Origin: Clostridia bacterium
GTDB taxonomy: Bacteria > Bacillota > Clostridia > Christensenellales > Borkfalkiaceae
Assembly: GCA_017626305.1 (NCBI GenBank)
Contig: JAGAIW010000074.1
Location: 1 to 48,295 of the forward strand
DNA: 48,295 nucleotides
Direction: 5' to 3'
Below the pieces are notes generated by a model that worked only from the letters and a program-made list of their open reading frames with translations, searched no databases and had not been told where the DNA came from. Made by a program: the position numbers and the translations under genes. This document shows, one piece after another, positions 1 to 48,295 of the stretch. The stretch's first letter is position 1. Each line of letters starts with the position of its first letter.

Positions 1-18
1 AACCCCAACGGGTACACC

Positions 19-46
19 AAAACACCCCTTGCGGGTGTTTTTTTTA
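19..46 (+). terminator. Rho-independent terminator of an upstream gene outside the window
   Basis: A 9-bp stem (AAAACACCC pairing with GGGTGTTTT, loop CTTGC) runs directly into a T tract. No gene in the window ends here, so it most likely closes a + strand gene left of base 1. Confidence 0.75.
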
Positions 47-49
47 TTC

Positions 50-260
50 AAACCAAAAGGTTTGGTTTGTAATTTTGCCGTAAGTAAAGATGCTATCGCC
101 ATAAGGCGTATGGTATCATTCGGTTTGATTACATACAAATCTACCGAATGGATTTTATACCGCTTTGCGGATTTCATACACGCTTTGCCGTGATTGCGAT
201 AAGATGGGCTTGAACGGCATTTTTACTCACGTGTAAAAATGCGCAAATAATACCGTTGCA
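50..260. repeat. Structured non-coding region with imperfect inverted repeats
   Basis: This gene-free stretch upstream of the GH123 gene holds a small hairpin (CAAACC/GGTTTG near 50-65). It also holds a larger imperfect palindrome at about 103-166, where GGTATCATTCGGT is mirrored by ACCGAATGGATTTTATACC. Short GC-rich mini-palindromes (CCGCTTTGCGG, CACGCTTTGCCGTG) follow. From memory, stepwise hairpins of this style occur as dispersed intergenic repeats in gut Clostridia, but copy number cannot be seen in one window. The 101-codon minus-strand ORF crossing it looks fortuitous. Confidence 0.4.
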
Positions 261-277
261 TTTGCTTGCTTTTTCTT

Positions 278-305
278 TTGAGTTGTTGTACAATAATACT
301 ATAAC
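278..305 (+). promoter_or_regulatory. Promoter of the GH123 gene
   Basis: TTGAGT at 278-283 and TATAAC at 300-305 are separated by 16 bp. They lie about 30 bp upstream of the ATG at 336, which has AGGAG at 325-329. Confidence 0.55.
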
Positions 306-335
306 AACGCCGAAAAAGGACGATAGGAGAACGGT

Positions 336-1982
336 ATGAAAAAACAAAAAATTGAAATCAAGGCGATTAGCGCCGTAGAAAAGGTGTTGGCGTACAAAAC
401 CCCTAAAAACGAAGAATACGCGGGCGTCTGTTTGACGAATTCCCGCTACAACTTCCAAGTGGCTTTGCGTGTACAACAACGTTTGTTACAATGTAAAATC
501 AAAGCGGAAAGCGATTTGGGTGAATACATACAGGTACGCGAAGTGCAAACCGTGCCCGTCAATTACGCGTTTAGCGAATGTTTGCCCGAAGATAAAGACG
601 TCATTTCTAAAAAAGCGGGCGCGTATCCCGATTTGCTTGTGCCTTTGCGTGAAATGGGTTTTTCCTTGCTTTCTGAGCAATGGAAAGCCTTTTATATCAC
701 CGTTACGGCAAACGACGGCAAGCTGCCCGCCGGTCGTCATGAACTCCGTATTTTATTGACGAATAACGCAGGGGAAGTACTCGCCAAGACCACTTACGTT
801 TTAGAAGTGCTTTCCGACGAGCTGCCCAAGCTCCCGATATTCAACTGTAACTGGATGCATTACGACAGTATTTCTCATTGGTATCAAGTACCCGTTTGGT
901 CGGAAGAATTTAACAAAATCACCGATACGTATATCCAAAATTTGGTAAATCACGGCGGAAACGTGGCGTTCGTGCCGTTATTTACGCCGCCCTTAGACAC
1001 CGCCGTTGGCGCGGAAAGAAAAACCGTTCAGCTGGTTGGGGTAACGGTGAATGACGGAGAGTATATTTTTGATTTTGAGCCCGTTAAGGCGTTTATCCGC
1101 CGCGCGCAAAATCTCGGTATGGAATATTTTGAACTTTCTCACCTGTTTACACAATGGGGCGGTACGGCTTGCCCGAAAATTATGGCGAACGTAGACGGGG
1201 AAGAAAAGCGTATTTTCGGTTGGGATACGCCGTCTATCGGCGACGAATACGTTGCTTTTTTAAAGGCGTTCTTACCTGCTCTTATGACGGTTTTGGACGA
1301 GCTTGGCGTTCGGGAAAAGACGTTCGTGCACTTGACGGACGAACCGAATACCGCGCATATCGAACAGTATGCTAAGCTCAACGCTATCGTGCGCTCGTTG
1401 GTGGGCGATACCGTCGTTATGGACGCGTTGAGTCATTATGAATTCCACGAAAGGGGATTAGTCCCCATGCCCGTCGTAGATACGGGTTCGTACGATCAAT
1501 GGGCGGGCAAGTGTGACAATTTCGCCGTGTACTATTGTTGCGGAACGGGCAAAGGACGTAGTAACCGTTTTATCGTTATGCCTGCGCTCCGTACCCGTAT
1601 TTTAGGTTTTCAAGTATACAATGCAGGCTCGGCAGGGTTCTTGCATTGGGGATATAACTTCTGGAATGCGCAATATTCCTTAGCACAAATCAATCCCTTT
1701 GTGGACAACGACGCGCTTGGCGCATTCCCCGCCGGCGACGGATTTTTGGTGTACCCGGGCGAAGACGGACCTATGGATTCCATTCGCAACGAGCTCATGA
1801 GCGACGCTTGGCAGGACTATCGTTTGGCGTTGCTTGCCGAAAAATACGTAGGCAAAGCGGCAATTAAGAAGATTTTTGCCGATTATAAACTCCGCGGCAT
1901 GAACGTTTATCCCCATAGCGAAAAGAAGTTCTTGCAGGTTCGCGCAAGACTTATGCAAATCGTCAGCCAAAGAGAACTGTAA
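336..1982 (+). CDS. GH123-type beta-N-acetylgalactosaminidase (DUF4091 family), cytoplasmic
   Basis: The 548-residue protein resembles the GH123/DUF4091 family: an N-terminal beta-rich domain (about 1-160), then a TIM-barrel-like domain. GH123 enzymes release terminal beta-GalNAc from glycans by a substrate-assisted mechanism using an Asp-Glu pair. The likely pair here is D335-E336 in the motif VHLTDEPN at the end of a beta strand. Other family-like pieces are NCNWMHYDSIS near 170 and the C-terminal segment FLHWGYNFWN. No signal peptide is visible, so it probably acts in the cytoplasm on imported oligosaccharides. The gene is monocistronic, with its own promoter and a strong terminator. It fits the other GalNAc-directed enzymes in the window (GH20, GH109, GH112). 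The family call is fairly firm; the exact substrate is inferred. Confidence 0.8.
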   Translation: MKKQKIEIKAISAVEKVLAYKTPKNEEYAGVCLTNSRYNFQVALRVQQRLLQCKIKAESDLGEYIQVREVQTVPVNYAFSECLPEDKDVISKKAGAYPDLLVPLREMGFSLLSEQWKAFYITVTANDGKLPAGRHELRILLTNNAGEVLAKTTYVLEVLSDELPKLPIFNCNWMHYDSISHWYQVPVWSEEFNKITDTYIQNLVNHGGNVAFVPLFTPPLDTAVGAERKTVQLVGVTVNDGEYIFDFEPVKAFIRRAQNLGMEYFELSHLFTQWGGTACPKIMANVDGEEKRIFGWDTPSIGDEYVAFLKAFLPALMTVLDELGVREKTFVHLTDEPNTAHIEQYAKLNAIVRSLVGDTVVMDALSHYEFHERGLVPMPVVDTGSYDQWAGKCDNFAVYYCCGTGKGRSNRFIVMPALRTRILGFQVYNAGSAGFLHWGYNFWNAQYSLAQINPFVDNDALGAFPAGDGFLVYPGEDGPMDSIRNELMSDAWQDYRLALLAEKYVGKAAIKKIFADYKLRGMNVYPHSEKKFLQVRARLMQIVSQREL

Positions 1983-2001
1983 AGAAAAGAATATATTTTT
2001 A

Positions 2002-2037
2002 GCCCCCCCGAACGGCAACCGTTCGGGGGGTATTTTT
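2002..2037 (+). terminator. Rho-independent terminator after GH123
   Basis: A GC-rich stem (CCCCCCGAACGG and CCGTTCGGGGGG, loop CAA) is followed by TATTTTT. It separates the GH123 gene from the polysaccharide operon. Confidence 0.9.
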
Positions 2038-2088
2038 AGAATACGGGAGTGTATTTCTTTTTCCAAAGGAAAATATTTGATAAAAGCG

Positions 2089-2117
2089 TTGACAAACGGC
2101 GGATATGGTGATATAAT
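2089..2117 (+). promoter_or_regulatory. Promoter of the polysaccharide operon
   Basis: TTGACA at 2089-2094 and TATAAT at 2112-2117 are separated by exactly 17 bp, a perfect consensus. It is the only convincing promoter before the gene run 2220-20829. The leader to the first start codon is about 95 nt and contains a 7-bp hairpin at 2146-2165 (ACGCCGA/TCGGCGT). Confidence 0.85.
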
Positions 2118-2219
2118 ATAGTAAGTAAATCAAGCGCAAAACGTCAGACGCCGACGGTTCGGCGTATATTTTCGCGTTTTTGAAACTTGCCTAAAAAACA
2201 GGTTGTTACGAAGGAATTT

Positions 2220-4136
2220 ATGAAAAAAGCAAAAACCACAAAACTCAAAAACAGAATTCTCTTAATTTTGCTTGATATCGTGGCGGTGTTGTGCGCCGCC
2301 GTTTTGGCGTATTTTTCTACGAAGTTTGATTTGACTGCCCCGTCTATTCCTTCGTACGTTTACTGGGTGTGGCTGGGCGCAAATATCGTCCTTGCTATCG
2401 CGGTATTCGCCGTTTTCGGTCTATACTCGTTGGTGTTCAAATCTGCCAGCGTGTTAGACTTTTTCAAAATCGTTATCTCGTCGGTTACGATCGGCGCGGC
2501 AAACGTCGTATTTGCCATCGTTACCGAACGCGCGTATATCGACGTAGCGACATCCTTCGTGTACATGGTAACCCTTGCCATTATCGTCGGCGTTATCCGT
2601 TTTTCCGAGCGGATTATCGCCGCTATGAAATATTCCTTGGGGAACAACTTCGCACCTAAAAAACGTATCATGATCGTGGGCGGCGGCGACGCGGCGATTT
2701 CCCTTTTGAAAGAAATGCAATCGTCCGATAAAATCAACGTGCGTCCCGTTTGTATCGTAGACGACGACCCTGCCAAGAAAGGGGATATTATCGCAGGGGT
2801 GCGCGTTGTCGGTACGACGGCGGAAATTGAAACGTTTGCCAAAAAATTCATGGTAGAAGAAATCTTTATCGCCATTCCGTCGGCAAGCAAGAAACGGGTG
2901 AGTGAAATCGTCAAGCGCTGTCAAAGCGCGGGCTGTTCGGTAAAAATACTCCCTGGGATTTATCAATTCGTTTCGGGACAAATTACCGTTTCGCAATTTC
3001 GTGACGTGGACGTACAAGACCTTTTGGGGCGCGACCCCGTTCAGGTTAACCTTGACGAAATTATGGGCTATATCGAAGAGAAGGTCGTACTGGTTACGGG
3101 CGGCGGCGGTTCTATCGGCAGCGAGCTTTGTCGGCAGATTGCCACGCATAATCCCAAAACGCTGATTATTCTCGACATTTACGAAAACAACGCGTATGAA
3201 ATTGAACAGGAACTCAAAAGAAGAGATCCTGACCTGCGATTGCTTACGTTAATCGCCAGCGTACGCGACTCCAAGAAAATGCGGGACGTATTCCAAAGAT
3301 ACCATCCGCAAATCGTTTTCCACGCGGCTGCGCATAAGCACGTGCCTTTAATGGAAACCAGCCCCAACGAAGCGGTAAAAAATAACGTGTACGGTACGTG
3401 GAACGTAGCCAAATGCGCCGACGAATTCGGCGTGGAAACGTTCGTGCAAATTTCCACCGATAAAGCGGTGAACCCCACCAACATTATGGGCGCGACCAAG
3501 CGTATTTGCGAAATGATCGTGCAAACGATCGGTAAGCGCAGTAAAAACACCAAGTTCGTTGCGGTGCGGTTTGGAAACGTGCTCGGCTCGAACGGGTCGG
3601 TTATTCCGCTGTTTAAAAAGCAAATTGCCGACGGCGGACCTGTAACGGTCACGCATAAGGATATCATACGGTATTTTATGACGATTCCCGAAGCCGTTTC
3701 GCTCGTTTTGCAAGCAGGGGCGTATGCCAAGGGCGGACAAATCTTCGTGCTGGACATGGGCGAGCCCGTCCGCATTTACGATTTGGCGTATAACCTGATC
3801 AAGCTTTCGGGGTTCGAGCCCAACGTCGATATTGATATCGTATGCACGGGCTTACGACCCGGTGAAAAGCTGTATGAAGAACGGCTTATGGAAGAAGAAG
3901 GATTGACCAAAACGCCCAACGGCATGATCAATATCGCCAAGCCTATTCCGTTAAACGAAACGCGGTTTTGGTCGACTTTGGAACAGCTTTGCGACGAAGC
4001 GTATGCGGAAACGGACGACATGAAACGTTCGGTGAAAAAGCTCGTGCCCACCTATATCATTGACAAGCGCGATTCGGTGGCGGAAGCCCTGCGCGTTGCA
4101 AAAACAAAAAAAACAAAAGAAAAGGAAATAGAGTAA
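2220..4136 (+). CDS. Membrane-bound NDP-sugar 4,6-dehydratase (PglF/CapD/FlaA1 family)
   Basis: A 638-residue polysaccharide-biosynthesis protein. Four hydrophobic segments (about residues 10-140) precede a first Rossmann-like domain (IMIVGGGDAA near 156). The catalytic short-chain-dehydrogenase domain follows, with nucleotide-binding GGGGSIGSE near 295. This family has TDK in place of the usual catalytic tyrosine; here STDKAVNPTN lies near 412, followed by MGATKR. Long members of this family convert UDP-GlcNAc to the 4-keto-6-deoxy sugar at the membrane. The aminotransferase and the phosphosugar transferase follow at once, as in pgl-type loci, so it should make the precursor of the first sugar. 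An ORF start at TTG 2187 lacks a ribosome site, while ATG 2220 has AAGGAA just upstream, so I prefer 2220. This is the first gene of the operon. Confidence 0.88.
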   Translation: MKKAKTTKLKNRILLILLDIVAVLCAAVLAYFSTKFDLTAPSIPSYVYWVWLGANIVLAIAVFAVFGLYSLVFKSASVLDFFKIVISSVTIGAANVVFAIVTERAYIDVATSFVYMVTLAIIVGVIRFSERIIAAMKYSLGNNFAPKKRIMIVGGGDAAISLLKEMQSSDKINVRPVCIVDDDPAKKGDIIAGVRVVGTTAEIETFAKKFMVEEIFIAIPSASKKRVSEIVKRCQSAGCSVKILPGIYQFVSGQITVSQFRDVDVQDLLGRDPVQVNLDEIMGYIEEKVVLVTGGGGSIGSELCRQIATHNPKTLIILDIYENNAYEIEQELKRRDPDLRLLTLIASVRDSKKMRDVFQRYHPQIVFHAAAHKHVPLMETSPNEAVKNNVYGTWNVAKCADEFGVETFVQISTDKAVNPTNIMGATKRICEMIVQTIGKRSKNTKFVAVRFGNVLGSNGSVIPLFKKQIADGGPVTVTHKDIIRYFMTIPEAVSLVLQAGAYAKGGQIFVLDMGEPVRIYDLAYNLIKLSGFEPNVDIDIVCTGLRPGEKLYEERLMEEEGLTKTPNGMINIAKPIPLNETRFWSTLEQLCDEAYAETDDMKRSVKKLVPTYIIDKRDSVAEALRVAKTKKTKEKEIE

Positions 4137-4148
4137 CGGGAACGCAAT

Positions 4149-5357
4149 ATGTGTAAGAGAATTGAGTTCTCTCCGCCGGATATATCCGAAACGGAGATAA
4201 GAGAAGTCGTAGACGCCCTGCAATCGGGTTGGATTACGACAGGTCCTAAAACCAAAGAGTTGGAAAGACGGGTGGCGGCTTACTGCGGCGTTAATCGCGC
4301 GGTGTGCTTAAATTCGCAAACGGCTTGCGCGGAGCTTGCGCTGAGAGTGCTTGGCGTCGGCGAAGGCGACGAAGTCATTACTTCCGCTTATACGTATACG
4401 GCTTCGGCGTCGGTTATTTGCCACGTCGGAGCTATTCCTGTTTTAGTGGACGTACAAGAAAACGGCTACGAAATGGACTACGACAAGCTTGCGGCGGCAA
4501 TTACGCCGCGTACGAAGGCGATTATTCCCGTCGACCTTGGCGGCGTGCCTTGCGATTATGAAAAGCTGTTTGCTATCGTGGAAAGCAAGAAAGCGCTGTT
4601 TACTCCCAACTCCAAAATACAAAAAGCGTTGGGCAGAGTGGCGATTATGGCGGACACGGCGCACGCGTTTGGGGCAAGCTACAACGGCAAGCCTGTCGGG
4701 TGTATCGCGGACTTTTCGTCCTTTTCTTTCCATGCGGTGAAGAATTTGACGACGGCGGAAGGCGGCGCGCTGACTTGGAGAACGATAGAAGGGATAGACG
4801 ACGAAGAAATTTATCACCATTTACAGCTGCTTTCGTTGCACGGACAGTCCAAAGACGCTTTGGCGAAAACGCAGCTTGGCGCGTGGGAATACGACATTGT
4901 CGGAACTTGGTATAAATGCAATATGACGGACGTGGCGGCGGCAATGGGCTTGGCGCAGCTTTCTCGTTATGCGGCTATGCTGGAAAGAAGAAAGGCGATT
5001 ATTCAAACGTACGATAAAGCGTTAAAGCCGCTTGGCGTGCAGGTGTTGGAACATTACACGAACGCATGGCAATCTTCGGGACATTTGTACCTTACGAGAG
5101 TGCCGAATATCACGATTGAACAACGAAACGAGATTATTGTGAAAATGGCAGAACGCGGCGTGGCGTGCAACGTGCATTATAAGCCGTTGCCCATGCATAC
5201 GGCGTATAAAAACTTGGGCTTTTCCATTACCGATTATCCCAACGCTTACGCGCAGTTTTGTAGCGAAATCACTTTGCCGTTGCATACTTGTCTTACGGAC
5301 GACGACGTCGATTACGTGATTAAAACGTACGTGGATATTTTACGGGAGTACGTATAA
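4149..5357 (+). CDS. DegT/DnrJ/EryC1/StrS sugar aminotransferase (PglE/WcfR-like)
   Basis: A 402-residue PLP enzyme of the DegT family. The internal aldimine lysine is K198 in SFHAVKNLTTAEGG, the PLP-phosphate region is around NSQTACAELA (residues 55-64), and the aspartate of MADTAHAFGA lies near 169. Such enzymes aminate C4 of the UDP-4-keto-6-deoxy-HexNAc made by a PglF-type dehydratase. The product would be a 2-acetamido-4-amino-2,4,6-trideoxyhexose. The gene sits 12 bp after the dehydratase and abuts the phosphosugar transferase, the same order of functions as pglF-pglE-pglC. No PglD-type acetyltransferase lies next to it, so the 4-amino group may stay free. The sugar product is inferred; the enzyme family is clear. 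Confidence 0.88.
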   Translation: MCKRIEFSPPDISETEIREVVDALQSGWITTGPKTKELERRVAAYCGVNRAVCLNSQTACAELALRVLGVGEGDEVITSAYTYTASASVICHVGAIPVLVDVQENGYEMDYDKLAAAITPRTKAIIPVDLGGVPCDYEKLFAIVESKKALFTPNSKIQKALGRVAIMADTAHAFGASYNGKPVGCIADFSSFSFHAVKNLTTAEGGALTWRTIEGIDDEEIYHHLQLLSLHGQSKDALAKTQLGAWEYDIVGTWYKCNMTDVAAAMGLAQLSRYAAMLERRKAIIQTYDKALKPLGVQVLEHYTNAWQSSGHLYLTRVPNITIEQRNEIIVKMAERGVACNVHYKPLPMHTAYKNLGFSITDYPNAYAQFCSEITLPLHTCLTDDDVDYVIKTYVDILREYV

Positions 5358-6047
5358 ATGCGGCTTATCAAATGGGAAAAACTCCCCGTCGAAATGCAGA
5401 CGGACGAAGTGAAAAAATATTATGATATTTTACGCAAAAAGCGTTGCGCGCTCTTTTTTAAGCGTGCGTTTGATATCGTCGTTTCGCTGCTTATGCTTAT
5501 CGTGCTTTCGCCCGTTTTTCTCATTTTAGCGATTGCCATTAAGCTGGATTCCAAAGGCCCTGTGTTTTATCGGCAGCTCCGCGTAACGCAGTACGGAAAA
5601 AGGTTTCGTATTTTCAAATTCCGTACCATGGTGCAAAACGCCGACAAAATCGGCACGCACGTTACCGTGAAAGGGGACAGCCGTATCACCAAAGTAGGGA
5701 AATTTATCCGCAAATGCCGTTTGGACGAAATTTGTCAACTGATTGACGTATTCCGCGGTACAATGACGTTTGTGGGCACTCGCCCCGAAGCCGTCAAATA
5801 CGTAGACGCTTACACGCCTGAAATGATGGCGACGCTGTTATTGCCCGCAGGGGTTACGTCGGAAGCGAGTATTTTGTATAAAGACGAAGATAAATTGTTG
5901 GAACAGGCGGAAGACGTCGATAAAGCGTACGTCGAAGAAGTTTTGCCCGAAAAGATGAAATATAATCTTGCCGCCATAGAAAAATTCGGGTTTTGGCGGG
6001 ATATCGGGATTATGTTCCGCACGGTGTTTGCCGTTTTGAAAAAATAA
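5358..6047 (+). CDS. Initiating polyprenyl-phosphate phosphosugar transferase (PglC/WcaJ C-terminal type)
   Basis: A 229-residue sugar transferase with a single hydrophobic re-entrant helix at about 38-62 (SLLMLIVLSPVFLILAIAI). The conserved core follows: KFRTM at 87-91, DSRITKVGKFIRK, the catalytic pair D123-E124 in RLDEICQL, and FVGTRPE near 138-144. Enzymes of this small monotopic class move phospho-sugar from a UDP-sugar to undecaprenyl phosphate on the inner face of the membrane and so start each repeat unit. The start codon follows the upstream stop directly and has GGGAG 10 bp before it. The substrate is probably the amino-trideoxy sugar made by the two preceding gene products. Confidence 0.9.
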   Translation: MRLIKWEKLPVEMQTDEVKKYYDILRKKRCALFFKRAFDIVVSLLMLIVLSPVFLILAIAIKLDSKGPVFYRQLRVTQYGKRFRIFKFRTMVQNADKIGTHVTVKGDSRITKVGKFIRKCRLDEICQLIDVFRGTMTFVGTRPEAVKYVDAYTPEMMATLLLPAGVTSEASILYKDEDKLLEQAEDVDKAYVEEVLPEKMKYNLAAIEKFGFWRDIGIMFRTVFAVLKK

Positions 6048-6064
6048 AAAAAAGGAGCGACGTT

Positions 6065-7075
6065 TTGACGGTTTCTTTCATTGTTATTGCCTATAATGAA
6101 GAACGGGCTTTGCCCGACCTGCTTGCGGATATCGCGGCGCAAACGTATCCAAAGGACAAAATGGAAATCGTCCTTGTCGACAGCGCGTCTACGGATAACA
6201 CCAAAGCGCTGATGCAGGCGTTTGCAAAAGCGCAAACGGGATATATCCGCGTACAGGTTTTGGACAATCCCAAGAAAAAACTGCCCTGCGGTTGGAACGT
6301 GGCGCTGGATCATTTGTCCGGCGAAATCGTTTTGCGTGTAGACGCGCACGCGCGTATTCCCCAAGATTTTGTGGAAAAGAACGTTAGGACGATAGAAAGC
6401 GGAGAAGATATTTGCGGCGGTATACGGCCTTGCCGCATTGAAAATAATACCGCGTGGGGAAGGGTGCTGTTGCAAACGGAAAATTCCTTGTTTGGCAGCA
6501 GTATCAATTCCAGTAGAAGAAGTGAAAAGAAATCGTACGTAAAAACGATATTCCATGCGGCGTATAAAAAAGAAGTGTTCGATAAAGTGGGGAAATATAA
6601 CGAAAATTTATTCCGCACCGAAGACAACGAAATGCACTACCGTATGCGTAAAGCGGGATATCAATTTTGCTACGACCCCGATATCTGCTCCTATCAATAC
6701 GCGAGAAGTTCGCTCAAACGTATGGTGAAACAAAAATACGGCAACGGGTACTGGATAGGGCTTACCATGGGCGTTTGCCCTAAGTGCTTTTCGCTGTACC
6801 ACTTTATCCCCTTGTGCTTTGTTTTGGGGATTTTGGCAACGACGGTTTTGGCGTTTTTGGGCATTTGGCAGCTTGCCGCGCTCATGTGGGGCGCATACGC
6901 GCTCTTCGCCGTAGCAAATACCGTTTTATCGCAAATAGCGGACGGGTTTAACGGTTTTGCCTTTTTAATGCCCTCCCTGTTTTTGGTTTTGCATATCAGC
7001 TACGGGATAGGTACGTTGTGGGGGCTTATCAAAATGCCGTTTTGGCTTAGAAAAATAAAAAGGAAAAGCAAATGA
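6065..7075 (+). CDS. Family 2 glycosyltransferase with C-terminal membrane helices
   Basis: A GT2 enzyme of 336 residues. It opens with the GT-A signature TVSFIVIAYNEERALPDLL and has VLVDSASTDNT near 37 and LRVDAHARIP (DxD-like VDAHA) near 95. A conserved FRTEDNEMHYRMRKAGY follows, then two or three hydrophobic segments after about residue 245. It should add a sugar to the lipid-linked repeat unit at the cytoplasmic face. The open frame reaches back to 5993, but that overlaps the previous gene. TTG at 6065 has AAAAGGAG 7-8 bp upstream and gives the expected N-terminus for the family, so I chose it. It overlaps the next gene by 4 bp. Confidence 0.85.
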   Translation: MTVSFIVIAYNEERALPDLLADIAAQTYPKDKMEIVLVDSASTDNTKALMQAFAKAQTGYIRVQVLDNPKKKLPCGWNVALDHLSGEIVLRVDAHARIPQDFVEKNVRTIESGEDICGGIRPCRIENNTAWGRVLLQTENSLFGSSINSSRRSEKKSYVKTIFHAAYKKEVFDKVGKYNENLFRTEDNEMHYRMRKAGYQFCYDPDICSYQYARSSLKRMVKQKYGNGYWIGLTMGVCPKCFSLYHFIPLCFVLGILATTVLAFLGIWQLAALMWGAYALFAVANTVLSQIADGFNGFAFLMPSLFLVLHISYGIGTLWGLIKMPFWLRKIKRKSK

Positions 7076-7896
7076 GAAAAGTGGGCGACGAGCAAATGAA
7101 AGAAATTCAGCTGAATATTCTTTCCGAGATTGATAAAATATGCGCGGAAAACCATTTCCGCTATTCCTTGGCGTTCGGTACGCTGCTTGGCGCGGTACGG
7201 CATAAAGGGTTTATCCCTTGGGACGACGATATCGATATCGCTATGCCAAGAACGGATTACGATAAATTTATCGAATATTGCAAAGCGCACGAAACGTCTT
7301 TCCGTTTGGTTGCAAATGAAACGGATAAGCGGTATATTTATTTGTTCGCCAAAGCTTGTGCAAGAAATACGGTAGTGGAAGAAAACGTCGGCAACCGTTA
7401 CGGCTGTGAGCTGGGGGTTTACGTGGATATTTTTCCCATAGACGGCTTGGGCGATACGGAAAAAGGAGCGCAAAAGGCGTTTGAAAAACAACGTTTTAAT
7501 CGAGAGTTGCTGGTGGCGGCAAACTGGAAAAGGTTTTCGCGTAGCAAATCCCGCTCTTGGGTGTACGAGCCCATTCGCTTTGCGTTTTATCTATTCAGTC
7601 GATTTATCAATCCTGTCAAGCGCATGAAAAAAATTGAAAAATACTATCGGGATATTCCGTTTGACGGGGTAAAGTACGCAGGCATTATGTGCGGCGCGTA
7701 CCGCGCAAAAGAAATTATGGGGCAAGATATTTTCACGGAAACGGTAGCGTTGCCGTTTGAGAATAGAACCTTTCAAGCGTTTAAGGAATACGATAGATAT
7801 CTTACGCATTTATACGGCGATTACATGACGCCGCCGCCCAAGGAAAAACAGGTAACGCATCACGATTTTACGGCGTATTATAAGGACGAAGAGTAA
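7072..7896 (+). CDS. LicD-family phosphotransferase
   Basis: This 274-residue protein has the LicD signature: [14 protein letters not shown] at 33-46 followed by PWDDDIDI (D51, D52, D53, D55), the acidic metal-binding cluster of this nucleotidyltransferase fold. Later family-like pieces are [13 protein letters not shown] and the C-terminal [17 protein letters not shown]. Known LicD proteins transfer phosphocholine from CDP-choline to cell-surface glycans; relatives transfer other CMP-activated phospho groups. The operon encodes a phosphonate pathway with a LicC-like nucleotidyltransferase domain, so this protein is a good candidate for moving CMP-activated hydroxyethylphosphonate onto the polymer. 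That role is inferred. The gene overlaps both neighbours (ATGA before, TAATG after). Confidence 0.87.
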
Positions 7897-8957
7897 TGGT
7901 CATTTTGCATTTCGCAAGCATAAAAGACAATCCGTTTAACGGCGTTTGCGTCGTCGTGCCGCAGCATATTAAGGCGCAACAAAAGCTGGAAACGGTGGGC
8001 TTTATCAATCTTACCAACGTAAAAATAGACGGGGTAGAGAAACAGTTTTCCTATCAAAAGCCGTTTGCGTTTTCTAAGCTGTCCGCTCCGTTTGATAAAC
8101 CCGATTTGGTTGTTTTTCACGAAGCCTATCGAAAGGAATATTTGCAAATTTCCAAGGTGTTGAGAAGAGCGAAAATCCCGTATATTATCATTCCGCACGG
8201 AGAGCTTACTTTACAGGCGCAAAGAAAAAAACGTTTGAAAAAGACGGTGGCAAATATTTTGCTGTTTAACCGCTTTATCGGCGGCGCGAAAGCCGTACAA
8301 TGCTTATCTGAACGAGAGCTTGCAAACACTCGTTTCGGTAAAAAACGTTTCGTGGGTACAAACGGGATAGATATGCCGAAGACGGCAAAGCAAAGCTTTT
8401 CTTCCACGGGCGTGCATTTTGTCTATATCGGCAGGCTAGAAGTGGAAATAAAAGGCTTGGATATTCTTGCCGACGCCGTAGCCATGCAAAAAGAATTTTT
8501 GCGGGAAAATAGTTGCGTGGTGGATATGTACGGGCCTGATTATCAAGGTAGATTTGCGCGCGTGGAGAGCTTGATTGCTAAGCGGGATATCGGCGATATT
8601 TTGCGCTTGCATCGGGAAGTTACGGGCGAAGAGAAAGAACGAAAGCTTTTAGAAGGCGACGTATTTATACAAACGTCCCGTTCGGAAGGTATGCCGCTGG
8701 GGATATTAGAAGCTCTTTCTTACGGAATACCCTGTTTAATAACCAAAGGCACGACGCTTGCGGAAAAAGTAGAAAAAGCCGCGTCGGGTTGGGGCGCGGA
8801 AACGTCGGTATCGGGTGTTGCGTTGGCGTTAAAGCGTGCGGTAGAAGAAAAGGGTACGCTTGCGGAAAAATCCAAAAACGCGATAACGTACGTACAAAAA
8901 CATTTCACTTGGGATAAAATAGCAAAGGATACGTTAGAAATTTATAAGACGATTTGA
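7896..8957 (+). CDS. Family 4 glycosyltransferase (GT-B)
   Basis: A 353-residue GT4-type enzyme with an N-terminal acceptor domain beginning [18 protein letters not shown]. The donor domain begins with [19 protein letters not shown] near 170 and contains [20 protein letters not shown] near 255, the E-x7-E-type donor site. It should add one sugar of the repeat unit. The start overlaps the licD stop by one base (TAATG), which suggests translational coupling. The donor and acceptor cannot be read from sequence. Confidence 0.85.
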
Positions 8958-8976
8958 AAATGTATAGGATAAGCGT

Positions 8977-11094
8977 ATGATGCAAAAGAATTTGAGAGAT
9001 GTCCGTACAAATGAACACGGAAAATTAGAGATATACAGTCTGTGTTTCTATATATTATTACTCCCCGTAGCCACAGGTTTATCGGGGCTTATCGGGGATA
9101 TTTCTTTTTTGAATTATATCGCTATCTTTTATATTATTGAAACGTACATCAATCGAAGAATGCGACTTTCGTTTAAGAAAGAGTTTACCTTTTTATATGC
9201 GTATATGGGATATACGATTGTCAGCATTATTTGGAGTGGACAGTATGAAATATCGTGGTATATTACCACCTTTATGCTCAATGCGTTTATTGTGCTGCTT
9301 GCCGCTTCGCGGGAATATTCCGATTTGGAAAAGCAGTATATCCGCAACGCCGTTTATATCAGCGCGCTGTTCGTTATTTTTGTTGCGCTGCTCAATTTAA
9401 GTACGGCGAAAAATTTCCGTCTGGTCATTACATTGACAAGCAAAATGGATCCTAACGATTTTGGTTGCGGTTTATGTTTTATTTTGGCATATTTGTTAAA
9501 TGACGTGAAAAAGCACCGTAAATGGTTTCCGTGTTTGTGTATTTTTGCTCTTTTGGCAATTATTTTATTTACGGGCTCACGCGGAGCTATGTTGATGGCG
9601 GCGGCAGTCGTATTTGTTTGGGGACTGTATTTATTGAAAAGCGGACAATGGAAAAGCGTATTAAAAGTCGGTATCGTTGCTTTTATCATTCTTTCATTCG
9701 TATACGCCATGTTACCGGATTATTTGAAATCCCGTTTGGAAATAGGGGCTTTGTTGGCGGACGGCGGATCTGGACGCGGCAAAATTTGGGAACAGGCGTT
9801 ACTGACTTTTAGCCGTTCGGATAGTTTGCATCAATTATTCGGTTATGGGCACGGGTCATTTCAAACGGTAGTTAATTATAAGATGCCGTCGGGACATTTG
9901 TATCAGGCACACAATATGTTTATCAATGCGTTAATTGAAGGCGGCGTTATCGGTTTGGTGTTGCTTATTTTCGCGTTTGGCGCAGCGTTATGCCATGCGG
10001 CGAAAACAAAAAATCTGATTGCCTTTTTGGCAATCGTCGGTTTTGCGGTGGAAGGCATTTCGTTAGACGCACAGGTGTACCGTATTTTCCCTATCGTGTT
10101 TTTATCGCAAGCATTTTTCACCGAACGATCCGCTGGGTTAAAGGGACGCTCGTTTAAAAATAGCTTTAAGGTATCTATCATTATTCCCGTTTACAACGTG
10201 CAAGCGTATTTGCGCGAATGTTTAGACTCGGTATGCCAGCAAACGTTTGGTAATTTGGAAATTATTCTTATTGACGACGGTTCTACGGACGAAAGCGGAT
10301 TGATTTGCGACGAATACGCGCAAAAGGATAAACGGATTATCGTCGTGCATAAATCTAACGGCGGGCAGTCTTCTGCACGTAATTTAGGGATCCAAATGGC
10401 TAAGGGCGAATACGTTGCTTTTATCGACAGCGACGATTGCATAGCTCTTGATACCATTGAGCGGCTTGGCGAAACCATTGTAGGCTGTGATATTGCGGCT
10501 TGCGGTTTTACGGAAAATTTCCAAAAATTACAAGTGGGCAGTATTGCCGAAAAGGAAATTTTTTCTTCCGAAGAAGCCCTTTCCTTATTGTTTAGAGAAA
10601 AGGTTTTTATGGCTGCGCCTTGGAAAAAGCTCTTTAAGCGCGATTTGTTGAAAGGGATTGTTTTCCCCGAAGGAAAGATTTACGAAGATTACGGAACGAC
10701 GTATAAATGGTTTGACCGCGCGCATAAAATTTCCTTTATTAACGAAAAGAAATACTATTATCGCTATAATCCGACCAGCACCACGAAAAAGGGTTTCAAC
10801 CCCAAGCGGTTAGACTATTACGATATTACCGAAGATATTCTGCAATTCATGAAAAAGCAATATCCAAAGTTTGTCAAATACGTTCGACGTCATATGGTAC
10901 GAAATACGATAGCCTTTTTTAGAGAAATGGTAAGTTGCGATTATTATGACGACGAAGTGGAAACAAAATTCCGTACGATTATTAAAGAAGGGATATGGGA
11001 TTATTTGTTTAGCGGTTATAAACTGTTGAGTAAAGCCTACGGGCTATGTATTCTAATTTCGCCCAAGTTGGCGCGGAAAATTTTCAAAAGATAA
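8977..11094 (+). CDS. Fusion: O-antigen polymerase/ligase-like membrane domain plus GT2 glycosyltransferase
   Basis: The 705-residue protein has two parts. Residues about 20-390 form roughly ten hydrophobic segments with the Wzy/WaaL-type landmark FTGSRGAMLMAAAVVFVWG near 195 and a large loop around 245-320. From about 398 a GT2 domain begins with VSIIIPVYNVQAYLRECLDS. It continues with IDDGSTDESG and the metal site AFIDSDDC near 481-488, and runs to the C-terminus. Wzy proteins polymerise lipid-linked repeat units outside the membrane while GT2 enzymes act inside, so the fusion couples two steps on opposite faces. The frame is continuous with no sign of sequencing error. AGGA lies about 8 bp before the ATG. 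A second polymerase-like fusion is encoded at 18031. Confidence 0.82.
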   Translation: MMQKNLRDVRTNEHGKLEIYSLCFYILLLPVATGLSGLIGDISFLNYIAIFYIIETYINRRMRLSFKKEFTFLYAYMGYTIVSIIWSGQYEISWYITTFMLNAFIVLLAASREYSDLEKQYIRNAVYISALFVIFVALLNLSTAKNFRLVITLTSKMDPNDFGCGLCFILAYLLNDVKKHRKWFPCLCIFALLAIILFTGSRGAMLMAAAVVFVWGLYLLKSGQWKSVLKVGIVAFIILSFVYAMLPDYLKSRLEIGALLADGGSGRGKIWEQALLTFSRSDSLHQLFGYGHGSFQTVVNYKMPSGHLYQAHNMFINALIEGGVIGLVLLIFAFGAALCHAAKTKNLIAFLAIVGFAVEGISLDAQVYRIFPIVFLSQAFFTERSAGLKGRSFKNSFKVSIIIPVYNVQAYLRECLDSVCQQTFGNLEIILIDDGSTDESGLICDEYAQKDKRIIVVHKSNGGQSSARNLGIQMAKGEYVAFIDSDDCIALDTIERLGETIVGCDIAACGFTENFQKLQVGSIAEKEIFSSEEALSLLFREKVFMAAPWKKLFKRDLLKGIVFPEGKIYEDYGTTYKWFDRAHKISFINEKKYYYRYNPTSTTKKGFNPKRLDYYDITEDILQFMKKQYPKFVKYVRRHMVRNTIAFFREMVSCDYYDDEVETKFRTIIKEGIWDYLFSGYKLLSKAYGLCILISPKLARKIFKR

Positions 11095-11135
11095 CATTGT
11101 GTAATTTACGTCAATAAAAATGGGAGATTTTATAA

Positions 11136-12341
11136 GTGAACGGCTTAAAAAAACTATGGATTTGCTTTGTGAACCGTTTGTTGCCTGTCCGAAAAAAGAC
11201 GATTCTGTTTTATTCTTTTTCTGGACAGTTCAACGATAATCCCAAAGCAATTTTTGAGAAGTTATATCAGCGAGAGCCAAAATTGAATATCGTATGGGTA
11301 ACGTCTTCCAAAACCATAGAAACATTTCCTTCTTACGTGCAAACGGTAGAAAATGAATCGAAAGACTATTATCGCAATCTTATGCGCGCGCAAATCGTCG
11401 TGGATAACTACGTAGGTCTTCGTTTATCCACGGAAAACGGTTTTTTAGAAAGGTTTAGAAGAAGAATTTTCGTCAAAAAAAGAAAGTCGCAATTATGTAT
11501 TTCCACGTGGCACGGCACGCCGTTAAAAAGAATAGGTATCGACGCTTTAAGCGGCTCGGAAAGAAAAGCGTGCTATTATACCTGTTCAGATTATATCGTG
11601 GCAGGCTGCAATCTTACCAAAAATGCTTTGGAATCGGCATATTATCACAGCGTTCCTGTGAAAATGTATGGTACGCCGCGCAACGATATTTTATTAGATA
11701 AAACAGTTGACGTAACAAGAGTCAAGGAAAAGCTAGGTGTTGCAAAGAACTATAAGGTCGTTTTATTCGCTCCGACCTTCCGCAACAGCGTAGAGTATAG
11801 CGGCGTGAAACAAATGAGCGAGTGGGATTTTGAAAAACTGTTTTCCGCCTTGCAAAAACGATTTGGCGGTGAGTGGTGCTTTGTTTTCCGTGTGCATCAT
11901 ATGGTGCTTAAAGCCATTGACGTGGAAGGGATTGCGGCAAAATACGGCGGGCGTATCTTAAACGGGAATTTGCACGACGATATGGCGGAATATCTGCTTT
12001 GCGCCGACGTACTTATCTCCGACTATTCGGGATCTATCTTCGATTATGCGCTGACGGGAAAACCCTGTTTCTTGCTTGCCCCCGATAGAGAGCATTATGA
12101 AAAGAGCGAAAGGGGTTTTTACTTGGATTATGATAAGCTGCCTTTCCCCACGGCGGTAAACAGCGAAGGCTTAAACGATAAGATTGCTGCGTTTGACGGG
12201 CAAAAATACCAAGAAGGCGTCAAGACGTTTTTGAGCGAAATCGGTAACGTAGAAGACGGACGGGCGTCGGAACGCATTGTAGACGACGTACTGGACTTTA
12301 TACAAAAAAGAAAAACAAAAAAAGAGGTAATAAATACATGA
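11136..12341 (+). CDS. CDP-glycerol:glycerophosphotransferase-like protein (TagB/TagF family)
   Basis: A 401-residue protein with the poly-glycerophosphate-transferase fold: VDNYVGLRLS near 88, the hallmark STWHGTPLKRIGIDAL near 122-137, then YGTPRNDILL, LFAPTFRNS and the C-terminal DVLISDYSGSIFDYAL. Family members transfer glycerol- or ribitol-phosphate from the CDP-linked form to teichoic-acid-type polymers. In this operon it might use a CMP-activated phosphonate or CDP-glycerol. The following gene encodes both a LicC-like and a TagD-like domain, so neither donor can be excluded. Start is GTG at 11136 with GGGAG upstream. The stop overlaps the next start by 4 bp. Confidence 0.82.
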   Translation: MNGLKKLWICFVNRLLPVRKKTILFYSFSGQFNDNPKAIFEKLYQREPKLNIVWVTSSKTIETFPSYVQTVENESKDYYRNLMRAQIVVDNYVGLRLSTENGFLERFRRRIFVKKRKSQLCISTWHGTPLKRIGIDALSGSERKACYYTCSDYIVAGCNLTKNALESAYYHSVPVKMYGTPRNDILLDKTVDVTRVKEKLGVAKNYKVVLFAPTFRNSVEYSGVKQMSEWDFEKLFSALQKRFGGEWCFVFRVHHMVLKAIDVEGIAAKYGGRILNGNLHDDMAEYLLCADVLISDYSGSIFDYALTGKPCFLLAPDREHYEKSERGFYLDYDKLPFPTAVNSEGLNDKIAAFDGQKYQEGVKTFLSEIGNVEDGRASERIVDDVLDFIQKRKTKKEVINT

Positions 12342-14347
12342 AAGCATTGATTTTGAATTCGGGTTTGGGACACCGTATGGGTGTTTTGACCAGCGAACAT
12401 CCCAAGTGTATGACGGAAGTTTCCGCAAAGGATACCATTTTATCCCGTCAGCTGAAAATGATTGCCGAAGCGGGCATTCAAGAAGTGGTGATGACGACGG
12501 GGTATTTTGACGAAATTCTCGTCAACTATTGCCGTTCGTTACACTTGCCTTTGAAATTTACGTTCGTCAACAATCCGTTGTACGCGCAAACCAACTATAT
12601 TTATTCTATCTATTGTGCAAAAGAAGTGCTCAAAGACGACGATATCGTTCTTATGCACGGGGATTTGGTGTTTGCTGCGGACGTATTTGACTCGGTACTT
12701 GAAAGCGAAGTCAGCTGCATGACGGTCAGCACCACGTTGCCTTTGCCTGAAAAAGATTTTAAAGCGGTGATTCAAGACGGGCAAATTAAAAAGGTCGGCA
12801 TTGAATTTTTTGACGACGCTTTGGCGGCGCAGCCCTTATATAAATTGAACAAAAAAGATTGGAACGTTTGGCTGGACGAAATTTGCAAATTCTGCGAATC
12901 GGACAATAGAAAATGCTACGCGGAGAACGCGTTTAACCAAGTTTCCGACGCTTGCGTGATTATGCCCTTGGACGTTCAGGACAAGCTTTGTGGTGAAATC
13001 GATACGCCCGAAGATTTGGAAATCGTCGCGGCGAGAGTGAAAGAGCTGGAAGACAAAACGGTGTATATGTGCTTTTCCACCGATATGCTGCACAGCGGAC
13101 ATATTGCCATTATCAAAAAAGCCAAAAAGCTTGGCAGATTGATTGTCGGCGTTTTATCGGACGAAGCGATTGCAAGCTATAAACGTTTCCCGTTAATGCC
13201 GTTTGCCGAACGTAAATCCTTGTTTGAAAATATCAACGGCGTAGCGGCGGTTGTGGAACAAAAAGAGCTTAGCTATAAAAACATTTTGACGGACTTAAAG
13301 CCCGATTACGTCGTACACGGCGACGATTGGAAAACGGGTTTCCAAAAACCCATTCGCGACGAAGTGCTGGCTGTTTTGCAAAGCTACGGCGGCGAGCTTA
13401 TCGAGTATCCCTATTCCAAAGACGAAAAATACGACGAGCTGGAAAAGAACTCCCGGTTACAGCTCGCTATGCCCGACGCGCGCCGTGGCAGATTGAAAAA
13501 GTTACTTGCCATGAAGGGCTGTGTTACGGCGATCGAAGCGCACAGCGGTATTACGGGCTTGATTGCGGAAAAGACCACCGTTTTACAGGACGGTAAAACC
13601 TATCAATTCGACGCCATGTGGGTGTCTAGTCTTTGCGATAGTACGGCAAAGGGTAAGCCCGATATCGAGCTTGTCGACATGACGTCCCGTTTCCGTACGA
13701 TTGACGATATCATGGAAGTTACGACAAAACCCATTATTTTTGACGGGGATACGGGCGGACTTACCGAACACTTCGTTTATACCGTAAAAAGCTTGGAACG
13801 TATGGGCGTATCCATGGTGATTATCGAAGATAAAACGGGCTTGAAAAAGAACTCCCTGTTCGGTACGGAAGTGGAGCAAACGCAGGACAGCATTGAAAAC
13901 TTCTCCGAAAAAATCCGCGCAGGTAAGCGTGCGCAAAAGACCAAGGACTTCATGATTTGCGCGCGTATCGAAAGCTTGATTTTAGAGCGCGGTATGGAAG
14001 ACGCGTTAGAGCGTGCGTTTGCATTTGCAGACGCAGGCGCGGACGCAATCATGATTCATAGCCGTAAAAAAGACCCTGCGGAAATTTTTGAATTCGTGGA
14101 AAGATTCCGCGCAAAGGACAGCGCTACGCCGATCGTCGTTGTGCCTACGTCTTTCAATTCGGTTACCGAAGAAGAATTCAAGGCACGCGGGGTGAACGTC
14201 GTTATTTATGCAAACCAACTTACCCGCAGCGGTTTCCCCGCTATGCAAAACGTAGCGAAAACCATTCTCACCAACCACAGGGCAAAGGAAGCGGACGATA
14301 TGTGTATGTCCATTAAAGAAATCATTACCCTGATTCCGGAGGAATAA
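12338..14347 (+). CDS. Three-domain phosphonate protein: LicC-like nucleotidyltransferase, TagD-like cytidylyltransferase, phosphoenolpyruvate mutase
   Basis: This 669-residue protein carries three enzyme domains in one frame. Residues 1-235 are a sugar-nucleotidyltransferase fold (LNSGLGHRMG, HPKCMTEV, MHGDL at 106-110) like LicC/PntC, which load phosphocholine or phosphonates onto CMP. Residues 241-365 resemble a TagD/cytidylyltransferase fold with HSGH at 252-255 and VVHGDDWKTG near 325. The usual ISTT/ISST motif that should follow (near 360) is not seen, so this domain may be altered or inactive. Residues 385-669 are PEP mutase, with IIFDGDTGG near 466 and the signature EDK-x5-NS at 497-506. 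PEP mutase isomerises PEP to phosphonopyruvate, the entry step to nearly all natural phosphonates. The decarboxylase and reductase genes lie downstream. The start overlaps the upstream stop (ATGA). Confidence 0.9.
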   Translation: MKALILNSGLGHRMGVLTSEHPKCMTEVSAKDTILSRQLKMIAEAGIQEVVMTTGYFDEILVNYCRSLHLPLKFTFVNNPLYAQTNYIYSIYCAKEVLKDDDIVLMHGDLVFAADVFDSVLESEVSCMTVSTTLPLPEKDFKAVIQDGQIKKVGIEFFDDALAAQPLYKLNKKDWNVWLDEICKFCESDNRKCYAENAFNQVSDACVIMPLDVQDKLCGEIDTPEDLEIVAARVKELEDKTVYMCFSTDMLHSGHIAIIKKAKKLGRLIVGVLSDEAIASYKRFPLMPFAERKSLFENINGVAAVVEQKELSYKNILTDLKPDYVVHGDDWKTGFQKPIRDEVLAVLQSYGGELIEYPYSKDEKYDELEKNSRLQLAMPDARRGRLKKLLAMKGCVTAIEAHSGITGLIAEKTTVLQDGKTYQFDAMWVSSLCDSTAKGKPDIELVDMTSRFRTIDDIMEVTTKPIIFDGDTGGLTEHFVYTVKSLERMGVSMVIIEDKTGLKKNSLFGTEVEQTQDSIENFSEKIRAGKRAQKTKDFMICARIESLILERGMEDALERAFAFADAGADAIMIHSRKKDPAEIFEFVERFRAKDSATPIVVVPTSFNSVTEEEFKARGVNVVIYANQLTRSGFPAMQNVAKTILTNHRAKEADDMCMSIKEIITLIPEE

Positions 14348-14348
14348 G

Positions 14349-15452
14349 GTGGCGCAAACGATTATTTTTGGCAACGACGCTTACAAAAAAATAGGGGACG
14401 CTTTGCGCGAATGGGGCGTAAGTAAATACCTGTTAGTGTGTGGAAATTCCTTTGATAAATTGCCCGTAGCGGCGTATCTTGCATCTTTGGATATTCCCTG
14501 CGTACGCTTTGGCGGATTTACGTCAAACCCCAAGTACGAAGAAGTATGCGAAGGGGTAAAGCTGTATCGAAAAGAGGGCTGTAACGCAATCGTTGCCGTC
14601 GGCGGCGGCAGCCCCATTGACGTGGCAAAGTGTATTAAGCTCTACGCCAAAATGCCCGACGATAGACTGTATTTGGAGCAGGAATATACGGATACGGGTA
14701 TCCCTTTAATCGCCATGCCCACGACGGCAGGCACGGGGAGCGAATCTACGCGATTTGCCGTCATTTATCGCGGCGGCATCAAACAATCGGTGCACCATGC
14801 AAGCATTTTGCCAAATTATGCGATTTTGTGCGCGGATACGTTAGAACACTTGCCCGTGTATCAAAAGAAATGCACCCTGCTTGACGCGCTTTGTCAAGCG
14901 ATAGAATCTTGGTGGTCGGTATATTCCACCGCCGAGAGCATTTCCCTTGCCAAGCAAGCAACGGCGCTTTTGATGCAATACGCAAGAGAATACGTGTTTG
15001 AAAATACTCCTTGCGCAAGAGAACGTATCATGCAAGCGTCCAACTTGGCGGGACAAGCCATTCATATTACGTCGACGACGGCGGTACACGCCATGAGCTA
15101 TAAAATGTCGTCCACGTACGCCATTCCGCACGGTCACGCCGTAGGGATAGGCTTGCCCAAGTGTTGGCGGTATATGCAAGCGCATATAGACGATTGCACG
15201 GACAAGCGCGGCGCGGGCTATTTGCAGAGCATATTTGACGAAATTGCCAAAGCGCTTGGCGGAAATACCGTCGAAGAAGGGATTGCCGTGTTTGAAAAGT
15301 TGCTTGCCGACTTGCAAATAAGCGCGCCCAAAGCAGAGCCGTCCGATTTGGATATTTTAGTGGCGTCGGTGAATACCGATAGATTGAAAAACAACCCCGT
15401 AGACGTTTCTAAGGGCTTGAAAGAAATATATCAAAATATTTTAGATTTGTGA
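14349..15452 (+). CDS. Iron-containing alcohol dehydrogenase, probable phosphonoacetaldehyde reductase
   Basis: A 367-residue group III (iron-type) alcohol dehydrogenase: VAVGGGSPIDVAKC near 79-92 (NAD(P) site), PTTAGTGSES near 126, and the metal-ligand region THAMSY-like VHAMSYKMSS followed by IPHGHAVGI. In phosphonate clusters this family reduces phosphonoacetaldehyde to 2-hydroxyethylphosphonate (PhpC-type activity). It sits between the PEP mutase and the phosphonopyruvate decarboxylase genes and there is no AEP transaminase gene, so that role fits well. Start is GTG at 14349, one base after the upstream stop, with GGAGG at 14338-14342. The substrate is inferred from context. Confidence 0.82.
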   Translation: MAQTIIFGNDAYKKIGDALREWGVSKYLLVCGNSFDKLPVAAYLASLDIPCVRFGGFTSNPKYEEVCEGVKLYRKEGCNAIVAVGGGSPIDVAKCIKLYAKMPDDRLYLEQEYTDTGIPLIAMPTTAGTGSESTRFAVIYRGGIKQSVHHASILPNYAILCADTLEHLPVYQKKCTLLDALCQAIESWWSVYSTAESISLAKQATALLMQYAREYVFENTPCARERIMQASNLAGQAIHITSTTAVHAMSYKMSSTYAIPHGHAVGIGLPKCWRYMQAHIDDCTDKRGAGYLQSIFDEIAKALGGNTVEEGIAVFEKLLADLQISAPKAEPSDLDILVASVNTDRLKNNPVDVSKGLKEIYQNILDL

Positions 15453-15465
15453 ACGTTTAAAGGCT

Positions 15466-16899
15466 ATGAACATATTCCGTAAATTACAACAGTTACCGCA
15501 AAGTGTGAAGGCGTCTATCGCGTTTGCGTTTGCCAGCTTTGTCGCTAGCGGTATCTCATATATCGTAACGCCCATTTATACGCGGCTGTTATTACCCGAA
15601 GAATACGGACAAACTTCGGTATTTATGACGTGGTTGGAAATTTTCGGAATTATGGCAATGTTTTGTCTTTCGTACGGCGTGTTTAATAACGGCATGGTGG
15701 ACTATCCCGAAAAACGGGACGAATATTCCTTTTCCATGCTCATTCTTTCCAACATTATCACCCTGTGCTTTTCGGGAATATTGCTGTGCTTATATCCCTT
15801 GATAGCTGAATGGTTAAAGCTGGATTTTGCTTTTATCGTACTCATGTGTATCGTATTTATGGTACAGCCTGCGTATAACTTTTGGAAAGCCAAACAACGC
15901 TATGAATTAAAGTATAAACTTACCGTATGCGTATCCGTGTGCGCGTCCATTTTATCTCCGCTCACGGCAATTGTTTGCATTTTGGCAAATCCGTCCGCCC
16001 CCGTATACGGGAGAATTTTCGGCGCGGAGATTGCGCTCATTTGCGTGTACGTCGTCTTTTATATCGTACTTGCCGTAAAAAGCAAGTGCAAAATCAATAC
16101 TACGTACTGGAAAGCCGCGCTGCTTTTTAACTTGCCGCTCATTCCCCATTATTTATCCGTTTATCTTTTGGGGAGCTCGGATAAGCTGATGATTTCGTGG
16201 TTGGTTGGCGACGCGCAAACGGCGTACTATTCCGTAGCCCACTCGGTGGCGGCGGTGGTGACGATTGTATGGGGCGCTATCAATTCTTCACTTATTCCCT
16301 ATACTTACGAAAAGTGTAAAAAGGAAGACTTCGAGCCCATTTCCCGTGTGACGTTACCGCTTTTGACGTTATTTGCCACGGTGTGCGTACTGCTGATTAT
16401 GCTTGCGCCCGAAGTGGTGGCGGTTATGGCAACGGCGGATTATATGGAAGCCATTTACGCGATACCGCCTATCGTCGGCGGCGTATTCTTCCAAGTACAA
16501 TATTATATTTACGCCAACGTGGTGTATTATTATAAAAAGCCCAAGTACGTTATGATAGCTAGCTTGACTTCGACGGTTTTGAATATCGTACTCAATTATA
16601 TTTTCATTTCGCAGTTTGGGTATTTAGCGGCAGGGTATACGACGATATTCTGTTACTTCGTGCAAGCGACGATTGATTATTTCGCTATGCGCAAAGTGGT
16701 AGGACGGAATATTTATAACATGCGCTATATCGGCGTTTTGTCCCTTGCCGTCGTGCTAATTGCGCTGTTTAGTAATCTCATTTACGGCTATGCGATTGTG
16801 CGGTATATCGTTTTGGCGGTAATCGTCGTCGTATGCATTTTACTTCGGAAAAAAATTATCGGTTTATTTACGACTATGAAAGGAGAGAAAAAGTCATGA
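15466..16899 (+). CDS. Wzx-type polysaccharide flippase (MOP superfamily)
   Basis: The 477-residue protein is almost wholly hydrophobic, with about 12-14 membrane segments. It starts with the typical KASIAFAFASFVASGISYIV and TPIYTRLLLPEEYGQTSVF of oligosaccharide flippases, and shows LLGSSDKLMISWLVG near 235. It should flip the undecaprenyl-linked repeat unit to the outer face for the polymerase. Unusually, it lies between phosphonate genes (reductase upstream, decarboxylase downstream) and overlaps the decarboxylase start by 4 bp, which ties the phosphonate pathway to polymer export. Confidence 0.9.
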   Translation: MNIFRKLQQLPQSVKASIAFAFASFVASGISYIVTPIYTRLLLPEEYGQTSVFMTWLEIFGIMAMFCLSYGVFNNGMVDYPEKRDEYSFSMLILSNIITLCFSGILLCLYPLIAEWLKLDFAFIVLMCIVFMVQPAYNFWKAKQRYELKYKLTVCVSVCASILSPLTAIVCILANPSAPVYGRIFGAEIALICVYVVFYIVLAVKSKCKINTTYWKAALLFNLPLIPHYLSVYLLGSSDKLMISWLVGDAQTAYYSVAHSVAAVVTIVWGAINSSLIPYTYEKCKKEDFEPISRVTLPLLTLFATVCVLLIMLAPEVVAVMATADYMEAIYAIPPIVGGVFFQVQYYIYANVVYYYKKPKYVMIASLTSTVLNIVLNYIFISQFGYLAAGYTTIFCYFVQATIDYFAMRKVVGRNIYNMRYIGVLSLAVVLIALFSNLIYGYAIVRYIVLAVIVVVCILLRKKIIGLFTTMKGEKKS

Positions 16900-18002
16900 A
16901 ACTCGATTTCTTAAACACATTTGAATTTTTTACGGGTGTACCCGATTCACAACTTCGTCCGCTTTGCGATTATCTGATGCAAAAATACTGCATTTCCGAT
17001 AAGCACGTTATCGCGGCAAATGAAGGCAACGCCGTAGCGCTTGCGGCGGGGTATCACTTGGCGACGGGAAAAGTGCCCGTCGTGTATATGCAAAACAGCG
17101 GTATCGGCAACGTAGTCAATCCCGTAGCGTCGCTTATGAACGATAAAGTATACGCGATTCCCTGCGTGTTTATCGTGGGTTGGCGCGGCGAACCGGGCGT
17201 GCACGACGAACCGCAGCATATCTATCAAGGGGAAGTTACCATCAAGCTTTTGGAAGATATGGATATTCAAACGTTTGTCATTTCCAAGGAAACGACGGAA
17301 GAAGAAGTGCAGGCGCAGCTTGAAAAATGGCAGCCCCGACTTGCAGCAGGCAAGCAGGTGGCGTTCGTCGTGAAAAAAGGCGCGTTGCAGTTCGACGGCA
17401 AGGTTCAATATAAAAATAAAAACGACATGACGCGTGAAGATATCCTTCGTCATATCGTTGCCGTAACGGGCGAAGACCCTATCGTTTCCACGACGGGTAA
17501 GGCTTCGCGTGAGCTCTTTGAAATCCGTGAAGCCAACGGACAGGGACACGGCTACGATTTTCTTACCGTGGGTTCTATGGGACATAGTTCGTCTATTGCT
17601 TTGGGGATAGCCCTGCAAAAAAAGGATAAAAAGGTATGGATTATCGACGGCGACGGCGCGGTGCTTATGCATATGGGCAGCATGGCGGTGCTGGGGGCAA
17701 ACGCACCCAAAAACGTCGTGCATATCGTTATCAATAACGGCGCGCACGAAACGGTGGGCGGTATGCCGACGGTAGCGCAGGAGCTGGATTTTGTACAAAT
17801 GGCAAAAGCCTGCGGCTATAAAAAGGCGGTATCGGTCAATTCTTGGGGCGATTTAGATGATCAATTGTATTATGCAAAAACAGCCAACGAACTTTTCTTG
17901 ATTGAAGTAAAATGCTCTATCGGGGCGAGAGAAGACCTTGGCAGACCGACGACGACGGCAAGAGAGAATAAAGAAGGATTCATGAAACAACTCGCTTTAT
18001 AA
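16896..18002 (+). CDS. Phosphonopyruvate decarboxylase
   Basis: A 368-residue thiamine-diphosphate enzyme that converts phosphonopyruvate to phosphonoacetaldehyde, making the unfavourable PEP mutase step irreversible. The N-terminal half carries the catalytic glutamate E43 in AANEGNAVALAAGYHLATGK and the family segment VYMQNSGIGNVVNPVASL. The C-terminal half has the ThDP/metal motif GDG at 252-254 with NN at 280-281. GWRGEPGVHDEPQH near 95-108 is typical of this family. The open frame reaches back to 16833, but ATG at 16896 has AGGAGAG upstream and overlaps the wzx stop (ATGA). The N-terminus MKLDFLNTFEFFTGVPDS also matches the family. Confidence 0.93.
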   Translation: MKLDFLNTFEFFTGVPDSQLRPLCDYLMQKYCISDKHVIAANEGNAVALAAGYHLATGKVPVVYMQNSGIGNVVNPVASLMNDKVYAIPCVFIVGWRGEPGVHDEPQHIYQGEVTIKLLEDMDIQTFVISKETTEEEVQAQLEKWQPRLAAGKQVAFVVKKGALQFDGKVQYKNKNDMTREDILRHIVAVTGEDPIVSTTGKASRELFEIREANGQGHGYDFLTVGSMGHSSSIALGIALQKKDKKVWIIDGDGAVLMHMGSMAVLGANAPKNVVHIVINNGAHETVGGMPTVAQELDFVQMAKACGYKKAVSVNSWGDLDDQLYYAKTANELFLIEVKCSIGAREDLGRPTTTARENKEGFMKQLAL

Positions 18003-18030
18003 GCGTGGGAATGAGTAGCGGAATTGCAGT

Positions 18031-20829
18031 ATGATAAAAAGTATTAAAGACAATATAACGTACTTGGCGGAAAACGTCGGGGTATTACGTGCCATAGAAC
18101 GGTTTTTAAGCAGTCGCTGGTTTTTAGGACTGCTTGCCGTGTTTATTTTCGTCGTGCAGGCAATGGGGTGGGACTTAGTCGGTTTCGCCGTGCTTGCGCT
18201 GATTTTCGTCTATATTTGTCTTTTCTGTAAAGGCACGAACGGCACCGTTCCTATCCTTTGTATGGCGACGTTTTGCGTATCTATACAAAATAGCCCCGCG
18301 AAAAATGCGTCGGGTTTCCATTTGCTTGGCAAGTGCGATTATTTTGTCGGCGAAGCGTCTAAATTTTACGGCTCGCCCGCCTTTATCTTTACGGCGGCAA
18401 TCTTTGGCTCAATGGTTGCAACGGCACTATTATTCCGTTTGCTTACGTTTGGCGATTTCAAGCGCGCGTTCTCGCCGCGCGGACTGCTTATCGGCATTAG
18501 CATGGTGGCGGTGTCGTTCTTGCTTTCGGGGATAGACGCAGGCGGCGACGAAAAGGCTAACCTTATCTTTGGCGCGGTGCAAGCGGCGACCTTCTTCTTT
18601 GTGTATTTGTTTTTATCGACGACGCTCGATTACGATACGTTTAGCTTTGATTATATTGCCAACGTCATGCTAACCATTATGTTTTATATTATGGCGTTGC
18701 TTGCCTATATTTACGCAACGCGTTTCGGCGGATTTTTGATTTTGAGCTCTAAATGGAAGGTGTATATCCTTTCAGGCTGGGGCATGAGCTTGGATTTTGG
18801 CAGTTATCTTGCCATGACGATACCCGCTTGGTTTTATAAAATGCTCCGCTCGGATAAAATGAAACTCTTTTGGCTGAGTATTGCCTTAGTGGCTACGGCG
18901 GCAATTTATTTCACGTTGGCGCGTGGGTCAATGATTGTTGCGGGCGTGGAAATTTTAGTCGGCTTGATTATTGCTTTCCGCGAACGTAAGACCCGTCGTA
19001 AGGTATTTTACGTCCTGTTGGCGGCAGTCAGTATTATCGCGGTGCTTTTGTTTGTGCTTTGGAAAACGGATACGTTTCAGTACTTTTTCGACTACTTTAT
19101 CGAAAAGGAAAGCACGGGCGAAGCCGGTGGCGACGTCAGCAGCGGACGCTGGACGATTTGGGGAAGATACTGGGGCTATTTCTTGGAAAATCCCGTTTTC
19201 GGCGGCGGCTTTACCGTAGACCTTCGAGAAAGTGTTGCGCAGTTTGGCAACCCCAACAACGGTATTTTCAGCGCGTATTCCTATTTGGCGCACAACCTGC
19301 TTTTCCAAATTTTAGGTAGCTGCGGAATCGTGGGCGTTATCGCTATGGCGATACATCTTTTGGGCGTGCTCCGCGTGATGCTTTCCAAGGCGGACATCTC
19401 GCGCGCGTTTATCGTATTATCCATATGTGGATTTTTGGCAATGTCGCTATTGGATACTATTTTCTTTAAAGCGCAATTTACGTTTTTGTATCTTGCCATG
19501 TTGGTGGCGATAGAAGCAGACGTGCGCCGAAAGGTAGAAAAGCTCCGCGCGGCAGAACGCAACACCCGTACGACCTTGGAAAAGGTAAACGGCGTAGAAA
19601 AACCCCGCGTCGTGTTTGCGTTTGTCGAAGCAGGTATGGGTCATATTATGCCTGAACGCTCTTTGGCGGACGCGTTTGAAGAAAAGTACGGGGATCGTTG
19701 TACGGTTATCCGTTCTCGGTTTTTTAGCGAAACTAACGAGCAATCCTTGCTTACGCTGGAAGAAAGCTTTGTCCGTGAAGTGAAAAAATATAACCGCAAC
19801 TGGGTGTACGGCTATTTGAATATGTATATGATGGACATTCTTGGTGCGACGTTCCTGTCTAAGATTATCATGGACGCGTACGTGCCCGGGGCGAGAGAAC
19901 AAGCGTTGTTGCATATGAAAGCGCTTGACCCCGATATGGTCGTCAGTACGCATTGGTCTACCAACTATTACGCAGAACAAATTCAAAACAATAAACCGCT
20001 TACGGTTACGTATATCCCCGACGTGCAAACCATTCCGCTGTTTAACTATCGTTCGGACATGACGCTGATGAACTCCAAACGCGGGTACGAACGTACGTTG
20101 AAAAAATACAAACGCCGTTATAATACGGATAATTTGCGGATGGTGCCGTTTGCTATCCGAAAAGAAGCGTTTGATATTCCTATGGATAAAAAAATCAACC
20201 GTCGCCAACTGGGGCTTGACGAAGATAAAATGACGATCGTCATGTTTGAAGGCGGCTACGGTTTGGGTAGAATGGGTAAAATCGCTACGCTGCTTGCGAA
20301 GAAAGATTTGCCGTTGAACGTAGTTATTATTTGCGGAAAAAATGAAAAACTGTACAAAAAGCTTTCTAATTTGCAAACGGGTGAAAATTGCAACCTGATT
20401 GTGGAAGGTTTTTGCGATAAGACGTTGGAATACTTGGCGGCGGCAGACGTGTTCTTAGGCAAGAGCGGCGCTTCGTCCGTGGCAGAAGCAGCCTTCTTCG
20501 GTTTGGCGTCGATTATCACTAAATATGCGACGTCTATGGAACGGGATAATGCGGAGTATTATATCAAAGACGTGAAAAACGCGGTGAAGATATTCTCGCC
20601 AAAACGCGTTGTCGAACAGTTAGAAGAATGGCTTAACGCGCCTGAAAAGCTCAAAACGTTGCAGGACAATGCGCTTGCATACCGTAAGTATTACGGTTCG
20701 GAAGCGTCGGCGGACGTGCTTTGGGAGATGCTTTGTAAGAAATATCCGCAGCTTTTAGCTGCGCCGTTGGATACCCAAGCGCCCACGAAATTAGAAGGCA
20801 GAAAAGATAAAAAACGCAAACGCAGCTAA
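18031..20829 (+). CDS. Fusion: O-antigen polymerase/ligase-like membrane domain plus GT28/MGDG-synthase-like glycosyltransferase
   Basis: The 932-residue protein begins with a large membrane domain (about 25-490, some 12 hydrophobic segments). Its Wzy/WaaL landmark is FTLARGSMIVAGVEILVG, and a large extracytoplasmic loop near 365-430 contains SSGRWTIWGRYWGYF. From about 520 a GT-B domain follows that resembles MGDG synthase/GT28: FAFVEAGMGHIMPERSLADAF, then YIPDVQT, and the donor-site motif GKSGASSVAEAAFFGLASII near 810. The tail is Lys/Arg-rich. Both halves are in one uninterrupted frame. It is the second polymerase-glycosyltransferase fusion of the operon, with a glycosyltransferase from a different family. 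It is the last gene of the operon; I see no clear terminator after it. Confidence 0.82.
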   Translation: MIKSIKDNITYLAENVGVLRAIERFLSSRWFLGLLAVFIFVVQAMGWDLVGFAVLALIFVYICLFCKGTNGTVPILCMATFCVSIQNSPAKNASGFHLLGKCDYFVGEASKFYGSPAFIFTAAIFGSMVATALLFRLLTFGDFKRAFSPRGLLIGISMVAVSFLLSGIDAGGDEKANLIFGAVQAATFFFVYLFLSTTLDYDTFSFDYIANVMLTIMFYIMALLAYIYATRFGGFLILSSKWKVYILSGWGMSLDFGSYLAMTIPAWFYKMLRSDKMKLFWLSIALVATAAIYFTLARGSMIVAGVEILVGLIIAFRERKTRRKVFYVLLAAVSIIAVLLFVLWKTDTFQYFFDYFIEKESTGEAGGDVSSGRWTIWGRYWGYFLENPVFGGGFTVDLRESVAQFGNPNNGIFSAYSYLAHNLLFQILGSCGIVGVIAMAIHLLGVLRVMLSKADISRAFIVLSICGFLAMSLLDTIFFKAQFTFLYLAMLVAIEADVRRKVEKLRAAERNTRTTLEKVNGVEKPRVVFAFVEAGMGHIMPERSLADAFEEKYGDRCTVIRSRFFSETNEQSLLTLEESFVREVKKYNRNWVYGYLNMYMMDILGATFLSKIIMDAYVPGAREQALLHMKALDPDMVVSTHWSTNYYAEQIQNNKPLTVTYIPDVQTIPLFNYRSDMTLMNSKRGYERTLKKYKRRYNTDNLRMVPFAIRKEAFDIPMDKKINRRQLGLDEDKMTIVMFEGGYGLGRMGKIATLLAKKDLPLNVVIICGKNEKLYKKLSNLQTGENCNLIVEGFCDKTLEYLAAADVFLGKSGASSVAEAAFFGLASIITKYATSMERDNAEYYIKDVKNAVKIFSPKRVVEQLEEWLNAPEKLKTLQDNALAYRKYYGSEASADVLWEMLCKKYPQLLAAPLDTQAPTKLEGRKDKKRKRS

Positions 20830-20831
20830 CG

Positions 20832-20869
20832 TATAGTAATTATTTTGCACAATATAGTAATTATTTTGC
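20832..20869. promoter_or_regulatory. Two 17-bp direct repeats, possible operator pair
   Basis: TATAGTAATTATTTTGC occurs at 20832-20848 and again at 20853-20869. The copies are identical and start 21 bp apart, about two helical turns. They lie just upstream of the -35 box of the GH20 gene, which suits a regulator bound on one face of the DNA. The factor is unknown. Confidence 0.45.
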
Positions 20870-20896
20870 TCTTTTTTTAAAAATTCGTTCAAACGA

Positions 20897-20925
20897 TTGA
20901 CAGGCAAGTAAAAAAGATTTATAAT
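20897..20925 (+). promoter_or_regulatory. Promoter of the GH20-GH109 operon
   Basis: TTGACA at 20897-20902, 17 bp, TATAAT at 20920-20925: a perfect sigma-A consensus. Transcription would start close to the ribosome site AAGGAG at 20935-20940, so the leader is very short. Confidence 0.85.
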
Positions 20926-20947
20926 TGCACCGATAAGGAGAATATGT

Positions 20948-22543
20948 ATGCAATATCAACGTTTTGGCGTTATGCTAGATATGTCCCGTAACGCCGTTAT
21001 GAAGGTGGAACAGGTCAAACGCATGATCGATTGTCTTGCGAAAATGGGCTACAACACGTTAGAGCTGTATTGTGAAGACACGTATGAGTTAGACGGCGAA
21101 CCGTATTTTGGGTATTTGCGCGGTAGATATACGGCGGAAGAACTCAAAGAAATAGACGCGTATGCGACGCAAAAGGGCATAGAGCTTATTCCCTGTATTC
21201 AAACGCTGGCGCACTTTACTAACCTTGTACGCCACCCTGCGTATTACGATATGGTTGACGTCAACGATATTTTACTTATTGACGAACCGAAGACGTACGA
21301 ACTCATTGAAAAGATTTTTGCTATGCTTGCCGATACCTTTACGTCAAGAAACGTGAATATCGGTATGGACGAAGCGCATATGGTCGGTCGTGGAAAATAC
21401 ATGGATAAGCACGGCTACGTCGAACGGTACGATTTGCTTGTACGCCATTTACAGAAAGTGGCGGAAATTGCCGCAAAATACGGCTTTAAAGCGCATATGT
21501 GGAGCGATATGTTCTTCCGTATTGCGTCAAATGGCGATTATTACGGAAACGGGGAAATCCCTGAACACGTTAAAAAATGTTTGCCTGAAAACGTGGATCT
21601 TACGTACTGGGATTATTATCACACCGATAAACCTTCGTACGATAGATTGTTCGATAGACATTTGGAATTTGGTCACGACGTATGGTTTGCGGGCGGCGCA
21701 TGGACGTGGGTAGGGTTTGCGCCGCTGTTATCGCAAACGGTGGCGTCTATGAAACCGGCTATGCAAAGCGTAGTAGAAAAGGGGATTAAAAACGTACTCA
21801 TCACCATGTGGGGAGATAACGGTAAAGAATGTTCGTTTTTTGCTATGTTGCACGGTTTGTACGCCATTCGTCAATATGCGGACGGTAACTTCGACGACGA
21901 AAGGATAGCCAAAGGCTTTGAAGAAACGTTCGGCGTTTCGTATGCCGATTTTGCGTTGCTTGATCTTCCGAATAAACCGTATGAAGAATACGATATCACC
22001 ACGCCTTTGGCGGTGTCGAAAGCTATGCTGTATGCCGACCCGTTTATGGGTTGGCTGGATAAAAATATATCCAACTTCCCCACGTTTACGTACGGCAAGT
22101 ATGCGGATATGCTCGCCGAAGCGGCGACGCGCGCCAAAGAATACGGCTATATCTTTGATTGCACGTCCAAGCTTTGCAAGGTGTTGGATATCAAGGCGGA
22201 GCTTGGTATTCGCGTGCGTAAAGCGTACCAAAACGGCGACCGCGCGGCTTTGGGCAAGCTTGTGGACGAAATGACGGCTTTGGAAAGCCGTTTGCAGGTA
22301 TTCCACCAAGCTTTTGCTCTACTTTGGTATAAGGAAAATAAAGCGCACGGCTTTGAAGTGCAGGACGCGCGTATCGGCGGTTTGATACAACGTGTCCGCA
22401 CCTGTAAAGGGCGTTTGCAGGCGTATCTTGCGGGTGAGATAGAAAGCTTAGATGAATTACAAGAAGAAATTTTAGAATATTTTGGCGGCAAACGGTTGGG
22501 ACATAACAGCTACACGCAGCTGATTACAATGTCGCATATGTAA
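20948..22543 (+). CDS. GH20-type beta-N-acetylhexosaminidase-like protein, cytoplasmic
   Basis: The 531-residue protein has a GH20-like TIM barrel from its N-terminus without the usual N-terminal accessory domain: GVMLDMSRNAVMKVEQVK, YNTLELYCEDTYE, then ELIPCIQTLAHF near 79-90. The probable catalytic Asp-Glu pair is D141-E142 in IGMDEAH. GH20 enzymes remove terminal beta-GlcNAc or beta-GalNAc by substrate-assisted catalysis. There is no signal peptide. It is followed by a GH109-type gene, so the pair fits intracellular removal of beta- and alpha-linked HexNAc. ATG at 20944 is out of frame; 20948 has the right spacing to AAGGAG. The linkage actually cut is not determined. Confidence 0.75.
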   Translation: MQYQRFGVMLDMSRNAVMKVEQVKRMIDCLAKMGYNTLELYCEDTYELDGEPYFGYLRGRYTAEELKEIDAYATQKGIELIPCIQTLAHFTNLVRHPAYYDMVDVNDILLIDEPKTYELIEKIFAMLADTFTSRNVNIGMDEAHMVGRGKYMDKHGYVERYDLLVRHLQKVAEIAAKYGFKAHMWSDMFFRIASNGDYYGNGEIPEHVKKCLPENVDLTYWDYYHTDKPSYDRLFDRHLEFGHDVWFAGGAWTWVGFAPLLSQTVASMKPAMQSVVEKGIKNVLITMWGDNGKECSFFAMLHGLYAIRQYADGNFDDERIAKGFEETFGVSYADFALLDLPNKPYEEYDITTPLAVSKAMLYADPFMGWLDKNISNFPTFTYGKYADMLAEAATRAKEYGYIFDCTSKLCKVLDIKAELGIRVRKAYQNGDRAALGKLVDEMTALESRLQVFHQAFALLWYKENKAHGFEVQDARIGGLIQRVRTCKGRLQAYLAGEIESLDELQEEILEYFGGKRLGHNSYTQLITMSHM

Positions 22544-22552
22544 CAAAAAATC

Positions 22553-22572
22553 AAACACGTATACGTGTTTTT
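22553..22572. terminator. 18-bp perfect palindrome between GH20 and GH109 genes
   Basis: AAACACGTATACGTGTTT at 22553-22570 is a perfect palindrome followed by TT and GGG. It could act as a weak attenuating terminator (stem AAACACG/CGTGTTT), an mRNA-processing hairpin, or a dimeric-regulator site. The T tract is too short to call it a full terminator. Confidence 0.35.
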
Positions 22573-22606
22573 GGGTAAAAATATAAAAATAGTAGGTGGA
22601 CGAACA

Positions 22607-23860
22607 ATGAAAAAAGTAAAAATGGGCGTTATCGGTTTAGGACAGCGCGGATCGGGTTTGACGAGAACAATCCTTGCTTGTGAAGAAGCGGAAATCGTAG
22701 CGGTATGTGATAGCTATCAAGACCGTATGGACAAGATTTGCGATATCGTAAAAGAAAAGCAAGGGAATACGCCCAAAGCGTATAACGATTATAAAGAGCT
22801 GCTTGCGGATACGGAAGTGGAAGCGGTGCTGGTGGCGTCGTCGTGGGACGAGCATATCCGCATGGCGATAGAAAGTATGCGCGCAGGTAAAATTACGGCA
22901 ATGGAAGTCGGCGGTGCGTACGACGTGGAAGAATGTTGGGAGCTCGTCCGTGCATACGAAGAAACGAAAACGCCCATTATGATGATGGAAAATTGCTGTT
23001 TCGACCGTTTCGAGCTGTTGTCGACGTCGCTTGTGCGTGCAGGAAAGCTTGGGGAAGTCGTACATTGTCACGGCGCGTATAGCCACGATTTACGCGACGA
23101 AGTTTGCGGCGGTTACGTCAATAGACATTATCGCTTAGATAACTACTTAAAGAGAAATTGCGAAAACTATCCCACGCACGAATTAGGGCCTATCGCCAAA
23201 ATTCTCGACATTAACCGCGGTAATAAAATGCTGACGCTGGTTTCGGTGGCAAGTAAGGCGGCGGGATTAGAAGAATTTGTCGCTACGTCCGAAAAAAATC
23301 CCGATAAATCGTTGGCGGGTAGAAAATTTGCACAAGGGGATATCGTAAATACGATTATCAAGTGCGCGGACGGCGCAACCATTTCTTTGACGCTGGATAC
23401 GACGCTGCCGAAATATTACTCCCGAGAATTTACCGTACGCGGAACGAAAGGGCTTTGCAACCAAGAAGCGAATATGATTTTCTTGGAAGAAACGCATAAC
23501 GTACACGAATTTTTCGACGTGGAAAAGACAATCGGCAAATACTTAAACAACGCTAACGACGAAACGTATAAAGCGTATCAAGTGGAACAATGGAGAAATA
23601 TCGACGACGAGCAAAGAACGCTCGGTCACGGCGGTATGGACTACTTCATGTTCAAGGAATTTTTCCGTTGCGTGTTAAACGGCGAAGAAATGCCTATCGA
23701 CGTATACGACGCGGCGTCGTGGATGTGTATTACGGCAATTACCGAACAGTCGATTGCCCAAGGCGGCGCGCCGCAGGCAATTCCCGATTTCACTCGCGGT
23801 AAGTGGATTAAGCGTCCGAGAAAAGACGTTTATTCTTTCCCGAACCCCGAAAATAAATAA
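22607..23860 (+). CDS. GH109-type alpha-N-acetylgalactosaminidase (Gfo/Idh/MocA fold)
   Basis: A 417-residue protein with an N-terminal NAD-binding motif (MGVIGLGQRGSG at 6-17). It also has the landmarks that set GH109 apart from sugar dehydrogenases: MMENCCFDRFE near 127-136, the GAYSHDL segment at 156-162, NYPTHELGP at 187-195, and a C-terminal GHGGMDYFMFKEFF, then VYDAASW and PDFTRGKW. GH109 enzymes cleave terminal alpha-GalNAc (for example blood-group A or Tn-type residues) by an NAD-dependent elimination-addition route. No signal peptide is seen, unlike some characterised members. ATG 22607 has GGTGG upstream; an in-frame GTG at 22565 lies inside the palindrome and lacks a ribosome site. 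It is cotranscribed with the GH20 gene unless the palindrome terminates. Confidence 0.83.
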   Translation: MKKVKMGVIGLGQRGSGLTRTILACEEAEIVAVCDSYQDRMDKICDIVKEKQGNTPKAYNDYKELLADTEVEAVLVASSWDEHIRMAIESMRAGKITAMEVGGAYDVEECWELVRAYEETKTPIMMMENCCFDRFELLSTSLVRAGKLGEVVHCHGAYSHDLRDEVCGGYVNRHYRLDNYLKRNCENYPTHELGPIAKILDINRGNKMLTLVSVASKAAGLEEFVATSEKNPDKSLAGRKFAQGDIVNTIIKCADGATISLTLDTTLPKYYSREFTVRGTKGLCNQEANMIFLEETHNVHEFFDVEKTIGKYLNNANDETYKAYQVEQWRNIDDEQRTLGHGGMDYFMFKEFFRCVLNGEEMPIDVYDAASWMCITAITEQSIAQGGAPQAIPDFTRGKWIKRPRKDVYSFPNPENK

Positions 23861-23881
23861 CACCGAATACAAAGCAAAAAA

Positions 23882-23912
23882 GGGAATGGACGATTGTCCG
23901 TTCCCTTTATCA
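23882..23912 (+). terminator. Rho-independent terminator after GH109
   Basis: A 10-bp stem (GGGAATGGAC with GTCCGTTCCC, loop GATT, one G-T pair) is followed by TTTATCATATC. It ends the GH20-GH109 unit. Confidence 0.75.
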
Positions 23913-23958
23913 TATCTTCACGCTTTTGGGCATAGGATAGACAAAGGAGTGAATGGAT

Positions 23959-25416
23959 ATGATGAAAAAAGCGTGCAGTATGGGATTGATTTTCGTGTTG
24001 ACGGCAGGTTGTTTTTATGGGCTTTGTGCTTGTGAAAAAACACCAAACGTGGGCAGCAGGTATGAGATTAACGTGGAATATAGCCCTGAAAACGCCACTT
24101 TGGCAGGGACGGTAAAGCTCACCTTTGAGAATACTTTGGGAAAAGAGCTGGACGTGTTAAAATTGCAAATGTACCCTAATGCCTATCGCAAAGACGCCTT
24201 GTATAAACCCGTTTCCAAGGAGTACGAAAGCGCGGCGTATTACGACGGGGAAAGCTATGGGGAAATGGTGGTGTCTAGCGTAAACGGCGCAAAGAACTGG
24301 GAAGTCATGGGCGAAGATGAAAATATCCTATACGCCTATTTAGAACGCCCGCTTGCAAACGGCGAACAAGTGGTTTTGGATATCGGATTTTTATTAAAGC
24401 TTGCTAGCGTAAAGCACCGTACGGGCGTAACGGAAAACACCGTCAATTTAGGCAACTTTTTTCCTGCGCTTTGCGGTGTGAAAAACGGCGGCTTTGCCGA
24501 ATGTGTTTATTACGCTGACGGTGATCCCTTTTATCAAGATTGCGCCGATTATACGGTGAGAATAACGCTCCCCAAGGACTACGCCGTAGCGGCGACGGGG
24601 GATATCGTCAGCGAGCGAACGTTGGAGAGTAAAAAGGAATACGTGTTATCGGCAAACGCCGTGCGCGATTTTGCCATGGTGCTCTCGTCTAATTATAAAG
24701 TCAAAAGCAAAAAGGTCGGGAAAACGACGGTACGGTATTGCTATTATCGCGAAGAAAACGCCGCGCAAACGCTGGATAGCGCGGTGGAAGCGTTTGACTA
24801 TTATTGCCAAACGTTTGGGGCGTACCCTTATGAAACGTACACGGTTGCGCAAACGGGTTTTGCTTGCGACGGTATGGAGTATCCCTGCCTTACCATGCTT
24901 TCCGATTGCTTGGACGGTGCGGTTATTCCACGTGTAGTGGCGCATGAAACGGCGCATCAATGGTGGTATGCGATTGTCGGCAGCGACCAAATAGAAAACG
25001 CTTGGCAGGACGAAGGGTTGGCAGAGTATTCGTCGGTAATGTTTTTTCAAGAATATGAAAAATACGGTTTGACGAGAGAAATGCTGGTGCAAGAAGCGTT
25101 GGAAGAATACCGCTCTTATTACGACGTGTACGGTAGCGTGCTTGGCAGGACGGACACCAAAATGACAAGGCATTTGAAAGAATACGTCAGCGGTTACGAA
25201 TATCGTTGTATTGCGTACGATAAGCCCGTGGTGATGTTGGATACGCTACGCAAAAGCGTGGGCGACGACGCGTTTTTGGCGGGCTTGAAAAAATATTATG
25301 CGGAAAACCGTTTTGCTATCGCCACGGCGGATAGCTTAATCGGCGCGTACGAGCGCTGCGGCTTGGACGTGCGTGGATTTTTCGATAGCTTTTTGGAAGG
25401 AAAAGCCGTTTTGTAA
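23959..25416 (+). CDS. M1-family (gluzincin) metallopeptidase, lipoprotein
   Basis: The 485-residue protein starts with a lipoprotein signal peptide (hydrophobic core, then LTAGC and LCAC as possible lipoboxes). An N-terminal beta domain like that of M1 aminopeptidases follows. The zinc site is HETAH (about residues 329-333) with the third ligand in NAWQDEGLAEY 19 residues later, the usual HExxH-x18-E. The substrate-binding GxMEN motif of M1 enzymes appears as GMEYP. The protein is shorter than typical M1 enzymes and lacks their large C-terminal helical domain. It should act outside the membrane on peptides. ATG 23953 is only 3 bp from AGGAG; 23959 is spaced better, so I chose it. It is a single gene, and its promoter is not obvious. 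Confidence 0.82.
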   Translation: MMKKACSMGLIFVLTAGCFYGLCACEKTPNVGSRYEINVEYSPENATLAGTVKLTFENTLGKELDVLKLQMYPNAYRKDALYKPVSKEYESAAYYDGESYGEMVVSSVNGAKNWEVMGEDENILYAYLERPLANGEQVVLDIGFLLKLASVKHRTGVTENTVNLGNFFPALCGVKNGGFAECVYYADGDPFYQDCADYTVRITLPKDYAVAATGDIVSERTLESKKEYVLSANAVRDFAMVLSSNYKVKSKKVGKTTVRYCYYREENAAQTLDSAVEAFDYYCQTFGAYPYETYTVAQTGFACDGMEYPCLTMLSDCLDGAVIPRVVAHETAHQWWYAIVGSDQIENAWQDEGLAEYSSVMFFQEYEKYGLTREMLVQEALEEYRSYYDVYGSVLGRTDTKMTRHLKEYVSGYEYRCIAYDKPVVMLDTLRKSVGDDAFLAGLKKYYAENRFAIATADSLIGAYERCGLDVRGFFDSFLEGKAVL

Positions 25417-25427
25417 GCGTAAAACGT

Positions 25428-25456
25428 TTGCAAAATCCGCTGAATAGGAGTATAAT
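25428..25456 (+). promoter_or_regulatory. Promoter of the FmdB-Nif11-like-TIGR04076 operon
   Basis: TTGCAA at 25428-25433, 17 bp, TATAAT at 25451-25456, followed by TTTAGGAG before the ATG at 25486. Confidence 0.75.
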
Positions 25457-25485
25457 AATTACAAATGATTTAGGAGTAAACGGGT

Positions 25486-25683
25486 ATGCCCTTTTTACAG
25501 TACAAATGCACGAACTGCGGAAAACGGTTTGACGAGCTTGTTCGTTCGTACACGGATGAAGTCAAATGCCCCGATTGCGGCGGAGAAACGGCAAGAGATT
25601 ATTCGGGGGATATGTATTCCGCGACGGGAAAAGCGAGTAAAAAATGTTCGGGAAATTGCCGCACCTGCGGCGGTTGCCGATAA
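25486..25683 (+). CDS. FmdB-family zinc-ribbon protein
   Basis: A 65-residue protein with the FmdB N-terminus MPFLQYKCTNCGKRFDEL. Two CxxC knuckles (C8/C11 and the pair in VKCPDCGGE) should bind one zinc. The C-terminus is cysteine-rich (CSGNCRTCGGC) and could bind a further metal. Members are widespread small regulators or accessory proteins of unclear role. It is first in a three-gene operon with a 48-aa and a 100-aa protein. Confidence 0.85.
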   Translation: MPFLQYKCTNCGKRFDELVRSYTDEVKCPDCGGETARDYSGDMYSATGKASKKCSGNCRTCGGCR

Positions 25684-25708
25684 GGATAGAGCTACGAAGG
25701 AGAAAACT

Positions 25709-25855
25709 ATGTCGTTATTGACGGACGAGTTGGTACGAAAAGCCTTGGCGGTACAAAGCGCGGAAGAGCTGTTGCGCTTAGCCTTGGAAAACGATTACGA
25801 AATGACGATAGAAGAAGCGGAAGAATATTTCGCTATGATACGGGCAAGCGTATGA
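25709..25855 (+). CDS. 48-aa Nif11-domain-like small protein
   Basis: ATG at 25709 has AAGGAG at 25697-25702. The peptide begins MSLLTDELVRKALAVQSAEE and ends in an acidic helix (YEMTIEEAEEYFAMI). It predicts two short helices and looks like the N-terminal leader region of Nif11-type peptides, in which a helix is followed by a stretch like YEMTIEEAEE. There is no Gly-Gly cleavage site and no core peptide, and no maturase gene is adjacent, so a RiPP precursor is not supported. The stop overlaps the next start (ATGA), implying coupled translation with the TIGR04076 protein. The family call is by eye and tentative. Confidence 0.6.
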   Translation: MSLLTDELVRKALAVQSAEELLRLALENDYEMTIEEAEEYFAMIRASV

Positions 25856-26154
25856 AAAAAGTAAGGATAACGGTCATGAAAAAGGCGCGCTACGACGACT
25901 TGATTGCGTGCTATGAAAACCCGATAGAGCATGCTTGCGATTTGCGTTTGGGGCAAAGCTTTCTTTCGGAAAACGCGCAGCGCCCTGCGGGACTTTGCGA
26001 TAGCGCGTGGGAAAGTATGCGGCAATTCGTGCAAACGCTGGCGGAAGGCGGTGGCAATTTCTATGACGGTTGGATGAAGAACGAACATTCCGCTATGATT
26101 TCCTGTAACGACGGTTTCCGTCCCGTTAGTTTTTTATTAGAAACGGTAGAATAA
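25852..26154 (+). CDS. TIGR04076 family protein
   Basis: The 100-residue protein matches the TIGR04076 pattern as I know it: a basic strand at the start (MKKVRITVMKKARYDDL), CDLRLGQSF, PAGLCDSAW with the conserved Cys and Trp, and the ending ISCNDGFRPVSFLLE. The biochemical function is unknown. The open frame starts with ATG overlapping the stop of the 48-aa gene. It lacks signal peptide and membrane segments, so it should be cytoplasmic. Confidence 0.75.
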   Translation: MKKVRITVMKKARYDDLIACYENPIEHACDLRLGQSFLSENAQRPAGLCDSAWESMRQFVQTLAEGGGNFYDGWMKNEHSAMISCNDGFRPVSFLLETVE

Positions 26155-26190
26155 ACTGCACCTATTAGCGTAGGGCAGTTTATTTTTTTA
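26151..26190 (+). terminator. Rho-independent terminator after TIGR04076
   Basis: ATAAACTGC (26151-26159) pairs with GCAGTTTAT (26175-26183), with an inner CCTA/TAGG stem and loop TTAGCG. A T tract to 26189 follows. The stop codon of the upstream gene lies in the stem. Confidence 0.85.
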
Positions 26191-26200
26191 CGGGGCACCT

Positions 26201-26323
26201 GCCTATTCTTATAAACGGCGCGATACGTCGTTGAACTCCGCTTTGCTTCGGTCGCGTACGTCTATGTACGCTCCCGTCAACAAATGCTCATTCGCCTTGT
26301 CTTGCTTGTTTCTAAAAATAGGC
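26201..26323. mobile_element. 123-bp palindromic MITE-like intergenic element
   Basis: GCCTATTCTTATAAAC at 26201-26216 and GTTTCTAAAAATAGGC at 26308-26323 are inverted repeats matching at 14 of 16 bases. The exact centre of the element holds a second palindrome, GCGTAC (26254-26259) and GTACGC (26266-26271). The arms between are partly complementary, so the whole can fold into one long imperfect hairpin. No transposase is encoded. A minus-strand ORF (26209-26445) reads through it but lacks a ribosome site and looks fortuitous. Whether other copies exist in the genome cannot be seen here. Confidence 0.5.
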
Positions 26324-26453
26324 AATCCCGTCCCCCCCCAGTAAAATTTGGGACACACGGGTAAAAAATCAAGAAAGTATAAAGGGTGGAATAAAATAAA
26401 CTTTTCAGGGTTAAAATCGTTTATAAAAAAAGCAAGATTAAACAAGATTGTAT
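26324..26453. other. AT-rich non-coding stretch, nothing recognised
   Basis: After a run of eight C (about 26332-26339) the sequence is A-rich without a start codon backed by a ribosome site. I see no tRNA, riboswitch core or protein-coding bias. It ends in the terminator at 26454, so a small untranslated transcript is possible but unproven. Confidence 0.4.
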
Positions 26454-26477
26454 AAAAAGCGTTGCGGCGCTTTTTTT
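26454..26477 (+). terminator. Orphan Rho-independent terminator
   Basis: AAAAAGCG (26454-26461) pairs with CGCTTTTT (26468-26475), loop TTGCGG, followed by further T. No ORF ends nearby on the + strand; the last gene was already closed by the terminator at 26151-26190. Confidence 0.65.
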
Positions 26478-26612
26478 CTTTTTTGGGGGTATATTATTAT
26501 ATATTGTATAAAAAACAACGACTTTTTTGCTATTTTTCTGTGCTTAAAAAAATTTTTTTGGGCTGCTTAAATGTTAATATCGTATAAAAAAGAAAGGAAA
26601 ATCATTATAGCA

Positions 26613-26637
26613 CGCATATGCGTATATATGGTATAAT
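26613..26637 (+). promoter_or_regulatory. Extended -10 promoter with a 10-bp palindrome, start of the ABC transporter operon
   Basis: TATAAT at 26632-26637 is preceded by TGG, an extended -10 (TGnTATAAT). No good -35 is present. The perfect palindrome CGCATATGCG at 26613-26622 lies in the spacer/-35 region and could bind a dimeric regulator. Confidence 0.6.
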
Positions 26638-26657
26638 ATTTTAGTAAAAGGAAAATT

Positions 26658-26688
26658 CTACGCTGCTGGCAATATCGGCTTAGCGTAG
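26658..26688 (+). promoter_or_regulatory. 5' UTR hairpin of the ABC transporter operon
   Basis: CTACGCT at 26658-26664 pairs with AGCGTAG at 26682-26688, with an inner GCTG/CGGC stem and a 7-nt loop. It lies between the promoter and the ribosome site (AAGGAG near 26698). There is no T tract, so it is not a terminator; it may stabilise the message or act in regulation. Confidence 0.4.
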
Positions 26689-26713
26689 GAAAAAAAAGAA
26701 GGAGAATACTTTT

Positions 26714-28390
26714 ATGAAAAACAAATTAGTGAAATTCTTTGCTACGACGTTGGCGCTTTGCACGTGCGCGTCCGCTTTTGCGGCGTGCGGCGGTGGGGAT
26801 ACGTCGTCCAGCTCTTTGACGCAAAACTCTATCCAAGAAGGCAAAACGCCCATTCTCATTTCTTGCTACGGCGGGGGATTTGGTACGGACTGGTTGGTGT
26901 CCATGCTGAACAAGTATAACGAAACGTTGGACGGGGATTATCAATTTGTTAAAATTCAGGATTCCTTGGAATCGGTTTCGACTACGTCGCAAAAAATCAT
27001 CAGCGGCGTTGGCGGCGCGGACATCTTTATTCGCGACGAAAGCGATTTGATGACGCTGAAAACTACGGGCAAACTTTTGGATCTTTCTTCCGTTTGGACG
27101 GCAAAGCCCGACGCGGCAAAGCCCGAGCGCACCGTCAAGGAAAAATTCTATAACGCGGAAATTTTGGAAAGTGCGTGGACGCATAATAACGCGCAGTACG
27201 CAATTCCCTATACCATGGGTACTTCGGGGATTGTGTACGACCACGATTTGTTCAAGCAAAAGGGTTGGCTGAAAAAAGACCAAACGACGGAAAGCGGACT
27301 TTCCAAAGGCAAGGACGGGATTGAAGGGAACTACGACGACGGCTTGCCGGAAACGGTAGCCGAATACGGTACGCTCCTTGGGAAGATTAGAGACGCGGGT
27401 ATGTGGCCGTATATTTTGTACGACGGAATTGCGTCTGCCGGTACAGACCATATTCTCAATGCGATATGGGCGCAATACGAAGGGGTGGAAAGCTATCGCA
27501 CCGCCTATTCCTATAACGGAAAAATGTATAAACCTTCCACGGGTGAAAGCGTAACGATTACGCCCGAAACGGGGTATAAGGTATACACCGAAGGCGAAGG
27601 CAAGGAAAAGGCAATCGACTTTTTGAACGAATACGTCTTCTATGCAGGGTATAACAAAACGGACGCTTATTGCAAACCCGAAAAGGGCGCGTCGCACACC
27701 GAATCGGAAAGTAAATTCATTTACAGCTACGACGAAAAGGCGCGTATTGCTATGACGGTCAACGGTTGTTGGTGGGAAAACGAAGCGCGCGTTACCTTCG
27801 ATACCCACGCAAATAGAACGAGAAACCCCAAAGTAGGTTACGGCAAACGTGATTTTCGTTTCTTGCCCTTGCCGTATATCGACGGACAGCAAATGCCTAA
27901 GGACGAATCGGTATTCTCCGTCAACACGTTTGGTAGTATCTTTGCGGTTAAATCGACGGACGACGCGAAAAATCAAGCGATTTTGGATTTTCTTACCTAT
28001 TTCGCGAGCGACGAAGGCTTGATGGAATTTACCAAAGTATCGGGGATTATGCCTGCGTATAACTTTGATATCGACGCGGAAACGTTAAAGACGTTGACGC
28101 CGTTTGCGCGCAACTATTACGAAATCGTACACTCGGATAAAGTACATATCATTTGTCCTGAGCTGTACAGATATTTATCGCCGCTCAATTACACGTCGAC
28201 CAACGCGCCGAAACCTTGGAATATGACGGTGGAAAAAGTGGACTATGCCAACGTATACAGCGTATACAGAGCAAAGAATACCGATACGCAAGAAGAAGTG
28301 CTTTCGTGGTCGGAAAAGATTAAAGCGGCGTTGCGCGCGGAGCATAACGCGACGAGCTGGGCAGCGCTTTATAAAGAGGTTATGGGTTAA
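26714..28390 (+). CDS. Extracellular solute-binding lipoprotein of a carbohydrate ABC importer
   Basis: A 558-residue protein with a lipoprotein signal peptide: basic start MKNKLVKFF, a hydrophobic core, AFAACGGG as lipobox region, then a Ser-rich linker. The mature part resembles family 1 sugar-binding proteins: ADIFIRDESDLMTL, then AQYAIPYTMGTSGIVYDHDLF and the late INNGAW-like region here as MTVNGCWWE. It would capture oligosaccharides outside the membrane and deliver them to the two permeases encoded next. Its stop overlaps the next start (TAATG). Given the GalNAc-active enzymes in the window, mucin-type oligosaccharides are a plausible ligand; this is inference. Confidence 0.87.
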   Translation: MKNKLVKFFATTLALCTCASAFAACGGGDTSSSSLTQNSIQEGKTPILISCYGGGFGTDWLVSMLNKYNETLDGDYQFVKIQDSLESVSTTSQKIISGVGGADIFIRDESDLMTLKTTGKLLDLSSVWTAKPDAAKPERTVKEKFYNAEILESAWTHNNAQYAIPYTMGTSGIVYDHDLFKQKGWLKKDQTTESGLSKGKDGIEGNYDDGLPETVAEYGTLLGKIRDAGMWPYILYDGIASAGTDHILNAIWAQYEGVESYRTAYSYNGKMYKPSTGESVTITPETGYKVYTEGEGKEKAIDFLNEYVFYAGYNKTDAYCKPEKGASHTESESKFIYSYDEKARIAMTVNGCWWENEARVTFDTHANRTRNPKVGYGKRDFRFLPLPYIDGQQMPKDESVFSVNTFGSIFAVKSTDDAKNQAILDFLTYFASDEGLMEFTKVSGIMPAYNFDIDAETLKTLTPFARNYYEIVHSDKVHIICPELYRYLSPLNYTSTNAPKPWNMTVEKVDYANVYSVYRAKNTDTQEEVLSWSEKIKAALRAEHNATSWAALYKEVMG

Positions 28391-29307
28391 TGGAAGGCGT
28401 TTTAAAGGCAAGAAAGAAAAAGGCGGACTGGAAACAAGGTCTGTTTCTCATCAGCTTGTTGGCGTATCCGATTTTGCAGTTTATTATCTTTTACGTTATC
28501 GTCAACGCGCAATCGATTTTGCTTGCGTTTCAGACGCTGAATAAAGATTTTGAGTGGACGTGGAGCGGACTTTCCAACTTTCAAGCGGTATGGACGGATT
28601 TTTGCGATTCGGAAGCGCTTTTGCAAACTTCCTTTTTCAACGCGATAAGAAACTATCTCATTTCAAGCGTTCTTTCTTACCCGTTGACCATTTTGTTTGC
28701 ATACGTGGTGTATCGCGGATTCCGCGGCGTCAAGGCTTTCCGTATTATCGTCATGATCCCGAGTATCGTTTCGGGTATGATTATGGGGTTGGTATTTAAA
28801 AGATTCGTATACGCTATGCCGAATATGTTGGAAAAGGCGTTTGGGCTTGTCATTCCCGATTTGATGAGTGACCCCGATACCGTGTACGGCGTTTCGCTGT
28901 TCTATTCCCTTTGGACGGGATTTGCAGGGGCAATGCTCATTTATCCCAACACCATGAACGGGATTGATAAGGAAATTATCGAAAGCGCGCGCTTGGACGG
29001 TTGTACGTCCTTGCAGGAGCTTTGGCATATCGTCCTTCCTATGATATTCCCTACGCTGACGACGTATCTGGTTACGGGCATATCGGGCTTTTTGAGTAAC
29101 GCAGGTCCTGTGTTCTTGATTTGGAACTACGACGCGCCCACACCCGTGTATAACGTTGGGTATTTCATTTTCCGTCGAATTATGTACGACGGGGCAGTTT
29201 GGTACGGCTACGTGGCGGCGCTTGGGCTGTTTTGTACCTTTATCTCTATCCCCATTACCTTCGGGTTAAAAGCATTTTTGGAAAAGGTGGACCCGACAAA
29301 TGATTAA
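28390..29307 (+). CDS. Carbohydrate ABC transporter permease (MalF-like)
   Basis: A 305-residue membrane protein with six predicted helices. The ABC-permease EAA loop is clear near 195-225: EIIESARLDGCTSLQELWH followed by IVLPMIFPT. It forms the channel with the next gene product; their genes overlap by 8 bp. No ATPase gene lies nearby, so a shared MsmK/UgpC-type ATPase elsewhere must energise it. Confidence 0.9.
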   Translation: MEGVLKARKKKADWKQGLFLISLLAYPILQFIIFYVIVNAQSILLAFQTLNKDFEWTWSGLSNFQAVWTDFCDSEALLQTSFFNAIRNYLISSVLSYPLTILFAYVVYRGFRGVKAFRIIVMIPSIVSGMIMGLVFKRFVYAMPNMLEKAFGLVIPDLMSDPDTVYGVSLFYSLWTGFAGAMLIYPNTMNGIDKEIIESARLDGCTSLQELWHIVLPMIFPTLTTYLVTGISGFLSNAGPVFLIWNYDAPTPVYNVGYFIFRRIMYDGAVWYGYVAALGLFCTFISIPITFGLKAFLEKVDPTND

Positions 29308-30220
29308 ACAAGTGAGAGAAAGAAAAATAGAAACCAAATCGGTCGTTTCTGCCGTCGTACTGGGGACGATCGGCGTTATCATGGCGGTGTTTGCATTGTC
29401 CTTGGTCGTGCCCATTGTTTGGATGCTGATTAACTCTTTAAAAGACGATTACGATTATTTGATGAATCCGTTTGGACTTCCGTCCGAAGGGTACTGGATG
29501 TGGAGTAACTACCCGTATGCGTTTGAAGCGTTGAAAATTAAAGACGTTTGGCAACCGCATACCCATAAGCTGGTTACTTTTGATTACTGGGGCATGTTTT
29601 ACAACAGCGCGGTGTTTGCGCTCGGGACGGCGTTTATGGGCGTGTTTGCGCAGTTTATCACCGCGTACGCCGTTTCCAAGTACGATTTCCCCTGTAAAAA
29701 GCTCATTTACAATACGGCAATTTTGACTATGATTATTCCCGTCGTCGGTACGCTGGGCGCGTCGTTACAGGTACGTAAAGTGCTTGGGATTTACGATAAT
29801 ATGCTGCTGCATATCTTAACGGCGTCAGGCGGCTTTGGCTTTAACTTCGTACTCTTGTACAACGCTTTAAAAGCCTTGTCGTGGAGCTACGCCGAAGCGG
29901 CGTTTATGGACGGAGCGGGACATTACACCGTCATGTTCAAGATTTTCTTGCCCATGATGTTTCCCATTTTATTTTCGCTGTTCGTGTTGTCGTTTATCGG
30001 TTCGTGGAACGATTATTCGACCATTCTTACCTATTTACCGAGTACACCGAATTTGGCGTACGGCGTGTATTATTTTGAACAGTCCGCAACGTCTAAACGG
30101 CACACCGACCCGCAGGTTTTGGCGGCGTTCGTTTGGCTTGCCGTGCCGACGTCCCTGCTTTGGGTAATCGCGCAAAAATGGCTGCTCAATTCGCTGACCA
30201 TGGGCGGCTTGAAGGGTTGA
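29300..30220 (+). CDS. Carbohydrate ABC transporter permease (MalG-like)
   Basis: A 306-residue partner permease with about six helices, the first at roughly 18-45. The EAA loop is SYAEAAFMDGAGHYTVMFK followed by IFLPMMFPI. The C-terminus KWLLNSLTMGGLKG is typical of MalG/YtcP-like subunits, which often end in GxxKG. AAAAGGTGG lies just upstream of the ATG, inside the previous gene. Confidence 0.9.
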   Translation: MIKQVRERKIETKSVVSAVVLGTIGVIMAVFALSLVVPIVWMLINSLKDDYDYLMNPFGLPSEGYWMWSNYPYAFEALKIKDVWQPHTHKLVTFDYWGMFYNSAVFALGTAFMGVFAQFITAYAVSKYDFPCKKLIYNTAILTMIIPVVGTLGASLQVRKVLGIYDNMLLHILTASGGFGFNFVLLYNALKALSWSYAEAAFMDGAGHYTVMFKIFLPMMFPILFSLFVLSFIGSWNDYSTILTYLPSTPNLAYGVYYFEQSATSKRHTDPQVLAAFVWLAVPTSLLWVIAQKWLLNSLTMGGLKG

Positions 30221-30232
30221 TAAGGAGAACGT

Positions 30233-33200
30233 ATGAGAAAACAAACATTACAAAAAAGGCTTGCGGCGTTTTTGTCCGTACTCACGCTGGGTTCGGCTTG
30301 CGGCGCGTTAGCGTGTATCCCTTCCGATACGCCTAAGGCAAACGCGCAGGTCACCTTTGAAGCAGTTGCCGTTGGCGACGAATACGGCGTGGGATATACG
30401 CTGGCGTTAGAACCCATTGACGTATGGGTAGACGGAGAGTCGGCGGACGTTTCCGTTGCGCTGCTTTTCAACGGTGAAACGGTTGCCCGCACCCAAGGGG
30501 ACGGCGCGGTAAAATACCGTTTAAGCGAGCAGGGCGAATATACGCTTTTGTATACCGCCATGAAAGGGGGAAGGTATTATACTCAAACCAAATCGTTTAC
30601 GGTTACGGATACGCCGTATTTTTCAGAAACGGTAGAAAGCGAGTATAGATTAGGCGAACAAGTGGATTTATTTGCCGAAATCGTGTACGGAACGCAAAGA
30701 GAGCAAGCAAGCGTACGCTTGTACGGTCCGAACGGAGAGATACAAACGGGGGATAATTACACCCTGCGCGCCTTGGGGGATTATAGCGCGGTATTTTGCG
30801 GTGAATTGAACGGCAAAACGTACGAAACGACGGAATATTTTTCCGTTACGTTAGATAGTTTTGACGATTTGTTTTTGGTAAACGAAGGTAGAGCGACGCT
30901 GACGCAAAACTTTGACGCGCCTACGTACTTAGAAGACGGCAACGGCTTGTTGATTAAGGCGGGCGCGGGCACGACGCTGCGGTATGCCAACACGGTGGAT
31001 TTACGCGCGTTTACACAACATTCGCCGTTTATTGAATTTACGCCCCTTCGCGGCGGAAATTACGACGAGTTGAATGAAATGATCGTGCGGTTTGTCGATA
31101 TTTACGACGAAAATAACGTCGTGCAAATGAAGTTCTATCGCCATAGCGATTCGTCGCTTGGGTATTGCGCCGTCAATTATAACGGGCAGTTTATCGGGCG
31201 TTCCAACGAAGGTGTGGGCGATAGGTTTGGCGAAATCCGCAACACTTACGTTTCCACCATTTACGACGCGGCGTTTGGGTATTCCAATCGAACGACTTGC
31301 CGTAACAGCGCTTGCGGCGAAGTACGCGCGGATATGAACGCGCGCATTTGTCCGAAATGCAACTGGGAATACAGTACGACGGACGGTTGGATGCAAGGAC
31401 AAATCAATTACAACGAAAGACAGTTTTATCTTCGCCCCCGTCAAACGAGCGCGGAAAACTGGTTGATTTTAGACGCGGACGATCCGGAACACGTAGGGAT
31501 CGGCAGCGAGTGGAAGGGCTTTACCACGGGCGAAGTATACGTTGAATTGTATATCAACGGCGCAGAAAACGCGGGTATTATCCTTTCGCAGCTGGCGGGA
31601 CAATCGTTTGCAGGGGACGCGCTTTTAGATAGTATGCCGCCGTCCATTATTCTCGATTACGAAGAAACGGAAATGCCCCATGGTGTGGTCGGCAAGCCGT
31701 ACGCTATTCCCAAAGTATCCAAAATTATCGACGTGTTTGAAGGGGAATTGCCCGTTGCGGCGGCTACCGTTAAGGTATGTAAATTAGACGGGAAACAGCC
31801 GATTGACCAAACGGCGCAAATGGTAAACGGCGCGTTAGTGCCGCAAAGCGAAGGTACGTATAGAATAGAATACCGCGCAAAGGATAGCGCGGGGAACGCC
31901 GCGTTGAAACGCTTGACGTTTACGGTTGTGGCGGATGATCAAGAAAAGGGCGTGACTTGTACGCTCCCGACGAAGGCGTTCGTAGGTACGCAAATTGAAC
32001 TCCCCGACGTACAGCCTTACGGGGTTTCCAAGGTCTTGAAAAAGAGCGTGCAGTACTATTACGGCGACACGCTTTTGCAAATGCAGCCGCACGATATTCT
32101 GTTTTTGGATAAGGCGGAAACGATTCGTGTTTTGTACGATATTCAAGATTACGTAGGCAACCGTTTGCAGGGTATGAAAACGCTGACGGTGGAAATCGAC
32201 GAAAAACCCGTTTTAGCGTTGGAAGGCGTACAGACGACGGCGATTAAGGGGAACACCTTGTTTTTGCCTGACTTTACGGCAATCGATTACAACTTTGCCG
32301 AAGGGGAAGGAAACAGATATCCGGAAAAATCGATTACGGTAAACGGTACGGCTTTGAATATGAATACGCGCGCCTATACGGTTACCGAAGAAGTGGGCAG
32401 TACGTTGCAGGTGCGTTTTTCGGCGGGAGCAGCGTACGTAGAACGGGAGATTAAGGTTATTCAGCCTTTGTATTTGCCCGATTACTTCCAAGAAGAACAG
32501 GGTAGCGTTACGCGCGATTACGCGTCTACGCACGCAGGATTTTTATTTGACGGCGACGTGGTTTTGACGTCCGTTAATCCCATGATGGTTACGGACACGT
32601 CGGGATTTTTGGTAGATCTTTGTATCGCAAAATCCAACTTTAAAACGTTTGTTTTAGAGCTTGTGGATTTTTACGATACAAGCAAGTCGGTATGCTTTGT
32701 AATCGACGTCAAAAACGGTATGCTGCAAATCAACGGCAAGGATAAGGCGTTTGCTATAAATATCCAAGAAGCGTCGCTTACGTATAAAGAAGTAGGCACA
32801 ATGTTGGAAGGGTATAACGTGATTACCCAGTACGCCGACGGCAGAGCGTTTAACGGCTTTTCGCGTGATTTGGCGTTTGTTAAATTGCATTGTTTGGGCG
32901 TAGAAAAAGCAAGTGAAATTCGTTTGCTGTCCGTTTCGGGTAAATCCATGCGTACGGATAAAAACGAAGACGGTACGTTGGAAACGTTTGTGGATACTTC
33001 CACTCCGTCGCTGGTTATGCAGACGGAAATCAACTTCGACGTGAAGATGGGTGAAACGCTTGTCGTTCCTGCGGCGCAGGGCTTGACAATGTTCGGCGGT
33101 TTTTGCGAAGCGCGCGTCAGCGTGTATAGTCCCGACTGGTACACCGCCGTCGACGACAAACGGGCGACGGAGTCCCACGAAGTCACCATTGACGCGTACG

Positions 33201-33553
33201 GGTATTGGAGTATTGAATACATGATTTATTACGGTGCGGACGGCGCGTACGAATCGGTGCTCATTTCCTTGGAAGTGAAAAACGATACGCCGCCGAAAGT
33301 GACGTTTGATAAGCAGCTCCCTGAAACGGTAAAGGTAGGGGATACTATCACAATACCCACTTTGACGGTGGAAACGGTAGGCGAATATACGGCGTACGTA
33401 GCTATGACGTCGCCCGACGGAAAAATCGTTATCGTGCAGCAAGGCGCAACGGTGACGTTGGATAAAGCGGGCGTTTGGGTGTTTACCATCAGCGTATTCG
33501 ACGCGTATAACGCGTTTACGCAGGTAGATAAAATAACGGTAAAGGAGAAGTAA
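30233..33553 (+). CDS. Large secreted Ig-like/beta-sandwich protein of unknown function with a zinc-knuckle motif
   Basis: The 1106-residue protein begins with a signal peptide (hydrophobic core about 11-28, likely cleavage after ANA at 36-38). It is rich in beta-sandwich modules. Bacterial Ig-like segments lie at about 480-570 (ending GTYRIEYRAKDSAGNAALK) and at the C-terminus (from PPKVTFDKQLPETVKVGDT). LamG-like stretches occur near 260-340 and 760-870. At about 353-373 a C-x4-C-x11-C-x2-C cluster (CRNSAC, then CPKC) looks like a small zinc ribbon, odd for an exported protein. No sorting signal or membrane anchor is seen at the C-terminus. It lies between the transporter and the DUF4838 lipoprotein, so glycan binding at the cell surface is plausible, but I do not recognise a named family. 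Confidence 0.7.
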   Translation: MRKQTLQKRLAAFLSVLTLGSACGALACIPSDTPKANAQVTFEAVAVGDEYGVGYTLALEPIDVWVDGESADVSVALLFNGETVARTQGDGAVKYRLSEQGEYTLLYTAMKGGRYYTQTKSFTVTDTPYFSETVESEYRLGEQVDLFAEIVYGTQREQASVRLYGPNGEIQTGDNYTLRALGDYSAVFCGELNGKTYETTEYFSVTLDSFDDLFLVNEGRATLTQNFDAPTYLEDGNGLLIKAGAGTTLRYANTVDLRAFTQHSPFIEFTPLRGGNYDELNEMIVRFVDIYDENNVVQMKFYRHSDSSLGYCAVNYNGQFIGRSNEGVGDRFGEIRNTYVSTIYDAAFGYSNRTTCRNSACGEVRADMNARICPKCNWEYSTTDGWMQGQINYNERQFYLRPRQTSAENWLILDADDPEHVGIGSEWKGFTTGEVYVELYINGAENAGIILSQLAGQSFAGDALLDSMPPSIILDYEETEMPHGVVGKPYAIPKVSKIIDVFEGELPVAAATVKVCKLDGKQPIDQTAQMVNGALVPQSEGTYRIEYRAKDSAGNAALKRLTFTVVADDQEKGVTCTLPTKAFVGTQIELPDVQPYGVSKVLKKSVQYYYGDTLLQMQPHDILFLDKAETIRVLYDIQDYVGNRLQGMKTLTVEIDEKPVLALEGVQTTAIKGNTLFLPDFTAIDYNFAEGEGNRYPEKSITVNGTALNMNTRAYTVTEEVGSTLQVRFSAGAAYVEREIKVIQPLYLPDYFQEEQGSVTRDYASTHAGFLFDGDVVLTSVNPMMVTDTSGFLVDLCIAKSNFKTFVLELVDFYDTSKSVCFVIDVKNGMLQINGKDKAFAINIQEASLTYKEVGTMLEGYNVITQYADGRAFNGFSRDLAFVKLHCLGVEKASEIRLLSVSGKSMRTDKNEDGTLETFVDTSTPSLVMQTEINFDVKMGETLVVPAAQGLTMFGGFCEARVSVYSPDWYTAVDDKRATESHEVTIDAYGYWSIEYMIYYGADGAYESVLISLEVKNDTPPKVTFDKQLPETVKVGDTITIPTLTVETVGEYTAYVAMTSPDGKIVIVQQGATVTLDKAGVWVFTISVFDAYNAFTQVDKITVKEK

Positions 33554-33556
33554 GCT

Positions 33557-35623
33557 ATGAAAATTTTTAAGAAAATATGCGCGCTTCTTCTTTGCGGGCT
33601 TACGGCATTTTCCGCTTTTGCGTGTAGCTGTAACGGCGGTGGTGACAGTTCAAGCTCGTCGGGAAACAGCGCCGTAGAAGAAACGCAAAGAAAGGAAATT
33701 GCCAAAATCGTAGAAAACCGTTCGTCTGATTATAAGGTGCTTTTGGCAAAAGACGCTATGCCTGCCGAAGTGACCGCCGCCACCGAGCTTGTCAATTATA
33801 TCAAGCAAAGCACGGGGGTAGAGCTGGAAACGGTAACGGACGACAAGGCAAAGCTTGCCACGACGGAAAAATATCTGTCCCTTGGGGAAAATAAGCTCTT
33901 TGCTCGTTCGGGGATTGAGAATACGAATTTGAACACGGACGGCTACGTTTTGAAAACGGTGGATAACACGTTGTTTATCGTAGGCGAACAACAGCGCGGT
34001 ACGCTTTTTGGCGTATACGACTGGTTGGAAAGAGAGTTGGACGTGCATTTCTTAACGAACACGTTCGAGTACGTGCCCACGGCGTCCACCGTAACGCTGT
34101 ATCAAACGGACGTAGTGGAAATTCCTGCGATTGCCAACCGTACGTTCTATTACGACGCGTCGAAGGGCAACGTAAAATTAGCGGCAAAAATGCGTACGGA
34201 ATCGTACTATCCCGACAACGCGGTATCCGTCGGCGGCAAATTTGGGGATATTTGGACGAACGGGGTGCACTCGGTCAATTCGCTGATTCCGCCTGCTACG
34301 TACTATCCTGCGCACGACGGTTCGCAACTTGCGCCGAATGAAGATTATTACAATCAATGGTTCTCCGTCGGCCCCGGCGCGACGAGCGCGCAGCTCTCGT
34401 GGAACGGCTGTATGCCCTGTTTTTCTAACGGCTTAAACGACGACGGTACGTTGGATAACAACACCGATTCGTATATCCGTAAAATGATAGAAATTACGAT
34501 AGAACGTATCACCGAAAATCCGTCCATACGGTATTTCATGATTACGCAACCCGATAACCAAAAGGTTTGTAACTGCGCAAAATGCGTAGCGCAGATAGCG
34601 ACTTTGGAAAACAACCGTACGGCGCAGCTGATACTCTTTATCAACTGTATCGCAAGAGAAGTTCGCGCGTGGATGGACGCAAACGGTATGGAAAATAGAG
34701 AGCTGGATATCGTAACCAACTCCTATCAATGGTCAACCGCCGCACCCGTAAAGGTAGACGAAAACGGCAAGGTTACGGCGATTATTCCGCAGGTAGACCC
34801 GCGTGACGACGTATCTATCGTGTTTATTCCTATCGTTGGGTGTTTTATCCACGATATCGACGATAAGACGTGCGAAACCAACGTGACGACGGTAGGGACT
34901 TCCTTTGAACAATGGACGCATATTTGCGACAGCTTTTCGGTATTCGATTATTGTGTAAATTATACCGACTATCTCACTTGGTTTCCGTGCATGGGCGTTA
35001 TGCAGGAAAACTTAAAGCTCTACGTAGAGCGCGGCGTAAACGGTTTGATTACCGAAAGCACCTTAGGCAGTAACAACTACTATCAGCAAGACCTGCTGTT
35101 TTGGTTGTTTGGGAAATTAGCGTGGAACCCGAATTTGGATATGAACGCGCTTATCTCCGAGTTTAACTATTACTACTTCGGCGCGGAAGCGGGCAAGCTT
35201 GCCGACGAATGCGTGGCGTATCTCAACGGATATTTTGAATACGTAAGCCGTACGCAATCGTCTTCGCCATTGCATTTGGGGATTTACACGTATATGAGCC
35301 GTTGGCTTGTTTCCGAACAAACGCTGAACAGAACGTTCCTTAATCAAGCGTATACGTATACGCAAAAAATGCGTGATATTTATGAAAACTCCACGACGCT
35401 GACGGCGGCGCAAAAGCAAAATTATATTTTCAATTTAGAACATTTGGAAGTACAAATTGATTATATGAAGTATAGAAACTACGATACGGTTTTTGAAACG
35501 AACGCGCAGAAGAAATACGAATTTATGAAAGGTTTCTTTGATAAATGCGTACGTTTGGATATCAAACGCTTGGAAGAAGGCGGCGAATATATTTCGAGTA
35601 TTCGCAAAACGCTTGGCTATTGA
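33557..35623 (+). CDS. DUF4838 lipoprotein, glycoside-hydrolase-like
   Basis: A 688-residue protein: signal peptide with Cys (FACSC), Ser-rich linker, an N-terminal alpha/beta domain of the kind found before hydrolase barrels (VLLAKDAMPAEVTAATELVN, then GTLFGVYDWLERELDVHFL), and the DUF4838 barrel. Landmarks are FMITQPDNQKVCNCAKC near 323-339, LDIVTNSYQW, and VFDYCVNYTDYLTWFPCMGV. DUF4838 proteins are predicted cell-surface glycan-active enzymes; the reaction is unknown. The CxCxxC in the barrel is a family feature and may bind metal. The gene starts 3 bp after the previous stop, with AAAGGAG at the end of that gene. Confidence 0.82.
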   Translation: MKIFKKICALLLCGLTAFSAFACSCNGGGDSSSSSGNSAVEETQRKEIAKIVENRSSDYKVLLAKDAMPAEVTAATELVNYIKQSTGVELETVTDDKAKLATTEKYLSLGENKLFARSGIENTNLNTDGYVLKTVDNTLFIVGEQQRGTLFGVYDWLERELDVHFLTNTFEYVPTASTVTLYQTDVVEIPAIANRTFYYDASKGNVKLAAKMRTESYYPDNAVSVGGKFGDIWTNGVHSVNSLIPPATYYPAHDGSQLAPNEDYYNQWFSVGPGATSAQLSWNGCMPCFSNGLNDDGTLDNNTDSYIRKMIEITIERITENPSIRYFMITQPDNQKVCNCAKCVAQIATLENNRTAQLILFINCIAREVRAWMDANGMENRELDIVTNSYQWSTAAPVKVDENGKVTAIIPQVDPRDDVSIVFIPIVGCFIHDIDDKTCETNVTTVGTSFEQWTHICDSFSVFDYCVNYTDYLTWFPCMGVMQENLKLYVERGVNGLITESTLGSNNYYQQDLLFWLFGKLAWNPNLDMNALISEFNYYYFGAEAGKLADECVAYLNGYFEYVSRTQSSSPLHLGIYTYMSRWLVSEQTLNRTFLNQAYTYTQKMRDIYENSTTLTAAQKQNYIFNLEHLEVQIDYMKYRNYDTVFETNAQKKYEFMKGFFDKCVRLDIKRLEEGGEYISSIRKTLGY

Positions 35624-35637
35624 TAAGGAGTAGGAGT

Positions 35638-38418
35638 ATGAGAAAAAACAAAAAATTAGCTTGTATCTTAGGCGGCTTGCTTAGCGTATGCGCATGCGGC
35701 GTTTTGGGCGCGGCTACGCTGAGCGTTACCCCTGAAACGGTGATTGCTACGGCGGAAACGACGGTATATCCGGAAGTTGCCGACGATAAGCTTACCCTTG
35801 CTCCCGTAGAAAACGTATACGGTATGACTTCGGCAGGGTTCACCTTCACCGATTCCACAACGGCGTACGGTGTGCGTCCGTTTAAGGAAAATACGCTGTA
35901 TCAATTCCGCTTTTCCATTGACGAAAAGGGGAGCAGTAACGAAATGTACTCGTTCGTTTTTGCGGGCGGCGGTACTTGGGATAGCTATGCTTTGCATATG
36001 AACTATAAAACGGGGAAAATCGGCTACGGTTCTAGCGTAACGAATGCGGAGAAAAACGTATACGATTTCGGCTTGACCTACGGCGAAGTGTACAGTTTGC
36101 AACTTGCGGCAATATCGTTGTACGACACGGAAACGGTAACGGAAGAAACGCTGCCCGTAGGCGAACGCATTATTATTAAAATTACCAACGCCGACGGCAG
36201 TAAGAAAAAGGAAATTGCCGAAAACTACGTGGGGGACGAAAACCGCAGCAGCTGGGCGAATAAATACGGACAAGATGACGCGCCTAATCCCAAGCGCGCA
36301 ATCGGTTCGACGCTGAATTTATACGTCAATAATATGACGGGCTTTTCGGCAAAAATGTACGCGTACGATAACAACAATACCATTTACTACGAAATGGCGG
36401 ACGCGGATATGCCCGTGGTGTATTTGGAAACGCTCGTACCCATGAATGCGACCTATCCCATAGAAAAGCAAATCCAAAGCAACCTTGTATTCCAAGCGCA
36501 TAAGCTGATCGAATTTGATATTTGCGTGCAAGAAAAGGGCGGCTGGAACGGCAAGTTCGTTTTGGCGTTTGGCGGCGGCGGGCTTTGGAATTCTTACGCC
36601 GTATGTATCAATTACACGACGGGAACAATCGGCTTAGGGTATTCCCCTAACTCCGCAGAAGCGACGATAAGCGCGCAATATCCCGCCGTGAAAGACGCAT
36701 GGGGCAAAACGTTTACCGTACGCCTTGGCTTAATGGATATATATAATAATGAAGAATTAACGGGCGAACGCAAAGGCGAACGCATGCTGTTTTCCATCAC
36801 CGACGGTGAAAACGCCGTGGAAACTGCCGCCAACTTCGTAGGGGAAAACCGTTGCGGCTTTATGTCCAACGAACAGGCAAACCCCGACGGCGATTACGGC
36901 TTGCTGATCGGTACGTTTATCAACGAGCCCGCAACCTTCAAGGGTATGCTGCTCCCTGCCGATTATAAACGGGCGTTCAACGTTACGGTGGAATACGACG
37001 GCGGGTATGAATTTCAAGAAATTACTTACGGCGATACGTACGATTTCACGTCTGTAATCCCTGCAAAGCCCTATTACACGCTGACGGGCTTAACGGGTAC
37101 GATCGAAGGTAAAAAGACAGACGTTCCGCTGTCGGGCAAATGGACGACGGACGTAACCGTTCCCGAAGCAGACGGCTCGTACGTAGCGGATTTAACGCCC
37201 GTATATACGGCGATAGAATACGACGTTACGTATACGATAGAACACGCCACCGTAGGGAACGTGAACCCTTCGACAATCACCGCGGATGATGGGGACGTGG
37301 CGTTGAAAGCGCCCCAAACGTTGGAAGACGGTTATGCGTTTTTGGGTTGGTACACGGACGCGGCTAAGACGAAAAAGGTGACAAGTATTGCGGTAACGGG
37401 TGAAAATATCACCTTGTACGGCAAGACGGCTATGGGCTATACGCTTACGCTCGTTTATCCCAACGGCGCGCGCGAAGAAGTGGGCGTAAACGGCGCGGAT
37501 ACGTACGTATTCCCCACGACGAAGGTAGAAGGCTACGAAACGATTAGCGGTTGGAAAACGCAAGACGGGGCGGCGGTAACGCAAATCACGCCCAGCAAAA
37601 ACGAAACGTATTACGCAGTAGCTGCGCCTGAAAATTATACGGTTACGTACGCATTAGACGGCGGCATAAACGCGACGGAAAACCCGGCAAGCTTTACGGT
37701 AGAAACGGATACCGTTACGCTGAAAAACGCGACGAAAGAAGGATATATCTTCGTCGGTTGGTATAACGACGACGGCGCAAACGTTACGACAATCGAAAAG
37801 GGCGCGACGGGCAATCTCACCTTGAACGCGTTGTTCGTCAAAGATACGCTGCCCGCTCAAAAAGCGTATGTGCAATCGTCGACCGCGCAAAATATCCCCT
37901 TGGTGGATATTCCCTTTGCTAGCTACACCGTAGCGTTGAAACAATCAGAAGAAACGCAAACCGCGATAGAAAACGGTACGGCGGTGTTCGATACGGCAGG
38001 AACGTATACGCTCGTATATACTATAACCCTTCCTTCGGGCGAGCTTGTCAAAGAAATCGCCGTTAGCGTAGCGGCGGCAAGCATTACGGTAAACGGAGAA
38101 TATAAAACGAGCTACACCGTAGGCGAAACGCTTACTCTTTTGACGGCGGAAACCACCGCAGTCGACGGTATGGTAAGTATAAGCGTGCAAAAGGACGGAG
38201 TGGCGGTCAATGCGACGGGCAGTATTCTTTTGGAGAAGGGCACGTACACCGTTACGTATACGGCGGAAAACGCCGAAGAAACGTTTACCTTCACGGTAGC
38301 GGAAAAGGTAGAAAGCGAAAAAGGCTGCGGCGCAACGCTCACGGGATATACGGCGATATTTAGTATGCTCACCGTGCTTGGCGGCGCGTTGGCGGTCGGC
38401 AAGAAAAAGAGAAAATAA
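35638..38418 (+). CDS. Surface protein with repeated Gly-rich beta-sandwich domains, InlB-type B repeats and a C-terminal anchor
   Basis: The 926-residue protein starts with a signal peptide (MRKNKKLACILGGLLSVCAC). Two copies of a roughly 170-residue module follow at about 50-260 and 265-440. Each carries the hallmark FAGGGTWDSYAL or FGGGGLWNSYAV, then NYxTGxIGxG and xGER. Next come Listeria-Bacteroides/InlB-type repeats (YAFLGWYTDAAKTKKV, then YIFVGWYNDDGANV), Ig-like segments, and a C-terminal hydrophobic helix with KKKRK tail preceded by KGCGATLTG. That ending suggests a membrane or wall anchor without LPXTG. ATG 35638 has GGAG upstream; the frame is open further upstream but inside the previous gene. 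The module is shared with the next gene. Confidence 0.78.
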   Translation: MRKNKKLACILGGLLSVCACGVLGAATLSVTPETVIATAETTVYPEVADDKLTLAPVENVYGMTSAGFTFTDSTTAYGVRPFKENTLYQFRFSIDEKGSSNEMYSFVFAGGGTWDSYALHMNYKTGKIGYGSSVTNAEKNVYDFGLTYGEVYSLQLAAISLYDTETVTEETLPVGERIIIKITNADGSKKKEIAENYVGDENRSSWANKYGQDDAPNPKRAIGSTLNLYVNNMTGFSAKMYAYDNNNTIYYEMADADMPVVYLETLVPMNATYPIEKQIQSNLVFQAHKLIEFDICVQEKGGWNGKFVLAFGGGGLWNSYAVCINYTTGTIGLGYSPNSAEATISAQYPAVKDAWGKTFTVRLGLMDIYNNEELTGERKGERMLFSITDGENAVETAANFVGENRCGFMSNEQANPDGDYGLLIGTFINEPATFKGMLLPADYKRAFNVTVEYDGGYEFQEITYGDTYDFTSVIPAKPYYTLTGLTGTIEGKKTDVPLSGKWTTDVTVPEADGSYVADLTPVYTAIEYDVTYTIEHATVGNVNPSTITADDGDVALKAPQTLEDGYAFLGWYTDAAKTKKVTSIAVTGENITLYGKTAMGYTLTLVYPNGAREEVGVNGADTYVFPTTKVEGYETISGWKTQDGAAVTQITPSKNETYYAVAAPENYTVTYALDGGINATENPASFTVETDTVTLKNATKEGYIFVGWYNDDGANVTTIEKGATGNLTLNALFVKDTLPAQKAYVQSSTAQNIPLVDIPFASYTVALKQSEETQTAIENGTAVFDTAGTYTLVYTITLPSGELVKEIAVSVAAASITVNGEYKTSYTVGETLTLLTAETTAVDGMVSISVQKDGVAVNATGSILLEKGTYTVTYTAENAEETFTFTVAEKVESEKGCGATLTGYTAIFSMLTVLGGALAVGKKKRK

Positions 38419-38553
38419 CCCCGCGTATACAGGGGATATTGATAAAAATCTTAAAAAAAGAGAAAATAACCCCGCGTATACAGGGGATATTGATAAAAAT
38501 CTTAAAAAAAGAGAAAATAACCCCACGTATACAGGGGATATTGATAAAAATAT
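38404..38553 (+). repeat. 51-bp tandem repeat (about 2.9 copies) spanning a gene end and the intergenic gap
   Basis: Three copies with period exactly 51 bp. Each begins with the last codons and stop of the upstream gene (AAAAAGAGAAAATAA), continues with CCCCGCGTATACAGGGG and ends in an A-rich stretch. Copies 1 and 2 are identical. Copy 3 has an A for G in the CCCCACG part, and its end is replaced by the ribosome site (AAAAGGAG) of the next gene. The CCCC/GGGG ends can form a small hairpin in each copy. The unit is 17 codons, so frames stay open, but the real start of the next gene is 38571. Confidence 0.9.
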
Positions 38554-38570
38554 TAAAAGGAGAATGTAGT

Positions 38571-39311
38571 ATGAGAACACAAACAAAAAAGCTGCTTGCA
38601 ATCGTTTGTAGCGGTTTGATGTCCGTTTGCTGTATCTTTGCAGGTTGGCTTGGCTTGCAAAAGAACACGTCGGTCACAGCCGAAACGGTTACAGGCGGAA
38701 CGCTGTCTTCTTATTACGCAGCGGAATCGACGTCGTTTAACGTAGAAGACGACGAAACGTTCGGTGCAACTTTGGGCGTAGGCGCGTATATCCAAGACGG
38801 CGCAAGCTTCCGTAAGGCGTCGCCTATGTTGACTTCGGCTTGGACTGTCCAAAAATGGGAGTATAACAAGCTGATGAAGTTCGGTTATGCCACGTGGAAG
38901 GACGCAACGGCGAATAACAGCGGTATTCGTAATATCGAATTCGGCGGCACAAGTCCTGCGGCGTCGTGGAAACCCAACAACTATAATTCCTATCTCGTAC
39001 GTTTGGATTACGAAACGGATACGGTTGAACTGTATAACGGTTGGGATCCTACGCTTGCGGACGGAACGAAACCAGGAAGAGTTAAAGGCGCAAGCCTTTC
39101 GTTGGCGCTGGAATACGGCAAGGAATATTTTATCGAAGTCGGCGCTATCGATTTGTATGCGACGGAAGATAAGAGCGGGGAAATCGTAGGCGATAGACTT
39201 ATCGCACGTATTTACGACGGCGAAACCTTGCTTTTGGAAATCAAGCACGATTATACGGGCACGCAAGTTCCCGCGGCGCGCGCAGTTCTTCACTGTACAA
39301 AACGCCTTTGA
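38571..39311 (+). pseudogene. 5' part of a frameshifted secreted beta-sandwich repeat protein
   Basis: ATG 38571 has AAAAGGAG upstream and starts a signal peptide (MRTQTKKLLAIVCSGLMSVC, hydrophobic to about 27, cleavage near VTAE). The 246-residue product contains one copy of the module shared with the previous gene (GDRLIARIYDGETLLLEI near the end). It then runs out of frame after TGTQVPAARA. Reading on in the next frame from the (GC)4 tract at 39276-39283 gives QFFTVQNAFDNTTLGQSRIS, which leads straight into the 39379 ORF. A loss of two bases (CG) in the tract would explain the break. It may be an inactivated gene, a phase-variable switch or a sequence error. Confidence 0.75.
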
Positions 39312-39378
39312 TAATACGACTCTTGGGCAATCGCGTATCAGCGCTGTTGCGGACGTCGTATATGCGAAAAACAATACG

Positions 39379-41190
39379 TTGACGGAAAAGCCTATTGAAA
39401 GCGTGACGCATTTTACGCAAGACGGTATTCCTTTCACTACCGATGGGAAAACCCCTTACGGGACGTTCCCGTTTGAAGGCAATACGCTGTATCAATTCCG
39501 TTTCTCTATGGACGATAAAGGCAGCAGTAACGAAATGTATTCGTTCGTTTTTGCGGGTGGCGGTACTTGGGACAGCTACGCTTTGCATATCAACTATAAA
39601 ACGGGGAAAATCGGCTACGGTTCTAGCGTAACGAACGCGGAGAAAAACGTATACGATTTCGGCTTGACCTACGGCGAAGTGTACAGCTTGCAAATAGCGG
39701 CGGTTTCGTTGTATAATTCGGCTACGCCTGCGGACGGCGATTTGCCCGTGGGCGAACGCATTATCATTAAAATTGCCAACGCGGACGGTACGAAGAGTAT
39801 GGATATCGACGTTTGCTACGTAGGCGACGCAAACCGCAGCGGTTGGGCAAATAAATACGGCGAAGGCAGCGCAAATCCTACCCGTCGTATCGGTTCGTCG
39901 TTTGGCTTGTACGTCAATCAAAACGATTTCAAGGCAACCTTATATCCTTTCGACGCCACGAAGACGCTTTACGCGCAAATGGCGGATAGCGAACTGCCCG
40001 TTATGGATATTTCCGAAACGAAAAAAATAGACAAAGAACAATCGGTGACGGATCAAATTCAATCCGTTGGCGCGTTTGTTCCGTATAAGCTGATTACTAT
40101 GAAGGTCAGCGCGCAACAAAAAGCGTCGTCTAACGGAAAACTTATTATTGCGTTTGGCGGCGGCGGTCTTTGGAATTCTTACGCCATTTGCTTGAACTAC
40201 AATACGGGCGGTATCGGTATCGGCAACGACCCGACTTCGGCGGATTCGTCGATGGTGACGCTTGCGTCGTTGAAAGACGGTTGGGGTAAAGAATTTACCG
40301 TACAGTTCGGTTTGATGGACGTATACGATAACGCGCAGCGTGAAGGAAACAGAGTCGGTGAACGCTTGGTGGCGTACGTTTCAGACGGAACGGAAACGGT
40401 TAGCCTTGTCAATATGTACGTGGGCGCGGAAGAACGTTGCGGCTTTATGTCCAACGAATCGGCTAATCCTAAGGGCAACTACGGTACATGCTTTGCAACG
40501 TATATCAACGCACCTGCCGACGTTGGCGCTGTCTTAAAATCCGTGGAATATCATACGCATATCAGCGTGGATAACGAAACGGTGATCGCTACCCCTGCGG
40601 AATTTGCGCAAGGCTTAGCGGCGAAAACGCAGGAAGGCAAGGTGTTCGTAGGCTATGCAAACGGCGGTAAGCTGTACAAAGCGGCTACGGCAATGAGCGA
40701 AAGCTTGTTTGTCAACGACGCGGCGTTTACTTCCGTATTCGTAGATTACGATATGGGCTACGGCGCATACCTTCGTTCGGATTGCAAGGGTATTCGTTGG
40801 GAAGCAACGATAAACGACGCGGACTGGAACGCGTTGCTTGCTCTGGATAGTACGGCGAAACGCGGAATGGGCTTGCAGCGTCTTTCGGATAACGCAGGTA
40901 CGTTTATTGAAGCGGTAAGCACGTACGTAAAAGCGGACGGCGTTACGGGCTTTGTTTGCGCGGTTACCGACGTTGCAGACGTTTCCGTGGAATACGAAGC
41001 AAGGGCGTATATCGAAGTAGAATACGCCAACGTGGAAGGACGTAGTAAGGTATACGCTGCTACCAACGACAACGTGAGAAGTATTTTGGCTATGGCGCAA
41101 ACGGCATTATCGCAACACGAAGCGGCAAGCAACGTATTGCCTGCGGACGTTGTGGAAAAATTGCAATCTATCGTAGGGGGTGCACAATAA
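39379..41190 (+). pseudogene. 3' part of the frameshifted secreted beta-sandwich repeat protein
   Basis: The frame is open upstream to the (GC)4 tract at 39276-39283; 39379 is only the first possible start (TTG) and has no ribosome site. The 603 residues contain two more modules: YSFVFAGGGTWDSYALHINY followed by YKTGKIGYGSS at about 49-80, and FGGGGLWNSYAICLNYNTGG near 255-274. DNA at 39481-39691 is nearly identical to 35890-36100 in the previous gene. A C-terminal domain (about 390-603) with ADWNALLALDSTAKRGMG has no anchor. If the frameshift is real, this part would not be exported. Joined with the 5' part, the protein would have about 870 residues. Confidence 0.75.
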
Positions 41191-41327
41191 TGAAAAAACA
41201 ATATCAACATCCCGAACTGGAAGTGTGCACGTTGGAAGTGGAAGACTGCGTTCGCGCAAGTTTCTTCAACGAAAATATGGATAATACTGCGAAAGACGAT
41301 ACGTTTGTAGGCAACTTTACGTGGTAA
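41190..41327 (+). CDS. 45-aa small protein of unknown function
   Basis: ATG at 41190 overlaps the upstream stop (TAATG), with AGGGGG 8-12 bp before it. The peptide starts MKKQYQHPELEVCTLEVEDC and ends FVGNFTW. The pattern (basic start, YxxPELEV, acidic middle, Asn/Asp/aromatic tail) resembles small peptides often seen in gut Clostridia beside surface-protein genes; some have been discussed as modified peptides, but none is characterised to my knowledge. Two Cys are present (C13, C20). A strong hairpin follows. Coding is supported by the overlap and ribosome site, not by a known family. Confidence 0.6.
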   Translation: MKKQYQHPELEVCTLEVEDCVRASFFNENMDNTAKDDTFVGNFTW

Positions 41328-41346
41328 TACTTGTATAAAAACGGAA

Positions 41347-41379
41347 AGCCGACCTAACGTTTTTCGCGTTAGGTCGGCT
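41347..41379. terminator. Strong 13-bp hairpin without T tract
   Basis: AGCCGACCTAACG (41347-41359) pairs perfectly with CGTTAGGTCGGCT (41367-41379), loop TTTTTCG. The following bases (GGAAGTCTTTCG) are not a proper T tract. It may terminate part of the transcripts, protect the upstream mRNA, or, as a 33-bp inverted repeat, bind the AraC regulator encoded 24 bp downstream. Confidence 0.55.
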
Positions 41380-41402
41380 GGAAGTCTTTCGATAAGGTGA
41401 GT

Positions 41403-42383
41403 ATGGGAAAACAAGACGGGCAATCGCCTAAACAAGAACAAAAATTCTATTTCTATGGAAATAAAGGCGTAGTAGAAGCGCAAACACAGTATTTACAAGA
41501 TACGCTCCACGTGGAAACGGTGCATACCTTGTATTTCTATCGCTATGCCCCGACGTTTATGAACGGCATGGAGTCGCATAACTTTTACGAGCTGTTTTAC
41601 GTGGTTTCAGGCGTTATGTTGGTGGAATACGAAGATAAAACCATTCAAATTAAAGAACGGCAGTTTATTTTAATTCCGCCTATGATTAAGCACGGTATGC
41701 GCCCGGATAACTGTTATGCAAGCTCGATTAGTCTGTCCTTTTACGCTACGGGTATTGACGACGAATTGATTGTCAATAAGGCGGCGATTTTGTCTAATCA
41801 AGAGTTGGAGCTTTTGAATATTGCAGTTAGCAATTACGTGAATAATTTGGAAAAAACGGAATGGTCGTACAGAAACGAAAGTCCAATGAAAAACGAGTTT
41901 GCGCATTTGCAAATGATTCGTAACGCTTTGGAAATGTTGCTCATATCCATTACGAGAGATTTTATGGGCGAGCCCGTACGGCAAAAAGACGTCGCAACGA
42001 TTACCGATTTGCAAAAGCAAGTAGCGGGCGAAGTGGCGGCGTATATCACGGCGCATTGTGCCGAGCGTTTGACCTTGGAAGAATTAAGTAAACATTTTGG
42101 GTACAGCGTAGGGCATCTTTGCCGTATATTTAAAATGGCACAAAACGACAGTATTATCAACTTTATGTTGAAAGAACGGGTGAAAAATGCCGTTGTGATG
42201 ATGGAAAACACCGATTACTCCTTGCAGCGTATTTCGGATGAATGTGGTTTTGATACCATACAGTATTTTTCAAAAATTTTCAAACGGTATATCGGTATGA
42301 CGCCGAGAGAGTATAAAAATCAATGCAAAAACACGCGGCTTGGAAATATTTACGAAATTGCGTCAAAATTTGTTTTGGAATAA
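41403..42383 (+). CDS. AraC-family transcriptional regulator
   Basis: A 326-residue regulator with an N-terminal cupin-like sensing domain (YELFYVVSGVMLVEYEDKTI near 60-80, then FILIPPMIKHGMRPDN) and a C-terminal double helix-turn-helix. The first HTH is LTLEELSKHFGYSVGHLCR and the second is DYSLQRISDECGFDTIQYFS, closed by FKRYIGMTPREYKNQ. It probably senses a sugar and controls the neighbouring GH112 gene and perhaps the transporter operon. ATG 41403 with AAGGTGA upstream is preferred over the in-frame GTG at 41397. Confidence 0.88.
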   Translation: MGKQDGQSPKQEQKFYFYGNKGVVEAQTQYLQDTLHVETVHTLYFYRYAPTFMNGMESHNFYELFYVVSGVMLVEYEDKTIQIKERQFILIPPMIKHGMRPDNCYASSISLSFYATGIDDELIVNKAAILSNQELELLNIAVSNYVNNLEKTEWSYRNESPMKNEFAHLQMIRNALEMLLISITRDFMGEPVRQKDVATITDLQKQVAGEVAAYITAHCAERLTLEELSKHFGYSVGHLCRIFKMAQNDSIINFMLKERVKNAVVMMENTDYSLQRISDECGFDTIQYFSKIFKRYIGMTPREYKNQCKNTRLGNIYEIASKFVLE

Positions 42384-42396
42384 AAAGGAGAGAAAT

Positions 42397-44550
42397 ATGA
42401 GCAAAGGAAGACTGACAATCCCCACGGATGAAAATTTTGTGGAAGGTACGAAAAAATACGTAGAACGCTGGGGCGCGGACGCCGTACGCGATTGCGACGG
42501 AACGGAGCTGCCTAAAAATGCCGCAGAACTTGCTGAAAAAGTATATAAAACGTATTTCGTGGTGCGCGGTGATAACGATTTTGCTTACGCGCACGACGAG
42601 TATATGCAAAATATTGCTTTGATTTCCGAACGGCATACGGCGTTTTCGGATACCTTGGAAATCGATTTGATGGAAAAGCTGTTCGACCAGCAAATCCGCG
42701 TCAATACGACGGAGTATAAAAAATACTGGCAGGTATTCGACCGTACGACGGGAGAAGAAATTTCGACGTGGGACTACGTCGGAGATAATAAAGTACGTAT
42801 ATTCCAAGCGAAAAAAATGCATGAATATACGGTGAATTTTTTTGGATATAATCTTTGGGATGCAACGCAGGTGTATAATTATACCTGCAATAACTGGACG
42901 GTTACGAAGGATCGTTGCTACGACCCCATTTATCCCGAAGTTTTAGAACATATTTTACAAAATTTAGACGAATGGATGGAGAAAAATCCGCAAGTCAACG
43001 TCATTCGTTTTACTACCTTTTTATATCACTTCTTCTTGCTGTATTTATCGGGCGTATCGCAAAAGCTGTTCGACTGGTACAACTACGCTATGTCTGCAAG
43101 CCCCGCCATGTTCAAGCTATTTGAAAAGGAATACGGCTATGAGATGAAACTCGAATATTTACTGGATAAAGGCACTTGGGCAAATCAGTTTATCATTCCG
43201 TCCAAGCCCTTGCAGGATTATTACGACTTGGTACAGCGTTTCGTTTCTAAGACCATGGCGAAAATTATTGATAAGGTGCATGCCGCAGGCAAAGAAGCTA
43301 TGATGTTTTGGGGTGATAACTGGATGGGCGCAGAACCGTACGGTAAGTATTTTGCTGAAATGAAACTTGACGCCGTGGTGGGCAGCGTTTCGTCGGGTAC
43401 GACGGTGCGCGCCGTTTCGGATATCCCGAATTTGAAGTATAAAGAAATTCGTTTGTTGCCGTATTTCTTCCCCGATACTTTGAATAATGACGAACGCTCG
43501 ACGAATGCATTGTTGCACCATTGGGCAATCGAACGCCGCGCGATTTTGAGAAAACCCGTTGACCGTATCGGGTTTGGCGGTTATTTAAGCTTGGCGGATA
43601 AGCTACCAAACTTCTGCGCTACCGTTGAACGTGTTGCAAACGAATTCCGTACGATTTACGATACCATGGACAATAAAGCGCCGTATTGCAGCTTGAAGGT
43701 GGCTATTTTAAGCTACTGGGGCAAGGAAAAATCTTGGATGACCAACATGGTTTCCCAAGACGCACCTTATCCCATTACGGGCGGCGTACTCGGCTTTTTA
43801 GAATCGCTTGCAGGGTTGCCTGTCGATATTGACTTTATCAGTTTTGAAGACGTAAAAGCGGGACGCTTGCAAGAGTTTGACGTCGTGTTCAACGCAGGCG
43901 TTGCAGGCACGGCGTTCTCGGGGGATTATTACTGGAAAGATACGAAAATTTTAGAGCTCGTGCGTGAATATATCGCCAACGGTGGCGGATTTATCGGTAT
44001 TCGCGAGCCGAGTGCTTACGAATACGGCGGTAGATTTTTCCAGCTTTCCGACGCTTTGGGCGTGGACGTGGAACGCGGCAAAAGCATACTTTTGCATAGA
44101 CATAACACTACCGTGCACGCCGACCATTTTATTTTGCGTGATAAAGTCAATCCCGTGGATTATAAGGGCGGGCTTGACCACGTATTCGCCAACGACGGGG
44201 CAATTGTTTTGGATATTGCACCGCCCCCGTGCAGCTGGCAAAAAAGCGTAAAAATGGCGGCGAACGAGTACGGAAAGGGTAGATGTTTCTATACGGTCGG
44301 GCTTGGCTATAACGCGGAAAATACACGGCTTTTGTATCGCGCTATGCTTTGGTGCGCGCATAAGGAAGAGCTTTTGGAAAAAGCGTTTGCGTCCAACGTG
44401 CATACGGAATGTCATTACTATCCGGCTAGCAAGACGTACGCGCTTGTCAATAACACGGCGGAAGAACAAAAAACGACGTTCTATGATATTGACGGAAAAG
44501 CAAAAGATTACACGCTTGCGCCCAACGAAATCATTTGGATTAAAGAATAA
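42397..44550 (+). CDS. lnpA: GH112 beta-1,3-galactosyl-N-acetylhexosamine phosphorylase
   Basis: The 717-residue protein matches the family of lacto-N-biose/galacto-N-biose phosphorylases in length and motifs. It starts GRLTIPTDENFVEGTKKYVE, has RWGADAVRDCDGTELP near 24-39, and carries the probable general acid D307 in MMFWGDNWMGAEPYGKYF. A Rossmann-like region (about 445-640) and a C-terminal beta domain follow. The enzyme splits Gal-beta-1,3-GalNAc or Gal-beta-1,3-GlcNAc with phosphate to Gal-1-P and free HexNAc in the cytoplasm, saving ATP. It fits a path where imported mucin-type oligosaccharides are trimmed inside the cell. ATG 42397 has AAAAGGAG; the frame is open upstream inside the AraC gene. 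Confidence 0.92.
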   Translation: MSKGRLTIPTDENFVEGTKKYVERWGADAVRDCDGTELPKNAAELAEKVYKTYFVVRGDNDFAYAHDEYMQNIALISERHTAFSDTLEIDLMEKLFDQQIRVNTTEYKKYWQVFDRTTGEEISTWDYVGDNKVRIFQAKKMHEYTVNFFGYNLWDATQVYNYTCNNWTVTKDRCYDPIYPEVLEHILQNLDEWMEKNPQVNVIRFTTFLYHFFLLYLSGVSQKLFDWYNYAMSASPAMFKLFEKEYGYEMKLEYLLDKGTWANQFIIPSKPLQDYYDLVQRFVSKTMAKIIDKVHAAGKEAMMFWGDNWMGAEPYGKYFAEMKLDAVVGSVSSGTTVRAVSDIPNLKYKEIRLLPYFFPDTLNNDERSTNALLHHWAIERRAILRKPVDRIGFGGYLSLADKLPNFCATVERVANEFRTIYDTMDNKAPYCSLKVAILSYWGKEKSWMTNMVSQDAPYPITGGVLGFLESLAGLPVDIDFISFEDVKAGRLQEFDVVFNAGVAGTAFSGDYYWKDTKILELVREYIANGGGFIGIREPSAYEYGGRFFQLSDALGVDVERGKSILLHRHNTTVHADHFILRDKVNPVDYKGGLDHVFANDGAIVLDIAPPPCSWQKSVKMAANEYGKGRCFYTVGLGYNAENTRLLYRAMLWCAHKEELLEKAFASNVHTECHYYPASKTYALVNNTAEEQKTTFYDIDGKAKDYTLAPNEIIWIKE

Positions 44551-44554
44551 AAAT

Positions 44555-44592
44555 AGAAGGGTTGACCGCGATAGGTCAACCCTTCTGTTTTT
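44555..44592 (+). terminator. Rho-independent terminator after GH112
   Basis: AGAAGGGTTGACC (44555-44567) pairs with GGTCAACCCTTCT (44574-44586), followed by GTTTTTA. It ends the glycan-use region. Confidence 0.92.
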
Positions 44593-44624
44593 ACTATGCA
44601 ATACGCAAAGAAAAGGTAAAACGG

Positions 44625-44653
44625 TTGAAATTTGTAAGGAGATGTGATATAAT
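44625..44653 (+). promoter_or_regulatory. Promoter of the Nudix gene (copy 1 of a repeated promoter cassette)
   Basis: TTGAAA at 44625-44630, 17 bp, TATAAT at 44648-44653. The block 44606-44654 matches 46412-46460 at about 45 of 49 positions, including the spacer, which contains AAGGAGATGTG. Confidence 0.85.
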
Positions 44654-44685
44654 ACACCTATAAATAAGAAATTGGTGAAGAGAAA

Positions 44686-45102
44686 ATGAAGTATATTAAA
44701 TCATGCGGATTTGTCGTTTGTAAGCAAATAGAAAACCAAAATTATTACTTAGTCGTAAGAAGTTTAAATGGTGACGTTGGTTTTCCTAAAGGACACATGG
44801 AAGAAAAAGAAACCGAACTGCAAACCGCTCTCCGAGAACTTAAAGAGGAAACAAACGTAGAGGTTAAAGTCATAGACGGGTTTAGAAAACAAATAGAATA
44901 CAAAATGCCTAAAGTGGCTGATACAATAAAACAATGCGTTTATTTTCTAGGAATGTATATAGAAAATGAGATTATATGCCAAGTCGAGGAAGTAGTAGAC
45001 GCGAGTTTTTTGCCTTATGAAAAGGCTTTGGAACTCTTAACGTTTATCGAAACGAAGAATATATTAGTAAATGCGCAAGAATTTATCAATAGCATGAAGT
45101 AA
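44686..45102 (+). CDS. Nudix hydrolase (Ap4A-hydrolase-like)
   Basis: A 138-residue single-domain Nudix protein. The Nudix box runs from G36 to about V58: GHMEEKE, then ALRELKEETNV, with the metal-binding REL-EE core at 50-55. The usual glycine near the end of the box is replaced by Asn. The small size and GFPKGHMEE before the box resemble bis(5'-nucleosyl)-tetraphosphatases. It would hydrolyse a nucleoside-diphosphate-linked compound in the cytoplasm; the substrate is not clear. The ribosome site is weak (GAAGAG). Confidence 0.85.
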   Translation: MKYIKSCGFVVCKQIENQNYYLVVRSLNGDVGFPKGHMEEKETELQTALRELKEETNVEVKVIDGFRKQIEYKMPKVADTIKQCVYFLGMYIENEIICQVEEVVDASFLPYEKALELLTFIETKNILVNAQEFINSMK

Positions 45103-45134
45103 ATTCCAATTTGTACGGATAGGGCAGGTATGCG

Positions 45135-45758
45135 ATGAAGGATGAAAAACGAAACGGTACGGGGCGATTAAAATCGCTGTGGCTGTTATTTATAACTATG
45201 CTGAAAATAGGTCTGTTCACCTTTGGTGGCGGATATGCCATGATTCACCTTTTGGAAAACGAGTTCGTATCCAAAAAGAAGTGGATTGAAGAAGATGAGT
45301 TCATGGATTTGGTAGCGATTGCGGAATCCACGCCAGGGCCGATTGCTATCAATTGCTCCACCTATATCGGCTATAAAAAAGAAAAGATTTTAGGGGCGGT
45401 TTTGGCAACGCTTGGGATGTGTATTCCGTCGTTTATCATTATCTTTTTCATTTCGTTGTTTTTCAATCAATTTTTGTCGATTGGTTGGGTTGCGTCGGCG
45501 TTTAAGGGGATTCAGGTTTGCGTGGTCTTTCTCATTCTTTCCGCTGGCGTGAAAATGTTGAAGAAAATGAAGAAAAAGCCGTTCAATCTCATCGTTATGT
45601 CGGCTACTTTTCTTTGTATGGTAGCATTTAGCGTGTTCGCCGTCAGCTTTTCTTCTATTTTTTACATCTTAATCAGCGGTTTTGTCGGGCTTTTGATTTA
45701 CTTAATCGGGTATTTCAAGTCGAAAAAATCCCCCGAAAAGAAGGAGGATGAACAATGA
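45135..45758 (+). CDS. Chromate transporter, half-size ChrA subunit 1
   Basis: A 207-residue membrane protein with about six helices and the CHR signature FTFGGGYAMIHLLENEF near 26-42, then VAIAESTPGPIAINCSTYIG near 57-76. Short CHR proteins work in pairs; the partner gene overlaps by 4 bp. The C-terminus is highly charged (KKSPEKKEDEQ). The natural substrate in anaerobes is uncertain. Confidence 0.88.
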   Translation: MKDEKRNGTGRLKSLWLLFITMLKIGLFTFGGGYAMIHLLENEFVSKKKWIEEDEFMDLVAIAESTPGPIAINCSTYIGYKKEKILGAVLATLGMCIPSFIIIFFISLFFNQFLSIGWVASAFKGIQVCVVFLILSAGVKMLKKMKKKPFNLIVMSATFLCMVAFSVFAVSFSSIFYILISGFVGLLIYLIGYFKSKKSPEKKEDEQ

Positions 45759-46327
45759 TTTATTTGAAGTTGTTTTTGACCTTCTTAAAAATCGGAGCGG
45801 TGTCCTTTGGCGGTGGTTATGGTATGATTTCGCTTATCCGTGAAGACTGTTTGGGATACGGTTGGCTGACGGAAGAGGAACTCTTGAACTTTATTGCCGT
45901 TGCAGAATCCACGCCTGGTCCGATTGCCGTGAATATGGCAACGTTCGTGGGTTCGTCGCAGGGCGGATTTTGGGGAGCAATGCTCGCCACGCTCGGCGTG
46001 GTATTGCCGTCGTTTATCATCATTTTGTTGGTGGCAAGCCTGCTCACGAAACTGCTGAAATACGCAGGCGTAAAGGCGGTGCTTGGCGGAATTAAACCTG
46101 CTATCGTCGGAATGATTTTAGCAACGGCGCTCACGATGTTTTTGAGCGTGATTTTGAATATCAGGGCTGTGCAAAGCGCGGTGAGCTTTGATTGGAAAGG
46201 CTTGGTGATATTCGGCGTATTGCTCATGGTGGCGCTTGCTTATTTCAAGTGGAAAAAGAAAGCGTTTTCACCTATTTTGCTTATCGTAATATCAGGCGTT
46301 TTGGGTGTGTTGATGTACGGAATATAG
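45755..46327 (+). CDS. Chromate transporter, half-size ChrA subunit 2
   Basis: The 190-residue partner of the upstream protein repeats the same signature: VSFGGGYGMISLIREDCLGY and VAVESTPGP-like VAESTPGPIAVNMATFVG, then LATLGVVLPSFIIILLVASL. The ATGA overlap, with GGAGG in the upstream gene, indicates coupled, near-equal synthesis. The two together equal one full-length ChrA. Confidence 0.88.
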   Translation: MIYLKLFLTFLKIGAVSFGGGYGMISLIREDCLGYGWLTEEELLNFIAVAESTPGPIAVNMATFVGSSQGGFWGAMLATLGVVLPSFIIILLVASLLTKLLKYAGVKAVLGGIKPAIVGMILATALTMFLSVILNIRAVQSAVSFDWKGLVIFGVLLMVALAYFKWKKKAFSPILLIVISGVLGVLMYGI

Positions 46328-46355
46328 CAATTTAATTTTAGAATAGCATTGAAAA

Positions 46356-46402
46356 GGGGGTGGCGGAAGATAAACCGTCACCCCCCCCCTCAAATTTTGC
46401 AC
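46356..46402 (+). terminator. Rho-independent-like terminator after chrA pair
   Basis: GGGGGTGGCGG (46356-46366) pairs with CCGTCACCCCC (46375-46385, one G-T pair), loop AAGATAAA. The T tract is delayed by extra C and TCAAATTTT, so efficiency may be modest. Confidence 0.6.
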
Positions 46403-46430
46403 CGCTGTAAACAAAGAAAAGGTAAAATGG

Positions 46431-46459
46431 TTGAAATCTTTAAGGAGATGTGCTATAAT
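46431..46459 (+). promoter_or_regulatory. Promoter of the CoADR-rhodanese gene (copy 2 of the repeated cassette)
   Basis: TTGAAA at 46431-46436, 17 bp, TATAAT at 46454-46459, nearly the same 49-bp block as upstream of the Nudix gene. It is followed by AAAGGGGGAG before the ATG at 46481. Confidence 0.85.
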
Positions 46460-46480
46460 ATCTTAAAGGGGGAGTTTTTT

Positions 46481-48169
46481 ATGAAAATCGTAATCGTTGG
46501 CGGAGTCGCAGGCGGCGCAACTGCGGCGGCAAGAATTAGAAGATTAGACGAACGTGCGGAAATTATCATTTTCGAGCGTTCGGGCTTTATTTCGTACGCA
46601 AACTGCGGTTTGCCCTATTATATCGGCGGTGTTATCGCGGGCAAGGCAGATTTGACCTTGCAAACGCCCGAAAGCTTTTACCGACGTTTCAAAATCATGG
46701 CGAAAGTCAATCATGAAGTAACCGATATCGATACGCAAAACAAAACCGTTTCCGTAACCGATTTGAAGACGGGGACGAGCTTTACGGAAACCTACGATAA
46801 GCTGATTTTATCGCCTGGCGCAAAGCCGATTTTACCCGATTTTTACGCCGAAAACGAAAGAGTATTCACGCTCCGCACCGTAGAAGACACGCTCAAAATC
46901 CGCGCGTTTATCGAGCAAAAACGACCGAAAACCGCCGTCGTTATAGGCGGGGGCTTTATCGGACTTGAAATGGCGGAAAACCTTGCCGAGCTTGGTATAA
47001 AAACGGCTGTTGTGCAACGCTCTAACCATCTTTTGCCGACGGTTGACTGCGATATGGCGTCCTTTATTCACGCTAATTTCCGCTATCATGGCGTACAAAT
47101 CTTGCTTAACGCCAATACGGAAAAATTGACGGCAAACGGTGAGCAAATATCGCTGGAAACCGATAACGGAAACAAACTCAACGCAGACATGGTAGTGGTT
47201 TCCGTCGGTGTTACGCCCGAAAATACCCTTGCGAAAAAAGCAGGGTTAGCGCTTGGCGTGAAAGGCGCAATCAAGGTAAACGCGAAAATGCAAACTTCCG
47301 TTCCCGATATCTATGCGGTGGGGGATGCGGTGCAGGTAAAGCACTTTATCACCGAGCAAGACGCGGTCATTTCCTTGGCAGGGCCTGCCAACAAACAAGG
47401 TCGTATCGTGGCGGATAATATTTGCGGATTGAACAGCGAATATCAAGGATCGCAAGGTTCGTCCGTGCTGAAACTGTTTGATATGACGGTAGCGACGACG
47501 GGCATTAACGAACGGCAAGCCAAAGCGAGCGGTATCAAATACGAAAAGGTGATTTTAACGCAAAATTCGCACGCTGGGTATTATCCGAACGCAACGGCAA
47601 TGACGGTAAAGCTCCTTTTTGAAAAGGGAACGTATAAGATTTTGGGCGCGCAAATTGTCGGCTATGACGGCGTAGATAAACGCATTGACGTGATTGCAAC
47701 TGCCATTCGGGCAGGTATGAAAGCGGACGAGTTGAAGGATTTAGACCTTGCGTACGCTCCGCCGTATTCGTCGGCAAAAGACCCCGTGAATATGGCAGGC
47801 TTCGTTGCGGACAATATCAAAAACGGTGTCGTAAAGCAGTTTTATTTTGAAGATATTCCTGCTTTGCGAGAAAGAAAGGACGTGATTTTGCTGGATACGC
47901 GCACGCCGTTTGAATATATGCGCGGTCGCGCGGACGGATTTATCAATATTCCGTTGGACGATTTAAGAGCGCGTTTGGGTGAGCTGGATAAGACCAAGAA
48001 AATCTACGTAATGTGCCAAAGCGGACTTCGCAGTTATTTAGCAACCCGAATTTTAATGCAAAACGGCTTTGACGCGTACAACTTTGCAGGCGGATTTAGA
48101 TTGTACGGCAGTATTAAAAACGAAGAAATGTTATCCAAGCAATGCTATTCGTGCGGTATGTATAATTAA
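46481..48169 (+). CDS. CoA-disulfide-reductase-like flavoprotein fused to a rhodanese domain
   Basis: A 562-residue protein. Residues 1-440 form a pyridine-nucleotide-disulfide oxidoreductase: FAD site IVGGVAGGATAAARIRR at 4-20, active-site C42 in SYANCGLPYY, second nucleotide site VVIGGGFIGLEMAE near 152, and FAD motif DIYAVGDAVQ. Residues about 470-550 form a rhodanese-like domain (LLDTRTPFEYMRGRADG, active Cys near 512 in VMCQSGLRSY). Such fusions (CoADR-Rhd/Npsr type) reduce CoA disulfides, persulfides or polysulfides and help with sulfur and redox balance. The C-terminus has two further Cys (QCYSCGMYN). ATG 46481 is the family start; the longer frame from 46349 covers the promoter. Confidence 0.9.
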   Translation: MKIVIVGGVAGGATAAARIRRLDERAEIIIFERSGFISYANCGLPYYIGGVIAGKADLTLQTPESFYRRFKIMAKVNHEVTDIDTQNKTVSVTDLKTGTSFTETYDKLILSPGAKPILPDFYAENERVFTLRTVEDTLKIRAFIEQKRPKTAVVIGGGFIGLEMAENLAELGIKTAVVQRSNHLLPTVDCDMASFIHANFRYHGVQILLNANTEKLTANGEQISLETDNGNKLNADMVVVSVGVTPENTLAKKAGLALGVKGAIKVNAKMQTSVPDIYAVGDAVQVKHFITEQDAVISLAGPANKQGRIVADNICGLNSEYQGSQGSSVLKLFDMTVATTGINERQAKASGIKYEKVILTQNSHAGYYPNATAMTVKLLFEKGTYKILGAQIVGYDGVDKRIDVIATAIRAGMKADELKDLDLAYAPPYSSAKDPVNMAGFVADNIKNGVVKQFYFEDIPALRERKDVILLDTRTPFEYMRGRADGFINIPLDDLRARLGELDKTKKIYVMCQSGLRSYLATRILMQNGFDAYNFAGGFRLYGSIKNEEMLSKQCYSCGMYN

Positions 48170-48198
48170 TTGACAAATAATAATTTGTAGTTTAGATA

Positions 48199-48295
48199 AT
48201 GATTATTTTAATTACAGGAGCATCGCATACAGGCAAAACTGCACTTGCCCAAAAATTGCTCGAAAAATATAAATATCCATATCTCTCAATCGACC
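48199..48295 (+). CDS. P-loop ATP-binding (kinase-like) protein, 5' end only
   Basis: The reading frame starts MIILITGASHTGKTALAQKL, a Walker A motif (GASHTGKT) directly after the first beta strand, and runs off the window end. It resembles small adenylate-kinase-like NTPases. No good ribosome site is seen. TTGACA at 48170-48175 with GATAAT at 48195-48200 overlaps the ATG, so that pair cannot drive this start; transcription probably comes from the CoADR gene. Confidence 0.65.
   Translation, partial: MIILITGASHTGKTALAQKLLEKYKYPYLSID

Follow-up and report, generated by a model that had tools for sequence, protein, structure and literature searches.

The window, the whole stretch of 48,295 nucleotides that was analyzed, is one entire contig of a 2.55 Mb, 95%-complete genome. 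From position 2187 to 20829 it carries 13 genes on the + strand with intergenic gaps of -55 to +41 bases. Most of these genes belong to Wzx/Wzy polysaccharide synthesis, and phosphonate genes are embedded among them. The features, with the three domains of one fusion gene given separately, are:

2187..4136, + strand: membrane nucleotide-sugar 4,6-dehydratase (CapD/PglF type) for the first sugar; PF02719, 405.6 bits
4149..5357, + strand: DegT/DnrJ sugar aminotransferase; PF01041, 317.5 bits
5358..6047, + strand: initiating sugar-phosphate transferase (Bac_transf); PF02397, 192.5 bits
5993..7075, + strand: GT2 glycosyltransferase, real start likely 3' of the listed TTG; PF00535, 88.3 bits
7072..7896, + strand: LicD-family phosphotransferase, candidate HEP transferase; PF04991, 160.9 bits
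7896..8957, + strand: GT4 glycosyltransferase; PF00534, 60.7 bits
8977..11094, + strand: Wzy-like polymerase fused to GT2; PF04932, PF00535
11136..12341, + strand: TagF-type transferase, second candidate HEP transferase; PF04464, 244.1 bits
12338..13042, + strand: triple fusion, domain 1, LicC/PntC-like cytidylyltransferase with His107, predicted CTP:HEP cytidylyltransferase; PF12804
13052..13420, + strand: triple fusion, domain 2, Fom1-type cytidylyltransferase (CyT) domain; 5x3d, 132.6 bits
13493..14344, + strand: triple fusion, domain 3, PEP mutase; TIGR02320
14349..15452, + strand: iron alcohol dehydrogenase (ADH), predicted phosphonoacetaldehyde reductase; PF00465
15466..16899, + strand: Wzx flippase; PF01943 and PF13440, both above cut-off
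16893..18002 (start 16893 preferred over 16833), + strand: phosphonopyruvate decarboxylase (Ppd); TIGR03297, 480.2 bits
18031..20829, + strand: Wzy-like polymerase fused to a GT28-type glycosyltransferase; PF04932, PF04101

An earlier note on this DNA had placed a 2-hydroxyethylphosphonate (HEP) pathway at 12338..18002, within one operon with Wzx, Wzy-like and glycosyltransferase genes; both the coordinates and the layout are correct. The flippase gene, which it described as lying between the reductase and decarboxylase genes and overlapping the latter, does so by 7 bases with the likely ppd start at 16893. The TagF-type and triple-fusion genes overlap by 4 bases. Two Wzy-like polymerases occur in this one operon, each fused to a glycosyltransferase (GT2 in 8977-11094, GT28 type in 18031-20829). 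The operon is flanked by genes for the glycoside hydrolases GH123, GH20, and GH109 (336-1982, 20948-22543, 22565-23860), all of which are tied to N-acetylhexosamines. Scanned against Rfam, the window produced no match over the gathering scores.

The ORF at 12338-14347 encodes an N-terminal LicC/PntC-like nucleotidyltransferase (NTase, residues 1-235, PF12804), the middle CyT domain (residues 239-361), and the PEP mutase (residues 386-668). All three enzymes named in the earlier note were recovered: the PEP mutase with its EDK-x5-NS motif (407 bits to TIGR02320, cut-off 319.6; EDK-TGLKK-NS in the translation), Ppd (cut-off 312.5), and the iron-type ADH (140 bits to PF00465, cut-off 31.3; PF25137 also above cut-off). 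Since the ADH scored 122.9 bits against the 423.7 bits set for the curated phosphonate iron-ADH equivalog TIGR03405, it is classed only as working like a phosphonoacetaldehyde reductase, a predicted role that draws on context and on its PGAP name. One motif position of this ADH, which we take to be that of the metal-binding His in many iron ADHs, is Gln in the window; among 83 relatives it was Gln in 45 and His in 33, and the motif was absent from five. The note had also called for genome searches for enzymes that would change the end product, and in this 95%-complete genome neither an AEP transaminase (best match 30.6 of 360.8 bits) nor a phosphonatase (best match 33.7 of 220 bits) exceeded its cut-off. 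The AEP transaminase of AEP-tailoring (Pnt) operons was accordingly not detected, and both a plain AEP pathway and phosphonatase degradation in place of synthesis were rejected on these scores. Its view that a surface polymer carries HEP and not AEP is supported by these absences, with which the comparative neighborhoods agree. Beyond what it described are the NTase and Fom1-type domains in the PEP mutase ORF and the LicD and TagF-type genes in the operon.

For comparison, TIGR02320 was searched in 151 family genomes (10 above cut-off) and 391 class genomes (32 above cut-off), two samples that share four genomes, and 37 stretches around matches above cut-off outside the window were fetched and their frames called. 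No match was found in the 18 other genomes of the same genus listed in the family search. Triple fusions made up 13 of 39 in the family and class sample, window included; a 2019 count, in the available part of the article (PMC6697681, cited throughout from that part), gave 42 PF12804, PF01467, and PEP mutase triple fusions among 1485 PEP mutases. EDK-x5-NS was kept in 72 of 73 triple fusions, the exception being L087, whose locus has neither ADH nor Ppd and whose genome has no Ppd above cut-off. Triple fusions lacking an ADH in the fetched stretch were L055:7486-9519, L087:10001-12010, and L135:1458-3467. Xylanibacter ruminicola D31d (G556) has two triple-fusion copies with equal scores, on contigs C7 and C8. 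The architecture raises the question of why two cytidylyltransferase folds should sit on one polypeptide.

The NTase domain has the LicC/PntC fold and the G-x-G-x-R...PK motif; its PDB relatives by sequence are LicC and 6pd1, and its model (pLDDT 92.6) has 6pd2 as top PDB match. In a HMMER alignment with 6pd1, His107 falls on the acidic Glu104 of Treponema denticola PntC, a residue that the authors of that study place near the AEP amine (PMC6697681). At the sampled loci, which were drawn by PEP mutase and not by NTase, this one column separates NTases with His (His type) from those with Glu (Glu type). His was present in 19 of 19 His-type sets, all with HGD, and an iron ADH lay in the locus in 17 of them, the exceptions being L055 (none in 18 kb) and L056 (contig ends just past the PEP mutase); the stretches of L066, where the contig ends, and of L069 contain no Ppd. 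Every locus with a Glu-type NTase of the two AEP clades (11 of 11) also had an AEP transaminase; four of the transaminases were tested with TIGR03301 and exceeded its cut-off, the remainder were found by BLAST to those four, and the third-clade Glu-type loci L047, L049, L064, and L067 were excluded. Counting these four, the residue was Glu in 15 of 15 and a transaminase was present in 11 of 15, or in 11 of 12 with L047, L049, and L064 treated as below the score limit. Neither transaminase nor ADH was found in the fetched stretches of the four, which carry, beside the third Glu-type NTase, a 393-395-aa protein without clear family, together with an epimerase and a metallophosphatase in L047; these sets perhaps serve a third phosphonate product or decoration. 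At L053, a His-type and a Glu-type set lie adjacent, and the Ppd frame of the HEP set is short (207 aa). The ADH neighborhood thus replaces the AEP transaminase neighborhood as a set. When 51 NTases of the His type and 15 of the Glu type were placed in a tree, a branch (96/89) set all His-type sequences apart; the program warned of unsettled bootstraps and of long branches meeting. Because the His type forms one clade, the association of residue and neighbors counts as one evolutionary event, not many. This exchange of a single residue in the predicted activating enzyme seems to be new; a search of the open-access literature recognized no HEP-specific PntC, which is weak evidence of absence.

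Fusions of the NTase offer a second view of its partner. In L052 (561 aa) and L080 (L080:2268-5861, 1197 aa, which also carries a GT2 glycosyltransferase) the NTase is joined directly to the iron ADH, with no CyT domain. Single NTase-CyT-ADH frames of 761-770 aa, with the ADH at about residues 400-760, were found at L109:9986-12298, L134:9986-12298, L160:10001-12286, and L142:10001-12292. Each is followed by a separate CyT-PEP mutase, and L109, L134, and L160 also have an AEP transaminase. PntC of T. denticola is comparably fused to its AEP transaminase (PMC6697681). The fusions link the NTase to what the ADH produces. Both ADH and AEP transaminase are present at L144, and the entire L109 and L144 genomes gave no Ppd above cut-off. 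At L070:9082-15712, a PEP mutase lies next to an HMGL-like synthase, a full-length TPP enzyme, and an iron ADH, which looks like a different phosphonate pathway.

The His-type alignment, scanned against named genomes, confirmed at least 519 relatives. The best 80 loci, which were taken further, came from Clostridia and Bacteroidales, largely in rumen and gut assemblies. Three (L111, L123, and L146), whose contigs match class-sample contigs in length, were removed as duplicates before counting, and the remaining 77 scan loci plus the class sample gave 96 His-type loci: PEP mutase was present in 86, ADH in 80, Ppd in 75, and AEP transaminase in five. Since the 77 were picked by likeness to the His type, they show spread and neighbors, not frequency. 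Whole-genome searches of 45 related triple-fusion genomes found no AEP transaminase above cut-off (0 of 45) and a weaker match in two. We chose these genomes from the best 80 loci after leaving out L109, L134, L144, and L160, which have a transaminase in the locus, and the loci of the 15-genome search below, so the result says that triple-fusion genomes are usually without AEP transaminase, not that none has one.

Fifteen His-type scan genomes were searched for PEP mutase; seven have one and eight have none. These eight also gave no Ppd above cut-off and no close relative of the ADH (0/8; controls 3/3). Their loci, all among the best 80 (L086, L092, L096, L107, L117, L126, L138, and L141), have a His-type NTase either alone or as NTase-CyT, and the genomes are MAGs with no stated completeness. 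LicD is present in three (L086, L096, and L107). At L126, an APH-type kinase encoded two genes downstream could supply another phosphate. The eight NTases were scattered in several places within the His clade, a pattern resembling repeated loss of the phosphonate genes or repeated borrowing of the NTase. Their genomes suggest use of scavenged HEP or of another substrate and make the HEP specificity of the His type less than certain. Among 395 genomes of a Bacteroidia PEP mutase sample, only the center genome itself exceeded the cut-off, and the sample therefore adds no independent test. Searches of plasmid and phage records returned one near relative, on a Segatella plasmid, and, under the name 'Bacteriophage sp.', two unannotated records in which a related fusion occurs. 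Cultured carriers are Segatella copri DSM 18205, Clostridium symbiosum ATCC 14940, and X. ruminicola D31d.

The genome has no LicD match other than the one in the operon (PF04991 cut-off 22.6) and no PF04464 match other than the TagF-type gene, and no TagD exceeded its cut-off there, the best score (48.3 of 165.4 bits) belonging to the middle CyT domain. With CDP-glycerol as the alternative considered, this combination makes CMP-HEP the likely donor for either LicD or the TagF-type enzyme. Neither gene is universal: among 95 His-type loci, with L053, which has neither, counted apart, LicD occurred in 36, TagF in 17, and one or the other in 46.

Taken with the neighborhoods, these data favor an operon that encodes the synthesis of HEP, its activation to CMP-HEP, and its transfer onto a surface polysaccharide of the Wzx/Wzy type; we consider this the probable reading. 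HEP itself is, by comparison, a well-supported predicted product. PEP would be converted to phosphonopyruvate by the PEP mutase domain (domain 3), phosphonopyruvate to phosphonoacetaldehyde by Ppd, and phosphonoacetaldehyde to HEP by the iron ADH. The N-terminal LicC/PntC-like domain, with His107 in its pocket replacing the Glu that holds the amine of AEP, would then form CMP-HEP from HEP and CTP. LicD or the TagF-type enzyme would move the HEP-phosphonyl group off CMP and onto a repeat-unit sugar or polyol, giving a glycan ester before Wzx flips the unit. The fused NTase and LicD/TagF probably supply the activation and transfer steps that the earlier note lacked. What the sequences establish is gene content, family membership, co-occurrence, and the residue switch; from these we infer each of the reactions, what accepts the HEP, and that the polymer lies at the surface.

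The middle domain allows two other assignments. Its family is PF01467 (CTP_transf_like) and its best PDB match the Fom1 cytidylyltransferase 5x3d (128.5 bits), and when taken alone it scored 132.6 bits to 5x3d and 39.9 to TagD. Fom1 makes CMP-HEP (PMC6697681), so the middle domain could be what activates the HEP made here, leaving the N-terminal NTase to activate something else for the same polymer. Retention of HxGH in 73 of 73 triple fusions (HSGH in the window) would fit this, as would the His-type NTases of the eight genomes with no detected PEP mutase, Ppd, or close ADH. Yet where 5x3d reads PYTPGISST the window reads YPYSKDEKYDELE, and in a pattern search none of the 73 triple fusions matched GISST, a nucleotide-binding motif. 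AEP-type CyT domains of the larger group also lack GISST, and a G(V/I)S motif is kept in L052, L054, L057, L060, L063, and L080. L069 pairs an AEP-looking CyT domain with a His-type NTase and an ADH, which speaks against the CyT domain setting the product, and L052 and L080 dispense with it altogether; activation by the middle domain is thus unlikely. The overlap of the TagF-type gene with the fusion gene, and the fact that the middle domain is the only TagD-like match in the genome, could instead point to a teichoic-acid-like operon in which this domain makes CDP-glycerol for the TagF enzyme and the phosphonate route is an unrelated neighbor. The scores, far below the TagD cut-off and well above TagD for Fom1, make this very improbable, and CDP-glycerol teichoic acid was rejected as the purpose of the domain. 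The middle domain probably began as a HEP cytidylyltransferase that would now be impaired or altered; that its activity is at present lost or altered is a guess.

The product and its destination may also be read otherwise. An unrecognized aminotransferase could yield AEP or another aminophosphonate, with the ADH doing another job: a single 95%-complete genome could miss a gene, a DegT aminotransferase is encoded in the operon, and five of the 96 His-type loci do have an AEP transaminase. But none was detected above cut-off here or in the 45 related genomes, chosen without the four transaminase-bearing loci; the DegT enzyme is grouped with the sugar dehydratase and the initiating transferase, as in sugar pathways; and the amine-contacting Glu of the NTase is replaced by His. 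We regard this reading as very improbable. Alternatively, HEP could be a free, secreted, or lipid-linked product and not a polysaccharide decoration, given that the acceptor is not readable from sequence and that small molecules or phosphonolipids are the products of certain PEP mutase clusters. Against this, the phosphonate genes are intermixed, in a tight run, with wzx, both wzy-like genes, and genes for glycosyltransferases, LicD, and TagF, and the same gene set likewise lies within a polysaccharide locus in S. copri, so that this alternative seems rather unlikely.

The predicted decoration of a polysaccharide with HEP has known parts. As in the Pnt pathway of T. denticola (PntC-AEPT, PMC6697681), there are a PEP mutase, Ppd, a LicC-like cytidylyltransferase, and a nearby LicD, with cytidylyl activation; unlike it, the window has an ADH for the AEP transaminase, His for Glu104, and HEP as predicted substrate. 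The available part of that article contains no test of HEP with a PF12804 enzyme. The Lic phosphocholine pathway (LicC, LicD) shares the fold and the logic of cytidylyl activation and LicD transfer, whereas the substrate predicted here would be made de novo by way of PEP mutase, and the operon genes examined include no choline kinase or importer. Fom1 of fosfomycin biosynthesis (5x3d) likewise has a PF01467 domain ahead of PEP mutase and HEP as substrate, but no extra N-terminal NTase is described there, the window domain lacks GISST, and neither methyltransferase nor epoxidase was found among the operon genes examined. The phosphonoglycans of the Actinobacteria Glycomyces and Stackebrandtia reportedly carry HEP on exopolysaccharide. 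Both triple fusions and HEP glycans are therefore already known. A near counterpart is on the S. copri DSM 18205 plasmid NZ_CP085933.1, where a triple fusion 80% identical over 669 aa is followed by Ppd, phosphonoacetaldehyde reductase, a CDP-glycerol glycerophosphotransferase family protein, O-antigen polymerase, and flippase. S. copri belongs to the Bacteroidota, and identity to the window drops to 43-52% for the four partner proteins that were compared, among them the ADH, there named phosphonoacetaldehyde reductase (47%), and Ppd (52%). The fusion has consequently either been under much stronger constraint than its partners or moved on its own.

More tentatively, and only if several parts hold jointly, the His107-type PntC may be a separate HEP-specific tailoring branch of gut Clostridia and Bacteroidales that moves between phyla. 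Its middle domain would no longer catalyze cytidylyltransfer and would have been retained in a different role, and the genomes without phosphonate genes would use scavenged HEP or a non-phosphonate substrate. To our knowledge, AEP on the Bacteroides fragilis capsule is the main known case of phosphonate-decorated glycans in gut bacteria. This B. fragilis case appears in the available part of a 2025 review on surface polysaccharides in the gut. If the HEP reading is true, many gut and rumen bacteria, cultured carriers included, would have HEP-tailored surfaces, and a single cytidylyltransferase residue would predict whether a decoration is aminated and zwitterionic or amine-free.
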